Assembly (NCBI RefSeq): GCF_002741055.1
Contig: NZ_CP016809.1
Span: 2,254,501 to 2,318,500 of the forward strand
DNA from: Paenibacillus ihbetae
Lineage (GTDB): Bacteria > Bacillota > Bacilli > Paenibacillales > Paenibacillaceae
Direction: 5' to 3'
Length of the DNA: 64,000 bases
Both the position numbers and the translations under genes were made by a program. Positions 1 through 64,000 of this stretch are shown here, piece after piece. Every line of letters begins with the position of its first letter. Position 1 is the stretch's first letter. The notes below the pieces were generated by a model. It saw only the letters and a program-made list of their open reading frames with translations. It did not search any database and had not been told where the DNA came from.

Positions 1-101
1 TCGTCCAAGCGTCGACGCTTTAGCATCATGCAGCAGTCATCATTACACCGCGCGCCGGGAGAGGCAGCGGCGAGACCGCTATTTCCGCTAAAAGCCATCG
101 G

Positions 102-491
102 TTACCGCTTGTCGGATTTCTCATTTAGCATATTGCGCAGCTCCTTGATTTCCTCTTCCGTTAGCGATTCCTCTTCGAAAAAATGAACAAGCATCGATTT
201 CATCGTCCCGCCGTAGATGCGATTGAGAAACGACTTCGCCTCTGCCCGCTGACACTCGCTCTGGGAATACAGCGGCGTGAACGTGTACACTTTTTGATGC
301 TGGTTGACGCCGACGACCTCTTTTTTGACCAGACGATCAAGCAAGGTACGGATCGTTTTCGGTTTCCAATCGGTTTTTTCCTGTAACGACTGTATGACCT
401 CGCTGGCGGTACGCGGAGACTTCTCCCACAGCACGTTCATGACTTCCCATTCCGCTTCCGAAATTTTTGGCACTTGCTCAGGCACTTTCAT
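102..491 (-). CDS. blaI: BlaI/MecI-family transcriptional repressor
   Basis: 129-residue winged-helix repressor of the BlaI/MecI family. The N-terminal half (ISEAEWEVMNVLWE, then a helix-turn-helix through KTIRTLLDRLVKKEVV) is the family DNA-binding domain; the C-terminal helices form the dimer and contain the stretch that BlaR1/MecR1 signalling normally cleaves. The open frame continues 46 codons further upstream, but homology starts near MKVPEQVPKIS. The ATG ending at 491 has GGGAAG only 2 nt away, so the GTG two codons later (485) is also possible. It follows the penicillin-binding protein gene by about 150 nt on the same strand and probably shares its operator-controlled promoter. A BlaR1-type sensor is not in the window but could lie beyond the left edge. 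Family call is firm; the role is inferred. Confidence 0.9.
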   Translation of the reverse strand: MKVPEQVPKISEAEWEVMNVLWEKSPRTASEVIQSLQEKTDWKPKTIRTLLDRLVKKEVVGVNQHQKVYTFTPLYSQSECQRAEAKSFLNRIYGGTMKSMLVHFFEEESLTEEEIKELRNMLNEKSDKR

Positions 492-639
492 CACTTCCCG
501 ATTTATTTTGACTCCGCCGCTGATTGAAGGGGCATGCCGCCATACCTTCGCGGTCCAATCCCGGATGGACACAATCGCTCCCGATCCGGCTGCTGATCTT
601 AATATCGCATGTCTGTTGCGATTTTTCAAACCGGACGTT

Positions 640-2685
640 TTAGTTCCGGTTCTCTACATACCCCTTCACCACGGGAGCAGTTTTGCGAACGACGTAGCTG
701 CTGCCGCCGCGCTCGCGCACGTCCTCGATCATGACGGCCATCAAAAAATCGAATCCTTCCGCGTCATACACGACGAACCACCCGTTCTCCTGCCCGCTTT
801 CCGCTTTCGTTCGTTTCAGCTCTGCGGTGCCGGTCTTTCCCGCAATTTTGCGGCCCGGGATATACGCGCCGTGCCCTGTCCCTTTCGGATCATCGACGAC
901 CCTAAGCAGCATGCGATGGATGGCTTCGGCCGTATCCGGCGCCAGAACCCGCTCCCCCTGCGCTTCCCCCTTAAGCTCCTTGCCTTCCTTAACCCCCCTT
1001 TCTTCCTTAAGCTCCAATACGGGGGCAATCAGCTCCCCGTCGTTGATGAACGGGGTGTAGGACAGAGCCAAATGCAGCGGGCTCATCTGGACTTCCCCTT
1101 GACCATAGGAGGAATCGGCCAGCAGGATTTCGTTCGTGATCCCATCGTTGGACAGGCTGGCCTTCGGGAACGGATAGTCAATCGGCAACGCCCGGCCGAA
1201 CCCGAATTTTTCAGCCTCTCTGGTGAAATCGTCCGCGCCCATCTCGAGCGCTTCCTGCGCCAAATAAATATTGTCGGAATTGACGATCGCGTCCGTAAGA
1301 TCCTCGACGGGAACGTCCCTCACCCGTTTTACATAGTAGCTGCCCCAGCTGCCGTCCTTGGCCCACCGCAATCCCTCGATCGTTTTGACCTCATCGACGG
1401 AGCTCACGCCAAGCTGCAATCCGATGGAAGCGGTAATCGGCTTAAACACCGACCCCGGAGCGTACAGCTTCGTAAATCGGTTCAATAGCGGCTTCTTGGG
1501 GTCTTCGTTCCACGATGTCCACTGCTCCTCCGATAACCCTTGGATGAACAGGTTCGGATCGTATGCCGGATTGCTGACCAGCGCCAAAATCTCCCCCGTC
1601 CGCGGATGAATGGCTGCCCCCGTTCCCGCGTCACCATCCAGCGAGTGATACATCGATTCTTGCAGATCGGCATCGATGGTCAGGCGGATGTCCTCGCCGT
1701 TTACCGGCTCGACCTTCGCCAGCGTCTCACGCACCATACCGTCCGCCGCGACGATCGAGATTTGGACGCCGTCCTTTCCTCTAAGCCGGTCGTCGTACAT
1801 TTGTTCGAGTCCGGCTTTTCCGATCACGTCATCGGTTTCCAGGTTTTTGTCCTTATGCTTCTCCATATCCTCCGCCGTGACTTGCCTGATATATCCGGTC
1901 AAATGGACAGCCGCTTCCCCGTAAGGATAAATCCTTGCGCTCTTGTCCCGTTTCGTTACGCCCTGTAAATCGCTGAGATCAAGGCCGGCCCGATCCCCCG
2001 TTGCATTGACGATCGGCACGAACACATTATCCTTGACCCATGATGCTGCAAGCTTTTCCCGAATGAACGATTCCGGAACCTCAAGCCTTCTCGCTAGCTC
2101 GGCGATCGTCTTCTCCCCGGCCTCTCCAAGTTCCCCCGGCACGATCCCGATCACTTCAATGCTTCCGTTCACGGCAAGCCCGTTGCCCGACCGGTCATAG
2201 ATTTCCCCCCGCCTCGATTGCAGCGTGCGAACCGTCACCTTATCCCCTTCTTCCATCGATGGGAAGAGCAAGGATGGCTTCCAATCCACCTTCCATTCGC
2301 CCGTCTCCTGGTCCCTCGCCACGCGCATGGCCCCTTCAACGTCAATCGGGCCTGCGCTCGTATCCATCTTAAGCTGATAAGCAAACGTCTTTTCGCTTAA
2401 TCCGTCGTCATTCGCCGGCTCGCCGGCTTGAGGCAGCGCGGTCACGCTCAGATTGCTCATGCCGATGCCCTCGTAAATGGAACGGTAGCGAGCCGCGAAT
2501 GTCTCTACGGAAGCCGTCTCTTTTGCCGTTCCCGAGACCAGCTCGTACATGGCTTCATATTGTCCCTGCTGCCAGAGCCCGATGTAGCGATCGAACACGT
2601 CTTCCGGCAGGGTCTCTTTCTCTTTGCAGCCCGTAAACATGATCAGGATGAATAGGATACAGCCCGCATATCGAACAAAACGCAT
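640..2685 (-). CDS. MecA/PBP2a-like lipoprotein penicillin-binding transpeptidase
   Basis: 681-residue class B penicillin-binding protein that would cross-link peptidoglycan outside the membrane. Residues 1-20 are a lipoprotein signal (FTGC lipobox, Cys20). An NTF2-like MecA_N domain follows (about 25-145, with FDRYIGLWQQGQYEAMYEL), then a PBP dimerisation domain and the transpeptidase. The catalytic motifs are S412-V-F-K, S470-D-N and K617-T-G. MecA_N plus this length is the architecture of PBP2a and related low-affinity PBPs such as B. subtilis PbpC/PBP3. It is followed by a BlaI repressor, and its promoter carries a BlaI/MecI operator (2795-2846), so beta-lactam-inducible expression is likely. 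Whether it actually has low beta-lactam affinity cannot be read from sequence. Ribosome site GAGGGG precedes the ATG. Confidence 0.93.
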   Translation of the reverse strand: MRFVRYAGCILFILIMFTGCKEKETLPEDVFDRYIGLWQQGQYEAMYELVSGTAKETASVETFAARYRSIYEGIGMSNLSVTALPQAGEPANDDGLSEKTFAYQLKMDTSAGPIDVEGAMRVARDQETGEWKVDWKPSLLFPSMEEGDKVTVRTLQSRRGEIYDRSGNGLAVNGSIEVIGIVPGELGEAGEKTIAELARRLEVPESFIREKLAASWVKDNVFVPIVNATGDRAGLDLSDLQGVTKRDKSARIYPYGEAAVHLTGYIRQVTAEDMEKHKDKNLETDDVIGKAGLEQMYDDRLRGKDGVQISIVAADGMVRETLAKVEPVNGEDIRLTIDADLQESMYHSLDGDAGTGAAIHPRTGEILALVSNPAYDPNLFIQGLSEEQWTSWNEDPKKPLLNRFTKLYAPGSVFKPITASIGLQLGVSSVDEVKTIEGLRWAKDGSWGSYYVKRVRDVPVEDLTDAIVNSDNIYLAQEALEMGADDFTREAEKFGFGRALPIDYPFPKASLSNDGITNEILLADSSYGQGEVQMSPLHLALSYTPFINDGELIAPVLELKEERGVKEGKELKGEAQGERVLAPDTAEAIHRMLLRVVDDPKGTGHGAYIPGRKIAGKTGTAELKRTKAESGQENGWFVVYDAEGFDFLMAVMIEDVRERGGSSYVVRKTAPVVKGYVENRN

Positions 2686-2794
2686 GAAATCCCCTCTTTT
2701 CCGCTGCTTGATAGGATGGCAGCCCTTAGATTTGAGCTTGCCGAAGTTTCCGGCTCTCTTGTTACTGCCTTTTCAAATGCATTCCCCCAAACGG

Positions 2795-2833
2795 ATTACT
2801 AATGTAATCCAAATTGAATACTACATTTGTAAT
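2795..2833. promoter_or_regulatory. Tandem BlaI/MecI-type operators
   Basis: Two dyads lie over the PBP promoter. The first (2819-2833) contains TACATTTGTA, the TACA/TGTA palindrome typical of bla and mec operators; it sits between -35 and -10 and overlaps the -10. The second (2795-2808, ATTAC-N4-GTAAT) falls around +5 to +15. This is the arrangement expected for repression by the BlaI encoded downstream. The motif match is from memory of the family; binding is inferred. Confidence 0.75.
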
Positions 2834-2846
2834 CAAAATGTGTCAA
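2818..2846 (-). promoter_or_regulatory. Promoter of the PBP-blaI operon
   Basis: On the minus strand TTGACA (2841-2846) is separated by exactly 17 nt from TAGTAT (2818-2823), a near-consensus vegetative promoter. The predicted start of transcription is near 2811, giving a leader of about 125 nt before the PBP start. The spacer and the -10 are covered by the BlaI-type operator described separately. Confidence 0.8.
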
Positions 2847-3168
2847 TAACTCGATTTGATCGTTGCTAATGGGAATCCCGTCACGGTTCGCTTCCCGCGA
2901 TGGACGTTTTGGTTGCGGAAATGGTTGCTCGGGTGATGGTGGTTCGACAACGTGGCTCGCCAACGAAGGCACCTCGTTGGTGGCTCCACATTGTTCGCTC
3001 AATGACACAGTCGGTAGCTCCATAAACGGAAGCTGGACGACTTCGGCTCGATGACATGGCTCGGCAACGGTGGCCAAACAACGAAGGAAAACAGATTCTC
3101 CCTTGTAGGCAGGGGCGCGTATTGTTCACACCTCCTCACGGCAGGCACATGCGGGTAGATTGGATCGA
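2847..3168. other. Intergenic stretch without a recognisable gene
   Basis: Short open frames exist on both strands but none has a ribosome site or recognisable protein. The DNA has imperfect internal repeats of the kind GTGGCTCG.CAACGAAGG (around 2950 and 3055) and looks like decayed or repetitive DNA between two divergent promoters. Confidence 0.4.
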
Positions 3169-3305
3169 CTATCTTGCATTGCAAGTCAACCCATGCTAAG
3201 ATAGGTTGCATAACAAGGTAGTGGTTAATGTAAGGTAATCGCCAGCCGAGGGGACTCCTTGAAATCGGGATTCTCTGCCGTACCCAAGTACCTTGCATAG
3301 CAACC
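3169..3305 (+). promoter_or_regulatory. PadR-operon promoter with three PadR-box-like palindromes
   Basis: TTGCAT (3174-3179) and TAAGAT (3197-3202) are 17 nt apart and make a plausible promoter for the padR pair. Three related semi-palindromes surround it: CTTGCATTGCAAG (3173-3185), a GGTTGCATAACAAGGTA site (3204-3220) and TACCTTGCATAGCAACC (3289-3305). CTATCTTGCAT and ATGCTAAGATAG also form an inverted repeat across 3169-3203. PadR proteins typically bind such dyads at their own promoters, so autoregulation is the likely reading. Confidence 0.6.
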
Positions 3306-3327
3306 CACCTGGAAAAGGAGACCATCT

Positions 3328-3669
3328 ATGACAACTCAGAGCCAGATGCTCAAGGGCATTCTCGAAGGCTGCATCCTGGCGCTTATGGAGCACCGGGAAG
3401 TGTACGGTTACGAGCTCAGCACCTTGCTGGAAAACAGCGGGCTGACGTTTGTAAGCGAGGGCAGCATCTATCCGCTCCTGCTTCGTATGCAGAAAGAAGC
3501 ATTAATCGAAGGCACCCTGCGCTCCGAGCCGGGTGCAGGCGGACCACCGCGCAAATACTACAGGCTGACCGACAAAGGACAGGAGACACTAAAGCAATTC
3601 AAGCAGCATTGGGGAACGCTTAAAGAGAGCGTGGACTTTATTTTAACTTCCGGAGGACAACAAGCATGA
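3328..3669 (+). CDS. PadR-family transcriptional regulator
   Basis: 113-residue winged-helix repressor of the short PadR subfamily. The opening MTTQSQMLKGILEGCILALMEHREVYGYELS is the family signature, followed by the wing region (SIYPLLLRMQKEALIEG) and a short C-terminal dimerisation helix. Ribosome site AAAAGGAG lies 8 nt before the ATG. Its stop codon overlaps the start of the membrane-protein gene (ATGA, 3666-3669), so the two are translationally coupled. PadR genes often sit in such pairs, controlling a membrane protein or transporter and themselves. The inducer is unknown. Confidence 0.92.
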   Translation: MTTQSQMLKGILEGCILALMEHREVYGYELSTLLENSGLTFVSEGSIYPLLLRMQKEALIEGTLRSEPGAGGPPRKYYRLTDKGQETLKQFKQHWGTLKESVDFILTSGGQQA

Positions 3670-4328
3670 ACATTAAACAGATGATTAAAGAAAACAACCG
3701 GCTTCAGGATGCAATGACACCCGGCAATTTGTCATATTATCAGGACATGGTTGTCTATATACGAAGCAGTTCCGTCAATGAAGCCAAGGGCGAGGAGCTG
3801 CTGCTGGAAATCGGCCAGCATTTGCTGGATGCCCAAGCTAAAGGAAAGACTGCGGAAGAAGTCTTCGGCAGCGATCCGGAAGCCTATTGCAAAGACCTGG
3901 TGGAGCAGCTCCCGCCAATGAAGGGCCTTAACAAGCTGCAGCTACACGTTATGATTCCATGGATCGCATTGACTTGGTTCTTTTTCGTGCAGGCAATCGC
4001 CGGGTTTATTGTCACTTGGACGGGAGGTCCGGTCGAGCGGATGACGCAGGTACGGGTTTCAACGCTGGTTCTCCTGGCCGGAGGCTCCTACGTGTTGATT
4101 CAACTGGTAATGAAATGGATGAAGAACGGAACGTTCCAGCCGGAAGAAGAGCGGCGCAAAATCAATTTCCGCCATATGGGCATTTACGTCGTCATCGCTG
4201 TAGTCATTCTTGTCGGCGGCGTATGGCTGGGACGGCTCCTCCCTGTGCTTCATATTCAGCCTTGGGTCAGCCTTGTCATTTTTGTCATCGGGCTCTTGGG
4301 AACGAAGCTGCTTTTTTCGAGCAAATAA
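3666..4328 (+). CDS. DUF1129-like multi-pass membrane protein, PadR partner
   Basis: 220 residues. The N-terminal 90 form a soluble helical domain (IKENNRLQDAMTPGNLSYYQDMVVYIRSS; GEELLLEIGQHLLDAQ; AEEVFG..PEAYCKDLVEQLP) of the type seen in DUF1129/HAAS-domain proteins. Four hydrophobic segments follow (about 97-118, 128-146, 167-188 and 196-214). In Firmicutes this domain arrangement commonly accompanies PadR regulators, as here, where the start overlaps the padR stop by 4 nt. Biochemical function is unknown; a role in envelope stress or in sensing for the PadR partner is inference only. Confidence 0.8.
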   Translation: MNIKQMIKENNRLQDAMTPGNLSYYQDMVVYIRSSSVNEAKGEELLLEIGQHLLDAQAKGKTAEEVFGSDPEAYCKDLVEQLPPMKGLNKLQLHVMIPWIALTWFFFVQAIAGFIVTWTGGPVERMTQVRVSTLVLLAGGSYVLIQLVMKWMKNGTFQPEEERRKINFRHMGIYVVIAVVILVGGVWLGRLLPVLHIQPWVSLVIFVIGLLGTKLLFSSK

Positions 4329-4458
4329 GGCAAAATCGCCGCAATTTCGTTATAGTTCATGAAGATTTTTTTAATATTTTCCAAAAATATTGTAATCCAA
4401 TGTCCATCGGAAGGTGGTAGGATAAGGGTAATGCGTGGTAAAAGGAGGAAATCCCTTT

Positions 4459-5391
4459 ATGAAATCCAAAAAGTCCGCCGTGGCTGCGATCCTTGCCCTT
4501 GCTCTATCCCTCCCGACGGGGGTCATCGCGGGTGCGGCCCCTGCTGCGGAAGCCAAATCAGCATCAACAGCCGCCTCAAGTAAAGCCACTGCCTTCGGCA
4601 ATGCCGTATATAACAAGGCCAGCAAATTACTGAAGGAGAAAGATGTGGCATATGCCAAGACGTATATCACCAAGCATATTCGCAGCGTAACCCGTTATCA
4701 GGCGACCATGCTCGTGCTGAAGCTGGAGAATGCGATGAAAAAGCAGCTGTCTGCCAAGACCGACATCGTCTATAAGACCGGCATCCAAGATAAACTAATG
4801 AACATTTACAAATACAATGAGCCCATCAGCGCTACGCTCAGCCGCACGAAGGACGACAATCTCAGAAAGGTCCTGATCAATTTGCGCGACAGCGGCTACC
4901 GGTTGTTCACGGCCGAAGGCGTCGTGTTCCCGATCGTCGACTATAAGTCGCTGGTGTCTTACAAGCCGTATCTTAACAAAGATATTCAAGCCTATATCGA
5001 CATCATGGTGGTTGAATCCGAGAAGGTATCCGTCAGCGATGCCGCACTCATTATTCCTTGGTCGGACGTCATCGATCGGGGGCTTGTCCAGGAAGCTTTC
5101 CTGAAAGCCTATCCCAAATCAAACCGTGCCGCAGAAGTGGAGCGCATGCTGTGGTTCATGGAGTTCAGCTTGTTCTACGGCTATAACAACACGCCGCTCT
5201 TCGCATATGAAGATAACCTCCTCGATCCCGAGGTGCGCCAAGCGCTGGATCAAGCCTTGAAGAGCAATGACATCGAGAACAGCCCGTTCCTGAAAAAGCT
5301 AAAAGCCTGGTCCGACGTCCTTAAAAGCAACAATGACAAGCTGACAAAGGAAGTCGAGGACTACCGTCAAAAGGAGTTCCCGCTGGAATAA
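4459..5391 (+). CDS. Secreted protein of unknown function
   Basis: 310 residues. I place the start at the ATG at 4459, which has AAAGGAGG 11 nt upstream; the frame opens eight codons earlier without such a site. Residues 1 to about 30 are a signal peptide (KSKK, hydrophobic core, cleavage near AGAAPAAEA). The rest is mostly helical and charged, with no cysteine pair, lipobox, cell-wall sorting signal or known catalytic motif that I can recognise. The upstream gap (4329-4458) has an AT-rich inverted repeat (AATATTTT..AAAATATT, 4373-4391) that may be part of its promoter or a terminator of the padR pair. I cannot name a family. Confidence 0.7.
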   Translation: MKSKKSAVAAILALALSLPTGVIAGAAPAAEAKSASTAASSKATAFGNAVYNKASKLLKEKDVAYAKTYITKHIRSVTRYQATMLVLKLENAMKKQLSAKTDIVYKTGIQDKLMNIYKYNEPISATLSRTKDDNLRKVLINLRDSGYRLFTAEGVVFPIVDYKSLVSYKPYLNKDIQAYIDIMVVESEKVSVSDAALIIPWSDVIDRGLVQEAFLKAYPKSNRAAEVERMLWFMEFSLFYGYNNTPLFAYEDNLLDPEVRQALDQALKSNDIENSPFLKKLKAWSDVLKSNNDKLTKEVEDYRQKEFPLE

Positions 5392-5472
5392 TCGATTGGA
5401 ACTTAATTCTTAAATATCCATATTTATTTTGTACTATATAGAGAATAGTAACTTGATTAGGATGGGATTACT

Positions 5473-5769
5473 TTGGTTAGGAAACAAACGACTGTACCAT
5501 TTTTGAAAAGCTATTGGGTATCTACTATTGGCGTATTTTTATTATCACAAATATTCTTTTTCACATCTGAAGCAACAGGTTGGATCCTTAACTACAGAGA
5601 TACGGATGGAACGTTATTTGGAAGGATCCTTGACTCTACGATTTTTACTGAATGGTTTAATTTCTACGAAACGCCCCAATATAATTTACTTACTGTCTTT
5701 TTTGGCATCTTTTTTCTTGTTCCTGGAATAGTAAATGTGCTAACAAAGGTTTTTTCTCGCAAAGTTTAA
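5473..5769 (+). CDS. Small two-helix membrane protein, AT-rich
   Basis: 98 residues starting at a TTG preceded by an AGGATGGG ribosome site. Two hydrophobic segments (about 15-36 and 72-92) flank a polar loop with LNYRDTDGTLFGRILDST. The codon use and base composition are clearly more AT-rich than all neighbours, which suggests recent arrival or a fast-evolving gene. No family recognised. The ribosome site and the coherent membrane topology support a real gene, but it could be a short remnant. Confidence 0.5.
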   Translation: MVRKQTTVPFLKSYWVSTIGVFLLSQIFFFTSEATGWILNYRDTDGTLFGRILDSTIFTEWFNFYETPQYNLLTVFFGIFFLVPGIVNVLTKVFSRKV

Positions 5770-5879
5770 GAACCTCTCCCACACATTAGGAAAGCAAATA
5801 CCGATTGCTGATTTACGTTCTAATTGTTATGTGTCCAATTGGTTTAATAGCATTAGGTTAAACACTTGGAGCACAACCA

Positions 5880-5914
5880 AAAAGCCGGATTCCTGGAAGG
5901 GGAATCCGGCTTTT
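5880..5914. terminator. Bidirectional intrinsic terminator
   Basis: Perfect 14-bp stem AAAAGCCGGATTCC (5880-5893) and GGAATCCGGCTTTT (5901-5914) with a 7-nt loop; A and T runs at the stem ends serve both directions. It separates the rightward small membrane gene from the leftward ilvA. Confidence 0.85.
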
Positions 5915-5944
5915 CAATGTGGGCGCAAGTCAACGCTTCGCACT

Positions 5945-6070
5945 TACAAGTTCCAAAAATGGACTGGTTCACGGGATTTCACGCCGCGACGCACCAACAA
6001 GTCCTCAAAAGGGACTTGTTTGCGGAATCTCCCGCCGCTAAGCACTTACAAGTCCCAAAAGGGACTGGTT
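5945..6070. repeat. Three-copy palindromic repeat array, 51-bp period
   Basis: The motif ACAAGTCC..AAAAGGGACTTGT or a close variant begins at 5946, 5997 and 6048, exactly 51 nt apart. Between copies lie related GGTTCACGGGA and CGCCGC segments. The middle copy is a near-perfect hairpin; the outer copies end in GGACTGG. The same motif and period recur at 36613-36738. Confidence 0.75.
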
Positions 6071-6164
6071 CACGGGAATACGCCGCTGGCACGCCAGCGG
6101 TCACCTTCCCCGCTCCGTCAAGCCCACTTTTTCAACGCGTGGCCTCCGTTTTTCCGCACCCCAA

Positions 6165-7442
6165 TCAGATCAGCAGGTTGAACAAGTTCATGTTCTTGTT
6201 CAGCTCGGTATAGTCAAGACCCTTGCGCTGCATCCGCTCGATGAGAGGGCCGTAATCCTCAGGTCGCAGCAGCTCGATGCCTACCAGCGCAGGCCCGTTC
6301 TCCTTGTTGTGCTTCTTCGTATATTCAAACCGGGCGATGTCGTCGTCCGGGCCGAGCACCTCTTCGAGGAACTCGCGCAGAGCCCCTGCACGCTGCGGGA
6401 AATTAATCATGAAGTAATGCTTCAGCCCTTCATAGATCAGGGAGCGCTCCTTGATCTCCTGCATCCGGTCGATGTCATTGTTGCCGCCACTGATGATGCA
6501 CACAACAGTTTTGCCGCGAATCTTATCCCGGTTCAAGTCCAGTGCAGCCACCGCCAGCGAGCCGGCAGGCTCAACTACGATTGCATTCTCGTTGTACAGC
6601 TCCAGGATGGTTGTGCAGGCTTTCCCCTCCGGTACCATCACGATGTCGTCCACCAGCTCATTGCAAATATCATAGGTCAGCTGCCCGACGCGCTTAACCG
6701 CAGCTCCATCCACAAACTTGTCGATTTCATCCATCGTGACAACCTCGCCCTGCTTCTTCGACTCCAGCATGGAGGCCGCGCCAAGCGGCTCAACACCGAT
6801 GACTTGGGTCGCAGGACTTACCGTTTTCACATAGGTTGCCACCCCGGCCGCAAGTCCGCCGCCGCCGATCGTCACAAATACATAATCAGCCGGAGCATCA
6901 AGGTCCTCCATGACCTCCATGCCGATCGTCCCGTTCCCGGCGATAATCTTCGCTTCGTCAAACGGATGGATAAAGGCCATTCCATGCTCCTCGCAAGCCT
7001 TAATCGCTTCATGATAGGCATCATCAAACGTATCCCCCGTTAAAATCACCTCGACGCTGTCCCCGCCGAAACGCTTCACCTGCTTCACCTTCTGGTTCGG
7101 GGTGGTGCTTGGCATGTAAATCTTGCCCTTGATGTTCAACGCATTGCATGAGAACGCCACGCCCTGGGCGTGATTGCCGGCACTGGCGCATACGATGCCA
7201 GCACGGCGTTCCTCATCGGACAAGCTGCGAATCATATTGTAAGCGCCCCGGATCTTGAATGACCGGACCACCTGCAGATCCTCCCGCTTCAAATACACAT
7301 CGCAATCATATTTGGCTGATAATACGGCATCCCGCTGCAGCGGGGTGCGGACGATCACTTCGCGAAGCACATGGTGCGCACGTACGATATCTTCCATGCT
7401 GACGGCTTTGCGCTCAGCTTGCAATTCCTTCACTTCTCTCAC
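6165..7442 (-). CDS. ilvA: Threonine ammonia-lyase (threonine dehydratase), biosynthetic
   Basis: 425 residues; converts threonine to 2-oxobutanoate and ammonia, the first step of isoleucine synthesis, in the cytoplasm. The PLP lysine is K63 in VRSFKIRGAYN, and the phosphate-binding glycine loop is GGGGLAAG near residue 200. The C-terminal 90 residues are an ACT-like regulatory domain (MINFPQRAGALREFLEEVLG), the site of isoleucine feedback in the family. Length fits the Bacillus-type enzyme (about 420). The frame opens with GTG at 7442; a GTG at 7433 with GGAG 8 nt upstream may be the true start. The gene stands alone here, without the rest of the ilv-leu operon. No T-box was visible upstream. 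Confidence 0.93.
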   Translation of the reverse strand: MREVKELQAERKAVSMEDIVRAHHVLREVIVRTPLQRDAVLSAKYDCDVYLKREDLQVVRSFKIRGAYNMIRSLSDEERRAGIVCASAGNHAQGVAFSCNALNIKGKIYMPSTTPNQKVKQVKRFGGDSVEVILTGDTFDDAYHEAIKACEEHGMAFIHPFDEAKIIAGNGTIGMEVMEDLDAPADYVFVTIGGGGLAAGVATYVKTVSPATQVIGVEPLGAASMLESKKQGEVVTMDEIDKFVDGAAVKRVGQLTYDICNELVDDIVMVPEGKACTTILELYNENAIVVEPAGSLAVAALDLNRDKIRGKTVVCIISGGNNDIDRMQEIKERSLIYEGLKHYFMINFPQRAGALREFLEEVLGPDDDIARFEYTKKHNKENGPALVGIELLRPEDYGPLIERMQRKGLDYTELNKNMNLFNLLI

Positions 7443-7743
7443 TCCACTTCACCGTCCGGGCGGCAAAATCGCCTTTATCTCTACCCTTGAACTTTTTTAT
7501 TTCTCCTATTGTAACACTTTTCATCGTAATTTCTCGGGTCATTTTACACGAATTTAAGCCCGGAATCCGCTCCTCCCTCTAATAGTATCCATCGGAAAAA
7601 CAAGAGACGCCTAACTCGTTGGCTAACCAGCCATTTGGATCACCCGCAAACGCACGATTCTGACCTAAGCGAAAAACAAAGTGAACGAAATGCAAACAAT
7701 CACTTTCAATCACCATTTCTCCAGACACCGATGACTTCCCAAA
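7443..7743. other. ilvA upstream region
   Basis: No gene recognised. A TACAAT that could act as a -10 for ilvA lies near 7513-7518 on the minus strand, without a convincing -35. A short leftward frame at 7579-7827 has no ribosome site or recognisable protein. Confidence 0.4.
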
Positions 7744-7771
7744 CAAAAAAGGCCGGCGTGTTCTCCAGCCT
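7744..7771 (-). terminator. Terminator of the uronate-oligosaccharide locus
   Basis: On the minus strand AGGCTGG and CCGGCCT (7750-7771) form a GC-rich hairpin with one G-U pair, followed directly by six T residues. It lies about 125 nt beyond the stop of the DUF2264 gene, the last gene of the leftward locus. Confidence 0.7.
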
Positions 7772-7894
7772 GATCCGTTTTTTGCAGGTAAGGTAAACCT
7801 CATCCGTACTGTAAAATAAACCGCCAAGAGGCGATAGGCCTGTTTCCCCTGTTAGATACGCTGCCGTAATCTGGCTTCTGCAAAGACGCTGCGC

Positions 7895-9925
7895 CTAATC
7901 CATCGTGATCGTAATCGGGGTTCCGGACAGAGAAGTGATAATAATGTTCCCCTGCCCGATGCGTACCCCAAGCTTCTCCGCGGCAGCCTGACCGGCACCT
8001 TGATCAGCACCTTCACCCAACGAGAAACGTCGCTGCTGTGAAGCAGGATCATTGCCGGCCATAACCGCCGAATCGACACCTTTAATGCTCGAAACAAGGC
8101 AGGCTTGGCTTGATGTCGATCGTATCCCCCGCGGTTTTCCGTATACTGCTGAAACCAGCCAATGGGTACCGGGATCAAGCCTTGCTCTTAACGTTGGAAT
8201 GACGGTGCGTGGATGCAGCAGATTCGTGTTCGCCTGCGGATAGATCAGCTCAGCTGCGTCATAACCGAGCAGGCCGTGCACAGAGCTTGCTCCCCAGACG
8301 GTAGAAGCCGCAGCCCTTCGGCCTTCGACGTCAGCTCCGCCGCCTTCGGCCACCCCCACACCATGGTCGCCCAGCCCTAAGGCAAAACCTCCCTCTGCCG
8401 CCTCCAGCGTCCTTTCGGTATGAATCCGATGAATCCGAATATGCCAAGGCAGTCCCGCCACCAGCCAGGTACGGACGTCCACGTTCGCCCATGGCTTCCA
8501 TCCGACATACAACACCTGATCCCGAATCCATGCTTCCTCGCACGTTCGCTTCACCCTGAACAGTTGATCTCCTTCGCTGAGGGCGAGCATGGAATCGAAG
8601 GCGCCTTGGGAAAGCCCCCACTCAGCCCGCGGTACGCTGAACGCAAAGGCGGTTGAGTAGGCGAACTTCTCGTACTTGGCCGACGTGTGCGTATGCTCAT
8701 TGGAGGATAAGTGCCCCGTATTAAAAGCTGCCGCATGACCGGTCTCCGGCTCCCGGCAGACGACCAGATGCGCGGGCTCTTGCACCGAGATAGTCTTAAG
8801 CGCCGGAAGCTCCTCTTCCTCCGCTGCCCAGAACGGGTCGTCTTCTGCCAATGCAAGTACGAGGAAGGTTTTTAGCGCCCAGTAAGAGGAGCCCGGTGAA
8901 TTATAATTTTCGGACATAATTTGATTCGGGTAGGCATACCCAATCGTTAGAATGCCGCCGCGGTCAAAGATTGGTTGCCGGAACCACCATCGCAGATTTC
9001 TAAGCACCAGGCCCTTGAGCTCGCCCGGCTTGAACCCAGCCATGCCTGCGAACGCCGCAGCCGACCAGAAAGCGGATTGCGCGAACCGGTAGGTCAGGCT
9101 CCGGCCGTAGGGGATGGCGGCACCGTCCGGCGCATGCCAATAGACAAAGTCCGAGGCAAAGGCAGCGGCCCGCTCCAGATACCGCTCGGCGCGCTTCGGG
9201 TCCTCTTTTGCCATGAGCCGGGCATAGACCAGGCCATAATAATGGATCGCAAAAGGCCCGTAGTAATCGCAGTGTCCACCGATACCGTCACTGTACCACC
9301 CGCCTGACAGATAGAATTCGTCGATCCGGTTCAGGTTTCGTTCCACCTGCTCCTCATCGTAAGGAAGGCCCGCCTTTCGGAAGCCGATGTTGACCAGCAC
9401 GTTGAAGAACAGCCAGTTGCAGTCGTAACAAGGATGCCGGTTGATTTGATTCAGCCATTGATACAGGTTGGATTGCTCCTGCTCGTTCAGCGGATGCCAG
9501 ATCCGGTCCGGCACGAGAGCCAGCGCCAAACCGAAGACAGCCATCTCGACAAGCCGCTGATCATAATCGGCGACGTCTCCCCAATACTCCTTATGTTCCG
9601 GATCGGTGCCTGCGCGGATGCCGTCCAGGCACCGTTCCCACAGCTCCTCATGGCTGCCGCCGGCAATGGCTGGAACAAGCCCCCAGAGCACCCTGGAGAA
9701 GCCCTCCATTTCCGCGACATTCGCCGAATAGCCGGTGCCCGTGCTCCCGATGGACAGTCTCGCATGCCCTTTGCTGTAATACGGCTGCAAGGGTGCAAGT
9801 AGCTCGCCGAGAGCACGGTACATATCCTGCCGGCTCTTCAGCGGATTCCGCGCAACAGGGTGCAGGCCAGCGCCGGCTGCAGGCCAGTTCGTCCTATCTA
9901 TACTCCTATTTCCTTGAAGACTCAT
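7895..9925 (-). CDS. DUF2264 family protein, putative glycan-processing enzyme
   Basis: 676 residues without signal peptide or membrane segment. The N-terminal two thirds match my recollection of DUF2264: NPLKSRQDMYRALGELLAPLQPYYS, then helical repeats rich in Trp and Tyr (FSRVLWGLVPAIAGG; WLNQINRHPCYDCNWLFFNV; YSDGIGGHCDYYGPFAIHYYGL), reminiscent of an alpha/alpha-toroid glycosidase or lyase fold. The last 250 residues are probably a beta-sandwich. It ends a locus with a GH88 hydrolase and a heparinase II/III enzyme, so action on an oligosaccharide is likely, but the reaction is unknown to me. GGAG lies 11 nt before the ATG. A 330-nt GC-rich gap separates it from the GH88 gene. Confidence 0.82.
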   Translation of the reverse strand: MSLQGNRSIDRTNWPAAGAGLHPVARNPLKSRQDMYRALGELLAPLQPYYSKGHARLSIGSTGTGYSANVAEMEGFSRVLWGLVPAIAGGSHEELWERCLDGIRAGTDPEHKEYWGDVADYDQRLVEMAVFGLALALVPDRIWHPLNEQEQSNLYQWLNQINRHPCYDCNWLFFNVLVNIGFRKAGLPYDEEQVERNLNRIDEFYLSGGWYSDGIGGHCDYYGPFAIHYYGLVYARLMAKEDPKRAERYLERAAAFASDFVYWHAPDGAAIPYGRSLTYRFAQSAFWSAAAFAGMAGFKPGELKGLVLRNLRWWFRQPIFDRGGILTIGYAYPNQIMSENYNSPGSSYWALKTFLVLALAEDDPFWAAEEEELPALKTISVQEPAHLVVCREPETGHAAAFNTGHLSSNEHTHTSAKYEKFAYSTAFAFSVPRAEWGLSQGAFDSMLALSEGDQLFRVKRTCEEAWIRDQVLYVGWKPWANVDVRTWLVAGLPWHIRIHRIHTERTLEAAEGGFALGLGDHGVGVAEGGGADVEGRRAAASTVWGASSVHGLLGYDAAELIYPQANTNLLHPRTVIPTLRARLDPGTHWLVSAVYGKPRGIRSTSSQACLVSSIKGVDSAVMAGNDPASQQRRFSLGEGADQGAGQAAAEKLGVRIGQGNIIITSLSGTPITITMD

Positions 9926-10258
9926 TTTGCTTCACGCTCCTTCGCCAAGCTTCAACTTTCCGGGCCCGGGACATATGGCCGGGCGGCATTCCGTGCTTCG
10001 AACCATACATCATATCGGCGGCCGCTCTGGCCATGCAGCTGCGGACACGCAGTATGCAGACACGCATCGTGCCCGAACCCGTGACATGCCGGGTCACTCC
10101 ATACAGGACCATGCATCTTAACGGACACGCAACATGCGAGCCTCGCACCCCGACGATCACACCATGCCAACAGGAAGCCGTACGCACGCCCGGCGCGCGG
10201 TGTAATGATGACTGCTGCACAATGATCAGCGTCGACGCTCGGACGACAAGCCATATGA
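9926..10258. other. GC-rich gap between GH88 and DUF2264 genes
   Basis: No gene recognised. The stretch is dense in CATGC, GCATG and ACACGCA words (for example CGGACACGCA twice, near 10042 and 10120), which suggests low-grade internal duplication. No promoter or terminator is evident, so read-through from the GH88 gene is assumed. Confidence 0.4.
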
Positions 10259-11395
10259 CTACTCCCAATAAAACGGACCCTGTCCCTGGAGCCGTGCCAG
10301 GCCTTCCACAAAGAAGTAGTCCCCATAGATCAGCGGCACGTCGATGTTGCGCCCCTCCGGCACATGACTCGTGCCGTGGAGGATCAAGCCCTCCTCGTTC
10401 TCGTCGTCCCAAGCGCCATAGTTTCGGTACAGCGATTCAAGAATTTGCTGAGCCGGTGCACGGTAGGCGGAAGCCTCCACGCCCCCCGCCTTCTCCGCGA
10501 GCAGCAGCAGACCGCTGGCCGCGCACGCGCCGGCGGAAGAGTCGCGGTAAATCCTCGCTTCATCCGGTGCCCGGAAATCCCAGTACGGCACATGATCCTC
10601 CGGCAGATTCGCGAGGAAGAAATGCGCAACCGTCTTCGCCGTATCCAGATAAATTTGCTTTCCGCTATGGTGATAGGCCAGCGTCAGGCCGTACAGCGCC
10701 CAGGCTGTCCCCCGGGACCAGGCCGATTCCGGCGCGTAGCCTTGCCCTCCGAGGCCTTCGAGGCGTTCGCCGGTTGCCGGATCATACCGGATAATATGAT
10801 AGACCGACCCATCTGGACGGACGAAGTCCCGGACGACCGTATCCATATGCGCCTCCGCCACATGCCGGTACCGCGGATCTCCGCTGATCTCGGAAGCCAG
10901 GAACAACAGCGGGGTGTTCATCGAGCAGTCGATAATCGCCAGCCCGGCGTTGTCCTCCCCTTCTCTCCACGGGTTCCACGCCCGGATGTACCGGCCCTTA
11001 ATATTAAAACGCGCGGCCAAATAATTCGCCGCCTTCAGCGCCCGAATCTTCGAGGTCTCGTTTCCGGTCAGCTTATAGGACGCCATGCTGGTCAGCGTCC
11101 ACATAAAACCGAGATCATGATCCAGCCGCACGTAATCGTTCAGCACGTCATCCAGCCGCTGTTCGCAGGCTTCGGCAGCAGCGCGCAGCTCCTCATCCCT
11201 GCTGCCGTTGTACAGCAGCCACAGCATGCCCGGCCAGAAGCCGGCCGTCCACCAGTGCGGCGCCTCCAGCCCGTACGTTCCGTTCTGGCTTGCATGCGGG
11301 AAGCCGTCTCCGATGCGCTTGACGTTCCGCTGCGTCTTCGCCAGTGCCTTCATCCATGCTTCCGTCTTCCAATCCAATGCCGCTTCCGTCTTCAT
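10259..11395 (-). CDS. GH88 unsaturated glucuronyl/uronyl hydrolase
   Basis: 378 residues, no signal peptide. Glycoside hydrolase family 88 removes the 4,5-unsaturated uronic acid that polysaccharide lyases leave at the non-reducing end, by hydrating the double bond. The alpha6/alpha6-barrel signature is clear: HWWTAGFWPGMLWLLY, LDHDLGFMW (D94 is equivalent to D88 of Bacillus sp. GL1 UGL), IIDCSMNTPLL (D156, equivalent to D149) and GYAPESAWSRGTAWALYGL. The ATG at 11395 has AAGGAG 8 nt upstream; the GTG two codons earlier is too close to it. It lies between the heparinase-like and DUF2264 genes, consistent with a cytoplasmic chain from imported oligosaccharide to monosaccharides. Substrate is not readable. 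Confidence 0.92.
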   Translation of the reverse strand: MKTEAALDWKTEAWMKALAKTQRNVKRIGDGFPHASQNGTYGLEAPHWWTAGFWPGMLWLLYNGSRDEELRAAAEACEQRLDDVLNDYVRLDHDLGFMWTLTSMASYKLTGNETSKIRALKAANYLAARFNIKGRYIRAWNPWREGEDNAGLAIIDCSMNTPLLFLASEISGDPRYRHVAEAHMDTVVRDFVRPDGSVYHIIRYDPATGERLEGLGGQGYAPESAWSRGTAWALYGLTLAYHHSGKQIYLDTAKTVAHFFLANLPEDHVPYWDFRAPDEARIYRDSSAGACAASGLLLLAEKAGGVEASAYRAPAQQILESLYRNYGAWDDENEEGLILHGTSHVPEGRNIDVPLIYGDYFFVEGLARLQGQGPFYWE

Positions 11396-11421
11396 CTTCA
11401 CTACTCCTTCGCGTATTTGAT

Positions 11422-13245
11422 TTAAATGAATCGAAACTCGAACGCCAGCGTCATGAACGCTTCGGGCTGCTTCGGCTCAAAATCGATCGCATACCACAAC
11501 GCCTCCTTGCCGTAATGGTCGCGGTACGAACGTGCCTGAACACTGGCCGTCAGCCGACCTTCGTCATACCGGATGACCAGTCCGCTTTTCCCGTTGCCGC
11601 TTCTCAGAACGACAGCATGCTCCCCGTCCAGAACCCGGATATCCGGCTTTATCCGGGTAACGATCCGCTCAAGCAGACTGTCCGGCGGCCGGTTGAAGCG
11701 ATACTCGTCGATGACGGTCAGCTCGGGCTGCGGCCCCCGTTTGTTCCATACCATCGTCCGTATGAGTCCAAGCAGCTCGGGTTCGCGATATGCCTTCGTC
11801 AAATCGAGCCGCAGCCGATCCTCTTCCGTTTCTATCGACACCTCCAGCACGATCGCCTCGCTGTCCGGCCCCTCACTCTGCCCCCGGCCGTTGATCACCG
11901 GCACGGAATGCCCCTGGGAACCGTTGCAATCGTAGCCGTACCGCCCTTCGCCGAAGTAGTCGGCCGTATATTCCCCGCTTCCGAGATCTGAGCACCATAC
12001 CTCCCCCGCACCGTACAGGATGAAATGCCCGAGATCGTTATGATTGTGAGGCTCGTCATTTCGTCCTCCCTTAGCGGCGAACCCGTATCGATCATGACCG
12101 GAAGCGACCCGGGAAATGAGCCACTGGGCGTCCTCCAAATAATAGTCGGCCGCCCCCCACTCTTTTCCCGTTCTCCCGGGATCCAGCCAGATGAGGTTCC
12201 GCAGGGCCGGTGCCCAGCGGCTGCAATGATCCTCCCGATACCCCGCCGAAAGGGAGAGGGGCGGAGATTCGAACGCCTCATAGATTCCCGCTAAGTAATG
12301 GGACAAGCCGGTCTGGACGGCAGCCTGCGGCTGGGAATCGGAGAAGTTTGCGACCGCCCCGCCGCCAAGGAAGCATTTCTGCTGAAACAAAGCGATTTGC
12401 GAGACCTTCTCCTCCCGGAGCCAGTCAATCGCTCCCCGGCTGCGTTTGCGCAGCAGATCGGCATAATAAACGAAATAGCCGAAGCCGTAATTCCAGTAGC
12501 CGAGCCCCTCCAGGCAGGCACCATCTGCTCCGAAGCCCTCAAGATAGCAAGCCATGCTCGATTCCGTACGCTTCAGGATTTGGGTAAGCCGCTCCGAATC
12601 CTGCATGAGCAGCAGCGCGGCAGAACCGACAGAGCCCGCACATACGGCGGCCCAATTGTGAGTCGCCGTCTCCCGGCCGTGCATGTGATCCAGAAAAGGC
12701 TCGAACAGCCGCTCGTTCACTTCGTCAGCAATCCTTGAACGCAGAAGCGGCGGCAGCATGTCGCCAAGCAGCAGGCGGATTTCACTCAAGGAGAATCCGG
12801 TCTCGGCGCTGAACAAATCGATGGTTTCTCGGATTTTCTCGGATGAAGAGGCATCCACATGGGCGGGCAGGCACCATGTAAATTCGTCGCATATTGCCCA
12901 CAGAATATCGTGCAGAGCAATCTGATAATCCTCCCGCTCCGGGTAAAGAAGCGACAGAAGCGCGAATGTGTTCATTCTCCGTCTGCGCTCGAAGTAGACC
13001 CGCTCATATTCGAGCCTCGTCCCTTGCCGTTCGAACAACGCGAACAATCCGTAGGTCACCTGGGGGATCGACTCCTGGGACAAGCGCATGCCTTCCTCTT
13101 CGATCTCCCGGAGCGCGCTCCGGTATGCCGGATGGCTCAGGACGCCTTGCCAGAAGCATCGCTGATCACCGCCCGGATAATAGAGCCCCAGGTCCGCCGG
13201 GGCCATCCTGCGAACGATTGAACCAAGCTCCCGATTCTGCTCCAT
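11422..13245 (-). CDS. Heparinase II/III-family protein, cytoplasmic
   Basis: 607 residues. The N-terminal half is an alpha/alpha-toroid; the C-terminal half carries the heparinase II/III-like beta-sandwich (GFAAKGGRNDEPHNHNDLGHFILYGAGEVW, then DLGSGEYTADYF). The paired His and Asn in PHNHNDLGHF are the recognisable core of that domain. Relatives eliminate uronate bonds in heparin, alginate or related chains, giving unsaturated ends that GH88 enzymes then take. There is no signal peptide, so an oligosaccharide lyase acting inside the cell is likely. GGAGGT lies 10 nt before the ATG. The gene sits between the response regulator and GH88 in one leftward series. Substrate unknown. Confidence 0.88.
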   Translation of the reverse strand: MEQNRELGSIVRRMAPADLGLYYPGGDQRCFWQGVLSHPAYRSALREIEEEGMRLSQESIPQVTYGLFALFERQGTRLEYERVYFERRRRMNTFALLSLLYPEREDYQIALHDILWAICDEFTWCLPAHVDASSSEKIRETIDLFSAETGFSLSEIRLLLGDMLPPLLRSRIADEVNERLFEPFLDHMHGRETATHNWAAVCAGSVGSAALLLMQDSERLTQILKRTESSMACYLEGFGADGACLEGLGYWNYGFGYFVYYADLLRKRSRGAIDWLREEKVSQIALFQQKCFLGGGAVANFSDSQPQAAVQTGLSHYLAGIYEAFESPPLSLSAGYREDHCSRWAPALRNLIWLDPGRTGKEWGAADYYLEDAQWLISRVASGHDRYGFAAKGGRNDEPHNHNDLGHFILYGAGEVWCSDLGSGEYTADYFGEGRYGYDCNGSQGHSVPVINGRGQSEGPDSEAIVLEVSIETEEDRLRLDLTKAYREPELLGLIRTMVWNKRGPQPELTVIDEYRFNRPPDSLLERIVTRIKPDIRVLDGEHAVVLRSGNGKSGLVIRYDEGRLTASVQARSYRDHYGKEALWYAIDFEPKQPEAFMTLAFEFRFI

Positions 13246-13283
13246 GGTTACGTTCCACCTCCAATTTTCATCCAGCTTTCTTC

Positions 13284-13322
13284 AAACGCTCAAAACGCTC
13301 AAAACGCTCAAACGCTCAAGCG
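13284..13322 (-). repeat. Short tandem repeat GAGCGTTT(T) at the end of the regulator gene
   Basis: Four to five units of GAGCGTTTT or GAGCGTTT on the minus strand run through the last codons of the YesN-like regulator gene and its 3' flank. Each unit contains TGA across its boundary, so slippage would change little of the protein. Probably replication slippage. Confidence 0.7.
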
Positions 13323-14942
13323 GCTCCGATACTCCACCGGGGTTACCCCGGCATGGGACTTAAACGTCTTCGTGAAATGGCTTACATTATCATAGCCGAG
13401 GCTCTCGCATATTTCCCCGACGGTATGGTCGGTGCGCAGCAGTTGTTCCTTCGCGCGCTCCATCTTCATTCGGGTGACATACTCAATGAAGGTGATCCCC
13501 GTCTCCTTCCGGAACATCCGGCTGAAATAGCTTGGATTCAGATGCAAGAAGCCCGCAACCTCATCAAGCGAGATCCGCTGATCCAATCGAAGGGACACAT
13601 ACCTGCATGCCTCGGCGACCTCGGTTCTTCGGCTTCCTCCCCATCCGCTGCCGGCCTCGCGCGCCGTCGATACGAGATACGCCTTCAGCCAGACATGCAG
13701 CTCGCTCAAGGCATCCATGCCCATCATCTCTTTATGCAGCGCATCGGCCGCATAGGCCTGCGGAATGGATGGCAGCAGATGGAGCCTCAGCTTCAGCTTG
13801 AGATCAAGCATGAGCTTAAGGAGCCAATCCTTGACGGCTTCGGGCGCATACTCGGCTTCGCGGATGCGGGAGATCCACCGGTCCGCCGGGTCCTCATCGC
13901 CGGGCCCGGCTTTGCCTAGCAGCATCTCCAGCAGTTCCCGGCTGGCCTGCTCGTAGTAATCGTACAGGCCGGAGGCGCTGCCTATTTCAGCGCCGTGCTG
14001 CTTCGGCTTGATCTTCTCAACCGCCCCGGGCTCCATGTAGAACCGCTGTCGCTCGCTGCCCAGCAGCTCCCCGAGGCCCAGCTTCAGCGACTGAGGGCTG
14101 TCGCAGCCGGTGCCGATGATGAAGGACATGCGGATCTTCAGGATCCGGCATAGCGTGGCCTGCACTTGCCTTAAGCAGGCTGCAACCTCATCGTAAACGT
14201 TATGTCTGAGGCCGGGGCGGTAGGAGAACAGCAGCAGCAAGCATCTGGCATCATAACGGATATGCACGGCCTCCGGCTTCAGGCTCCCCAGCACTTCCCG
14301 CAGCACATTCCCGAGGGCGAAATGGAGCGTCTGCTCCGAAGCGAAGCGCTGCTTGATCTGCCTAAGCTCCTCCAGATAGCCGATCACGGGAAGGCAGTGA
14401 TCATTCCCCCGGAGCACGCCGATGTCCGCCAGCTCGTGCCGCCATTTGTCCGGGGAGAGGAGCGGCTGCTGCACGAAATTCCTCATGCGCTGCTCCCACC
14501 GCAGCTCTTGGGCTTCGGAAGCCAGATGCCGCATCCGGCTCTTCTCCCAGCCCTGCTCAGCCTCCACATCCATCGCCTGCTTGAACCGCAGAAGCAGCCG
14601 GGCGAGCTCGCTCGGGTCCAGCGTTTCCTTCAACAGATAATCCTGGATGCTTAGCCGCATCGCCTGCTGCGCATAATGGAATTCGCTGTGGCAGGACAGT
14701 ATGGCGATACGCACATCCGGCTTCACCTCGCGAATCCTTCCCGACAGCTCCAATCCGTTCATTTTCGGCATGCCGATATCCGTGATCAGAATGTCCGGAG
14801 GCTGCGTCTTGGCAAACTCCCAGGCGCTTAACCCGTTGTCGTAGCTTCCCATCAGCCGAAGGCCCATCTCCTCCCACGGTATCGTCTCCGACAGCAGCTC
14901 GATTACCGGATAATCGTCATCGACCAGCATCACGTTATACAT
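13308..14942 (-). CDS. YesN-like AraC-type response regulator of the uronate locus
   Basis: 544 residues. Receiver domain 1-120 with phosphoacceptor D55 in DILITDIGMP; a long helical middle region; two AraC helix-turn-helix motifs at the C terminus (ISLDEVAGFLHLNPSYFSRMFRKETG and TVGEICESLGYDNVSHFTKTFK). It overlaps the kinase gene by 8 nt. The ATG at 14942 is preferred because AGAGGGA is 6 nt upstream, whereas the ATG two codons earlier abuts it. Such pairs normally sense an oligosaccharide outside the cell and activate the adjacent ABC transporter and hydrolase genes. Its target promoter is probably the one before 20294. Confidence 0.92.
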   Translation of the reverse strand: MYNVMLVDDDYPVIELLSETIPWEEMGLRLMGSYDNGLSAWEFAKTQPPDILITDIGMPKMNGLELSGRIREVKPDVRIAILSCHSEFHYAQQAMRLSIQDYLLKETLDPSELARLLLRFKQAMDVEAEQGWEKSRMRHLASEAQELRWEQRMRNFVQQPLLSPDKWRHELADIGVLRGNDHCLPVIGYLEELRQIKQRFASEQTLHFALGNVLREVLGSLKPEAVHIRYDARCLLLLFSYRPGLRHNVYDEVAACLRQVQATLCRILKIRMSFIIGTGCDSPQSLKLGLGELLGSERQRFYMEPGAVEKIKPKQHGAEIGSASGLYDYYEQASRELLEMLLGKAGPGDEDPADRWISRIREAEYAPEAVKDWLLKLMLDLKLKLRLHLLPSIPQAYAADALHKEMMGMDALSELHVWLKAYLVSTAREAGSGWGGSRRTEVAEACRYVSLRLDQRISLDEVAGFLHLNPSYFSRMFRKETGITFIEYVTRMKMERAKEQLLRTDHTVGEICESLGYDNVSHFTKTFKSHAGVTPVEYRSRLSV

Positions 14943-17016
14943 CGGCATTCCCTCTTTCCGGTATATACATTTCGATCACCGTCCCTTGACCCTCTTCGCT
15001 GTAGACGGCGCATTGAAACTCGGAACCAAACACCATCCGCATCCGTTCCATCACGTTGGACAGGCCGATGCCGGAAAAGCCGCTCCCCGGCGCATCCTTG
15101 GGAGACGAAGAGCAAAGCGCTTGAGAATCCGAACCCGCATCCGAACCGGGACCCGAACCGGCCATATTCCCGCCGGCAGCCCCGGAAGAACCTGCAGTTA
15201 CCGTACGATCTCCCGGCGCTGTTTGCCCTTGCGCCTGGAAGCTTTCATGGGCGGCCGACCTCGGCGTACCCCGTAAGGCATCCTCCGCTGCAGCAGTAGC
15301 ATCGTCCGCGCTTAGGCGCAAGCAACGGGCGACCCGTTCCCGCACGGAAGGGTCCATGCCGGCACCGTCATCCTTCACGCGCAGGATGATGCCCCCCGGC
15401 TCCACCACAGCCGTGATCGAGATGACCCCTGCCCGCCGGTTCAGCCCGTGGATGAGCGCATTCTCGACGATCGGCTGCAGGAAGAAGCGGGGCACCTTCA
15501 GCAGCAGAGCCTCCGAAGCGATATCAAGCTCCAGCCTGACCTCCTCCTTCTGACGAAGATTCATGAGCGCCAGATAATGAGAGATCAGCTCAAGCTCTTC
15601 ATGGAGGGCGATCTCATCCTCCTGCCGGCTGATCGTCATCCGGAGCAGCATCGACAGCGAGCCGATCATCCTGGCGCTTTCCGGATCCCCCCGCTTCATG
15701 ACCTTCATCCGGATCGAATTCAGCACATTGAACAGAAAATGCGGATGAATCTGCGCCTGCAGCATTTTCAGCTCAGCCTTTCGTTTTCTCGATTGATTGT
15801 CGGAAATTTCGAAAATCATGGTCTGGATGCGGCTCAGCATATCGTCGAACAGATGGCCCAGGCGCCCGATTTCGTCGTTGCCCCGAACATGCGAGCGCAC
15901 CTCCAGGTTTCCCCGCTGAACAGCAGCAGCCGCCTTGCCGAGCCGGACCAAGGGTTTCGTAAACGTACGTACAAGTCCGATCAGCAGCATGAGAAAGACC
16001 AGAAAGGAGCCCATTTGAAACAGAAACGCGCGGCTAAAAATCGCATTGATATTAACGATCGCATCCTTATAAGGCTGCATCAGCACCAGCCGCCAGCCGG
16101 CAAAAGGGATATCCTGCTCCACCATTAAATGCTTTTCGCCGTCCATCGGCATGATCGCGTAAGGAGCCGATCCGCTCCATTCCTCCACGTACGGAAACTT
16201 CGTACCGATACGTTCAGGATGATGGGAGGATACCACCGTGCCGCTGCCATCCAGCATCAGCACGTCGCTCCCTTCGGACAGCGAGTCGAAGATCCGGCTG
16301 ATTTGATCCTCCGTAAAGCTTACGATGACATACCCGTAGATATCCGAATCCGGAAGCCGGAGCGTTCGAACCACGGACAGCTGATACGGATGATCCATCC
16401 GGTCGGAGCGAAATACCGTCTCCTCGGGTCCAACCCAGAGCGACTCCAGCCCCTGAAGCCGGTGGATCCGGTCGAACCAGGGCTGGTCCATATAATCAGG
16501 CGGATTGTAATCGCTTACGGAATAGTTCATGTAATAGGCGCCATTGGTCAGCAGCACCGTGACATAGCTGGGCTCGCCTACGACCGTCAAGCTTTCGATA
16601 TGCTCCAGCACACGGCGGGATTCCACGAACCGATCGTATGGATCGGATTCCTCATTGCCGGAGGCGACCTGTTTGAAATACGAGTTCAACGTGGAATTCA
16701 CCTGAATATAATTGGCGATATTCAGCTTGCTTGAGAGCAGATTCGTCACCGAGCCGCGGATCAGCTGGAGCGCGTCATTCGCATTCTGTACGGCCTGCTC
16801 CTTCAAAGCCTCCTTCGTCATCGCATTGTAGAGTATTAAGCTGACGAGTGCCGGCACCGCGATGCAGGCAACCGACGCCCAGATCAGCTTATGGCGGATG
16901 GAGCTCGGCACCCACCTCTTCAGCCGGGTCAACATGTCCTTCACCCCGAGATCCTCAAACTTTCTGTTGATGCCAAGAAGGGACGAAGATTTCGCCCCTT
17001 TGGTTTTTTCTGTCAT
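14935..17016 (-). CDS. YesM-like sensor histidine kinase with long insertion in the ATP lid
   Basis: 693 residues. One membrane segment near 45-65, an extracellular dCache-like sensor (about 70-310), a second segment near 325-345, HAMP (about 350-400), His_kinase with H424 in IHPHFLFNVLNSI, and a HATPase domain with N box (PIVENALIHGL) and DDGAGMD. About 76 residues rich in Ala, Gly, Ser and Pro (roughly 569-644) interrupt the domain before GFSGIGLSNVMERM; YesM relatives usually have a short loop there. The ATG at 17016 has no good ribosome site; the ATG at 16935 with GGGGTG upstream is a serious alternative. It follows the binding-protein gene by 9 nt and overlaps the regulator gene. Confidence 0.9.
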   Translation of the reverse strand: MTEKTKGAKSSSLLGINRKFEDLGVKDMLTRLKRWVPSSIRHKLIWASVACIAVPALVSLILYNAMTKEALKEQAVQNANDALQLIRGSVTNLLSSKLNIANYIQVNSTLNSYFKQVASGNEESDPYDRFVESRRVLEHIESLTVVGEPSYVTVLLTNGAYYMNYSVSDYNPPDYMDQPWFDRIHRLQGLESLWVGPEETVFRSDRMDHPYQLSVVRTLRLPDSDIYGYVIVSFTEDQISRIFDSLSEGSDVLMLDGSGTVVSSHHPERIGTKFPYVEEWSGSAPYAIMPMDGEKHLMVEQDIPFAGWRLVLMQPYKDAIVNINAIFSRAFLFQMGSFLVFLMLLIGLVRTFTKPLVRLGKAAAAVQRGNLEVRSHVRGNDEIGRLGHLFDDMLSRIQTMIFEISDNQSRKRKAELKMLQAQIHPHFLFNVLNSIRMKVMKRGDPESARMIGSLSMLLRMTISRQEDEIALHEELELISHYLALMNLRQKEEVRLELDIASEALLLKVPRFFLQPIVENALIHGLNRRAGVISITAVVEPGGIILRVKDDGAGMDPSVRERVARCLRLSADDATAAAEDALRGTPRSAAHESFQAQGQTAPGDRTVTAGSSGAAGGNMAGSGPGSDAGSDSQALCSSSPKDAPGSGFSGIGLSNVMERMRMVFGSEFQCAVYSEEGQGTVIEMYIPERGNADV

Positions 17017-17025
17017 TATATCAGA

Positions 17026-18396
17026 TCATTTTTGGTTGGATTCGATAATTTTGTTCACGCGTTCCTGGGAATTACGGATCGTCTGATCGATATCTTGATT
17101 TCCGAGAATGAGCTTCTCGTACTCCTCGTTAATCGCCTCATAGACCTCGGCTTGATACGGAGCCGGCGGAACGATGGCGGAAGCCTTGGAAGCAACCAGG
17201 GTATCGACGAGCGATTTCTTGTCGACCTTCTCCGGACTTTTCGTTCCGGCGAGAATGGTGTCGATGATTTCCTCGACCTGCTCGCTCTTGACGCCCTGCC
17301 ATGCCGGAATGTTCTTGCCTTGGACAACCTGACCTTCGGTCGTGTACCAGCGGACGAACTTGTAAGCCTCCTCCTTATGCTTGGACTTGGCGGCAACAGC
17401 CACGTAGTCGGTCGTTACCGGCGTAAGTCCGGTCGGATCGCCCTCCTTGTTTTTCGGGAACGGGGCGACGGCGACCTCGAACTCCAGGGGCACTTTATCG
17501 GTTCCTCCGATCTCCGTGTTCATCCAGCTGCCGATCGTGATCATGCTCGCCGATTGATTGAAGAATTGGGTCCGGTAATTCAGCTTCTGCGAAATCATGT
17601 CCGTGTACGGCACGGAGGATTGATCCTCCTTCTCCATGCGCACCCGAAGCTCCAGCGTCTCGCGGAAGGTCGGGTTATCCAGATTGGAGGTGCCGTCGGC
17701 TTTCAAAAAGTCGGTGTCCTGCGGCTGGTTCGCCATTTTGAGCTTCAGAAACTCCAGCCAACCGCCGCCTTGCGGCCCGTGAAAATACGTTCCGTAACGC
17801 TTGGCCGATCCCTCGCCTTGGGTCAGCTTTTTCGCGTAATCCGCATAGTCGTCCCAAGTCCAGTCGGTCGGAACGGCAAGCCCCGCCTCCTTAAGATGGT
17901 CCTTGTTCAACAGGACGTACCACGGATTGAATTTGCCGGGAAGCGCATACACTTTTCCGTCCAGCCGGGTGTCGACCTTGTAGTCCTCCTCCACGCTGAA
18001 GCCGTCCTTGGCAATATATTCATCCAGCGGCTCCGCCATCCCAAGCGCCACCCGCTGGGCATAACCGGCCGGGTCGCTGAACATGAGGATGTCCATCTGC
18101 GCCGACGATGCCGCTTCGAGATCCAGCTTCTTGAACGCCTCCTGGGTATCCCCCTTCTCGCTGAGCTGGACGAGCTCGATCGTCACGCCGGGCGTCTTCG
18201 CCTCATATGCCGCCAGCGTCTCCTTCCAATTGTAAGCTTCCTCTGTGCCGTACGTATACAATCTGAGATTCATCTTGCCGCCCTCTTGCCCGCTCTCTCC
18301 CTGCGCCGTTTGCTCCTTCGCGCCGCCGCACCCGGACAGCAGCCCGATCAGCAGGGTGCCGGCCAGCAAGCCGGCTTGCCATTTCTTATTCAACAT
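17026..18396 (-). CDS. Sugar ABC transporter lipoprotein binding protein
   Basis: 456 residues. Lipoprotein signal with lipobox LLSGC (Cys23), then a family-1 extracellular solute-binding protein (LRLYTYGTEEAYNWKETLAAYEAKTPGVTIELVQLSE; later PVTTDYVAVAAKSKHKEEAYKFVRWYTTEGQ). It would hold an oligosaccharide outside the cell and deliver it to the permeases encoded just upstream. I start it at the ATG at 18396, with GGGGAGG 10 nt upstream, rather than the upstream in-frame start at 18423. It follows the second permease by about 85 nt. No ATPase gene is present, so a shared MsmX-type ATPase elsewhere is likely. Confidence 0.92.
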   Translation of the reverse strand: MLNKKWQAGLLAGTLLIGLLSGCGGAKEQTAQGESGQEGGKMNLRLYTYGTEEAYNWKETLAAYEAKTPGVTIELVQLSEKGDTQEAFKKLDLEAASSAQMDILMFSDPAGYAQRVALGMAEPLDEYIAKDGFSVEEDYKVDTRLDGKVYALPGKFNPWYVLLNKDHLKEAGLAVPTDWTWDDYADYAKKLTQGEGSAKRYGTYFHGPQGGGWLEFLKLKMANQPQDTDFLKADGTSNLDNPTFRETLELRVRMEKEDQSSVPYTDMISQKLNYRTQFFNQSASMITIGSWMNTEIGGTDKVPLEFEVAVAPFPKNKEGDPTGLTPVTTDYVAVAAKSKHKEEAYKFVRWYTTEGQVVQGKNIPAWQGVKSEQVEEIIDTILAGTKSPEKVDKKSLVDTLVASKASAIVPPAPYQAEVYEAINEEYEKLILGNQDIDQTIRNSQERVNKIIESNQK

Positions 18397-18481
18397 TCGA
18401 TTGCAACCTCCCCATGTTTTCAATTGAATCCCGTGATGATGGGTCGAGCTGTTGATGTATTGCAGGCCGGCCGATTCGGCC

Positions 18482-19321
18482 TTAGCCCTTGACGCCTCCT
18501 AAAGCAATGCCTTCAATGACGCTTTTCTGCCCGATGATGAACACGATGAGCAGCGGGAAAATCGCCGAGACCGCAGCAGCCATGATCAGGGAATAGAATT
18601 CGCCGCTTAATGACGTGAATTTCTGCATCGCCAGCGGAATGGTGAACAGCCCGTCGGTGCGCAGGAAAATCAGCGGATTCTGGTAGTCGTTCCATGTCCA
18701 GATAAACCGGAGAATGGCGTAGGTTGCAACGGCGGGCTTGACCAGCGGCAGCGCGATCGACCAGAAAATGCGCGGATGGCTGCCTCCGTCGATTTTTGCG
18801 GATTCGATAAACTCCTGGTGCACGCCCATGAAAAATTGCCGCAGCATAAACGTTCCCAGCACGCTGAAGCTGCCGAGCACGATCAAGCCGAAATGGTTAT
18901 CGAACAGACCGATATTGCGATACAGAATAAACTGCGGAATGAGGATCGCCTGACCCGGAATCATATAGGTGAAAAGTACGATCAGAAACAGCCATTTTCC
19001 TGCGGCGAACTGGATTTTCGAGAAGCCGTAGGCCGCCAGCGCCGACACCAGCGCCGAAATCGCGGTGGTCAGCAGGCTGACCTTGATCGAGTTCCAGTAG
19101 TAGAGGTAGAACGGGTAATCGCCGAACCACACTTCCTTGTAATTCTCAATGGCGTTCCATTCCCTCGGGATCCATTGGATCGGGAAAACGAAGACATCCT
19201 TTTCCACCTTGAAGGAAGTGATGAGCATCCAGACAAAAGGGAGCAGGAACAGGATGCTGACCGCGAACATGACCGCCGTCACGAACGCCTTGCGCCAGTC
19301 GGCCCGAAGCAGCGTGTGCAT
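18482..19321 (-). CDS. Sugar ABC transporter permease, MalG/YtcP type
   Basis: 279 residues with six predicted membrane helices. The cytoplasmic EAA loop that contacts the ATPase is ESAKIDGGSHPRIFWSIALPLVKPAVAT (about 185-212). The ribosome site is a long GAGGAGGAGG before the ATG. The gene follows the first permease by 16 nt and precedes the binding protein, so the three form the importer of the locus. Family assignment to carbohydrate uptake (CUT1 type) is firm; substrate inferred from the neighbouring uronate enzymes. Confidence 0.93.
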   Translation of the reverse strand: MHTLLRADWRKAFVTAVMFAVSILFLLPFVWMLITSFKVEKDVFVFPIQWIPREWNAIENYKEVWFGDYPFYLYYWNSIKVSLLTTAISALVSALAAYGFSKIQFAAGKWLFLIVLFTYMIPGQAILIPQFILYRNIGLFDNHFGLIVLGSFSVLGTFMLRQFFMGVHQEFIESAKIDGGSHPRIFWSIALPLVKPAVATYAILRFIWTWNDYQNPLIFLRTDGLFTIPLAMQKFTSLSGEFYSLIMAAAVSAIFPLLIVFIIGQKSVIEGIALGGVKG

Positions 19322-19337
19322 GGTTTCCTCCTCCTCT

Positions 19338-20294
19338 CTAGTAGTTGACCCATTTCTTCTGGGCCGCCCACTGCCCGAGCGTGATCAGCATGACGAAGCC
19401 GAACAGCACGGCTGCTATGGACGATGCATACCCAACCTTCAGATTCACAAACGCCGTGTCGTACAAATACCAGACCATCATCGTTGTCGATCCGATCGGC
19501 CCGCCCTGGGTCATGACGGCGATAATGTCGAACACCTTGAAGGTCGAGATGATTCCCGTCACGAGCAGGAAAAAGGATGTCGGCGACAGCAGCGGCAGCG
19601 TAATCCGCCTGAATTTCGTCCATCCATTCGCCCCGTCAATCTCGGCAGCCTCGTACAGGTCCTTCGGTATGGATTGCAGGCCGGCGATGTAGATAATCAG
19701 ATTGAACCCGATCGAGATCCACACCGAGATCATCATGATCGATACGAGCGCATAGTTCGGATCGGCGATCCATTTCGGCGGATTCGCGATGCCGATACTT
19801 CGCAGCACCTCGTTAATCGGGCCGTAGGAAGGCTGGAACAGCACCTGCCATACGACCGCAACCGCGACGATGTTCGAAATGTAAGGCATGAAGTAAGCGA
19901 CCTTGAAGTATCCCTTCATGTACACATGCCGGTCGATCAGGATCGCAAGCGCCATGGAGATGATCATGTAGATCGGAACCGTCAGCAGAAAGATCATGTT
20001 GTTTCGGATGGATTTTAAGAAGATATCATCCTCAAGGAGACTGCGGAAGTTTTGCAGTCCGACCCACCGGATACCGTCCCAGCCCTGCACGAAATTCCAA
20101 TCGGCGAAGCCGAGCACCAGCGTTGCGATAATCGGGAACAGAACCAGAATCATGACGCCGATCAGCATCGGACTGATAAAAACCATTCCCCATAGCTGCT
20201 CTCCCCGCCGGAGACTTCTTCCGAAGCCCCTGCGCCTGCTGGTGCCGGCCTCGCGCAGGCCCGGAGGAGGCATGCTTTTCATTGTGCGTGCCAT
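19338..20294 (-). CDS. Sugar ABC transporter permease, MalF/UgpA type
   Basis: 318 residues, six membrane helices after a basic cytoplasmic N terminus of about 35 residues (RRRGFGRSLRRGEQ). The EAA loop is EAAEIDGANGWTKFRRITLPLLSP. GAGGTGG precedes the ATG. It is the first gene of the leftward eight-gene locus; the short space before it carries TATACT next to a hairpin that probably ends the preceding esterase gene. Forms the channel with the MalG-type partner. Confidence 0.93.
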   Translation of the reverse strand: MARTMKSMPPPGLREAGTSRRRGFGRSLRRGEQLWGMVFISPMLIGVMILVLFPIIATLVLGFADWNFVQGWDGIRWVGLQNFRSLLEDDIFLKSIRNNMIFLLTVPIYMIISMALAILIDRHVYMKGYFKVAYFMPYISNIVAVAVVWQVLFQPSYGPINEVLRSIGIANPPKWIADPNYALVSIMMISVWISIGFNLIIYIAGLQSIPKDLYEAAEIDGANGWTKFRRITLPLLSPTSFFLLVTGIISTFKVFDIIAVMTQGGPIGSTTMMVWYLYDTAFVNLKVGYASSIAAVLFGFVMLITLGQWAAQKKWVNY

Positions 20295-20335
20295 GTCTGA
20301 CCACCTCGATTGTTTCGGATGGTTTCAGTATAAAA

Positions 20336-20365
20336 AAAATACCGTCAACGCATTGACGGTATTTT
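20336..20365 (-). terminator. Terminator after the esterase gene, at the head of the uronate locus
   Basis: Perfect 13-bp stem AAAATACCGTCAA (20336-20348) and TTGACGGTATTTT (20353-20365), 4-nt loop. On the minus strand it runs into eight T residues, so it works as an intrinsic terminator for the gene ending at 20401. The following TATACT (near 20326-20331) may be the -10 of the sugar locus. Confidence 0.8.
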
Positions 20366-20400
20366 GATCAGATTCCCTTTAATTTTTACCTTTGCTTCCC

Positions 20401-21015
20401 TTACAGGAATTTCTCCTTAAACCACGAGGACGCCATGCCGACCTCGGACCGGCTCAGCTGATGGCCGCCGTTCTCCCAGTACAGCTTCACGTCGGCGCCC
20501 GCTCCGCTCAGGAGCTCATTCAGATCCTCCGTCTCCTGCGGAAGACAGATCGGATCGCGCCGTCCTGCCGCAATGAACACCGGCACGCCGCTCAAATCGG
20601 GCAGCGTTTTGCCGCGGAGCGGAACCATCGGGTGATGGAGGATTGCCCCTTGCAGTGCATCCCCCCGGTGGAAGAGCAGGCTGGCCGCGATATTGGCGCC
20701 ATTGGAGTAACCGATGGCCACGATTCGGCTGCGGTCGAATTCATACTTCTCCGCCGCCCAGTCCAGGAACGCATGGAGCTCCTGCGTCCGTTGTACGAGA
20801 TCCTCCACGTCAAAGACGCCTTCGGCCAGACGCCGGAAAAATCTCGGCATCCCGTTCTCCAGCACATTCCCGCGGACGCCCAGCACGTTCGACGCCGGCG
20901 ACACCATCTCGGCCAGCGGCAGCAAATCCTCCTCGTTTCCCCCGGTGCCGTGCAGCAGCAGCAGGGTCGGCGCCTCGGCGGACGTGCCCTTCCGATAAAT
21001 ATGTTGATGCTCCAT
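20401..21015 (-). CDS. MhqD-like alpha/beta hydrolase (carboxylesterase family)
   Basis: 204 residues, cytoplasmic. Alpha/beta-hydrolase of the phospholipase/carboxylesterase family: oxyanion region LLLHGTGGNEEDLL, nucleophile Ser in GYSNGAN, acid in AAGRRDPI, His in NGGHQL. MhqD of B. subtilis, of the same family and size, is induced by quinones through MhqR. Here the promoter (21109-21136) carries an MhqR-like palindrome, which supports this relationship. I start at the ATG at 21015 (AAAGGAG 9 nt upstream), eight codons inside the longest frame. Substrate unknown. Confidence 0.88.
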   Translation of the reverse strand: MEHQHIYRKGTSAEAPTLLLLHGTGGNEEDLLPLAEMVSPASNVLGVRGNVLENGMPRFFRRLAEGVFDVEDLVQRTQELHAFLDWAAEKYEFDRSRIVAIGYSNGANIAASLLFHRGDALQGAILHHPMVPLRGKTLPDLSGVPVFIAAGRRDPICLPQETEDLNELLSGAGADVKLYWENGGHQLSRSEVGMASSWFKEKFL

Positions 21016-21081
21016 ATGACAAATCTCCTTTCGGTCCATTCAGCTTATTTTCATAGAATACCCATAAAGCATTTGCTAATT

Positions 21082-21136
21082 ATCTTTAATTTAAGATTCT
21101 TTAATTACATCATACCATGGATTTCATGAATTTCAA
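21082..21136 (-). promoter_or_regulatory. Promoter and MhqR-like operator of the esterase gene
   Basis: Minus-strand TTGAAA (21131-21136), 16-nt spacer, TATGAT (21109-21114). Just downstream, over the expected transcription start, is the near-perfect palindrome ATCTTTAATTTAAGAT (21082-21097). It has the ATCT..AATT..AGAT frame I recall for the MhqR site ATCTCGAATTCGAGAT. Assignment to an MhqR-type regulator is inference. Confidence 0.6.
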
Positions 21137-21174
21137 GTGCGAAATGGACTTGAGGAAGGTCAGGCTAACTTGAT

Positions 21175-21516
21175 TCAATGGCTGCGATTCTTCTCTCCCC
21201 ACTCGCATAATCCTTCCAATACCGGTAATAGCGTTTCCGCCTTAGCAGTAAGACTATACTCGACTTTAGGCGGAACCTGAGGATACTCCTTCCGGTTCAC
21301 CAAACCGTCCGCCTCCAGTTCCTTTAGCTGGGAGCTCAAGGTTTTATAAGTAATCGCTCCTATTTGCCTTTTTAGATCATTGAACCGGACCGGTTGGTTT
21401 TCTGCCAGAAGGTAAATAATAACCATTTTCCATTTGCCGCCAATCACCGACAAGGTGTAACCAAATGGTGTGTCTTGGATATGCTTCACCTTGCCTTTAT
21501 ATTCAGCCATGCTCAT
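21175..21516 (-). CDS. HxlR-family transcriptional regulator
   Basis: 113 residues, winged-helix of the HxlR (DUF24) family: TLSVIGGKWKMVIIYLLAENQPVRFNDLKRQIGAITYKTLSSQLKELEADGLV. I start at the ATG at 21516 (AAAGGA 10 nt upstream); the longer frame runs into the promoter region. The conserved Cys near the N terminus that YodB, CatR and HypR use for redox sensing is not present (HIQDTPFGYTL), so it may sense something other than thiol-reactive compounds. Divergent from the arginase-fold gene with 105 nt between starts, so it probably regulates that gene and itself. Confidence 0.9.
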   Translation of the reverse strand: MSMAEYKGKVKHIQDTPFGYTLSVIGGKWKMVIIYLLAENQPVRFNDLKRQIGAITYKTLSSQLKELEADGLVNRKEYPQVPPKVEYSLTAKAETLLPVLEGLCEWGEKNRSH

Positions 21517-21535
21517 CTTCACACTATCCTTTCGG

Positions 21536-21609
21536 GTAGTACCTATCAAATTTGTGCGTACTACATTTTTATTTGTGCTCATTTTATACTTGCTTTACTT
21601 TGAAGTAAA
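21536..21609. promoter_or_regulatory. Divergent HxlR/arginase-like control region
   Basis: Two dyads: GTAGTAC (21536-21542) with GTACTAC (21558-21564), and a perfect TTTACTT-TG-AAGTAAA (21594-21609) whose core TACT..AGTA resembles sites of HxlR proteins such as YodB. The second dyad overlaps the ribosome site of the rightward gene. TATACT at 21585-21590 may be the rightward -10. Confidence 0.55.
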
Positions 21610-21621
21610 GGAGATAAAAAC

Positions 21622-22536
21622 ATGACTCAAAAAACCATTCGTCTGTTAATGCCGCAATGGCAAGGAGGCAATAACCCTAACTACTCTTTTGGAGCAGAGC
21701 TGCTTGCCTGGCTGGCTCCGGACAATGACCAGCCTCTTATTCATGTGCCTGTTCAAGCATATGATGGAACTCCGCTTGAGAACGAGAACGGCATGCATGG
21801 AAGAACCCAGCTGCTCGAACAATTAAAGTCCGCACAGCATCTCATTGATGCTCATAAACCGGATCGCATTGTCATGTTTGGCGGCGACTGTTTAGTGGAG
21901 CAAGCCCCGTTTGCCTATTTAAACGAACGATATGGCGGCGAATTAGGTTTAATTTGGATCGATGCTCACTCTGATTTGGTTAATTACGTCGGGTACGATA
22001 ACGGACATGCGCTGCCGCTCGGAAATCTTTTGGGAGAAGGAGATAAGGATTTCGCACAGCATGTAAAAGTCCCGCTAAAGCCCGATCATGTCTTTATCGC
22101 CGGATTAGCGGCGCCTACAGAGCAAGAAGCGGAAGTGATTTCAGAGGCATTTCAAAGACTGGGAATAACTACTGCAGAAGCAGACACAGAGGTCATCCAA
22201 CGATTAGGTATTCGAACGGCCAGTTCTGAAGAGCTAGCGAGCAGTACCGAACCCGTCAAAAAATGGATCAAAGAAAACGGCATTAAGCACCTGGCGATTC
22301 ATCTTGACCTAGACGTGCTTGATCCAAAAGCATTTCGTTCTTTATTATTCGCAAATCCTGAAGATCCCTTTAAACTGTCTCCTGCCGGAACCATGCAACT
22401 GCCTCAACTGCTTAAACTATTGAAAGAGCTTTCTGAGGAAACGGATGTCGTAGGGCTAGGTATAACGGAGCATATGCCGTGGGACGCCATATATTTGAAA
22501 AATTTGCTTGGAGAAATACCTATTTTAAACAAGTGA
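21622..22536 (+). CDS. Arginase/ureohydrolase-fold protein with Cys at a metal position
   Basis: 304 residues of the ureohydrolase superfamily (arginase, agmatinase, formiminoglutamase). Metal motifs: GGDC (C90), DAHSD (D114, H116, D118) and HLDLDVLDP (D229, D231). In ordinary arginases the first motif is GGDH, and that His binds one Mn ion; here it is Cys. All other ligands are kept. AAAGGAG lies 8 nt before the ATG. The gene stands alone, divergent from an HxlR regulator and without arginine-catabolic neighbours, so the substrate may not be arginine. The family is certain; the activity is open. Confidence 0.85.
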   Translation: MTQKTIRLLMPQWQGGNNPNYSFGAELLAWLAPDNDQPLIHVPVQAYDGTPLENENGMHGRTQLLEQLKSAQHLIDAHKPDRIVMFGGDCLVEQAPFAYLNERYGGELGLIWIDAHSDLVNYVGYDNGHALPLGNLLGEGDKDFAQHVKVPLKPDHVFIAGLAAPTEQEAEVISEAFQRLGITTAEADTEVIQRLGIRTASSEELASSTEPVKKWIKENGIKHLAIHLDLDVLDPKAFRSLLFANPEDPFKLSPAGTMQLPQLLKLLKELSEETDVVGLGITEHMPWDAIYLKNLLGEIPILNK

Positions 22537-22612
22537 ACAAGCGCATGCTCCATTACGGATCCATACGGGCTTCCAGTCCCTGAACGGCGCCCTGCCGACT
22601 TAAAAAGGAAAA

Positions 22613-22637
22613 GAGGCCTTCCGAAATGGAAGGCCTC
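22613..22637. terminator. Terminator after the arginase-like gene
   Basis: Perfect 10-bp stem GAGGCCTTCC / GGAAGGCCTC with loop GAAAT, followed by CCTTATTGTATTCT. It lies 77 nt past the stop of the rightward gene. Confidence 0.75.
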
Positions 22638-22802
22638 CCTTATTGTATTCTCTATATGATTCCGTACGTGTTCCCCCGTAACAGAGACCATTATACCAGA
22701 AGATAAGAACTATGTCAGCGAGTGATTTGTCATTTCTCACAATTTTTTTGCGATTTTATTAGTTAATCTTCCAGATCGATGGATGGAATAGCATATTTTT
22801 TC

Positions 22803-22918
22803 AGGATTATGCAAAATTTGATTCCAGCCGCTCCCCGGTACGATATATAGACGAATTAAACCGTTTCGCTAAGCATATCGCTGATTGAAAGTCGCTCTTT
22901 GGATTTTTGCATAATCCT
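22803..22918. repeat. Small element bounded by 14-bp inverted repeats
   Basis: AGGATTATGCAAAA (22803-22816) and TTTTGCATAATCCT (22905-22918) are perfect inverted repeats bounding 116 bp. The interior (22824-22900) resembles 44702-44778. It may be a miniature inverted-repeat element or an unusual long-stem terminator of the leftward deacetylase gene, whose stop is at 22922. Confidence 0.6.
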
Positions 22919-22921
22919 CAT

Positions 22922-23632
22922 TTAGAAAAATTGTAATCGTTTTGTTAAAGCTCCTTGCGGAACAGCAAATGCCTGCGCCCGCTTGAAGTTCATCGGGGCT
23001 CCGCGGACGATGGTCAGCGCCTTGTAATATTCAATAAACGGAAAACCGTAGGTTTCTCCGCGCGCATAGGCATATACATTCATGGCCTTGACCCATGTCT
23101 CGTAGGCTTCATCCGGAATATCGATAAACACCTCGGGATGAAAATCGTACGGATCCTCCCAGTTGTCCGCGTAGTACAGATGCTGCGCATAATGCGACGG
23201 CAGCTCGCGCTCGATCGTCTTCAGACCGGCATAAAAGCGGGCGTCCTCGACAATGTAATGCGTATTGGAATGGTCTTTATGAATGCTCCCTTTCCAATGA
23301 GTAATGATGATATCCGGCTTCACTTCCCGGATGACGTCGGCAACCTGGTACTTGACCTCCTCGTTGAGCGGAAGCTCTGCGTCCTTATAGGCAAGAAACC
23401 GGACATCGGCCCCGACGATATCAGCGAATTGGTGCGCCTCCTCTATCTTCTGCTTTGCATAATCTTCGGGGGTCATACGGGGATGCCCCTTTTCTCCCGG
23501 TGTCAGATGCAAAAATGTCGCTTTATGTCCCGCCTGTGTGTATTTAGCAATAACCGCGCCGGCTGTCAGATCCATATCTCCCGCATGACCGCCGATCGCC
23601 AGAATATGGTGCTGCTTCGCTTCCGTCATCAT
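22922..23632 (-). CDS. PIG-L family zinc deacetylase
   Basis: 236 residues, LmbE/PIG-L fold. Members remove N-acetyl groups from sugar conjugates, for example in bacillithiol synthesis (BshB) or glycan metabolism. The usual AHPDD zinc motif appears here as GGHAGDMDL, keeping His and Asp, with the distal motif HKDHSNTH. GAGGAGG precedes the start (a second ATG directly follows the first). It lies 30 nt downstream of a double-GNAT gene on the same strand, so the two are probably co-transcribed. The changed first motif means the substrate, and even activity, should be taken cautiously. Confidence 0.88.
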   Translation of the reverse strand: MMTEAKQHHILAIGGHAGDMDLTAGAVIAKYTQAGHKATFLHLTPGEKGHPRMTPEDYAKQKIEEAHQFADIVGADVRFLAYKDAELPLNEEVKYQVADVIREVKPDIIITHWKGSIHKDHSNTHYIVEDARFYAGLKTIERELPSHYAQHLYYADNWEDPYDFHPEVFIDIPDEAYETWVKAMNVYAYARGETYGFPFIEYYKALTIVRGAPMNFKRAQAFAVPQGALTKRLQFF

Positions 23633-23662
23633 AAGTCCTCCTCTTATTGTGAGTCGTACAGG

Positions 23663-24622
23663 CTAATACAATGACTTGCTCATAATGTCAAACCGGCGTG
23701 TGATCTGAAAGCCGGCTCTCCGGTATAAATGCCCTGCGGGGCTTTGCTCGCCGGTCCATAAAAACCAGGCGCCGTGGAGTCCCTGCGCTCGCATCAGGGC
23801 GAGGCAGTCGTACAGCAGAATTTTTCCCAGCCCCTTGCCCTGCATGGAAGGATCGACGCCGAACGGACCGAACCGCTCCGCAACTCCCTCATACCCGCCG
23901 TGGAGGCAGAAACCGACCAGCTTCCCCCGGTCTCTTGCAATGAGGATCTGATCCGTCTGCAAGCGCTGAAGCAGTCCTTCGCGGATCGCCCGGCCCCAAT
24001 CGGGATTAAATACGTCCGTGGCAAAAGAAATCAGCTCCACCAGATCGCTGTCGGAAGCCGCTCCAAACGTAAAGCCTTCGCGCTCGCGCTGCCGCTTCAG
24101 CTCCTCCACGTCCGGCGGAACGCGGAAGTCGACGAGCGAGCGGTTCATTGCAGCCGCCGTGTAGTTTCTTGTGAACCCCGCCGCCTGCAGGAAGGCGAGT
24201 CCCTCGGGATAGCTTTCACCGTCGATCCCCGGAACGATATAATTCGGCGCGTACGAGGAGAAGAACACCTTGCTGCGCCCATGACGGCGAAGGAAAGCCT
24301 CCGCCTCCTCCAGCAGCCGCTTCGCAATGCCCTGCCTGCGCGACGAAGGCGCGGTTCCGAAGAACGTGATCCATCCGTGTTCGGGTTCGAGCTCCGTGCC
24401 GATCATCGGCAGCTTTCTCCGCACGGCATACAGCGCACCGGTAATGGCTCCCTCCTCCTCAGCGACCCGCAGCCCCTCCGGATCAAAATTCGGATCGAGC
24501 AGAACCAGATTGCGGAACCGCAGCCGGGTAACCGGATCTCCCGTTAAGCAGACATTCCACAGCGCTATAATCCCTTCCTCGTCTCCAGGCCGGTATGACC
24601 GATAAATGATGCCGCTCACCAT
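23663..24622 (-). CDS. Tandem GNAT acetyltransferase-domain protein
   Basis: 319 residues with two GNAT domains. The first has the acetyl-CoA loop SRRQGIAKRLLEEAEAFLRRHG (near 100-125); the second has MQGKGLGKILLYDCLALMRAQG near the C terminus. I start at the ATG at 24622, preceded by GGAGG, rather than nine codons earlier. Followed after 30 nt by the PIG-L deacetylase gene; the pairing of an acetyltransferase with a deacetylase hints at a common small-molecule substrate, which is inference only. Confidence 0.86.
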   Translation of the reverse strand: MVSGIIYRSYRPGDEEGIIALWNVCLTGDPVTRLRFRNLVLLDPNFDPEGLRVAEEEGAITGALYAVRRKLPMIGTELEPEHGWITFFGTAPSSRRQGIAKRLLEEAEAFLRRHGRSKVFFSSYAPNYIVPGIDGESYPEGLAFLQAAGFTRNYTAAAMNRSLVDFRVPPDVEELKRQREREGFTFGAASDSDLVELISFATDVFNPDWGRAIREGLLQRLQTDQILIARDRGKLVGFCLHGGYEGVAERFGPFGVDPSMQGKGLGKILLYDCLALMRAQGLHGAWFLWTGEQSPAGHLYRRAGFQITRRFDIMSKSLY

Positions 24623-24781
24623 GCACCGCCTCCATCCCATAGGTATCAACTTATGAACACTTCATTGCCCAATAAGTAAGTAATTGCAGCACAGCGTAAT
24701 GATTCAGTAACTGATTGCCCCTGACGAATGCCGACCGAAGCACAATGCCGCTTGGTGTATTCGTTGAGCCAGCATACGAGG

Positions 24782-26086
24782 CTAATTCGGATCGCGAACT
24801 GCGCCTGTGATGGCGTTATGCACTTGGACCCGCAGCTCTTTGACGCTGCTGCTCCGTCCGCCGTACACCCGGTTGGTCAGCAGCACGACGGCAAGATCAT
24901 ACACGGGGTCAATCCACAGGCTTGTACCGGTGAAACCGGTATGGCCGTAGGCGCGGTCGCTCATCCAATCGCCGGAGGCATCCATGCGGTCGCCCTTGAG
25001 CACCCAGCCAAGTCCGCGGTTTGCACCCGGTATTGCTGCCGTATGCGGCTTGATTGCCGTTCGCGCCGCAGCAGGAGACAGTATGCGCGCTGGTGGCGAT
25101 GCTCCCGAGGCAGATGACAGGCTCTGTGGTGATGACGTTGGCACACCGGAAGTCGGCGGGATCGGCGATGGCGATGCTTCTGCAGCTACCGCTGTTCCGG
25201 TCTCGGTACTGGGTGCTGCCGCCGAACCGGCTTCGGTATGCAAGGGAACAGCTGAACCTTCATCAGCTTGGCCCCGTGGTCCAGGAACAGCTCCCTCAAG
25301 CAGCCACATATGGGCATATCGCAGCAAATCCCCCGCCGTCGCGAACAGTCCGGCATGACCGCATATGCCGCCGAGTGCCCGCGCCTTCTCGTCATGCACC
25401 ACACCGCATAAATGGCCCTGGGATTCCTCGTCGTACTCGGTTGCCGCATACCGGCCAAGCTGCTCCAGGGATGGCGTTAAGGTGGAATCAAGCATGCCGA
25501 GCGGTTCAAACACCCTTTGCCTTATCGCCTGGTCCAGCGGCATCTGCAGCAGCTCCTCGGCGATGCGCCCGAGAGTCAGGTATCCCAAATCACTGTATAC
25601 AACGTTCTTGCCCGGTTCGCTTGAGAGCGGGGAAGTCAGCACCGCGTCCCACATCTGATCCCGGCTCCAGCCGCGGGAATGAAGATCCATATCCGCCGCA
25701 AGGCCCGAGGTATGCGTCAGCAGCTCGCCTACCGTAATCGCCATCTTACCGGAGGCTCCGAATGCCGGAACAATATCAGCCGCTTTCGTGCTAAGCGTAA
25801 TCCGTCCCTCATCCACCAGCTGGAGAATCAGCGGAAGCGTGACCGCAACCTTCGTGATGGAGGCGCAGTCATATAACGTGTCCTTCCGGACGGCTGCCGG
25901 CTCGCCTTGCTTCGGCTGCGGATCGGCAAACCCAGCCGCATAAAACCACGTCTCTCCCCGATGCAGCACGCCCAGTACAGCGCCAGGCATAATTCCTGCA
26001 TCAATGGCCCGGTTTACGGCCGCGCAAGCGGCCTGAAGACCGTTCATGTCCAGCCCTAGACGCTCCGCGCCCTCATTTCGATTCAC
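24782..26086 (-). CDS. Beta-lactamase-fold serine hydrolase with low-complexity insertion
   Basis: About 434 residues, family of class C beta-lactamases, esterases and D-Ala-D-Ala peptidases. Motifs: SxxK in DCASITKVA, Y-S-D in NVVYSDLGYLTLG, and GHTGFTG near the C terminus. No signal peptide. Between the second and third motifs is an insertion of about 75 residues dominated by Ala, Ser, Pro and Thr. The GTG at 26086 has AAAGGAG 9 nt upstream; an ATG at 26110 in the same frame has a poorer site. Similar enzymes act on cell-wall muropeptides or esters; the substrate here is unknown. Confidence 0.82.
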   Translation of the reverse strand: MNRNEGAERLGLDMNGLQAACAAVNRAIDAGIMPGAVLGVLHRGETWFYAAGFADPQPKQGEPAAVRKDTLYDCASITKVAVTLPLILQLVDEGRITLSTKAADIVPAFGASGKMAITVGELLTHTSGLAADMDLHSRGWSRDQMWDAVLTSPLSSEPGKNVVYSDLGYLTLGRIAEELLQMPLDQAIRQRVFEPLGMLDSTLTPSLEQLGRYAATEYDEESQGHLCGVVHDEKARALGGICGHAGLFATAGDLLRYAHMWLLEGAVPGPRGQADEGSAVPLHTEAGSAAAPSTETGTAVAAEASPSPIPPTSGVPTSSPQSLSSASGASPPARILSPAAARTAIKPHTAAIPGANRGLGWVLKGDRMDASGDWMSDRAYGHTGFTGTSLWIDPVYDLAVVLLTNRVYGGRSSSVKELRVQVHNAITGAVRDPN

Positions 26087-26168
26087 ACGCAACCGCTCCT
26101 TTCCGTCCATATGCTCTTTTTTTGAACCATGCTCCCGACCTTTGTAATTCGAGCCCCTACTCCAGCCG

Positions 26169-26183
26169 TTGTAAACGCTTTAT
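26169..26183. promoter_or_regulatory. Possible CcpA cre site
   Basis: TTGTAAACGCTTTAT matches the cre consensus WTGNAANCGNWWNCW at all but one fixed position. It lies about 80 nt before the serine-hydrolase start and 140 nt before the CGTase promoter, so its target is uncertain. Confidence 0.4.
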
Positions 26184-26309
26184 AAATCCATTATATGACT
26201 TGTGAAATTTTGTATCAACATATTATACGATTTATAAAATTTTATTTCGCAGCAATAATTCGATTTTCATAAAAATGATATTTTTTTCATCAGATAGGTT
26301 TGTTATATA

Positions 26310-26339
26310 TTGACAGTTGAATCCGCTTCCATTTACAAT
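26310..26339 (+). promoter_or_regulatory. Promoter of the CGTase gene
   Basis: TTGACA (26310-26315), 18-nt spacer, TACAAT (26334-26339). Transcription would start near 26347, giving a leader of about 180 nt that contains a hairpin with a T run and a short open frame. Confidence 0.7.
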
Positions 26340-26407
26340 ATGGGTGAATCTAACACTCGCACAAATTAAGGGCCATGCATTCCTTAACCGTACACCCGGT
26401 ATGGAAC

Positions 26408-26444
26408 AACCCCGGTATCTCGATTCGAGAAGCCGGGGTTTTTT
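26408..26444 (+). terminator. Leader terminator or attenuator before CGTase
   Basis: AACCCCGG (26408-26415) pairs with CCGGGGTT (26433-26440), enclosing a nested TCTCG/CGAGA stem, and is followed by TTTT. It has the form of an intrinsic terminator, but lies between the promoter at 26310 and the CGTase start at 26527, so it may attenuate expression. Upstream, TTAAGG/CCTTAA (near 26365-26386) forms another hairpin. Confidence 0.6.
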
Positions 26445-26469
26445 GTCGCCGGATTTTTATAAGGAGGTG

Positions 26470-26523
26470 ATGGAAGCAACAGCGGACAAGCCTTACCACT
26501 ACGAACGATTACATAGGAGGTAG
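26470..26523 (+). CDS. Possible 17-codon leader peptide
   Basis: MEATADKPYHYERLHRR. The 5' side has AAGGAGGTGAT (26461-26471), an unusually perfect match to the 16S rRNA 3' end, but only 2 nt separate it from the ATG, which is poor spacing. The stop TAG lies just after the CGTase ribosome site (26515-26520), so coupling is conceivable. Weak candidate. Confidence 0.25.
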   Translation: MEATADKPYHYERLHRR

Positions 26524-26526
26524 AGT

Positions 26527-28671
26527 ATGAAGAAATGGATGAAAATGACAGCCGCGCTGTCCCTCGGGTTATCCCTGACGCTGGGGCTGTTTACCCCCGC
26601 TGCTAACGCGGCGCCGGATACCTCGGTATCCAATAAGCAGAACTTTAGCACCGACGTCATCTATCAAATTTTTACCGACCGGTTCTCGGACGGCAATCCT
26701 GCGAACAATCCAACCGGGGCGGCGTTTGACGGGACCTGCACGAATCTCCGATTGTACTGCGGAGGCGACTGGCAGGGGATCATCAACAAAATCAATGACG
26801 GCTACCTGACCGGAATGGGCGTAACAGCCATCTGGATTTCCCAGCCGGTTGAGAACATTTACAGCGTCATCAATTATTCCGGCGTCAATAACACGGCCTA
26901 CCATGGCTATTGGGCGCGGGACTTCAAGAAGACGAATCCGGCCTACGGCACGATCTCCGATTTCAAAAATCTGATTGCCGCGGCGCATGCCAAGAACATT
27001 AAAGTGATTATCGACTTCGCCCCGAACCATACGTCTCCGGCTTCTTCCGACCAGCCATCCTTCGCGGAGAACGGGAAGCTGTACAATAACGGCACCCTGC
27101 TCGGGGGATACACGAACGATACCCAAAATCTGTTCCACCACAACGGCGGCACCGATTTTTCCACGACCGAGAACGGGATTTACAAAAATCTTTATGATCT
27201 CGCCGACCTGAACCATAACAACAGCACCGTAGATGTTTATTTGAAGGATGCCATCAAAATGTGGCTGGATCTCGGCATCGACGGCATCCGCATGGATGCG
27301 GTCAAGCATATGCCGTTCGGCTGGCAGAAGAGCTTTATGGCCACCGTCAACAATTACAAGCCGGTCTTCACCTTCGGCGAGTGGTTCCTCGGCGTCAACG
27401 AGGTCAGCCCGGAAAATCACAAGTTCGCCAACGAATCCGGCATGAGCTTACTGGACTTCCGGTTTGCCCAAAAGGTTCGCCAGGTGTTCCGGGATAACAC
27501 CGACAGCATGTACGGCCTGAAATCGATGCTGGAGGGCTCCGCAGCCGATTATGCCCAGGTGGACGATCAAGTGACGTTCATCGATAACCATGATATGGAG
27601 CGGTTCCACAGCAGCAATGCAAACCGCCGGAAGCTGGAGCAGGCGCTGGCATTTACGTTGACCTCCCGCGGCGTCCCTGCCATCTATTACGGCACCGAGC
27701 AGTATATGTCGGGCGGGAATGATCCGAACAACCGGGCACGGATTCCTTCCTTCTCTACGACAACGACCGCCTATCAGGTGATCCAAAAGCTTGCTCCGCT
27801 GCGCAAATCCAATCCGGCTATCGCCTACGGATCGACGCAGGAGCGCTGGATTAACAATGACGTGCTGATTTATGAGCGCAAATTCGGCAATAATGTTGCC
27901 GTCATTGCCATCAACCGTAATCTGAGCACGCCGGCTTCCATTTCCGGCCTGATCACTTCCCTGCCGCAGGGCAGCTACACCGATGTGCTTGGCGGCCTTC
28001 TCAACGGCAACACCTTGACCGTGGGCTCCGGCGGAGCTGCTTCGAACTTCACGCTCGCCGCCGGCAGTACAGCCGTATGGCAATATACAACGGCCACGAC
28101 GACACCAACCATCGGGCATGTCGGTCCGATGATGGCCAAGCCGGGCGCATTGATCACCATCGACGGACGCGGCTTCGGTACCAGCAAAGGCACCGTCTAC
28201 TTCGGGACGACGCCGGTAACCGGCGCGAACATCACGTCCTGGGAGGATACGCAGATTCAAGTAAAAATCCCTGCGGTTGCAGGCGGCATCTACAATATTA
28301 AAATCGCGAACGCTGCCGGAGTGTCGAGCAATGTCTACGACAATTTTGAAGTGCTGTCCGGCGATCAGGTCAGCGTCCGCTTCGTGGTGAACAATGCGAC
28401 AACATCGTTGGGACAAAATGTGTTCCTGACAGGCAATGTCAGCGAGCTGGGCAACTGGGATCCGGCCAAAGCAATCGGCCCGATGTACAATCAGGTCGTT
28501 TACCAGTACCCGACCTGGTACTATGATGTCAGCGTACCGGCAGGAAAGACCATTGAATTCAAGTTCCTGAAAAAATCAGGCTCCACCGTCACCTGGGAAG
28601 GCGGAAGCAACCATACCTTTACCGCACCAACCAGCGGCACGGCAACCATCAATGTGAATTGGCAGCCGTAA
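26527..28671 (+). CDS. cgt: Cyclodextrin glucanotransferase (CGTase), secreted
   Basis: 714 residues. Extracellular GH13 enzyme that cyclises starch to cyclodextrins. Signal peptide 1-28 (cut after AANA). Domains in order: A with inserted B (catalytic barrel), C, D (IPT/TIG, from [15 protein letters not shown]) and E, a CBM20 starch-binding domain ([25 protein letters not shown]). Nucleophile D257 in GIRMDAVKH, acid/base E285 in FTFGEWF, and D356 in [10 protein letters not shown] correspond to mature D229, E257 and D328. The central Tyr of [12 protein letters not shown], characteristic of CGTases, is present. The sequence is very close to the B. circulans 251 beta-CGTase as I remember it. AGGAGG lies 6 nt before the ATG. 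A maltodextrin/cyclodextrin importer is encoded convergently. Confidence 0.97.
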
Positions 28672-28705
28672 GGGAGATTGAATTTATACAAAATAAAGCA
28701 ACAGC

Positions 28706-28737
28706 AAGCGGCTCTGGAGATTCTCCAGAGCCGCTTT
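28706..28737 (+). terminator. Terminator of the CGTase gene
   Basis: Near-perfect 15-bp stem AAGCGGCTCTGGAGA / TCTCCAGAGCCGCTT followed by TTGCTTTTTATGTTTTCTT, 35 nt after the stop codon. Confidence 0.9.
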
Positions 28738-28960
28738 GCTTTTTATGTTTTCTTGCGCTTGATCAACCGGCCTCAGCTTCCCCTGATCAAATCAACCGAC
28801 TACCATAAGCATTCAATACATCATTTCGGCCTGAGCATGTTGAGAACTGGCCGAATTGCCGCATGGAATGCACACAAGAAGCGGCATCTTTAAGAGGAAT
28901 CAAAAGGTAATCATCTTCTTCGATCATCAAAGAGACAAACATCGGTAATTTTACGCTCAT

Positions 28961-29003
28961 ACCAAAACAAGCTCCGCAGGATAATCGCGGAGCTTGTTTT
29001 GGT
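28961..29003. terminator. Long symmetrical hairpin between convergent operons
   Basis: Perfect 17-bp stem ACCAAAACAAGCTCCGC / GCGGAGCTTGTTTTGGT with a 9-nt loop. The T run within each strand allows it to act as terminator in both directions, for CGTase read-through and for the leftward transporter operon. Confidence 0.75.
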
Positions 29004-29086
29004 CATTACACTTTCCCTCCTGAGCTGACGGAAGGAGGCTTCAACGGAGCCGGCGGAATCATGCTGGAGAAACAAAGTGGTCCCCT

Positions 29087-29140
29087 TTATCCCCGGATTT
29101 CTACATTAAATAATCAATTCATAAAGAAATCCGGGGATAA
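29087..29140. repeat. 16-bp inverted repeat with CCCCGGATTT core
   Basis: TTATCCCCGGATTTCT and AGAAATCCGGGGATAA form a perfect stem around a 22-nt AT-rich loop. A related palindrome is at 44891-44927. No T run, so it is not an obvious terminator. The rest of 28738-29198 holds no gene that I can support. Confidence 0.6.
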
Positions 29141-29198
29141 CAGGGATCGGAAGCAGGATCCGCATGCAGAGTGCTGCCTAACCGTAAAGCTCCCCAAT

Positions 29199-30041
29199 TT
29201 AACCTTTGCTCGCGCCTGCCGTCATGCCGTCAACCAGCAAACGCTGCAGGAAGATAAACAGGATCGTAATCGGCAATGCAATCAGAACCGAAGCCGCCGC
29301 GAACAGCGTAAAGTTACTGTCCTGCGTGGAGTTGACCAGGTCCCATAGACCGACAGCCAGCGTCCAGTTCTCTTTCGTCCGCAGTACGAGACGGGCAAAG
29401 ATGAAGTCTACCCATGGTCCGACGAAGAGCGTCAAGCTCATGTACGTAATCATCGGCTTCGACAGCGGCAGAATGATTTTGCGGAAAATTTGGAAGTTGG
29501 TCGCACCGTCGATTTTGGCCGCCTCATCCAAGCTGCGCGGAATCGTGTCGAGGAAGCCCTTCATAATAAGCGTTCCTCCCAGCGGCGCCCCGGCCGCATA
29601 AACGATAATCATCGCCGCATGCGTATTCAGCAGGTTCAAGGAGTTGAGCAGGATGTAGATCGCAATCATACTCATGAAGCCCGGGAACATGCCCAGCACG
29701 AGAATCGTGGACAGCGCGTTCTTACGGCCTTTGAACCGGAAACGGGAAACCGCATAACTCGTAAGCAGCACGAGGATCGTACCGATGACCATCGAGAAAA
29801 GTGCGATTTTGAGCGTATTCATATACCAGGTTTCGAACAGGAAGCTCTGGGACGTGAACAGCTCTTTGTAGTGATCCAGCGTAAATCTTTCAGGAATCAG
29901 GGACTTGCTATAGAGCGACTTTCCGGGACGGAAAGAGGACAGAACAATCCAGAGCGCCGGGTAAATACAGCAGATCGCGATAATAACCAGCAAAATGTAG
30001 CTAGCCGTTAACCGGATCGCGTTTCTCGTTTTAATTCCCAT
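29199..30041 (-). CDS. mdxG: Maltodextrin-type ABC transporter permease, MalG/MdxG
   Basis: 280 residues with six membrane helices. The EAA loop is DEAAKIDGATNFQIFRKIILPLSKPMIT (about 175-202). It ends in LLVDGMTAGASKG, typical of MalG/MdxG/CymG permeases. Its start shares one base with the stop of the MalF-type gene (TAATG), so translation is coupled. It would form the inner-membrane channel for maltodextrins or cyclodextrins; a cyclodextrin role is inferred from the convergent CGTase gene. Confidence 0.92.
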   Translation of the reverse strand: MGIKTRNAIRLTASYILLVIIAICCIYPALWIVLSSFRPGKSLYSKSLIPERFTLDHYKELFTSQSFLFETWYMNTLKIALFSMVIGTILVLLTSYAVSRFRFKGRKNALSTILVLGMFPGFMSMIAIYILLNSLNLLNTHAAMIIVYAAGAPLGGTLIMKGFLDTIPRSLDEAAKIDGATNFQIFRKIILPLSKPMITYMSLTLFVGPWVDFIFARLVLRTKENWTLAVGLWDLVNSTQDSNFTLFAAASVLIALPITILFIFLQRLLVDGMTAGASKG

Positions 30042-31354
30042 TATTGGATCATATCCTCCTCTTTAAATGATCTGGTTCGGCGATAGTTGTAAATCGAGAA
30101 GGTCGCGATAATCAGGAAGATAATAATCCCGATCGCCGACGCCATATTGTATCGCTGCTGATCCAGTGTCAGCTTGTAGAGCCAGGTTACCAAGAGGTCC
30201 GTTGCTCCCGCGTATTGATAGTCGCCCACCACCGGGTTCCCGTTGGTGAGGAGGAAAATCAGGTTGAAGTTGTTGATATTGCCGGCGAACTGCGTAATGA
30301 GCACCGGTGCCGTCGAGAACAGGATCATCGGCAGCGTGATAATTTTGAATTTCTGGAAGCCGGATGCCCCATCGACGTCGGCCGCCTCGTACAGGTCCTT
30401 CGGAATCGTTGTCAGCACGCTCATGACCAGCAGCATGGATACCGGAATGCCGACCCACATGTTAACGATGATGACGGTTACCTTCGCCCAGAACGGATCG
30501 GTCAGCCATGGAAGGCCGTCCATACCGAAATATCTTAAATATTGGTTAATCGGTCCGAATTGGCCGTTGAACATGTTGCGCATCACGAGCAAGGAGATCA
30601 GCTGCGGAATCGCATACGGGATGATCAGGATGACGCGCCATACGCCTTTGAAGCGGATGCCTTTTTGCTGGATAAGCAGCGCTACCAGCACCCCGCCGAA
30701 ATACGTAGTCACCGTGGCAAGCACTGCCCAAATGATCGTCCAGGTCAGTACGCCGAAGAAGGTATGACTCCACGTTTTTAATGCAACGAGGTTCGTAAAG
30801 GTTTTAAAACCTACCCAGTCTACCAGGTTGGCAGGCGGCAGATTATTCGGTGCGGAATAATTCGTGAAGGCCAGCAAAATCATGAAAATGATCGGCATGA
30901 TCGTAAAGAACATGATACCGATAGCCGGCAAGGTCAGAAACGACTGCGCAAATTTGATTTCGAAAATATAGTTAAGGGTTTGTTTGAAGTTGTTGGGAGC
31001 GATCCCCATATCCCTTTGTTTTCCAGCGTTATATGCGTTCTTGATATTGGCATAGTATCCGACAAGGAATACAGCCAGCATCATGATTGTAATAAGACCT
31101 TCAATCAACAGATTGATGGAGTGGTCACCTGCCACCATTTGGGTTAATCCGTTAACCTTCGCTAAATGGCTTCCCTGGTCCCCCAGTGTCGCCATGCCCC
31201 AGATTGCGTCTCCGAGGTTATTGATAAAGTAATACAAGCTGAATACGCCTACGATAAGCAAAAGAATGCCTTTAATCCATTGACGATTGTAAAGCTGACC
31301 CAGACCCATGCATATGGCTGACAGTACAGCCGCTATCGTACGATGTTGACGCAT
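30041..31354 (-). CDS. mdxF: Maltodextrin-type ABC transporter permease, MalF/MdxF
   Basis: 437 residues, about eight membrane helices. The extended N-terminal part (two helices in the first 110 residues, preceded by RQHRTIAAVLSAICMGLGQLYNRQWIKG) and the EAA loop EAADVDGASGFQKFKIITLPMILFS are typical of MalF/MdxF/GanP. GGAGGGAG precedes the ATG. Lies between the binding protein (about 100 nt upstream) and the MalG-type permease. No ATPase gene accompanies the set, as is usual where MsmX serves several sugar importers. Confidence 0.93.
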   Translation of the reverse strand: MRQHRTIAAVLSAICMGLGQLYNRQWIKGILLLIVGVFSLYYFINNLGDAIWGMATLGDQGSHLAKVNGLTQMVAGDHSINLLIEGLITIMMLAVFLVGYYANIKNAYNAGKQRDMGIAPNNFKQTLNYIFEIKFAQSFLTLPAIGIMFFTIMPIIFMILLAFTNYSAPNNLPPANLVDWVGFKTFTNLVALKTWSHTFFGVLTWTIIWAVLATVTTYFGGVLVALLIQQKGIRFKGVWRVILIIPYAIPQLISLLVMRNMFNGQFGPINQYLRYFGMDGLPWLTDPFWAKVTVIIVNMWVGIPVSMLLVMSVLTTIPKDLYEAADVDGASGFQKFKIITLPMILFSTAPVLITQFAGNINNFNLIFLLTNGNPVVGDYQYAGATDLLVTWLYKLTLDQQRYNMASAIGIIIFLIIATFSIYNYRRTRSFKEEDMIQ

Positions 31355-31454
31355 GCTCCCTCCAATCTCCTCTACCGTATAATCGAGGAATCACCCGCCG
31401 ACCATCGGCGGGTGAATTTCTTCATCTTTTTCGTGTTATGAAGCTGTATGCCTC

Positions 31455-32765
31455 TTACTCGCCGCCTCCGCCGCTGTTCAGGTCTTTCACTTGGGTTACG
31501 GCTTTATCCAGCGTTTCTTTAATGTCTTTATCGTTATCCCAAATTTCGGACAGGGCAGCGCCTACAGGGGACCATACGTTAGCCATTTCCGGTACGGAAG
31601 GCATTGGCTGGGAGGACTTGAACTGCTCCGTGAATGCCGATACGTATTCGTCGTTCTTGATTTGGTCGTCTTCTTGCGCTTCGATATTCGTTGGAACCGA
31701 GCCTACCAGGGCGCTCAGTTTCAGCTGAGCTTCTTTCGTCGTTGCAAAATCAGCGAACAATCTTGCAGCTTGCGGATATTTCGTGAACGAGCTTACATAC
31801 CAAGCTTTGATACCGGAGAACGATACGGCAGGCTGTCCGCCGATGGCCGGGATTGGAGCTACGCCGAGCTTGTCGCCGAGCGCTTCTTTATATCCGCCAA
31901 GCTCCCATGGTCCGTTGATATCCATTGCCAGATCGCCGGAAGTGAACAATCCGCGCTTGATGTCAGGCGTGATGTCGCCGGACTTAACCGGAAGAATTTC
32001 TTTCAGGCTTGCATATACTTCCATACTCTTAATGGCACCCTCGTTGTTCAAACCGATGTCATTGACGTCCGTGCCACCGCTTCCAAAGATGTAACCGCCG
32101 TTGGAAGCCAGGAATGGATAAGCAAAGTACAAGTTACCGGTTTCAAACATGAAGCCGTATTTATTCTTGTTCTTGTCCGTGAAGGTTTTGCTGAACTCGA
32201 TGACTTCTTCCATCGTTGTCGGAACTTCCTTCACCAGATCCTTGTTATAGTACATCAGGTAAGTTTCAGCCGCACGCGGGTATCCGTACAGCACGCCGTC
32301 GTAGCTGACACCTTGGATCGCTGCTTCCGTGTTGCTGCTCTTTGTTTTTTCTTCGAATACGTCGTTCGGCAGAACCAGGTTCGTCGTAACCGCTTTACCC
32401 AGGTTGTCGTGCGGGAACAATACGATGTCCGCACCCAGTCCGGACGGACCGTCCTGTGCAAGCTTGGTTACTTGGTCGGTTGGGGACAATTCTTCGATCG
32501 TCACTTCTACGCCGTACTTCTCGGTAAATTCCTTGGCAATCTCATCGGTATAGGCTCTTTCGTCACGGCTCTCCCATACGATCAGCTTCGCGCCTTCTTC
32601 AGGCTTCAGTTCTACAGTTTCTGTATTTTCAGCCGGCGTCTCTGTCGCAGGCGGGTTCTCTGCAGGCGCTTCCGCAGCCGGAGTACCCGAGTTTCCTCCG
32701 CATGCCGTAATGGAGAATGCCAGCGTGAAGGTTGCAGCCAGCGTCAGAATTTTCTTCATCTTCAT
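31455..32765 (-). CDS. mdxE: Maltose/maltodextrin-type binding lipoprotein
   Basis: 436 residues. Lipobox SITAC with Cys22, then an acidic Pro/Glu/Ala linker (about 25-50), then a MalE-type binding protein (GAKLIVWESRDERAYTDEIAKEFTEKYGVEVTIEEL; FMFETGNLYFAYPFLASNGGY; GDLAMDINGPWELGGYKEALGDKLGVAPIPA). Start at 32765 has GAGAGGGG 10 nt upstream; the frame runs 17 codons further up without a good site. First gene of the three-gene importer, controlled by a promoter with CcpA/LacI-type operators. Ligand could be linear maltodextrin or cyclodextrin. Confidence 0.92.
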   Translation of the reverse strand: MKMKKILTLAATFTLAFSITACGGNSGTPAAEAPAENPPATETPAENTETVELKPEEGAKLIVWESRDERAYTDEIAKEFTEKYGVEVTIEELSPTDQVTKLAQDGPSGLGADIVLFPHDNLGKAVTTNLVLPNDVFEEKTKSSNTEAAIQGVSYDGVLYGYPRAAETYLMYYNKDLVKEVPTTMEEVIEFSKTFTDKNKNKYGFMFETGNLYFAYPFLASNGGYIFGSGGTDVNDIGLNNEGAIKSMEVYASLKEILPVKSGDITPDIKRGLFTSGDLAMDINGPWELGGYKEALGDKLGVAPIPAIGGQPAVSFSGIKAWYVSSFTKYPQAARLFADFATTKEAQLKLSALVGSVPTNIEAQEDDQIKNDEYVSAFTEQFKSSQPMPSVPEMANVWSPVGAALSEIWDNDKDIKETLDKAVTQVKDLNSGGGGE

Positions 32766-32887
32766 TCCATGATTACCCCTCTCAATAATGATCAGAAATG
32801 TTGGAAATCTGCGCAAACGATTTCAGAAAATTTTCAGCCTCTCTTTTTCTATGTAACGTTTGGCGAGAAACCAAGGAAAAATTCCGG

Positions 32888-32954
32888 TGAGAAAGCGCTT
32901 CATCCACTGTAGACATCATACAACATTTCGGATTGATTGCAAAAACGTTTGCAC
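32888..32954 (-). promoter_or_regulatory. mdxE promoter with two cre/LacI-type operators
   Basis: Minus-strand -35 TTTGCA (32938-32943), 17-nt spacer, -10 TATGAT (32915-32920). GCAAAAACGTTTGCAC (32939-32954) overlaps the -35. TGAGAAAGCGCTTCA (32888-32902), close to the CcpA cre consensus, lies just after the expected start. Catabolite repression plus a local MalR/MdxR-type regulator is the likely meaning. Confidence 0.65.
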
Positions 32955-33110
32955 AGATCATTTATCCCCAATTTTCGGCTAAAATCCTATGTTATCTCGC
33001 TCAATCACCCTATATCGTAGGTTATCGTAAAAATATATGCGCAAGATCCTGTGCAATTCAGTGATTTTTCTCTCCAAATCGGACATGATCGGCCGAAAAA
33101 TGCTCCATTG

Positions 33111-33129
33111 TTGCACAAACGTTTGCACA
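33111..33129. promoter_or_regulatory. Upstream LacI/CcpA-type operator
   Basis: TTGCACAAACGTTTGCACA, symmetrical around CAAACGTTTG, 170 nt upstream of the first operator. The distance would allow looping between LacI-family tetramers. The rest of 32955-33357 holds no gene; a GC-rich dyad at 33279-33302 is of unknown meaning. Confidence 0.55.
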
Positions 33130-33357
33130 CAAAGCTCAGCCTTCTCTTTCACTGACAGAATGAACCTTACACACCATAAATACTGGCGTTTCGCTCACTC
33201 ACTGCCTGCCTCCAGCCGAGGATGCTGTCGATTGGACAGCGAATTGTTGATGCAATTGCGAGGTCCTGAAAACAGCTGACCCGGGTGCGGGTGCACTCGG
33301 GTTAGTTAAAAGCTCCAGACAGAATCTATACGCATAAACCCAGTTCCGACTATATGC

Positions 33358-33386
33358 AAAAGGAGCCTTCGCAACGAAGACTCCCT
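33358..33386 (-). terminator. Terminator of the pur operon
   Basis: On the minus strand GGGAGTCTTCG pairs with CGAAGGCTCC (33361-33386, one G-U pair), loop TTG, followed by TTTT. Lies 50 nt after the purD stop. Confidence 0.75.
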
Positions 33387-33435
33387 TGATGTACCCGTAT
33401 TTGGTTTATAAGCTTTGGAAAAAGCTCTTAGAATC

Positions 33436-34704
33436 TTAGACCAGCGCCTTCAGCGCGATATCCGTCCGGTTATGCTTTCCCTCGAACGCAATCGACTCCG
33501 CCCGAGCATAAGCCTTCGCCCGAGCTGCAGCGATATCCGCTCCAAGACCGACCACGCCGAGCACACGCCCGCCATTCGTCCTCCAGGTTCCATCGGCATC
33601 GCGGGAGGTTCCTGCGTGAAATACAATCGTCCCTTCCTGCTCATCGTCCAGACCGGAGATTGCAATCCCTTTCGGATACGATGCCGGATAACCGCCGGAA
33701 GCCAAGATGACGCATACCGCAGCGTCTTCGCTCCATTCGAGCTCCAGATCCGCAAGCTTTCCGTTCACGGTCGCAAGGAACACCTCGAGCAAATCCGTTT
33801 GGAGGCGAGGCAGCACAACCTGGGTTTCCGGATCGCCGAATCTTGCATTGAATTCGATCGTTTTCGGCTTGCCGTCCGGCGTAATCATCAAGCCGGCAAA
33901 CAATACGCCGCGGAACGGACGTCCTTCGGCTACCATCGCTTTCGCCGTCGGCTTGATGATCGTTTCGACCGCTTCCTTGATGATGGAAGGATCGATATGC
34001 GGCAGCGGGGAATAGGTCCCCATTCCCCCCGTATTCGGTCCTTGGTCGCCGTCATTTACCGGCTTATGATCTTGGGCGGCAGACATCGGTTTGACGGTTT
34101 CCCCGTCGACAAAAGCCAAAATCGACATCTCCTGACCCTCAAGAAACTCCTCGATCACGACCCGGCTGCCGGCTTCGCCGAATACCTTGGATTGCATAAT
34201 ATCGCTAAGCGCCTTCTCCGCTTCTTCGAGCGTTCGCGCTACGGTAACGCCTTTGCCTGCCGCAAGTCCGTCGGCTTTCACCACGATCGGCGCCCCTTGG
34301 CGGCGCAGGTAGGCCAGCGCCTCCTCGTAGTCGTCGAATTTCGCATAAGCTGCCGTTGGAATGCCGTACTTATGAAGCAGATCCTTCATGAACGTCTTGC
34401 TGCCCTCGATTTCAGCGGCATTTTTGCGAGGACCGAATACCGGGATGCCCGTGCCGTCAAACGCATCCACGATGCCGTCCGCCAGCGGGTCGTCCGGTCC
34501 TACCACGACGAGGCCAACCTGCTTCTCCACCGCAAAAGCGGTCAGCTTGTCAAACTCCGAAACGGCGATCGGCACGCATTCGGCCAACTGGCCGATACCT
34601 GCATTGCCGGGCGCGCAATAAATCTTGCCTGCCTTCGGGCTCTTTGCCAGTGCCCATACGATGGCGTGCTCCCTGCCGCCGCCGCCGATGACCAGAATAT
34701 CCAT
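33436..34704 (-). CDS. purD: Phosphoribosylamine-glycine ligase
   Basis: 422 residues, ATP-grasp enzyme joining glycine to phosphoribosylamine to give GAR, step 2 of purine synthesis. MDILVIGGGGREHAIVWALAKSP opens the family; KADGLAAGKGV and the metal-binding GGMGTYSP and IEFNARFGDPE are present. Start at 34704, with GAGGGG upstream, is preferred over an in-frame ATG 17 codons earlier. Last gene of the pur operon, about 200 nt after purH, with a 40-bp tandem repeat in the gap. Confidence 0.97.
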   Translation of the reverse strand: MDILVIGGGGREHAIVWALAKSPKAGKIYCAPGNAGIGQLAECVPIAVSEFDKLTAFAVEKQVGLVVVGPDDPLADGIVDAFDGTGIPVFGPRKNAAEIEGSKTFMKDLLHKYGIPTAAYAKFDDYEEALAYLRRQGAPIVVKADGLAAGKGVTVARTLEEAEKALSDIMQSKVFGEAGSRVVIEEFLEGQEMSILAFVDGETVKPMSAAQDHKPVNDGDQGPNTGGMGTYSPLPHIDPSIIKEAVETIIKPTAKAMVAEGRPFRGVLFAGLMITPDGKPKTIEFNARFGDPETQVVLPRLQTDLLEVFLATVNGKLADLELEWSEDAAVCVILASGGYPASYPKGIAISGLDDEQEGTIVFHAGTSRDADGTWRTNGGRVLGVVGLGADIAAARAKAYARAESIAFEGKHNRTDIALKALV

Positions 34705-34762
34705 GCTACCCCTCCTCATATTCCTATCCATTTGGACAAGTCCATTTTGTTTCATTAGGTAA

Positions 34763-34858
34763 ATCGTTTATCACACACTAGTCCGTATCATTTACTACGC
34801 CATCGTTATCCCACACAAGTTCGTATCATTTCACTCCGTAAATCGTTTATCCCGCTAA
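34763..34858. repeat. Imperfect 40-bp tandem repeat in the purH-purD gap
   Basis: ATCGTTTATC or ATCGTTATCC begins at 34763, 34802 and 34842 (39 and 40 nt apart), and CCGTATCATTT or TCGTATCATTT recurs in the first two units. About 2.5 copies. Confidence 0.7.
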
Positions 34859-34903
34859 TGATGTGAGAACCCGAGCAGATATGGGCCCGGGCTCTTGGTG
34901 TTA

Positions 34904-36451
34904 TTAATGTTTGAAGTGTCTAACGCCGGTAAATACCATCGCGATGCCATGCTCGTTCGCAGCCTTGATGGACTCCTCATCCTTGATGGAGCCGCCCGGC
35001 TGAATGATGGCGGTAATTCCTGCTTTCGCGGCCAGTTCAACCGTATCTCCCATCGGGAAGAACGCATCCGATGCCAGAACAGCGCCCTTTGCTTTCTCGC
35101 CTGCCTGCTCAACTGCAATGCGCGCAGAGCCGACGCGGTTCATTTGTCCTGCGCCGACACCCACGGTCATATCGTCTGCCGCCAATACGATGGCGTTGGA
35201 CTTCACGTGCTTTACGACCTTCCATCCGAAGAGCAGCTGCTTCAGCTCCGCTTCGGTCGGCTCGCGGTCGGTAACGACCTTCAGGTCCGCCGGATCCAGG
35301 GAATGCACGTCGCTCTCCTGAACGATCATGCCGCCTTCAATCGTCGTAACGGCGAGCGTGCTTTGACGCTCCTTCGCCGAACCGAACTCGCCCATTTTCA
35401 GCAGGCGGATGTTTTTCTTCTTCGTCAGAATTTCAAGGGCTTCCGGCGTAAAATCCGGGGCCAGGATAATTTCAAGGAAAATTTCCTTGAGCAGCTCGGC
35501 CGTAGGCGCATCGATCGTCCGGTTCGCGGCTACGATCCCGCCGAAGATGGAGGTTGGGTCCGCGTCGTACGCTTTTTTGTAAGCTTCCAATACGTTTGCG
35601 CCAATTCCGACGCCGCACGGATTCATGTGCTTCACGGCAACGACCGCAGGCTCGTCGAATTCCTTCACGATCTGCAGCGCGGCGTTCGCGTCATTGATGT
35701 TGTTGTAGGACAGCTCCTTGCCGTGCAGCTGCTCGGCTGTCGTAAGCGTACCGACAGGTGCCAGCGGCTTGCGGTAAAATGCAGCCTTTTGATGAGGGTT
35801 TTCGCCATAACGAAGATCCTGGATTTTTTCATAAGTGACGCTGAAGCGTTCTGGGAGCGGATCGCCGGTTACGTTCGACAAATATTCGGAGATTAATGTG
35901 TCGTAAGCGGCCGTGTGGCGGAATACCTTGGCTGCAAGCCGTTTGCGTGTTTCCAATGTCGTATCTCCGCCTGCACGGATCTCCTCGATCACCTTGCCAT
36001 AGTCCGCAGCGTCGACAACAACGCTTACGAATGCATGGTTTTTCGCAGCCGAGCGCAGCATCGTCGGTCCGCCAATGTCGATGTTCTCGATGGCATCCTC
36101 ATACTCGACATCCGGCTTGGCAATCGTCTCCTGGAACGGGTACAGATTCACGACCACGAGGTCAATGTAATCCAGGCCCAGCTCCTTCATCTGACGCTGA
36201 TGGTCTTCGCTGTCGCGAATCGCCAGCAACCCGCTGTGCACCGCAGGATGGAGCGTCTTCACGCGGCCGTCCAAAATTTCAGGGAAGCCCGTCACATCGG
36301 AGATGCCGATGACAGGGACGCCTTCTTTGGCGAGCAGACTCTTGGTTCCTCCTGTCGAAATAATCTCTACACCCAATGAAGACAACTCACGGCAAAATTC
36401 CACGATGCCGGTTTTATCCGAAACGCTGACCAATGCTCTTTTGATACCCAC
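34904..36451 (-). CDS. purH: Bifunctional AICAR transformylase/IMP cyclohydrolase
   Basis: 515 residues; last two steps to IMP. N-terminal MGS-like cyclohydrolase ([38 protein letters not shown]), C-terminal transformylase with [11 protein letters not shown] and the terminal YRHFKH-type end seen here as GVRHFKH. I choose the GTG at 36451, with GAGGGGG 7 nt upstream, over the ATG two codons earlier, which abuts the ribosome site; the resulting [13 protein letters not shown] fits the family start. A 720-nt repeat-rich gap separates it from purN. Confidence 0.97.
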
Positions 36452-36612
36452 GTCCATACCCCCTCATTTGAATGAAAAAACTTTTTACCTTACGACTTCC
36501 GCCATTTTTGCGAGAACCTGCACAGTAATGTCTTCCCTTTGCGCTAGGGATTGCCAGCCGCAACCGGTAGGCGTCTACTTGGGCGGCCGCTCTGCGAATC
36601 CATTTCGACCCG

Positions 36613-36738
36613 ACAAGTACCTAAAAGGGACTTGTCTACGCTCTGCGGCTCCGTTTCGACCCTACAAGTACCTAAAAGGGACTTGTACACCACTCTGCGG
36701 CTCCTTTTCAGCCCAACAAGTACCTAAAAGGGAGTTGC
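36613..36738. repeat. Three-copy palindromic repeat array in the purN-purH gap
   Basis: The 23-nt palindrome ACAAGTACC..AAAAGGGACTTGT begins at 36613, 36664 and 36716 (periods 51 and 52). CTCTGCGGCTCC separates the copies. Copies 1 and 2 are identical in the palindrome; copy 3 has GGAGTTG at its end. Same motif and period as the array at 5945-6070. Confidence 0.8.
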
Positions 36739-36981
36739 TCTTTAGAGCTGCTGCCCCCCCTAAGAATCCCTTGCCAACGTTTTCTGTCGCCTCGTTCTGC
36801 AAAAACACCCTGTCTTGAATCCGTAGATGCTGTCGATACACGATAATTCCAAATTATTTCCCGAGAAATATCGAACATGTCGATTATCTGTGCAAGCTTG
36901 TCCGCTTTTAGAAGAAAAACGTCCGGAAATCATTGATCCCTATGCGTTAGTACTTGCGAAAAGGAACAACTCACCGGCATC

Positions 36982-37130
36982 GAACCTGCACGAACCTGTA
37001 GCGAGCCTACAGCAACCTGAAAGAACCAGCATAGAACCTGCAAGAGCCTACAGCAACCTGCAAAGAACCAGCATCGATCCTGCAGGAGCCTGCAACGAGC
37101 CTACAGCAACCAGCAGCGAACCTGCCTGCA
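36982..37130. repeat. Degenerate 10-11 bp tandem repeat in the purN-purH gap
   Basis: About fourteen units of the type GAACCTGCAGC, GAGCCTACAGC, AACCTGCAAA and GAACCAGCATC follow one another. A higher-order block containing GAGCCTACAGCAACC starts at 37003, 37044 and 37097. The 10-11 nt step matches one DNA turn. No plausible start site for a protein. Confidence 0.7.
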
Positions 37131-37178
37131 TACCAACATACTAGATTCACTAGCCCAATTCAGGTTTTTCACGCATAC

Positions 37179-37811
37179 CTAATGTTCAACGTCCTGCACG
37201 TTATCAGCTATAGTCACATGGCGCCCGTTCAGCGAAACCCGCCCCTCGGCGAACCACGATACGACTTCATAATACAGCTTCTGTTCGACCTCATGGATCC
37301 GTTCCGCCAGCGCAGCCGCGCCATCGCCTTCCCGTACTCCGACAGCCCGCTGGGCGATGACGGGACCTGTATCCATGCCTCCGTCTACAAAATGCACGGT
37401 TACCCCCGTCATCTTCACGCCGTACTCGACCGCCTGGCCGATGGCATCCTTGCCAGGGAAAGCCGGCAGCAGGGACGGATGAATATTGATGATTCGCCCG
37501 CTGTACGTTTCGACAAACGATGGGCTGAGCAGCCGCATGTATCCGGCAAGCACGAGCAAATCCACGTCCCGGCGGTCCAGCTCCGCCGCAATTTCACGCT
37601 CATACGCTTCCTTCGAGGCATAAGCTTTCGGTTGAAAAACGAAAACGTCGACATCCGCGGCCTTCGCCAGCTCTACGACAGGAGCCTCCGGCTTGTCGCA
37701 GACTAACAGCCGGATTTCGGCTCCCAACAAGCCCTGTCGCTGAGCCTCCACCAAAGCTTGAAAATTACTGCCCCTCCCGGAAGCGAATACCGCAATCCGA
37801 TTGGCCTTCAT
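37179..37811 (-). CDS. purN: Phosphoribosylglycinamide formyltransferase
   Basis: 210 residues; transfers formyl from 10-formyl-THF to GAR. Family features: IAVFASGRGSNFQALVEA at the start, the catalytic Asn/His region (NIHPSLLPAFPGKDA) and the GVTVHFVDGGMDTGPVI strand. Its ATG shares one base with the purM stop (TAATG), so translation is coupled. Confidence 0.97.
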   Translation of the reverse strand: MKANRIAVFASGRGSNFQALVEAQRQGLLGAEIRLLVCDKPEAPVVELAKAADVDVFVFQPKAYASKEAYEREIAAELDRRDVDLLVLAGYMRLLSPSFVETYSGRIINIHPSLLPAFPGKDAIGQAVEYGVKMTGVTVHFVDGGMDTGPVIAQRAVGVREGDGAAALAERIHEVEQKLYYEVVSWFAEGRVSLNGRHVTIADNVQDVEH

Positions 37812-38851
37812 TACACTTCAGCCCCCGTAAAGGTGACGACACGCTCGCCTTCCGTTACGCGGCCGATGACATAAGGCTCTTCACCCGCCGAGCGGAGATA
37901 CGCCAGCGCTTGATCCGCATCGCTCTCGTTCACGACAAGAACCATGCCGATCCCCATATTAAATGTCGTAAACATGTCTTTATTGGAAATGCCGCCCTTC
38001 TCCTGCATCAGCTTGAAGATCGGCAGAATCGGCCAGGTTCCGTACTCAATGTCGACATTGACGCCATCCGGCAGCATACGCGGAATGTTCTCGATGAATC
38101 CGCCGCCCGTAATATGCGCCATGCCCTTCACTTCGATCTCTTTCAGCAAGCCCAGCAGCGGTTTGACGTAGATTTTGGTCGGTGCCAGCAGCACGTCGCC
38201 AAGGCGTCCCCCCAGCTCCGGAACCTCCTGCTGCAGCGAGTACCCGGAATCCTCCAGAAGCAGCTTCCGCACAAGCGAGAACCCGTTGCTGTGCACCCCG
38301 CTGGAAGCCAGGCCGATCACGGTATCGCCTGCCGCGATATTCGATCCGTTGATCATTTTGGACTTGTCGACAATGCCCACCGTGAAGCCGGCAATGTCGT
38401 ACTCCCCCTCGCTGTACATGCCCGGCATTTCCGCCGTCTCCCCGCCGATCAGGGAGCAGCCGGCCTGGTTGCAGCCATCGGCAATGCCTTTGACGATGGA
38501 CTCAATTTTGGCAGGAATCACCTTATCGCAGGCCAAATAGTCGAGAAAAAAGAGCGGTTCCGCGCCTTGCACCACAATGTCGTTCACGCACATGGCTACC
38601 GCATCGATTCCGATGGTGTCATGCTGGTCCATCGCAAATGCAAGCTTCAGCTTCGTGCCGACGCCATCGGTGCCCGAGACGAGTACCGGCTCTTCATATT
38701 GGTCTTTATTCAGCTTGAACAGGGCGCCGAAACCGCCGAGATCCGTCATGACTTCCGGTCTGAATGTCGTTTTGACATGCTTTTTCATCCGCTCTACCGC
38801 TTCGTTGCCTGCTGCGATATCCACGCCTGCTTGTTTGTAAGTATCCGACAC
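37811..38851 (-). CDS. purM: Phosphoribosylformylglycinamidine cyclo-ligase (AIR synthetase)
   Basis: 346 residues; closes the imidazole ring to give [18 protein letters not shown] and [18 protein letters not shown] are the family ATP-binding and core motifs. Start GTG at 38851 has AAAGGAG 10 nt upstream and gives [25 protein letters not shown], matching the Bacillus enzyme; the ATG seven codons earlier lacks a good site. A 220-nt gap separates it from purF; I see nothing specific in it. Confidence 0.97.
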
Positions 38852-39071
38852 GCGTCTAACACTCCTTTTCATTTAAAAGAAAGAATCAGTGCACTAATCA
38901 TTTATGGCCTTAATCAATCATCCGCTAAACGGTGAAAAAACATCTGCAAGTTACGGAGATAGGACCCTGTTCACCATGATCCCTGGTGCCCTCCCGCCCC
39001 CCTACATCGAGGTTCAATAGGAGCGGCGCGAGGGTCTCAGGACTCATTCCAGGTACCTTCAAGAGTTAATC

Positions 39072-40550
39072 TTAACAGCTGCAGCCCATCTTCTCTTCCC
39101 CGTCAAAATCAATCGGTGTCGGGTAATCATTATCGAAGCAAGCAAGGCATAAACCGCCTTTATAGCTCTGCTCGTCATAGCCGCCGATGGCCGAGATCAG
39201 CCCCTCCACACTAAGGAAGGACAAGGAGTCGGCATTGATCTCCCGGCAGATTTCCTCGATGCTCTTGGAAGAGGCGATCAGCTCCCGGCGGTCCGGCGTG
39301 TCGATGCCGTAGAAGCAGGGATTCTTGAACGGCGGCGAGGTAATCCGAACGTGCACTTCGGTCGCCCCCGCTTCGCGAAGGAGGTTGACGATCCGGCGGG
39401 AGGTGGTTCCCCGCACGATCGAATCGTCAATCATGACGACCCGTTTGCCTTCGACCACGCGACGCACGGCGCTAAGCTTCATCTTCACGCCCTGCTCGCG
39501 CAGCTCCTGGCTCGGCTGGATGAACGTCCGGCCCGTATATTTATTCTTGATCAGCCCCAGCTCATAAGGGATACCGGTCTGCTCGGCATAACCGATAGCT
39601 GCCGAGATGCTGGAATCGGGAACGCCTGTAACGACATCCGCATCGATAAAAGATTCCAGCGCCATCCGGCTTCCCATCCGCTTGCGGGCCGAATGCAAAT
39701 TCGAGCCGTTCAGGTCGCTGTCCGGGCGGGAGAAATAAATGTACTCCATCGCGCACAGCGCTTTGCGGCCCGGCGCCGTATAGCGCTCCTCGCGCAAGCC
39801 GTCGCGATCGAGAATGAGCAGCTCCCCGGGAGCGACATCGCGGATCGTCTCCGCGCCGATCACTTCGAGCGCACACGTCTCGGAAGTGAAAATATAAGCG
39901 TCGCCCAGGCGGCCCATCGTCAGCGGACGCAGCCCGTTCGGATCGGACGCAACCAGCAGCTTGTCATTGGTCATCAGCAGGAATGCAAACCCGCCGACTA
40001 GACGCTGCAGCGCGTCCTTCGCCGCTTCGACGAAGTCCTTCGGCGAGCGCGCGATCAAGTGCGCAATGACTTCGGTATCGCTCGTCGTCTGGAAGATCGA
40101 GCCCGCTTTCTCCAGCTCGCGCCGGAGCATCGGCTCATTTACGATATTGCCGTTCGTGGCAATCGCCAGATTGCCCTCCCGGTATTTGAAGACAAGGGGC
40201 TGTGCGTTGGTAATCCGGCTGTCTCCGCTGGTGGAATAGCGCACATGCCCGATCGACATGTTTCCCTTGAGCGATTCCAGCTTATTCTTGTCGAATACTT
40301 CCTTCACCAGGCCCATGTCGCGGTGATAATTGAAGCTGTCCCCATCGGCCACGCAGATGCCCGCGCTTTCCTCTCCCCGGTGCTGCAGGGCATGCAGTCC
40401 GTAATAGGATAGGGAGGCGGCATCGGGATGACCGAACACCCCGAATACGCCGCACTCTTCTTTTAATGTATCGAATATATCGCTCTTACCTGTTCCCTCA
40501 TTGTAATAATCCCCTGTCCATAATCCTTCGGGTATCAGTTCATGAGACAT
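39072..40550 (-). CDS. purF: Amidophosphoribosyltransferase
   Basis: 492 residues; first committed step, PRPP plus glutamine to phosphoribosylamine. N-terminal Ntn glutaminase domain beginning at the catalytic Cys33 ([14 protein letters not shown]), C-terminal PRTase with [16 protein letters not shown]. The C-terminal CFDNDYP and the terminal CSC fit the [4Fe-4S]-containing Bacillus type. The predicted propeptide is 32 residues, longer than the 11 of B. subtilis. The start overlaps purL by 16 nt. Confidence 0.97.
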
Positions 40551-42778
40551 GGAATGGCATCCTCCCAGACGGATTTCAAAGCCTCCACGGATTCATTCAG
40601 CGCAGAAGCACCGTTAATGTTCATGCTGAGCTTGCTTCCGCCTACAACGCCAAGCGCGTTGAATGGAACGCCGGCTTCTTGAAGGAGCTTCTCCAGCGCA
40701 TTTTTATGATCCGGGGATACGGATAATACGATCCGGGATTGGCTTTCGCTGAAGAGGGCGATGTCGCTGCGAAGGTCGGTCGACCATTCGATCGTTGCAC
40801 CGACATTGCCGCTGATGCAGCTCTCCGCAAGCGCTGCGGCAAGTCCGCCTTCCGACACATCATGCGCGGATTGAACGAAACCGGCCTGGATCGCTTTCAG
40901 CACACCGCTAAGCAGCTTCTTCTCCTTCTCCAGATCGAGCTGCGGCGGCCGTCCTTCGGATACGCCATGCACCACGGCCTGGAACTCGCTGCCGCCAAGC
41001 TCGGCATAGGTTTCGCCGAGTACATAAATCAGATCGCCCTCGTTCTTGAAGCCTTGCGTCGTAATATGATCCGTGTCGTGGATCAGGCCGACCATGCCGA
41101 CAACCGGCGTCGGGTAAATCGCGCCTTTGGCGTTCTCGTTATACAGACTGACGTTGCCGCCGATCACCGGCGTTCCCAGCTCGCGGCAGGCTTCCGCCAT
41201 GCCGTCCACGGCTTTTTCCATCTGCCAGAAAATATCCGGCTTCTCCGGACTGCCGAAGTTCAGGTTGTCCGTGATCGCCAGCGGCTCGGCCCCGGAGCAT
41301 ACGATATTGCGCGCCGCTTCGCTGACGGCGATCTTGCCGCCGAGCTCGGGGTCGAGATATACATAACGCCCGTTGCAGTCCGTTGTCATTGCCAGCGCCT
41401 TGCGCGTGCCTTGAACGGTCACGACGGCCGCATCCGAGCCCGGACGTACGGCAGTGCTGGTGCGGACCATATAATCATATTGGTTATACACCCATGCTTT
41501 GCTTGCAAGGCTTGGCGAGCCGAGCACTTGCTTCAGCGCTCCCCCGAGATCCTTCACTTCATCGTAGCGGAGCGTGTCGACCGAGGCTTGCTCTTTGTAA
41601 TAAGCAGGTACCTCGGACGGTTTATTATATACAGGGCACTCGTCAACAAGAGCCGTAACCGGCATGTCGCCGACGACTTCGCCGTGGTGGAACAGCTTCA
41701 GACGACCGTCATCGGTCACCTTTCCGACCTTGGCGCAAATCACGCCCCAGCGATCAAAAATTTCACGCGCCTGCGCCTCATGCTGCGGCTCGACAACGAA
41801 CAGCATCCGTTCCTGCGATTCCGACAGCATCATTTCGTAAGGCGTCATGCCTTCCTCGCGCTGCGGAACTTGATCCAGATACAGCTCAAGCCCGTTACCC
41901 GCTTTGCTTGCCATTTCCGCGCTGGAGCAGGTCAGGCCTGCCGCGCCCATGTCTTGAATGCCGAGCACGATGCCGGAGTCGATCAGCTCAAGGCAGGCTT
42001 CCATGACGAGCTTCTCCATGAACGGGTCGCCAACCTGAACGGCCGTGCGGTTCGCTTCGGACTCCTCGGTCAATTCGACGGAAGCGAACGTTGCCCCGTG
42101 AATGCCGTCGCGCCCTGTCGGCGGTCCGACGTAGAACACCGGATTGCCGACCCCTTTAGCTACACCGCGCTGGATTTTGTCATGATCGATAATGCCGACG
42201 CACATCGCGTTGACCAGCGGATTGCCTTCATAGCTCTCGTCGAAGACAACCTCGCCTCCGACCGTCGGAATTCCGATGCAGTTGCCGTAGCCGGCGATCC
42301 CGGATACAACATGCTCGAACAAGTACTTCACGCGGTCGCTCTCCAGCTTGCCGAAGCGAAGGGAGTTCAGGATCGCAACAGGTCTTGCGCCCATGGAGAA
42401 AATGTCGCGGATAATGCCGCCCACGCCAGTGGCCGCGCCTTGGTAAGGCTCAACGGCCGACGGGTGGTTATGGCTTTCGATTTTGAATACGACCGCCTGG
42501 TTGTCGCCGATATCGACGATGCCCGCGCCTTCGCCGGGTCCCATCAGGACGCGCGGCCCGCTGGTCGGGAAGCGGCGCAGCAGCGGCTTGGAGTTCTTAT
42601 ACGCGCAGTGCTCGGACCACATGACGCTGAATACGCCGATCTCCGTATAGTTCGGCTTGCGTCCCATGAAGGAACAGATCAGCTCGTACTCGCTGTCCGA
42701 AACTCCCATCTGCTTGTAAATCTGATGCTCTGCAATCTGTTCTGCCGTCGGTTCCTTAACGGACGTTTGCTGCGCCAT
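40535..42778 (-). CDS. purL: Phosphoribosylformylglycinamidine synthase, large subunit
   Basis: 747 residues, the small PurL type that works with PurQ and PurS to make [18 protein letters not shown] and [28 protein letters not shown] carry the catalytic His and nucleotide-binding regions. GGAGGG precedes the ATG. Overlaps purQ by 23 nt upstream and purF by 16 nt downstream, so all are translationally linked. Confidence 0.98.
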
Positions 42779-43445
42779 GAGTATCCCTCCATGCCTGTAA
42801 TATGGATGTGAACATTGCCTTGCCGTCTTCCGAACCGAGCAGGCTGCTTACCGCCCGCTCCGGATGCGGCATCATGCCGATCACGTTGCCGCGTTCGTTG
42901 CAGATGCCTGCGATGTCCGCGACGGAGCCGTTCGGATTATCTTGATACGTAAATACGATTTGCCGGTTGTCCCGGAGCCTCTTCAGCGTTTCTTCATCAC
43001 AGTAATAGTTGCCCTCGCCGTGAGCGATCGGAATGACGATCTCCTGTCCTTCCGCATATTCGCGCGTGAACGGCGTTGAGCTGTTGACCACTTTCAGCAC
43101 ACTGTCATGGCAGCGGAATTTCATCGAAGCGTTGCGGCGCAGCGCCCCCGGAAGGAGTCCCGCCTCCGTTAAAATCTGAAATCCGTTGCAGATGCCAAGA
43201 ATATATTTGCCCTCTTCTGCCGCCTTCGCCACCTCGTTCATTACCGGGGCGAACCGGGAAATCGCACCACACCGCAGGTAATCCCCATAGGAGAACCCGC
43301 CGGGCACCAAGATGCAATCGTACGGGGATAAATCCGTTGCCGTATGCCACACATAATCCACCGGCTGCCCGATTGTCTCTTCCACCGCTTTGTAACAGTC
43401 AATATCACAATTGGAGCCAGGAAAGACCAGCACTGCAAATCTCAT
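42756..43445 (-). CDS. purQ: Phosphoribosylformylglycinamidine synthase, glutaminase subunit
   Basis: 229 residues, class I glutamine amidotransferase supplying ammonia to PurL. Nucleophile Cys in [18 protein letters not shown]; His/Glu of the triad near MMPHPERAV. The start [17 protein letters not shown] at 43445 fits the family; the frame extends 32 codons upstream through purS in another frame, which I ignore. It begins 4 nt after the purS stop. Confidence 0.97.
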
Positions 43446-43449
43446 GGTT

Positions 43450-43695
43450 TTAGCCCTCCAATTCGTAACGGTAGTTCTCGACCACCGTATTCGCCAGAAG
43501 CTTCTCGCACATTTCCTTGACGCGCTGCTCAGCCTCTTCACGGTTATCCGTATTCAGCTCAAGCTCCATATACTTACCGATCCGCAGGCTCTCCACTTCC
43601 TTGTAGCCGATCGAATGAAGCGCCCCCTGCACCGCGACCCCTTGCGGATCCAAAACGCTCTGTTTAATCGTGACGTAAACCTTAGCTTTCAACAT
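43450..43695 (-). CDS. purS: Phosphoribosylformylglycinamidine synthase, PurS subunit
   Basis: 81 residues, the small subunit that bridges PurL and Pur[32 protein letters not shown] and the later [17 protein letters not shown] match the family throughout. Between purC and purQ with 51 nt and 4 nt gaps. Confidence 0.97.
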
Positions 43696-43746
43696 GTTCT
43701 CCTGCTCCTCCTCGGTATGAATAAATAGTATAAAGGACTGCTCGTA

Positions 43747-44637
43747 TTACAAGCTTGCTGCCGTCAGCCGGCGGTAAATATCGGTATAGCGGTGCGTCGT
43801 CTCCTCCACCACATGCAGCGGAAGCGGATCCGGCTCGCTGTTCTTGTCCCAATCGGAAGAAGCGAGGTACGTGCGTACAGGCTCCTTGTCCATGCTGTCG
43901 ATCTCAATGTCCAGCGCATAGTTGGTTTCATCCCAGAAACGGGAGGAATCCGGCGTGAAAATTTCGTCGATCAGGACGATCTCGCCGTCGATCAAACCGA
44001 ACTCGAACTTGCAATCGGCTAGAATGATGCCGTGCTTCCGGCAGTAGTCGCGGGCGAATGTATACAGCATCAAGCTTTTGTCCTGCAGCTGCAGTGCCAG
44101 CTCTTCGCCCACAAGCTCCTTCATCCGGGCGAGCGAGATGTCTTCGTCGTGACCGACATCGTTCTTCGCGGCCGGCGTGAAGATCGGCTCCGGAAACGCC
44201 TCGTTCTTGCGCAGGCCCTCCGGCAGCTTAATGCCGTTTACCTCGCCCGTGGACTGATACTGCCGCCAGCCGCCGCCGGTAATATATCCCCGGACAACGC
44301 ATTCGATATCAATGCGCTCGGCCTTGCGGCATACCATGATCCGCCCGTCCAGCAGCGTCTTATCCTTCACGGCATCCCCCAGCCGGTTCACGTCGGTATG
44401 CACCATATGGTTGTCGATCAGGCCCTTCGTCTGCTCAAACCAGAAGGCGCTCAGCTTATTCAGCACCGTTCCCTTAGCCGGTACGGGCGGCTCTAGGACA
44501 TAGTCAAAAGCGGAAATGCGGTCGGTTACTACGATGAGTACATGCTCACCCAGATCATAAAGCTCACGGACCTTGCCCTTGTAGAGCAGCGGTGCATGGA
44601 TCAGGTGGGCGGCGGTCGATAATGCCGGTAATGTCAT
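43747..44637 (-). CDS. purC: SAICAR synthetase
   Basis: 296 residues; joins aspartate to CAIR. Motifs KVRELYDLGEHVLIVVTDRISAFD at the start, ECVVRGYITGGGW and DCKFEFGLIDGEIVLIDEIFTPDSSRFW. It is about 55 residues longer than the 240-residue B. subtilis enzyme and resembles the longer type found in many Firmicutes, Proteobacteria and yeast. A 423-nt repeat-bearing gap precedes it after purB. Confidence 0.96.
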   Translation of the reverse strand: MTLPALSTAAHLIHAPLLYKGKVRELYDLGEHVLIVVTDRISAFDYVLEPPVPAKGTVLNKLSAFWFEQTKGLIDNHMVHTDVNRLGDAVKDKTLLDGRIMVCRKAERIDIECVVRGYITGGGWRQYQSTGEVNGIKLPEGLRKNEAFPEPIFTPAAKNDVGHDEDISLARMKELVGEELALQLQDKSLMLYTFARDYCRKHGIILADCKFEFGLIDGEIVLIDEIFTPDSSRFWDETNYALDIEIDSMDKEPVRTYLASSDWDKNSEPDPLPLHVVEETTHRYTDIYRRLTAASL

Positions 44638-44687
44638 AGGTTCCTCCCCTTAGACTGCAGCTTGTCTGCCTGTTTATTTAAAGATTC

Positions 44688-44990
44688 CTGCTAAATTCCA
44701 TCCCTGCCGCTTCCGTGCACAATGGATCGGCGAACTAAACCATGTCGCTCCATACCTTGCGGATTGAAAGCCGCTCTTCGCTCCAAGTCCCTTTTCGGGA
44801 CTTGTTTGCTCCTGTGGAGCGCTTTGCGCCCCTACAAGGATGTTTGCAACATCCTTATCTGCGAGTGCAGGTTATTTTCCGATCTTTGGTTCCCCGGATT
44901 TCCGTGATCGATGATAAAATCCGGGGACAACCTATGCTTGCAATGCAGCTTTCCGTTTGGAAGGCTTTTATTCAGGAGACTGCTAAATTC
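44688..44990. repeat. Composite repeat region in the purB-purC gap
   Basis: The direct repeat CTGCTAAATTC (44688-44698 and 44980-44990) bounds several elements. A segment at 44702-44778 resembles 22824-22900. A hairpin CAAGTCCC-TTTTC-GGGACTTG (44784-44804) belongs to the family of the 51-bp arrays. AAGGATGTT/AACATCCTT lies near 44835-44856, and TCCCCGGATTT/AAATCCGGGGA (44891-44927) resembles 29087-29140. No gene here. Confidence 0.6.
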
Positions 44991-45060
44991 TAATTATTCG
45001 ATTTCGTCGAAATCGATCTTTCTATCCTTATTCTAAAAACGGATAAATTCGCGACATATG

Positions 45061-46356
45061 CTATTCCAGTCCGAGCTTGGCAAAAATCGTATCGACATGC
45101 TTCAGATGCCAGCTTGGATTAAAGGCATCCTCGATTTCCTCGGGACTGAGCACTTCCGTAATAGCGGGAGTCGCCTCTACGATTTCACGGAATTGACGCT
45201 GCTCCTCCCATGCCTGCATGGCACGAGGCTGCACGGTATCGTACGCCTGCTCGCGGCTGAAGCCCTTGTCGATCAGCTTCGTCAGAAGGCGGCCGGAGAA
45301 TGGCACGCCGTACGTGCGGGCCATGTTGCGCTTCATGTTCTCAGGGAAGACCGTCAGGTTCTTCACGATGTTGCCGAAACGGTTCAGCATATAGTTCAGC
45401 AGCATCGTGGCGTCCGGCAGAATGATGCGTTCCACGGAGGAGTGGGAAATATCCCGCTCATGCCACAGCGACACGTTCTCATAAGCGGAGATCATGTGGC
45501 CCCGAATCACGCGGGCCAGACCGGAGATGTTCTCCGAGCCGATCGGATTGCGCTTATGCGGCATAGCCGAAGAGCCTTTTTGACCTTTTGCAAAAGCTTC
45601 CTCGACCTCACGCACTTCGCTCTTCTGCAGCGCGCGGATCTCGGTTGCAAACTTCTCCAGCGATGTCGCGATCAGCGCGAGCGTCGCCATATATTCGGCA
45701 TGGCGGTCACGCTGCAGCGTCTGCGTCGAGATCGGCGCCGGCTTCGTGCCCAGCTTGCGGCATACGAATTCCTCAACGTACGGGTCGATATTGGCATAGG
45801 TGCCGACCGCGCCGGAAATTTTGCCGTACTGGACGTTGTCGGCGGCATGGCGGAAGCGTTCCAGGTTGCGGATCATTTCCTCGTGCCACAGCGCCATTTT
45901 CAGACCGAATGTAGTCGGCTCTGCATGAACGCCATGCGTTCTGCCCATCATCGGCGTGTATTTGTAGGCAATGGCTTTCTCCTTCAAAATACCGATAAAC
46001 CGAAGAATGTCCTGCTCCAAAATTTCATTCGCCTGCTTAAGGAGGTAACCCATCGCGGTATCCACCACGTCCGTGGAGGTCAGCCCGTAATGCACCCATT
46101 TCCGCTCGTCGCCAAGGCTCTCCGATACGGCGCGGGTAAACGCGATCACGTCATGCCGCGTCTCCTGCTCGATTTCATAGATCCGTTCGATATCAAAGGA
46201 TGCGTTCTGGCGAAGCTTCACCGTATCTTCCTTCGGGATCACCCCAAGCTCGGCCCAAGCCTCGCATGCGCACAGTTCAACCTCCAGCCATGCTCTGAAT
46301 TTGTTCTCCTCGGTCCAGATCGCCCGCATTTCCGGTCTGCTGTAACGTTCAATCAT
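45061..46356 (-). CDS. purB: Adenylosuccinate lyase
   Basis: 431 residues; cleaves SAICAR to AICAR and adenylosuccinate to AMP. Fumarase/aspartase superfamily signature [23 protein letters not shown], plus [13 protein letters not shown] and [14 protein letters not shown]. Follows purK by 3 nt. The gap to purC is unusually long and repeat-bearing. Confidence 0.98.
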
Positions 46357-46359
46357 CGT

Positions 46360-47547
46360 TTAATCCTGCCTCCAAATATTAGTTTTCTCTACCCACTCCA
46401 AGGCGTCCCTGACATCCCCGCACAGCAGGTTGATGTGACCCATCTTGCGGTTCGCCTTCGCCTCGCTCTTGCCGTACAGATGAAGCTTCGGCACGACGCC
46501 AAGCGACTCGGCGAGCTCATCATGTTCGCCAAAGCGCTGCACCGCTGCTTCCAAATGCTGCCCCAGCACGTTAACCATGACCACGGGGCTCAGCAGCGTC
46601 GTATCGCCGAGCGGCAGATCGCAGATCGCTCTGACATGCTGCTCGAATTGCGATGTGGCGCAAGCCTCCATCGTATAGTGGCCGGAGTTGTGCGGACGGG
46701 GCGCAAGCTCGTTCACGTACAGCTCCCCTTCCTCCGTCACGAACATCTCCACGGCCAGAAGCCCTGCCGCGTTCAAGCCCTCTGCCACGCGCTCGGCAAG
46801 CTGACGGGCTCTGAGCTGTATATCGCTTGGCACTCGCGCTGGGACGATGGATAGATGCAATATATTGTTGACATGCACGTTCTCCGCCGGCGGGAAGCTC
46901 TTGACGCTGCCGCTTGGCGTGCGCGCCGCGATGACGGAAATCTCGCAGACGAACTTCACGAACTTCTCCAGCACGAGCTCGGCCCCGCCGGCAGCCAGCG
47001 CCTCATACGCCGGCCGCAATTGCTCCTCGCTGCGAAGAACGGCTTGCCCCTTACCATCATAACCTCCGGTAGCCGTCTTTAGCATGCATGGAAGTCCAAG
47101 CTCGTCAGCTGCAGATAACAAATCTTCCAAGCTATTGATTTCACGATACGGGGCGACCGGCACGCCAGCCGCTTCAATCGCCGCTTTCTCGCGCAGCCGA
47201 TGCTGCGTCGTATACAGAAGCTTGCTGCCCTGGGGCACGTAAGACTGCTCCTCCAGCAGCTTGGCCACGCCCGCATCCACATTCTCGAATTCGTACGTAA
47301 TGACATCCGCCTTCTCCGCTAATTTGCGTGCGGCTTCCACATCGTCATAGCCTGCCGTAATCTGCTCGGCAATCTGTCCGAGCGGCGCGTTCGGAGTCGG
47401 GTCCAGGGTGACGAACGAATACCCCATCTTGACGCCGTCCAGCGCCATCATGCGGCCCAGCTGGCCGCCGCCGAGGACGCCGATCACCGAGCCCGGCAGA
47501 AGCCGTCTCCCGGCAGCCGTCTGCTGCAATGTCTGACGCTCCGTCAT
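46360..47547 (-). CDS. purK: N5-carboxyaminoimidazole ribonucleotide synthase
   Basis: 395 residues, ATP-grasp enzyme that carboxylates AIR with bicarbonate. [22 protein letters not shown] opens the biotin-carboxylase-like N-terminal domain; [13 protein letters not shown] and [13 protein letters not shown] carry the ATP and metal sites. Overlaps purE by 4 nt and precedes purB by 3 nt. Confidence 0.98.
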
Positions 47548-48029
47548 AGGCTATCGCCGCTTTCCAGCACTTCATCGCGTATGCGGTCCCGCCGTGCCTG
47601 CACTCTGGCACGGACCTCCGCATCCGAAGCGCCCAAGATTTGCGCGGCGAGCAGTCCCGCATTCACGGCACCGGCCTTGCCGATCGCGACGGTAGCGACG
47701 GGAATGCCGCCCGGCATCTGCACGATCGACAGGAGCGAATCCAGCCCGTTCAGCGATTTGGATTGCACCGGAACGCCGATGACCGGCAGCACCGTCTTCG
47801 AGGCTACCATTCCCGGAAGATGCGCCGCGCCGCCGGCGCCGGCGATAATGACGCGAATCCCCCGGCCCTCCGCCTCTTCGGCGTACCGAAACATCAGATC
47901 AGGCGTGCGATGCGCGGATACGACCTTTTTCTCATACGGAATTTCCAATTCATCTAACACCTTGCATGCCTCAGACATGGTCTCCCAATCCGATTTGCTG
48001 CCCATAATGACTCCAACTTGCGCTGCCAT
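47544..48029 (-). CDS. purE: N5-carboxyaminoimidazole ribonucleotide mutase
   Basis: 161 residues; converts N5-CAIR to [24 protein letters not shown] and [12 protein letters not shown] with [16 protein letters not shown] are the class I PurE signature. First gene of the operon. The ATG at 48029 has GGGGGTG upstream; a GTG two codons earlier is in frame but less likely. Its leader of about 460 nt carries a guanine riboswitch. Confidence 0.97.
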
Positions 48030-48154
48030 GAGCACCCCCGCTTTCCCATGATTAATGTCAGTAATATTGAAATCCCCTGCAAAGCCTCCTGCGCTGACCG
48101 CTGCTTCATCGGAAAGCTTTGCGTGAGATCCAGTAACCTCATTCCATACAGATG

Positions 48155-48199
48155 AAAAAAGTCCGATCCCGTAAACACAATGCTGTGCTGGTCTCGGAC
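48155..48199 (-). terminator. Leader terminator of the pur operon
   Basis: On the minus strand GTCCGAGACC (48190-48199) pairs with GGATCGGAC (48161-48168), enclosing a CACA/TGTG stem, and is followed by TTTTTT. It lies between the riboswitch aptamer and purE, so it is the likely premature stop used when guanine binds. A smaller CCGCC/GGCGG hairpin (48278-48292) lies between them. Confidence 0.7.
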
Positions 48200-48337
48200 A
48201 TACAAGGAATACGAACGCTGCCGCCCGATGTCAACATAGACATGGTGGGGAAGCGAACTCAAGCGATCAAGATAAACCCGCCCAAGCGGCGGTCATCAAG
48301 CCTTGGCCCGCTCATCCTGCCGCACCGTGTGTACTCC

Positions 48338-48404
48338 CTCGTAGTCCGAAAATTTACGGTTTCCGGGTAGAGACTTCCGGGCCATATCCCCGGCTTTATA
48401 CGAG
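48338..48404 (-). ncRNA. Guanine-sensing purine riboswitch aptamer
   Basis: 67-nt aptamer read on the minus strand. P1 CTCGTA/TACGAG; conserved TATAA; P2 arms around GATATGG; central TCTCTACC; P3 arms around CCGTAAA; J3/1 GACTACG. The pyrimidine in J3/1 is C, the determinant for guanine rather than adenine. It lies about 300 nt before purE. Recognition is by conserved core positions, not by a covariance search. Confidence 0.92.
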
Positions 48405-48503
48405 AAATATTTAATTCCCAGGATTTTTGCCAAATCCACATTTTTCATTAATCTGCTCAATCATTAATCTGCTCAATAAGTTCTTTTGAACCTCAACATC
48501 CTC

Positions 48504-48533
48504 AGTTTATCAATCTCTGACACCTCATGTCAA
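48504..48533 (-). promoter_or_regulatory. Promoter of the pur operon
   Basis: Minus-strand TTGACA (48528-48533), 18-nt spacer, TAAACT (48504-48509). Transcription would begin near 48497, placing the riboswitch at about nt 93-160 of the transcript. Confidence 0.75.
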
Positions 48534-48537
48534 CCTA

Positions 48538-48575
48538 AACCCGAACATTCTCAAATATTGAAAATTTAATGTTCG
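48538..48575. promoter_or_regulatory. Paired PurR boxes
   Basis: CGAACATT (48542-48549, preceded by AACC) and its exact inverse AATGTTCG (48568-48575) lie 18 nt apart directly upstream of the -35. This is the inverted tandem PurBox arrangement of Bacillus PurR, which represses the pur genes unless PRPP is high. purR itself is not in the window. Confidence 0.85.
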
Positions 48576-48742
48576 TATTTAACCAAACATAACGTTATGG
48601 CCGCGTTAACAAGCAACACGATACCCTGAGTTAGTGGCCCTGTCTAGGTCTGCACCGGGATCCCTGCGTTTCGGGCCGAATTCGCGAATACTGGTGAACC
48701 CCCTCGGTAGGAGCTCTAAATGAATACCCTTAGAATATCGAG

Positions 48743-48791
48743 AAAAAATAAAAGGGCACTCCTGCAAGATCCATGATCTTTCAGAATACCC
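48743..48791 (-). terminator. Terminator of the universal stress protein gene
   Basis: On the minus strand GGG..CTG.AAGATC pairs with GATCTTGCAG..CCC (48754-48791), a long imperfect hairpin followed by TTTTATTTTTT (48743-48753), 36 nt after the stop. Confidence 0.7.
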
Positions 48792-48826
48792 TCGTTTAAT
48801 GTCGTACTTTTGATTGAACCAAGCCT

Positions 48827-49261
48827 CTATTTCACCACAAGCACCGGGATGGTGGCATGCTGCACCACGTTATGGCTGACGCTCCCGAGCACGAACTCGC
48901 GAATGCCGCCCAGGCCGCGGCTGCCGATCACGATAAGATCGATGTCGTTCTGTTTGGCATATTCCAAAATCACTTCGGCAGGCGCTCCCTGAATCATGTT
49001 GACCTGCCCGTTAACACCCGAATGCTCGATGCGCTCCTTGATTTCTTCTGTCGTCTGCACCGCAATATCGTATACGTCTTTATTAAGCGAAGCGGGAATC
49101 GGAGCCAGTCCTTCCCCGACAAAAAAACGCGGAAAGTCATAAGCATGAACCACGTGCAGCTTAGCGTCAGGATTCGCCTTGGTCAGCTCGACCGCGCGTC
49201 CGAGCGCTTTGTTCGCCGCTTTAGAGCCGTCGTAAGCCAGTAGAATGTTCGTAAACAGCAT
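48827..49261 (-). CDS. Universal stress protein, UspA family
   Basis: 144 residues, single USP domain. The ATP-binding pattern is intact: NILLAYDGSKAANKALGRAVELT at the start and VIGSRGLGGIREFVLGSVSHNVVQHATIPVLVVK at the end (G-2x-G-9x-G-S/T). Start at the ATG at 49261 (GAGG 8 nt upstream). Monocistronic, with its own terminator. Such proteins bind ATP and help survival under starvation or stress; no specific role can be read here. Confidence 0.94.
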   Translation of the reverse strand: MLFTNILLAYDGSKAANKALGRAVELTKANPDAKLHVVHAYDFPRFFVGEGLAPIPASLNKDVYDIAVQTTEEIKERIEHSGVNGQVNMIQGAPAEVILEYAKQNDIDLIVIGSRGLGGIREFVLGSVSHNVVQHATIPVLVVK

Positions 49262-49400
49262 ACAGGCCACCTCTTTCCTATGTGATAAGACTGAAGACCT
49301 ACTGTTATATGAATGCTTTACCCGGTATGCCTGCGTTTGAACCGGGCCGTCTAACTTGCTTTAATGGCAATTCCGTCGTATGTAGGAACCTACTTTAAGA

Positions 49401-49664
49401 CTAACTCCAGAAATACCCGTACAGCACCGCGTTCAAAAACAACAGCAGCGGTATGCCGAGCTTGAACGATAAATGCCTTGTTTTATGACGCTTCCGATAC
49501 ATCGCAATCCATGCGCCTAAAGCGCCGCCGACCGCAGCCAGCAGAAACAGCGTCCGTTCGGGAACGCGGTCCCGTCCCAGCCTGGCACGCCGCTTGTCCT
49601 CGGACATGACCAGATAGGCAACCGCATTAATGAATATAAACCATACAATCAGCGCGGTTCTCAC
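49401..49664 (-). CDS. DUF1294 small membrane protein
   Basis: 87 residues. Three hydrophobic segments (about 2-20, 40-57 and 68-84) with the DUF1294 signature between them: DKRRARLGRDRVPERTLFLLAAVGGALGAWIAMYRKRHKTRH. Function of the family is unknown. Stands alone between the stress protein and a small leftward gene. Confidence 0.85.
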   Translation of the reverse strand: MRTALIVWFIFINAVAYLVMSEDKRRARLGRDRVPERTLFLLAAVGGALGAWIAMYRKRHKTRHLSFKLGIPLLLFLNAVLYGYFWS

Positions 49665-50006
49665 GTATGCTCCCGCCCCCCATGACCAGCCGGCCGAATC
49701 GGGCCTTACGTATGACCCCCGGCTTGTATACTTACGTTCTCACCATATTATAAATCTGCATGATCGAGAAGTACACCGGAAAACTCCGCTCCTTAGTGAG
49801 CGAGGGATAGGTTGTGTGACGTTTTGACATGATCGCATGTGTTGAAGATCCATGCCGTCGCGGCGATCGCATAATTCCTTGGCGGGATATGCTGACGAAA
49901 AGCGTAAGAAGCCGCCCATAAGAGCGACGCCGGCCGAATGAATCGCCGGGCCCTTCTTACAAGACGGCCAAAAAGAATGATTAAAGGGTCTGTCCCGTCC
50001 CCAAGC
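49665..50006. other. Intergenic region without recognisable content
   Basis: No gene, strong hairpin or near-consensus promoter was found by eye in this 340-nt stretch. Confidence 0.4.
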
Positions 50007-50144
50007 TTACGATTCGCCCTTCGGAATCTCATTCAGGCTCGGAACATAGTCCGCAGCCTTCTTCGGCTTCAAGGTTTTGCTCTCTTCGAGAATGCTTGCC
50101 TTGTTTTGCTGATTCTCCGTTTTTCTTGCTTTATGGTTCGGCAT
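50007..50144 (-). CDS. Small basic protein of 45 residues
   Basis: MPNHKARKTENQQNKASI followed by LEESKTLKPKKAADYVPS and a short acidic end. The ATG at 50144 has a very good AGGAGGTG site 6 nt upstream. Highly hydrophilic, with no hydrophobic core, Cys or signal; such small, charged proteins are common in spore-formers, some as spore or stress proteins, but I cannot match a named family. 104 nt downstream of topB, possibly co-transcribed. Confidence 0.65.
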   Translation of the reverse strand: MPNHKARKTENQQNKASILEESKTLKPKKAADYVPSLNEIPKGES

Positions 50145-50248
50145 GCCCTTCACCTCCTGTCCGTAGAATGGGCTATTGTCACGGAGGTTATGCGGACAGG
50201 AGGAAAGAATAACGAAATGCATTTATACCGGGCTTTGCGCTCTTGCGC

Positions 50249-52387
50249 CTATTCCTTGCCCTTCTGCTCAAGCGCAGCCTTCAGCAGCTCGCCGAGATTC
50301 GAACCGATCGATTCCGGCTTGCTGTATTGCTGGAGCAGCTTGCGTTCCTCGCGCTTGTTCACATGCTTCGCGTCCTTCTTGAGCGTCTCGGTTATGCCGC
50401 AGCCGAGGCACTGCACGTACATGCCGGCCTTGCCTTCCTTCAGCTCCATCTTCTTGTGGCACTGCGGGCAGCGCCGGTTCGACAGCCGTTTCTCGCCGGA
50501 GCGCTTGTAGCCGCAGTCCTCGCTCGGGCAGACGAGCAGCTTGCCGCGCTTCGTCTTCTTCTCGAGCAGACGGGTGCCGCAGTCCGGGCAGTGGCTGTTC
50601 GAGACGTTATGCGGCTTGTATTCCACGTCGCTTCCCTTGACCTCGGTCACCAGCTTCTGCGTCATATCCCGGATGCCCCGCAGGAACGGCTCAGGCTTGC
50701 CCTGCCCCTTCGCGATCCGCTCCAGCTCGGCTTCCCAGCGGGCGGTCAGCTCCGGCGTCCGCAGCTCAGGAGCCACCAGCTCGATCAGCTGCTTGCCCTT
50801 GCCGGTCGGATGCAGGGACGAGCCCTGGCGTTCGATCGTATCCGAGCTGACCAGCTTCTCAATGATATCCGCCCGCGTCGCCGGCGTTCCGAGGCCGTGC
50901 TTCTCCATCTGCGACAGGAGAGCCGCTTCCGTGTAGCGCTTCGGCGGCTGGGTGCGTCCCGGCTTCAGGATGCAGCGGGCAACCTTCACCGGCTGGCCTT
51001 CCTTCAGCTCGGGCAGCAGCTTGCCTTCTGGAGCTGACCCTTGTCCCTCGTCATCCTCGCCATCGGCGTCGTCGTCATAATCGCCGCCGTACACCTCGCG
51101 CCATCCGCTGTCCTTGACCGTCGTCCCTTTCGCATGGAACGTCTCGCCTTCGATCTGAACGGTGACGGCGACTTGATCATACCGTGCCGGCGGATAGAAC
51201 AGGCTGATGAAGCGGCGGACGATGAGATCATACAGCTTGCGCTCGTCGGCCGTCAGCTGGTTCAGCAGCACCGTCTGCTCGGTCGGGATAATCGCATGGT
51301 GATCCGTTACCTTGCTGTCGTCTACGACCCGCTTGCCCGGTGACAGGCTCTTGCGGAGCAGCGGACGGGCCAGTGATGCATACGGCCCTACCGCGACGCT
51401 CGACAGCCGCTCCTTCAGCGTACCTACCATGTCGGAGGTCAGATACCGGCTGTCCGTACGCGGATAAGTCACGAGCTTATGCTGCTCATACAGCCGCTGC
51501 AGGACGTTCGACGTCTGCTTGGCCGAGAAGCCGAACCGGCGGTTCGCATCCCGCTGCAGCTCGGTCAGATCGTACGCCAGCGGATGCGGCTCGTTCTTCT
51601 CGCTCTTTTTCACGCTGACGATCTTGCCCGAGGCTCCCTCCAGCTTCTGCTTGAGCTTCGCCGCGCGCTCCTTCTCGAACAGACGGCCGTCGCCGCCCGC
51701 GGCGCGCCAGGAAGCCTCGAAGCTGCCGAGATCGACCTGCAGCGTCTCATACTCCTGGGAACGGAAGTTCATGATTTCCTTCTCCCGGTCCATAATCATG
51801 CCGAGCGTCGGCGTCTGAACCCGGCCTGCCGAGAGCTGGGCATTGAACTTCGTGGTCAGCGCCCGCGTCACGTTCAGCCCGACCATCCAATCCGCCTCCG
51901 CCCGGCACCGCGCCGACTCGTACAGGCGGTCGAACTGCTGGCCCGGCTTCAGGGAAGCGAAGCCCTCCTTGATCGCTTTATCCGTCTGGGACGAGATCCA
52001 CAGCCGCTTGAAGGGCTTGTTCCACTTCGCCATCTTCAGAATCCAGCGCGCCAGCAGCTCGCCTTCGCGGGCGGCATCGGTCGCAATGATCAGCTCGCCG
52101 ACATCCTGACGCTTCATCAGATGCTGCACGTTCTTGAATTGATGGCTCGTCTCTCTAAGCACTTTAAGCCGCATGGAGTCCGGCAGGATCGGCAAATCCT
52201 CCAGCGCCCAGGTCTGGTACTTCTTATCATAGTCCTCGGGCTCCGCCAGGCCGATCAAGTGCCCGAGCGCCCAGGTAACGACGTATTTCGGTCCTTCGAA
52301 ATAGCTCTTATGCTTCTCGCGGCTGCCCATCACCCGGGCGATTTCCTTCGCCACGGACGGCTTCTCCGCCAATACCAATACTTTCAT
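50249..52387 (-). CDS. topB: DNA topoisomerase III
   Basis: 712 residues, type IA topoisomerase that relaxes and decatenates DNA. TOPRIM domain at the start (MKVLVLAEKPSVAKEIARVMG; DAAREGELLARWIL), catalytic Tyr308 in TYPRTDSRYL. The C terminus has zinc-ribbon-like pairs (CPDCGTRLL; CPSEDCGYKRSG; CPQCHKKMEL; CLGCGI) and a basic tail. The ATG at 52387 follows GGGGAG; the frame extends 37 codons further but homology begins here. Size is near the B. subtilis protein (727). Confidence 0.96.
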   Translation of the reverse strand: MKVLVLAEKPSVAKEIARVMGSREKHKSYFEGPKYVVTWALGHLIGLAEPEDYDKKYQTWALEDLPILPDSMRLKVLRETSHQFKNVQHLMKRQDVGELIIATDAAREGELLARWILKMAKWNKPFKRLWISSQTDKAIKEGFASLKPGQQFDRLYESARCRAEADWMVGLNVTRALTTKFNAQLSAGRVQTPTLGMIMDREKEIMNFRSQEYETLQVDLGSFEASWRAAGGDGRLFEKERAAKLKQKLEGASGKIVSVKKSEKNEPHPLAYDLTELQRDANRRFGFSAKQTSNVLQRLYEQHKLVTYPRTDSRYLTSDMVGTLKERLSSVAVGPYASLARPLLRKSLSPGKRVVDDSKVTDHHAIIPTEQTVLLNQLTADERKLYDLIVRRFISLFYPPARYDQVAVTVQIEGETFHAKGTTVKDSGWREVYGGDYDDDADGEDDEGQGSAPEGKLLPELKEGQPVKVARCILKPGRTQPPKRYTEAALLSQMEKHGLGTPATRADIIEKLVSSDTIERQGSSLHPTGKGKQLIELVAPELRTPELTARWEAELERIAKGQGKPEPFLRGIRDMTQKLVTEVKGSDVEYKPHNVSNSHCPDCGTRLLEKKTKRGKLLVCPSEDCGYKRSGEKRLSNRRCPQCHKKMELKEGKAGMYVQCLGCGITETLKKDAKHVNKREERKLLQQYSKPESIGSNLGELLKAALEQKGKE

Positions 52388-52648
52388 AGCTCTCCCCTTC
52401 CTCTGTATCCCTATTATAACCTCCTCCCCGTATTTTCCACAAAAAAAGAGGCACGCTTTCCTCCACCCCATGGCGGCAGCAAAACGGCCTCTGATCACTC
52501 ATTCGGTACTTTCGGGAATCCCAAAATCTTCATATCGATGGATCGCAAGGAGACACTCTGGCAGCAATCCAACCCGGCCAATATTGCCCGTTAACGATGA
52601 ACCATGAAGCGTTTAGGTTAGGATGATTCTTTCGTCCTGCCTGCTCCG

Positions 52649-53473
52649 CTACTGGTTCTTGTCATCTTCCACGTAACGCCCTTGCTCCGGCACGGCCAGC
52701 TCGTCAAAATCCCGGGCCAGGCGCTTCAGCGACACCGCCAGCTCTTCGCCCGACATCGGCACCCCGTGCCCCGTCACCGCTAGCGCAGGATTCAGCGCTT
52801 CCAGCCGGCGCACCGATTCCCTTGCCGCATCCCAGTCCGGCGTAAAATACATCGGCGGACCGTGAAGCTCCTTCTCCTGGCTGATCACCGCCAGCGCCGA
52901 TTCCTGCTGGACCGTAATGATCGCGTCTCCCGCAATGAGCGTCCGGTCCCGTTCGCGAAACAGCGAGATATGCCCCCGGCTGTGCCCCGGCGTCGGAATC
53001 CAGCGCCATTCCGGCAAGCCCGGCACCGTTCCGTCCATCGGCAGCGGGTGAATGCGCGAGCCGAGGTCGATCGCCCGGTTCGGATACACCGGCGCTAAAC
53101 GTGCCATCATGCCGCCGCCCACGCTCGGATCGCCGGGAGGATAATCCTCTCGCCCCGTCAAATACGGCAGCTCCAGCTCGTGGGCATAGACGGGCACCCC
53201 CCAGCGGTCCGAAAGCTCCTTCACATTGCCGACATGATCGAAATGGCCGTGCGTCAGCACGATGCCCACCGGCGGCCGCCCAAACCGCTTCTCCGCCGTC
53301 TCGGCAATCGAGCCTTCAAAATTCCCGATGCCGGTATCCACCAGTACCCAATCGCCCGTGCCGGGCGAGCCGACCATCTGAAGATTGACGATCATCGTGC
53401 GAAGGTTGATAAGATCGGGCAGCACCTCTTCGGTATCCACCGCTCCTGTATTCAGCATGCTGTGTTCGTTCAT
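52649..53473 (-). CDS. MBL-fold metallo-hydrolase
   Basis: 274 residues of the metallo-beta-lactamase fold. Metal motif THGHFDHVG; further ligands in TPGHSRGHISLF, then IAGDAI and VTGHG. Resembles the broad glyoxalase II/lactonase-like group with a NLRTMIVNLQMVG opening strand. AAGGAGG precedes the ATG. Alone between bceB and topB on the same strand. Substrate unknown. Confidence 0.9.
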   Translation of the reverse strand: MNEHSMLNTGAVDTEEVLPDLINLRTMIVNLQMVGSPGTGDWVLVDTGIGNFEGSIAETAEKRFGRPPVGIVLTHGHFDHVGNVKELSDRWGVPVYAHELELPYLTGREDYPPGDPSVGGGMMARLAPVYPNRAIDLGSRIHPLPMDGTVPGLPEWRWIPTPGHSRGHISLFRERDRTLIAGDAIITVQQESALAVISQEKELHGPPMYFTPDWDAARESVRRLEALNPALAVTGHGVPMSGEELAVSLKRLARDFDELAVPEQGRYVEDDKNQ

Positions 53474-53558
53474 GCTTCTAACGCCTCCTTTTTCCCGTTA
53501 ATGCGCTCTTGGTTATAACATACCCGTTTTCGCGCATTTCAACGTGAGTAGGGGGCGG

Positions 53559-55490
53559 CTATTGAATGATTTTGTTCAATCGTTCCAGATAACGCCAGCG
53601 CGTTATGAAGAAATACACGATCTGGACGGTCAGGAAGAACAAGAAGATCTTGATGCTGTGGCCCACAATCGAGAAGTCGACGAGCTGCTGAAGCGCGACG
53701 AACGCTACCCCGCTGTGTATAAGCGCGATGAGCAACGGCAGGAAAAACATGATCAATAACTGCCGGGTCACGATGGTGCCAAGCTCCTTCCGGCTCAATC
53801 CCACCTTCGCGATCATTTGATACTGCTGCTCGTCCCGGGCCAGATCGGCGTACAGACGGAAATATACGAAGCTTGCCGCAAAGGTGAAGAAGACGATGCC
53901 GACCAGGCCGCTGACCATCAGCAGAATGCCGTTTTTCTGCTGGGCGCTTTTCCAATCAATGTACAAGGAGTTCAGGTAATAGCTGTATTCGCCGCTTTCA
54001 TTGAACCGCTCCGCCATTGCTCTTGTCGCATCCCCGGTATCCTTCCAGTTTTTAACGTAAAACGCATGGAAGATGACGAAGCCGTACTCCCCCTGCTCCT
54101 CCTGTGTTTTTTTCACCTTCTCGTACAGGCTGTCCGATACGACAAACTGCTCGCCATAGCCCTGAGGCACGGCGATAAACGTTTCCGCTTTGGCTATCCG
54201 AAGCGTGACCGCCTCTTTACCGGTCTCAAGCTCGATCTCCTCATAAGCTGGCCCATGGATTCTGTAGCTGTTTTTTTCCGTAACCGTGCTGGGCGTCAGA
54301 ATCGCCTCATCCTCACCCAGAGTCTCGGCCGGATACCCAAGAGACTGGGCCAGCTCATTGTACTCGCTAAGCTTGACCAGCTTCATCCCGTTCGCCGAGA
54401 AAATCGGCTGTACCGACGTCTCCTTGTAGTCGAATCCGCCCTTCTTCAGCTCCTCTCTGATGATCGACAGATGCTGATTCCCTAGTTCCGCTTCCTCCTC
54501 GAAGTAGGGATACGTATAAGCATAAGGATTTTCCATGGCCGACAGTCCCGGATCCCCGATCGCTAGCGTTGTTCCGATCCCCGTAAAGGCCGAAGCCGAG
54601 ATGATCGACACGAGGAAGAACATGACGGCGTTATCCTTGATCCGGTACATCAGCTCGGAAAGGGTGAGCAGATTGGTCTTGCGGAAGAAAAACCTCTCCT
54701 TCCTCTGCAGATACCGCATAAAATAAACGCTGAACTGCGTGAAGAGGAAATACGTTCCCAGAATGACCAGCGCCACCCCTCCGAACAGGAGCAGGAAGTT
54801 GAAGATTTGCAGCACGGCAAACGCCATGACCACGCCGTAGCCTGCACCGATCAGCAGCACCGCCAGGACGGCCAGCCAAGGCGAAGCCTTTGGCTGCGGC
54901 TTCGGGCTCTCCTCCGCCTTAACCAATGCAAGCAGCGTGCCCTTTCGAAGCATCACGGAAGAAAACAGGGCGATCAGAAGGAACAGCACCGCATAAGCCG
55001 CCGCCGTCAGCAGGAGCGCCTTCAGCGGAAAATAAAACGGCAGCCCGTTATCCACCGCCAGCACCTTGGCGCTGATCAACAGGATGAGCTTGGAGAACAG
55101 CACGCCTGCTCCGATGCCCGCCACGATCGCTGCCGACCCGATCAGGAGGTTCTCGATAAACAGCATCCGGTTGAGCTGCTTCCGGGACATGCCCAGGATC
55201 AGCAGAATCCCGAACTCCCGCTTGCGGACCTTAATGAATGCCCCGACGGAATACAGCAGGAAGAAGAAGGAAAAGATGAATACGATATATTGCGACACCG
55301 TCATCCCTATCGTTCCGAGCTCGCTCATCGTTCCGCTGGAGGAGACGATGCCATCTTTGAGCTCCGGGTGGAACGCTAGGAGGCCATAGGTGAAGAAGAT
55401 CATCACGGAGAAGGCGCTGCTCAGAAAATGCGCAATATAGGTCCGCTTGCTCCGCAGGACGTTATTAATGGCGAACTGGCGAAAATTCAT
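53559..55490 (-). CDS. bceB: BceB-type ABC transporter permease
   Basis: 643 residues. BceB/FtsX-like architecture: one helix near the N terminus, three helices in the first FtsX unit, a pair in the middle, the large extracellular loop (about 310-510, DPGLSAMENPYAYTYPYFEE through WKSAQQKNG), and three C-terminal helices. The loop is the ligand-sensing part in the family. Start at the ATG at 55490 (GGGAGG upstream); it overlaps bceA by 26 nt. With BceA it removes peptide antibiotics such as bacitracin or lantibiotics from lipid II-cycle targets and signals to BceS. Confidence 0.92.
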   Translation of the reverse strand: MNFRQFAINNVLRSKRTYIAHFLSSAFSVMIFFTYGLLAFHPELKDGIVSSSGTMSELGTIGMTVSQYIVFIFSFFFLLYSVGAFIKVRKREFGILLILGMSRKQLNRMLFIENLLIGSAAIVAGIGAGVLFSKLILLISAKVLAVDNGLPFYFPLKALLLTAAAYAVLFLLIALFSSVMLRKGTLLALVKAEESPKPQPKASPWLAVLAVLLIGAGYGVVMAFAVLQIFNFLLLFGGVALVILGTYFLFTQFSVYFMRYLQRKERFFFRKTNLLTLSELMYRIKDNAVMFFLVSIISASAFTGIGTTLAIGDPGLSAMENPYAYTYPYFEEEAELGNQHLSIIREELKKGGFDYKETSVQPIFSANGMKLVKLSEYNELAQSLGYPAETLGEDEAILTPSTVTEKNSYRIHGPAYEEIELETGKEAVTLRIAKAETFIAVPQGYGEQFVVSDSLYEKVKKTQEEQGEYGFVIFHAFYVKNWKDTGDATRAMAERFNESGEYSYYLNSLYIDWKSAQQKNGILLMVSGLVGIVFFTFAASFVYFRLYADLARDEQQYQMIAKVGLSRKELGTIVTRQLLIMFFLPLLIALIHSGVAFVALQQLVDFSIVGHSIKIFLFFLTVQIVYFFITRWRYLERLNKIIQ

Positions 55491-56235
55491 GTCCCGAACC
55501 TCCCAGCAGTGACAGCACATTTATGATTTTCTGATAAAAGGCGGACTGGTTGTCCCCGCTCGTAATCTCGTTGTACAGCTGGCCGTCCTTGATAAAAATG
55601 ACCCGATTGCAGTAGCTCGCCGCTACCGGGTCATGTGTGACCAGGAGCATCGTGACCTTGTCCTCCTTGTTACGGCGGTCCATAATCTCCATCACGTCCC
55701 GCGCCGACTTGGAATCCAGGTTGCCGGTCGGCTCATCCGCGAGCACCAGCTTCGGCACGTGGATCATCGCACGGGCGACGGCCGTCCGCTGCGCCTGGCC
55801 GCCCGAAATCTCGTAGGTCCGTTTGTTCAGGATGGAGGTAATCCCGAGCTTGTCGGCCAGCGCTTCGACACGGCGGTTCATTTCCTCAAGTCCGATACCG
55901 TCAAGCGCAAGCGGGAGCACGATGTTCTCCTTCACCGTGAGCGTATTGAGCAGATTGAAGGACTGAAAGACAAAACCGAGTTCGCGGCGGCGGAACATCG
56001 CCAGCTGATCCTGCGACAGCCGGAACGGATCTTCTCCGCCGATCCGGATCTCTCCGGAGGTTGGCCGGTCGATCGTCGAGATCATGTTGAGCAGGGTCGT
56101 TTTCCCGCTGCCCGACGGCCCCATGATGCCGACGAATTCCCCTTCCTCGATGCTTAGATTAATATTCGACAGCGCTTCGTGGGACACGGCCGCCTTATAG
56201 ACTTTGCCCAGATTGCGCACGGATAAAATGTCCAT
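55465..56235 (-). CDS. bceA: BceA-type ABC transporter ATPase
   Basis: 256 residues. Walker A GPSGSGKT, Q loop FVFQSFNLLNTLTVKENI, signature SGGQ, Walker B LVLADEPTGNLDS and the switch His in LVTHD. This MacB/BceA-type ATPase energises BceB, with which it overlaps. GCGAGG precedes the ATG. Its own promoter region bears a BceR-type site. Confidence 0.95.
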   Translation of the reverse strand: MDILSVRNLGKVYKAAVSHEALSNINLSIEEGEFVGIMGPSGSGKTTLLNMISTIDRPTSGEIRIGGEDPFRLSQDQLAMFRRRELGFVFQSFNLLNTLTVKENIVLPLALDGIGLEEMNRRVEALADKLGITSILNKRTYEISGGQAQRTAVARAMIHVPKLVLADEPTGNLDSKSARDVMEIMDRRNKEDKVTMLLVTHDPVAASYCNRVIFIKDGQLYNEITSGDNQSAFYQKIINVLSLLGGSGHEFSPVRH

Positions 56236-56322
56236 GATGTAAACCTCGCTTTCAAAATTGGCTTTTGCTTGTAAGGCTAGTGTAGCGCATGCCCCTCTTA
56301 GCTCCTATCGATCCGTCTTTCA

Positions 56323-56348
56323 CGAATCTTACATCGGTGTAAGATTCG
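56323..56348 (-). promoter_or_regulatory. BceR-type response-regulator site before bceAB
   Basis: Perfect 11-bp inverted repeat CGAATCTTACA / TGTAAGATTCG with spacer TCGG. It contains TTACA-N4-TGTAA, the motif I recall for BceR-like regulators (TNACA-N4-TGTAA). It lies upstream of a possible -10 TACACT (near 56278-56283) and 88 nt before the bceA start. Confidence 0.75.
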
Positions 56349-56408
56349 CCTATTATAACCCTGCCCACTCCTGACACAACATATCGAAAATGCCTAGCCG
56401 ACGCAAAA

Positions 56409-56470
56409 GAACCTTATCCCAGCTTCAAGCTGCCCTCGGGAGGCTCATCTTGATTCTCGGAATAAGGTTC
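56409..56470. terminator. Large hairpin after bceS
   Basis: GAACCTTAT (56409-56417) and ATAAGGTTC (56462-56470) enclose an inner GCC/GGC stem. It lies 35 nt after the bceS stop and upstream of the bceA promoter, so it probably ends the bceRS transcript. No clear T run, hence moderate confidence. Confidence 0.5.
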
Positions 56471-56504
56471 GTTGTCGGATCTTTCTTCCGCGTTATAGAT
56501 CGAA

Positions 56505-57491
56505 TCACTGCAGGAATAAGAGCCTTACGGTTGTCCCATGCCCGGGCTCGGATTCCAGCTCGATCCGATGGTTCATTCTCCGAACGACCTCGCTGACCAG
56601 GTAAAGGCCCATCCCGGTCGACTCCTTCAGCTTCCTGCCGTTCTCCCCCGTATAGAACGGATCGAAGACCCGCTTGGTATCGGATTTCGGAATCCCCATC
56701 CCACGGTCCATCACCTCCAGCGCCACTTGGCGCCGATCCTCGGAGCAGTACGCCCGGACCGTAACCTTGAGCCCGGAACCGGACGAATATTTGATGGCAT
56801 TGGACAGCAGCTGCATGAGGATGAAGCGGAGCCATTTTGCATCCGTCTGGACAGTGAGAGCTGGATCGATGACTACCTCAGGGTAGACATGGCTGTGAAT
56901 GAAATAGCGCTTGTTCTCATGCACTGCGTCCACCGCAGCCTGATGAAGCTTAACCGGCTCCACGCTGAAATCCTGTTCGAAGGTTTCCAGCCTGGACATG
57001 TACAGCACCATATCCAGGCCGCGACGAATGCGGTCGGATTCCTCGGAGATGCTCCTGTAGCCGTCGTTGTCGTCCTCCTGAGTAATCATCTCGATGACGG
57101 ACAGCGGCGTCTTCATCTGATGCACCCATTGATTCATGAAGATGAGATGCTCCCGCCGCCGTCGCTCCCATTCCTCCATCTGGTTCCGGTATTGGCGGTA
57201 TTGCTCCTCCATCAGCTCGCTGAGAGCGGTCGGCAATGGGGCCGATTCATTGTGCTTGATGGATTCCTCAAGCGAGGCAAGAGGCTGTGACAGCCGCTCG
57301 TAAAAATCCCGATGGGTATAAAATCGGAATGCCAAATATCCCCCCATCACGGAAAGCCCCAGCAGCACCGCGTACGAGGCCGTCACGGGATGATCATAGC
57401 CGTCGTACCAGAATACGAGGAGCACAACGAGCAGCTCCGCTGCCGTAAACAGGATCAGCGCCAGATGCTCGCGCCAGAAGAGCCGCTTCAT
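56505..57491 (-). CDS. bceS: BceS-type intramembrane-sensing histidine kinase
   Basis: 328 residues. Two membrane helices in the first 60 residues with almost no extracellular loop, the hallmark of BceS-type kinases that sense through the transporter. Phospho-His in FMNQWVHQMKTPLSVIEMI, N box QLLSNAIKYSSG, G boxes DRGMGIP and STGMGLYLV. The start overlaps bceR by 4 nt. Confidence 0.94.
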   Translation of the reverse strand: MKRLFWREHLALILFTAAELLVVLLVFWYDGYDHPVTASYAVLLGLSVMGGYLAFRFYTHRDFYERLSQPLASLEESIKHNESAPLPTALSELMEEQYRQYRNQMEEWERRRREHLIFMNQWVHQMKTPLSVIEMITQEDDNDGYRSISEESDRIRRGLDMVLYMSRLETFEQDFSVEPVKLHQAAVDAVHENKRYFIHSHVYPEVVIDPALTVQTDAKWLRFILMQLLSNAIKYSSGSGLKVTVRAYCSEDRRQVALEVMDRGMGIPKSDTKRVFDPFYTGENGRKLKESTGMGLYLVSEVVRRMNHRIELESEPGHGTTVRLLFLQ

Positions 57492-58189
57492 TGCGGCCTC
57501 TGCCAGACGGGATGCAGCCTGTAACCGGAGCCCCGTACCGTTTCCAGCGCGCCTTCGATGCCCAGCTCCATCAGCCGTTTCCGTACCCGGTTAATGTTTA
57601 CGCTGAGCGTATTGTCATCCACGAATGTATCGTCCCACAGCTTCTCCAGGATCGTCTCGCGGGTGACAAGGCGCGGGCTGCGGGCCAGCAGCGTCTCCAG
57701 CAGGATCGTTTCCTTCTTCGTAAGCGGCGTCGTTTGTTCGTTCAGCTGAAGCTCCATCCGCTCCGGATACAAAACCAGCCCTTCCTTCTCCACCGTTCGT
57801 TCGCCGGAGCCGGGGGCGTAGTCGCCGTATACCCGCCGCAGCTGGCTGTGGATCTTGGCAATGACGATGTCGTATGCGAACGGCTTCGTAATGTAATCGT
57901 CGGCTCCGTTCTCCAGCGCCCGCAGCTGGTCGGGGGTTCCGTTTCTTGCGGATATAAATATAATCGGGCACGTGGACATCGACCGGATCTGGCGGCACCA
58001 GAAATAGCCGTCATAGCTGGGCAGATTCACATCCAGCAACACGAGATGCGGCTTGATTTCCCGGAACCGCTCAAGCACATGATCGAACTCCCGGATGATG
58101 ATGCCTTCGTTTCCGTACCTAGCGATCTGCGATTCAAGCAAACCCGCCAGCTTCGGATCATCCTCCACGATCATGATTTTGTACATCAT
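57488..58189 (-). CDS. bceR: BceR-type OmpR-family response regulator
   Basis: 233 residues. Receiver with Asp in LVLLDVNLPSYDG and a C-terminal winged helix (LTKKETILLETLLARSPRLVTRETILEKLWDDTFVDDNTLSVNINRVRKRL). Paired with BceS by overlap and expected to bind the site at 56323-56348. Two ATGs follow GAGGGGG; the first is used here. Confidence 0.95.
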   Translation of the reverse strand: MMYKIMIVEDDPKLAGLLESQIARYGNEGIIIREFDHVLERFREIKPHLVLLDVNLPSYDGYFWCRQIRSMSTCPIIFISARNGTPDQLRALENGADDYITKPFAYDIVIAKIHSQLRRVYGDYAPGSGERTVEKEGLVLYPERMELQLNEQTTPLTKKETILLETLLARSPRLVTRETILEKLWDDTFVDDNTLSVNINRVRKRLMELGIEGALETVRGSGYRLHPVWQRPQ

Positions 58190-58246
58190 TCTTCCCCCTC
58201 ATGGCATGCAAGGCCGGAAACGGTAAATATCGCTTCGCCTCGTCTT

Positions 58247-58984
58247 TTACTGTTCCCCTTTAACGAGCGCGGCTTCGAAAAAGTTTGTTCCCTCCGGGGA
58301 AACGCCCTGCACATAAATCCGGCCCCCGGTTTCGTCGGAGCGCCGGACGATGATCGTATCCTTCAGCCTTGCCTCGTGGTTGTAGGTAATTTTGAATCCG
58401 GTCACCTTATCCCCTTGCAGCTCCGGCTCATCCAGCACATCCATGCACAAGTCGGCATAGCGTGCGTTATTCATATGACCGTTCACGTCGATTCCGCTGT
58501 ATCTGACCACGGTGGTATAGGCCTCCTCGAGCTCGATGCCTTCAGGCATTACCGCCTTGCTTGGCAGTTCTCCTACGGAATCCTGCCCGATGGGAACGTC
58601 ATAAGGAAACATGGACGGTCGCAAAATTTTTCGTTTCTGAATATCCACCAGGGTCCATACCGAACGGGCGCCGCCAACCTGCTCCCCGCGATCGTCCATA
58701 ATCCGGTAATCCCGGTGCCAGAGAACCCCTTTGGAGCCGCGGCTCCATGTCTCCACATGAATGGTTTCCATGTCGCGCGGAATGCTTGCCATATCAGCTT
58801 CAAGCGTAATAAGCATCCAGCCGAGTCCCCGCTCAATCATTTCCTCGCGGTCGATTCCCAGCGCCTCGATATGCTTGTCCGCCGCTCTTTGCATAATGCT
58901 CAGCAGCGACGACCAGCGGCAGTCTCCCCTGAAATCCGAATCCACGGATTGAATCGTATACGTCTCGGTCCATTTCTCTGCCAT
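58247..58984 (-). CDS. Acyl-ACP thioesterase
   Basis: 245 residues, double hot-dog fold of the FatA/FatB-like acyl-ACP thioesterases, which release fatty acids from acyl carrier protein. The N-terminal half has SSLLSIMQRAADKHIEALGID and WSRGSKGVLWHRDYRI; the C-terminal half has YSGIDVNGHMNNARYADLCMDVLD, where D-x-N-x-H-x-N-N are the catalytic-region residues. AAAAGGAG lies upstream of the ATG, though rather far away. Monocistronic next to bceR. Confidence 0.9.
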   Translation of the reverse strand: MAEKWTETYTIQSVDSDFRGDCRWSSLLSIMQRAADKHIEALGIDREEMIERGLGWMLITLEADMASIPRDMETIHVETWSRGSKGVLWHRDYRIMDDRGEQVGGARSVWTLVDIQKRKILRPSMFPYDVPIGQDSVGELPSKAVMPEGIELEEAYTTVVRYSGIDVNGHMNNARYADLCMDVLDEPELQGDKVTGFKITYNHEARLKDTIIVRRSDETGGRIYVQGVSPEGTNFFEAALVKGEQ

Positions 58985-59198
58985 AGCCTTAACTCCATCT
59001 CCTTTTTATTAGCCTAAGCCGCCCTCGCAACATTTCAAGGATATCAATTCCCGTCCGTTTTTCAAAGCAGTTCTCCCAAAGGTTGAGGGTGCTGGAAATA
59101 AAGTAATACATTCGAGTTTTGGGGTTACCCGGTTTAAAAGTCGCTTCTTTGGTTAATAGTAAGGCACAAACAACTATAACTTATACGAGGTGATAAAC

Positions 59199-59456
59199 AT
59201 GAGTTTTCTGTGGTCATTAATCGTAGGCGGTATTATCGGATGGATCGCGGGCTTGATTATGGGAAGAGACATCCCGGGCGGCATTATCGGTAACATCATC
59301 GCCGGGTTTGTCGGTGCATGGCTCGGCGGCCTGCTGCTGGGCGAGTGGGGGCCTGAAATGGGCGGCTTCTTCATCGTACCTGCATTGATCGGTGCCGTGG
59401 TGCTCGTCTTTATCGTCAGCCTGATCATGGGCTCGATGAGACGTAACCGTTCGTAA
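59199..59456 (+). CDS. GlsB/YeaQ/YmgE-family membrane protein
   Basis: 85 residues, almost all hydrophobic with regularly spaced Gly: SFLWSLIVGGIIGWIAGLIMGR, then GGIIGNIIAGFVGAWLGGLLLG and a third segment, ending RRNRS. This is the transglycosylase-associated/GlsB stress family. The ATG at 59199 has GAGGTG 6 nt upstream; a GTG nine bases earlier is in frame. Function unknown; members are often induced by stress. Confidence 0.9.
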   Translation: MSFLWSLIVGGIIGWIAGLIMGRDIPGGIIGNIIAGFVGAWLGGLLLGEWGPEMGGFFIVPALIGAVVLVFIVSLIMGSMRRNRS

Positions 59457-59576
59457 TCTTTGCCTCGGGTTGAACCCCATTGGCGCGGGGCTGGAGGACG
59501 TTCCCCTTGCGTGCAAACATAAGGAACCAATGAATAGCTCCAGCCCTTTAATATTGGGTATACGTTAAAAGATGCA

Positions 59577-59623
59577 AAAACAGGGTGCCAAGCAAGCCTT
59601 CAGCTTGCTTGGCACCCTGTTTT
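59577..59623. terminator. Strong bidirectional terminator
   Basis: Perfect 21-bp stem from AAAACAGGGTGCC.. to ..GGCACCCTGTTTT with loop CTTCA, between the rightward GlsB-type gene and the leftward SDR gene. Confidence 0.92.
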
Positions 59624-59645
59624 GCTGCGATTGAAGTCCACTCCT

Positions 59646-60539
59646 TTAGGGGAGGGGCAATCCGTGTTTCTTGGCATAGTTCCCCCAGTGGGGCTTGCGG
59701 CCATCGATATCGGAGAAGCCATATTCGTCCGATAAATCCCAGCTGGTCAGCGCTCTTCCGCTCTTCTCCGACACCTTCGGATCTGCGGCAAGCGCCGCCA
59801 CCGCCTGTCCGATCAGGTAGGGCGTCTCCGACTCAATGAAATGCGGATCTTTCGCCACGGCATCCTGCCAATTGTCCTCGCTGACACCGAAATGCGCAAG
59901 CATTTGCTCGGATCGGAGGAACCCCGGCGTAACGGACAACGCGGTCACGTTATAGGGCCGAAGCTCAGCCGCCATTGCTTCCGCCAGGTGGATGCCCGAT
60001 ATTTTCGCAAGGCTGTAATATAGATTGCCCCGGTAACGATAGGTGGAGCCGTCCGTGATTTCAATGACAAGTCCGCTCCCTTGCTGGACCATAAGCGGCA
60101 CGCCGTAATAACTGGTCATGAGATGGGAGGTAACCGCCCGTTCCTGCATAAGCATGCCATCCGACAGGAACTGCTCCCAGAAGGGAACGTTCCAATGCGT
60201 CAAATGCTCGCCGCCCCATACATCATTTACAAGGATGTCCAATTGCCCCTTTTGTTCATCGTTCACGCGCTCAAACAAGGCCTTCACCTGTGCCTCGACC
60301 GTATGGTCGCATTTAACCGGAATGCCGACGCCACCTCGCTCAATCACCATGTCCGCCGTATCCTCAATGGTCTCGGGACGATTTATATCCGATTTTTGCC
60401 CGCGGACGCTGCGGCCGGTGCAATAGACGGTCGCTCCCGCTGCTCCGAGCATAACCGCAATCGCCCGGCCCGCTCCCCGGGTTGAGCCTGCTACGACCGC
60501 AACCTTCCCCTTCAATGGCTTCGATTCCAAGGTTTCCAT
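59646..60539 (-). CDS. Short-chain dehydrogenase/reductase
   Basis: 297 residues, Rossmann-fold SDR. Cofactor loop VAGSTRGAGRAIAVMLG; GRSVRG after the second strand favours NADP; catalytic YSLAK (Tyr, Lys). Start at 60539, with GGAGG upstream, although the frame opens 31 codons earlier. Divergent from a WYL-domain regulator with 140 nt between starts, so probably controlled by it. Substrate unknown. Confidence 0.92.
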   Translation of the reverse strand: METLESKPLKGKVAVVAGSTRGAGRAIAVMLGAAGATVYCTGRSVRGQKSDINRPETIEDTADMVIERGGVGIPVKCDHTVEAQVKALFERVNDEQKGQLDILVNDVWGGEHLTHWNVPFWEQFLSDGMLMQERAVTSHLMTSYYGVPLMVQQGSGLVIEITDGSTYRYRGNLYYSLAKISGIHLAEAMAAELRPYNVTALSVTPGFLRSEQMLAHFGVSEDNWQDAVAKDPHFIESETPYLIGQAVAALAADPKVSEKSGRALTSWDLSDEYGFSDIDGRKPHWGNYAKKHGLPLP

Positions 60540-60679
60540 GGATAGTACCTCCCACATCTTAGATTTCGAAATTCGCATTCTTACGGCCATTATTTTATCC
60601 TTCATATATGACATCCATTGTCTTATATCCATGCTACAATGAATGAAAAAATTGAAATCGAAGTCGAGGTGACGCCTTC

Positions 60680-61630
60680 ATGCGAGCAGACCGTCTGCTG
60701 TCGATCATGCTGATGCTACAGAACGGGGGTAAAAAGAATACGCGTTATCTGGCCGAGCAGCTGGAGGTTTCGGAGCGGACCATCATCCGCGATATGGAGA
60801 GCCTCAGCGCAGCCGGCATTCCGGTATACGCCGAGCGGGGCCAGGCTGGGGGCTGGATGCTCGAGGAAAGCTATCGGACGAATCTGACGGGGATGACGCG
60901 GGAGGAGCTGATCTCGCTTCTCATATCAAGCCACAGCCCGCTGATCGGCGATCTGGAGATCGGCAAGCAATTTGATGCCGCCTATCAGAAGCTGCTCGCA
61001 TCTTCTCCGCGGTCCATTCGGCAGGACGCCGAGATGATTCGGGAGAAAATCCATATCGATGGCGTTGGCTGGCATGCCTTCAAGCAATCGCATCCGTACT
61101 TGACGGTCATTCAAGAGGCGCTGTGGGAGAACCGCAAGCTGCGGATTCATTATATGAAGGGAGACGAACCAGTGGAGCGCATCGTGCATCCGCTCGGCCT
61201 TGTCGCCAAACGAAACACCTGGTATCTTGCGGCCGAGACGCCAGAGGGACTCCGGACATACCGCGTCTCAAGAATTGCCGATGCCTTGGTGCTCGAGGAT
61301 ACCTTCATACGTCCGGAGGGCTTCGATCTCGGTCGTTACTGGGAAGAGTCGATCGCGAGCTTTAAGCGAAATTTACCCAGCTACATCGCACGGGTCGAGA
61401 TGACGCAGTCCCTGATCAAGCGCTTCGAAAGGGAACGGTATGTCAAAATTCTCAGCCAGGAGCCCAGCGCCAAGGAAGGCTGGATCGAAGCCGATCTGGA
61501 GCTTGAAACGCTGGAATCCGCTTCGGCTTTCCTGTTAAGCTGCGGAGCGGAGATTAAAGTGCTTGCCCCTCAGGAGCTCCGTGACCATGTAGGCTCGGCC
61601 GCAAAAGCGATCTGCCGGCTGTATGAGTAG
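60680..61630 (+). CDS. YafY-type transcriptional regulator (HTH_11 and WYL domains)
   Basis: 316 residues. N-terminal winged helix (RADRLLSIMLMLQNGGKKNTRYLAEQLEVSERTIIRDMESLS), WYL domain from about 140 (LRIHYMKGDEPVERIVHPLGLVAKRNTWYLAAETPEGLRTYRVSRI) and a C-terminal WCX extension. WYL domains bind nucleic acids or small ligands. Divergent from the SDR gene, which is its likely target. Confidence 0.92.
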   Translation: MRADRLLSIMLMLQNGGKKNTRYLAEQLEVSERTIIRDMESLSAAGIPVYAERGQAGGWMLEESYRTNLTGMTREELISLLISSHSPLIGDLEIGKQFDAAYQKLLASSPRSIRQDAEMIREKIHIDGVGWHAFKQSHPYLTVIQEALWENRKLRIHYMKGDEPVERIVHPLGLVAKRNTWYLAAETPEGLRTYRVSRIADALVLEDTFIRPEGFDLGRYWEESIASFKRNLPSYIARVEMTQSLIKRFERERYVKILSQEPSAKEGWIEADLELETLESASAFLLSCGAEIKVLAPQELRDHVGSAAKAICRLYE

Positions 61631-61649
61631 CATACGGGCACGGCAACAA

Positions 61650-61687
61650 CGCCGGCCAACTCTCGGATAGAACGAGAGCGGCCGGCG
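61650..61687. terminator. Terminator between the WYL regulator and the dioxygenase gene
   Basis: CGCCGGCC / GGCCGGCG with an inner CTCTCG/CGAGAG stem, followed within 20 nt by TTTTTT on the plus strand. Lies 20 nt after the regulator's stop. Confidence 0.75.
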
Positions 61688-61732
61688 CATTATGGGAATT
61701 TTTTAATGGAGTATATATTTCAGAATATGAAT

Positions 61733-62704
61733 TTACCGTTTGGTGTTTAATGGCTTTAAATTCGCTTCGATGGCTTCACGCTTCCCTTCGAGGAACGGCG
61801 GCAGCGCGAGAGTTTCCCCCAGGTGGTCGATATGCTCATCGGTATCGAATCCCGGGCCGTCGGTGGCCACCTCAAACAATATGCCGTTCGGCTCCCTGAA
61901 ATACAGGGAACGGAAGTAGTACCGGTCGACAAATCCCGAATTCGGGAATCCGACGGCGCCGATCTGCTGAATCCATGCCTTCAGCTCCTCCTCATTCTCT
62001 ACCCGGAAGGCTACGTGGTGAACGCCCCCGCGTCCGAGGCGCTCCCGAGGGAGGTCGGTCCGCTCTTCCACATGAACCTCGGCACCGGTCCCCCCTTCTC
62101 CGGTCTCGAATACGGCAATGTCCGGCTGACCCTCCACCGGCGAAGCGTACTGGCCTTTGCGCCGGAAGCCCATCAGCTCCGTGAGCACCTGCACCGTTGG
62201 CTGCGCGTTCGGCACGGTCAGCTGAACGGGACCCAGGCCGATAATCGCGTATTCCGGCGGCACCGGCCCATTTGCCCACGGACGGCCCCCGGCTACGCCT
62301 TCGTTATTCTCATCGGACACGAGGTTGATCCGCTGTCCCTCAAAGTCCCTGAACGCCAAGGTAAGCCTCCCGGCGCGTTCCTTCACGTCCTCGCGCTCAA
62401 CGCCGTGCCGGTCCAGACGCTCCGCCCAGTAGGTCAGCGCATGATCGCTCGGCACCCGCAGCGAAGTGGCGGATATGCTGTTGTTTCCCTCACGCGTCCG
62501 CCCCGCCATCGGAATTTCGAAGAAGGTAAGCTCTGTTCCGGGATTCCCCTTCTCATCGCCGTAAAATAAATGGTATACCGACACGTCGTCCTGATTGACC
62601 GTCTTCTTGACGAGCCTCATTCCCATAACTTCAGTATAAAAATCAAAATTATTGGAAGCCGATGCGGTCAGTGCGGAAACATGGTGAATGCCTTTAAACT
62701 CCAT
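61733..62704 (-). CDS. Ring-cleaving dioxygenase of the MhqO/LinE type
   Basis: 323 residues, two glyoxalase/VOC units. First unit FKGIHHVSALTASASNNFDFYTEVMGMRLVKKTVNQDD; second unit IIGLGPVQLTVPNAQPTVQVLTELMGF with GGVHHVAFRVENEEEL and FREPNGILFEVATDGPGF. His in IHHV, His in VHHVAF and Glu in LFEVATD are the usual metal ligands. MhqO of B. subtilis, in this family, is induced by hydroquinones; an MhqD-like gene is at 20.4 kb. Good GGAGG site before the ATG. Confidence 0.9.
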   Translation of the reverse strand: MEFKGIHHVSALTASASNNFDFYTEVMGMRLVKKTVNQDDVSVYHLFYGDEKGNPGTELTFFEIPMAGRTREGNNSISATSLRVPSDHALTYWAERLDRHGVEREDVKERAGRLTLAFRDFEGQRINLVSDENNEGVAGGRPWANGPVPPEYAIIGLGPVQLTVPNAQPTVQVLTELMGFRRKGQYASPVEGQPDIAVFETGEGGTGAEVHVEERTDLPRERLGRGGVHHVAFRVENEEELKAWIQQIGAVGFPNSGFVDRYYFRSLYFREPNGILFEVATDGPGFDTDEHIDHLGETLALPPFLEGKREAIEANLKPLNTKR

Positions 62705-62902
62705 GATGATTACCTCCTTGGGTGATCTGGCTTGATCTTGATTGCCGTGACTCCGGGACAGGTGCAGCGGCTCTCCTGTTCGTTCAGCTTTGCCGTTCGG
62801 CGGGACGGAACGACTCCTTGACTCGTAACGATGCCGTTGTATAATTGACGCCCGGCTCCGTCGAAACAGCGCCTTGCTCTTATTCGGGGTGCTTGTGGAA
62901 TC

Positions 62903-62931
62903 AGTTTAGACCCAAACGGAACGATCGTCAA
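62903..62931 (-). promoter_or_regulatory. Promoter of the dioxygenase gene
   Basis: Minus-strand TTGACG (62926-62931), 17-nt spacer, TAAACT (62903-62908), about 200 nt before the start. The leader and the region to 63129 hold no other gene; TTTATT-G-AATAAA (62947-62959) just upstream of the -35 is a small dyad. Confidence 0.65.
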
Positions 62932-63129
62932 GTCTCAATTTTAAGATTTATTGAATAAAGATATATTCGGAGACAGGCATCCATAGTAACAACATAACCA
63001 TCAAAACAGGTGTCCCTCCCTTATCGTTAGGAAAAACACACCTGTTATGCACTCTCGCATTCTATTTCATACCGCACTTCTTCATACTTCTTGATATCAT
63101 ACTTCGTTACTGCTGCTTGAAGCCCCGCC

Positions 63130-64000
63130 CTACATGGGCGTTGCTGCCTCCTCCCGGTATTCGGAAGGCGTCTTACCCGTTATTTTCTTGAACACCTGCG
63201 TAAAATACCGCGGATCCTGATAACCGACAAGCGGCGCAACCTGGTACACCTTGACTTGGGTATTGCGCAGAATGCTCTTGGCCTTCTCGATCCGGCACTC
63301 CGTCAAATACTCCAGGAAGGTATATCCCGTCGTCTGCTTGAACAGCGTACAAAAATGGCCGATGCTCAAATCGGACAGCTCGGATACTTCCTCGATGCTG
63401 AGATCCTTCTGGTAATGCTCGGCAATGTACGCCTTGGCTTTGCCGATGACGGCCTGGATGTTGTCCCGGGAGTGGCCGGTTCGGCTGTCGGTCATCCATT
63501 GGCCGAAACGCGATTTCATGACATCCATCAGCTCCTGCAGCGTCTCGGATGATTGGAACTGCTGCAGCAGTTCCTCCAGAGACCATTCGAACGTCACCTT
63601 CATATGCTCGAATTGCCGATACAGCACGACACTCAGCTCAAACAGCAGACGCTCCGCCATTTTCCGGCTGATAGCATGCTCGCCGATATACGCCTTGGTT
63701 TCGTCCAAGAGCTCAAGCAGACGCTCCTTGTTGAGCGTACGGATGCTTTCCACCATGAGCGACTCCAGCTGCTTGGGATATTTCAATCCGCCAGACTGCT
63801 CCGCTGCGGATTCCCCTCCTCCCGGGAACACGCCCTCCGCTCCCGTATAAAAACGCCGGTACAAAGCCCTCACCGCCGTTTCGTACGCCACGCCGAGCCG
63901 GTCGATACCGGTCATGCCGCCGCTGAAGCCGACGGAGCAGGACAGCTTCGTATATCGCTTGATCAGCCCGACCAGATCGCGCCCGATTGCTTCCTGCCGG
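63130..64000 (-). CDS. C-terminal part of a YesN-like AraC-type regulator (cut by window edge)
   Basis: The frame stays open from the stop at 63130 to the right edge; the ATG at 63915 is only internal. The visible 290 residues start with IGRDLVGLIKRYTKLSCSVGFSGG..GIDRLGVAYETAVRALYRRF, the degenerate GGDEF-like middle domain common in YesN relatives, then a helical linker, then two AraC helix-turn-helix motifs (LSIEEVSELSDLSIGHFCTLFKQTTG and KVYQVAPLVGYQDPRYFTQVFKK). The receiver domain would lie beyond the edge. Probably the regulator of another sugar-transport locus outside the window. Confidence 0.85.
   Translation of the reverse strand, partial: RQEAIGRDLVGLIKRYTKLSCSVGFSGGMTGIDRLGVAYETAVRALYRRFYTGAEGVFPGGGESAAEQSGGLKYPKQLESLMVESIRTLNKERLLELLDETKAYIGEHAISRKMAERLLFELSVVLYRQFEHMKVTFEWSLEELLQQFQSSETLQELMDVMKSRFGQWMTDSRTGHSRDNIQAVIGKAKAYIAEHYQKDLSIEEVSELSDLSIGHFCTLFKQTTGYTFLEYLTECRIEKAKSILRNTQVKVYQVAPLVGYQDPRYFTQVFKKITGKTPSEYREEAATPM

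Follow-up and report, generated by a model that had tools for sequence, protein, structure and literature searches.

Organization of the locus

The sequence analysed here, referred to below as the window, is a stretch of 64,000 nucleotides (64 kb) from the 6.59-Mb, single-contig genome of Paenibacillus ihbetae. Eight consecutive genes occupy positions 7895-20294, all on the minus strand, and their order in the direction of transcription is permease A, permease B, binding protein, YesM, YesN, lyase, GH88 and DUF2264. The initial annotation had described such an eight-gene row on one strand, and the description is borne out: all eight genes are present, and each has a Pfam match above the curated cut-off. 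The features are the following.

7895..9925, minus strand: DUF2264 / GH154-type uronate dehydratase, long two-domain form, 676 aa (Pfam, PDB sequence and predicted-fold matches, nine of ten BcGDH residues)
10259..11401, minus strand: GH88 unsaturated glucuronyl hydrolase, 380 aa (40.5% identity to 1vd5; D88 and D149 kept)
11422..13245, minus strand: PL33-like heparinase II/III-fold lyase without signal peptide, 607 aa (Pfam Hepar_II_III_C)
13308..14948, minus strand: YesN-type response regulator, 546 aa (Pfam Response_reg receiver and AraC-type HTH)
14935..17016, minus strand: YesM-type sensor histidine kinase, 693 aa (Pfam dCache, HAMP, His_kinase, HATPase)
17026..18423, minus strand: sugar-type ABC solute-binding protein with hydrophobic N-terminus, 465 aa (Pfam SBP_bac_1; N-terminal hydropathy)
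18482..19321, minus strand: ABC permease B, 279 aa (Pfam BPD_transp_1)
19338..20294, minus strand: ABC permease A, first gene of the operon, 318 aa (Pfam BPD_transp_1)
20336..20365, minus strand: terminator-like hairpin 5' of the operon, probably the end of the preceding gene at 20401-21039 (13-pair stem and T-run; pattern match only)

Among the enzymes, the Pfam scores are 440 bits for DUF2264 (PF10022), 153 for DUF2264_C, 33.6 for Glyco_hydro_88 and 28.3 for Hepar_II_III_C, while a search of NCBIfam assigned no family to any of the three. Neighbouring genes are separated by 9-62 bp or overlap by 14 bp, with the exception of GH88 and DUF2264, which lie 333 bp apart, so that co-transcription of the last gene is uncertain. 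The hairpin, at 20365-20336, sits between the operon and the next upstream gene, and terminator-like sites of this kind occur across the region at chance level (13 found, 12.2 expected). No RNA element was matched when positions 7000-21700 were searched with Rfam at the gathering threshold.

The gap between GH88 and DUF2264 holds a 66-bp repeat (10187-10252, minus strand), which is absent from the equivalent gap of Paenibacillus lactis DSM 15596, the closest named relative found (DUF2264 91% identical). The repeat is a dispersed element with 26 other genomic copies at 78-98% identity, one of them at the left edge of the window (1-59, plus strand), and its RNA fold has no stability beyond that of shuffled versions.

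DUF2264 as a probable GH154-type dehydratase

The initial annotation treated DUF2264 as a family with no assigned reaction, and this does not hold. The family is GH154, and its solved relatives include a characterised beta-D-glucuronate dehydratase (9o4u and 9nwf; PMC12269599, consulted in part). The P. ihbetae protein, which is encoded by a single-copy gene, matches 8oi4, 9o4u and 9nwf by sequence (E values of 7e-28, 6e-27 and 4e-26), and its predicted fold matches the same three structures, so that both sequence and fold relate it to characterised GH154 members. These matches, the kept residues described below and the consulted part of PMC12269599 together rule out an enzyme lacking a known reaction. 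The name DUF2264 was not found in the openly licensed literature that was searched, and a search by name alone is therefore misleading.

The proposed catalytic residues Y229, R285 and Y289 are kept in P. ihbetae, in all 78 long-type proteins of the genus (P. ihbetae included) and in all 45 short-type proteins. Nine of the ten BcGDH residues whose alanine mutants are inactive are kept, conservation of all ten not being stated as a defining property of the family; the exception, N176 of BcGDH, is C in P. ihbetae and T in 8oi4, which indicates that this position is not a family constant. Residues 175-176 lie beside a loop that is mobile in the active site of BcGDH; they are DC in all 50 long-type proteins whose region has a lyase, and in the 27 from lyase-less regions they are PN (20 cases), DC (4) or something else (3). 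That this split tracks two specificities is only a hint from the sequences, as the pattern follows clades.

The long form carries a C-terminal domain which the one-domain BcGDH lacks. Within its motif at residues 405-424 (8654-8713), H413 is present in 77 of 78 long-type proteins, and K417, Y418, K420, F421, Y423 and S424 are constant in all 78; the motif may reach the active site. Common ancestry of this domain with the C-domain of the lyase has no profile support and is kept only as a lead. Profile comparison of DUF2264 with the lyase gave probabilities of 0.1% for the C-domains, 0.5% at full length and 1.3% for the N-domains, against 0.15-2.0% for reversed or swapped controls, and Foldseek comparison of the whole long model with PL33, PL35, PL8, PL12 and other lyases gave TM scores of 0.27-0.52 by either length, with rmsd values of 8-15 A.

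GH88 and the PL33-like lyase

The GH88 protein, one of 12 GH88-family matches in the genome, is 40.5% identical over 363 columns to the unsaturated glucuronyl hydrolase (UGL) 1vd5, the enzyme of Bacillus sp. GL1. All eight active-site residues checked are kept, namely D88 and D149 (the catalytic pair, in GL1 UGL numbering), H193, Q211, R221, W42, H87 and W225, and they are kept in all 85 GH88 proteins compared (P. ihbetae included). The action on unsaturated uronyl ends that the initial annotation expected of the enzyme is supported, as a prediction. At the position of S-x-x-S-x-K, the 6-sulfate-binding motif of streptococcal UGL (reference 2zzr), the protein reads H346-x-x-E349-x-R351.

The lyase is nearer to PL33 than to the other solved lyase families. 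Its predicted fold resembles those of the PL33 lyases BtPL33HA and BcPL33HA (8r6z-8r75; PMC11848413, consulted in part) over 570 residues, and the catalytic N238, Y291 and H444 of PL33 correspond to its N197, Y250 and H400. It differs from them in that its identity to 8r73 is only about 25%, W224 is not kept and there is no signal peptide. The catalytic N/Y/H set is kept in all 55 lyases compared (P. ihbetae included), and is also present in the compared PL35 sequence. At the W242 position the lyase has V, the PL33_2 state according to the consulted part of PMC11848413; the compared PL35 sequence likewise has V there.

Predicted cellular location of the enzymes

Signal peptides were judged solely by the highest 11-residue hydropathy mean in the first 45 residues, using the longest possible start. 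In P. ihbetae this value is 0.75 for DUF2264, -0.09 for GH88 and 0.56 for the lyase, and 2.51 for the binding protein. Relatives show the same arrangement: with P. ihbetae included, values of at least 1.9 occur in 3% of 78 long DUF2264 proteins, 5% of 85 GH88 proteins and none (0%) of 56 lyases, and in 97% of 32 binding proteins; among sets that do not include P. ihbetae they occur in 9% of 45 short DUF2264 proteins and 90% of 10 binding proteins of a second type. The three enzymes thus have no hydrophobic N-terminus and the binding protein has one, as expected from the intracellular location that the initial annotation gave the enzymes. Since the lyase appears to be cytoplasmic, it could act on imported fragments only.

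Gene neighbourhoods in relatives

Fifty named loci were collected by DUF2264 similarity. Both a lyase and GH88 are in view in 36 of them (in L050 with GH88 on the opposite strand), whereas of these two genes 4 loci show just GH88, 3 just a lyase and 7 none. Within the genus, DUF2264 occurs in 79 of 100 genomes, and the 93 regions retrieved contain 78 long-type and 45 short-type genes. For 76 of the 78 long-type genes, a GH88 gene of the same orientation lies no more than 3 kb away; 51 of these 76 also have a lyase within 6 kb and 25 have none. GH88 adjoins 38 of the 45 short-type genes. After clustering at 80% identity, GH88 accompanies 26 of 27 long clusters and 3 of 7 short clusters; the rough chance of adjacency, derived from the 12 matches in the P. 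ihbetae genome, is 0.8%. In the wider order, DUF2264 is found in 92 of 149 genomes and 23 of 38 genera, and among 40 regions from other genera, GH88 (within 3 kb, same strand) is present in 22 and a lyase in 11. A model built from the other GH88/GH105 proteins of P. ihbetae named no further neighbour in these out-of-genus regions.

The pairing is therefore strong for the long form within the genus and loose beyond it, where the 22 of 40 regions rule out a strict tie. The partnership of DUF2264 with GH88 that had been predicted for this locus is supported, and the contrary case, in which DUF2264 never occurs with GH88 or heparinase-like genes, is contradicted by 76 of the 78 long-type genes. 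Co-location of the GH154 family with GH88 or GH105 was noted earlier from STRING (PMC12269599, consulted in part).

Three layouts are found among the relatives, the P. ihbetae type being layout A. In layout B the importer or the regulators are of another kind, an AraC regulator is present, and the lyase and GH88 are flanked by two DUF2264 genes, one short and one long; a GH59 catalytic domain with an SLH tail is encoded in 15 of the 93 regions. In layout C, which comprises 23 regions (L098, L128, L139, L140 and L143-L161), a DUF2264 protein less than 54% identical to that of P. ihbetae is accompanied by GH88 without a PL33-like lyase, and in 16 of the 23 regions YesM/YesN and an importer of type A lie immediately upstream. 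Loci that lack a PL33-like lyase offer a natural test of a two-step bypass; they and the layouts with two dehydratases merit a bench test.

Several further neighbours were observed. A two-gene cassette encoding a 358-aa protein and a right-handed beta-helix protein, which is possibly a lyase, lies near DUF2264-GH88 in L152 (17158-19901), L140, L143, L147 and L154, so that the beta-helix protein is near GH88 in 5 of the 23 layout C regions. A rhamnogalacturonan-lyase family 11 gene lies upstream of the pair in L156 (4528-6360). Given these genes, and the fact that a minority of genes was scanned, layout C regions are not claimed to be wholly lyase-free. One full-length GH59-SLH protein of 2220 aa with Ig-like domains (Pfam) is encoded near the importer in a two-DUF2264 layout (L108, 1888-8547). 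Proteins with GH53-family and S-layer-type (SLH) domains are encoded beside a long DUF2264 gene, where neither GH88 nor a PL33-like lyase is visible, in L142 (3109-6624, Pfam) and L107 (6804-10274, tblastn). Short DUF2264 genes without GH88 lie beside GH95 genes in L216 (11047-13404) and L223 (11181-13553), so that other glycans may be the target of some family members; GH31 (L163) and GH38 (L166) also occur as neighbours.

Proposed pathway and alternative readings

On the basis of the genes, predicted folds, residues and neighbourhoods, we infer activities, a substrate class and a mode of regulation that probably make this locus a catabolic operon for imported oligosaccharides containing glucuronic acid (GlcA), in which the lyase and the dehydratase produce an unsaturated end and GH88 removes it. 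The binding protein and two permeases would import the oligosaccharides with an ATPase presumably encoded elsewhere, and YesM/YesN would sense them and turn the operon on. In the cytoplasm, the PL33-like lyase would act by beta-elimination at 4-O-substituted GlcA to leave a 4,5-unsaturated uronyl end, and the dehydratase would generate the same end from a saturated terminal GlcA by loss of water from the C4-OH and C5-H. GH88 would hydrolyse the ends from either route to 5-keto-4-deoxyuronate, and this product would pass to an enzyme of the KduI type whose gene lies at another place in the genome; there are two KduI-family matches. The uptake operon for uronate oligosaccharides originally envisaged is thus supported by families, neighbourhoods and residues, as a prediction. 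Several observations count against the scheme: the pairing with GH88 is not universal (22 of 40 regions in other genera, 3 of 7 short clusters in the genus), some DUF2264 genes have GH95, GH31, GH38 or a rhamnogalacturonan-lyase family gene as neighbour, residue 176 departs from BcGDH, and a 333-bp gap precedes the last gene.

The substrate may be sought in the neighbouring genes of relatives. GH42 adjoins an A-type importer in L040 and L043, and a LacZ-type GH2 occurs in L024 and L053 (the latter with no GH88 or lyase in view). The families GH42, GH53 and GH59 act on beta-galactose, and GH2 is a mixed family. Because some relatives carry such galactosidase-type families beside these genes, the neighbourhoods suggest GlcA on beta-galactosides (arabinogalactan, gum, pectic galactan side chains), rather than a glycosaminoglycan (GAG). 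Against this, these families occur only in a minority of the relatives' regions and nowhere in the window, and other DUF2264 regions have GH95, GH31, GH38 or rhamnogalacturonan-lyase family 11 genes. Elsewhere in its genome, P. ihbetae has nine matches to the GH42 family and a single weak one to GH59.

A GAG operon for chondroitin, hyaluronan or heparosan, on the pattern of BcPUL25 of Bacteroides caccae, is unlikely, though it shares with BcPUL25 the triad of lyase, GH88 and dehydratase (PMC12269599, in part) and GAGs or gellan are the substrates of the characterised PL33 enzymes (PMC11848413, in part). Pfam assigns none of the eight genes to a hexosaminidase or sulfatase family, the genome's 7 sulfatase-family matches all fall outside the window, and among the neighbours sampled in relatives there are beta-galactosidase families but no hexosaminidase. 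The H-x-x-E-x-R in place of the sulfate-binding motif counts against sulfated GAGs only; such a substrate is supported neither by sulfatase location nor by this motif, and of the candidate substrates listed in the initial annotation, sulfated glycosaminoglycan looks the least likely. An operon for a gellan- or xanthan-type exopolysaccharide would fit the nearest characterised GH88, the GL1 enzyme. It would also fit the V at the W242 position, since one PL33_2 enzyme cleaves gellan (PMC11848413, in part), but PL35 shares this V, the sampled neighbours of relatives include no alpha-rhamnosidase or beta-glucosidase family, and the lyase would be limited to imported fragments; we regard this reading as distinctly improbable.

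It is most improbable that DUF2264 is a true glycoside hydrolase, a beta-glucuronidase or beta-galactosidase working independently of GH88, although GH154 was originally described in that way. The structure 8oi4 was deposited as a GH154 beta-galactosidase, beta-galactosidase families lie near some relatives, and two GH154 members were earlier reported as glycosidases; the consulted part of PMC12269599 disputes these reports, describing glycosidase activity that was gone after further purification, no glycosidase-like active site, and dehydratase activity for both BcGDH and BT_3677. The dehydratase residues are kept in the P. ihbetae protein, and GH88, which accompanies it almost throughout the genus, takes unsaturated ends as its substrate, so that hydrolysis of saturated GlcA would bring it nothing. 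The genes can be named as probable uronate dehydratases, and DUF2264 leaves the class of unknown function in a large soil genus.

A broader and rather doubtful extension of the dehydratase reading is a convergent funnel in Paenibacillus and its kin, in which a PL33-like lyase in the cytoplasm and a long DUF2264 enzyme, in many cases joined by a short one, would each convert differently capped GlcA (4-O-glycosylated, with free 4-OH, perhaps 4-O-methylated) to one unsaturated end for a single GH88. In the second group of loci, without the lyase, dehydratase and GH88 would serve as a dedicated two-enzyme substitute for a beta-glucuronidase on GlcA-capped plant glycans, including beta-galactans.

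Comparison with known systems

The chemistry and each of the families are already published, and the reaction type is known from a gut bacterium; the operon is probably a fresh example of that chemistry. A search limited to openly licensed papers found no Paenibacillus operon of this kind. BcPUL25 consists of BcPL35, BcGH88, BcGDH and BcGH109 (PMC12269599, in part). The P. ihbetae locus similarly brings together a heparinase-fold lyase, GH88 and a GH154-type dehydratase with its active-site residues kept, and so has the first three of these four enzymes, but Pfam finds no GH109-like family among its eight genes. It also differs in its ABC importer and YesM/YesN, in the lack of signal peptides on the three enzymes, in a lyase nearer to PL33 than to PL35, and in the C-terminal domain of its dehydratase, as predicted for BT3677 in the same source. 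In this way the dehydratase-plus-GH88 chemistry known from Bacteroides of the gut would extend to Gram-positive bacteria, in operons supplied by ABC importers.

Haloarchaeal GAG loci, as presented in the consulted part of PMC13260240, also combine ABC uptake with GH88 and GH154 enzymes listed as cytoplasmic, but they include an extracellular GAG lyase (PL8 in the table) and a sulfatase, neither of which is among the eight genes of P. ihbetae. In ulvan degradation, the dehydratase P29_PDnc and GH105 follow a comparable logic, the saturated uronate end being dehydrated so that an unsaturated-uronyl hydrolase can act (PMC8511951, in part); ulvan is sulfated, and P29_PDnc is unrelated in sequence to BcGDH (PMC12269599, in part).
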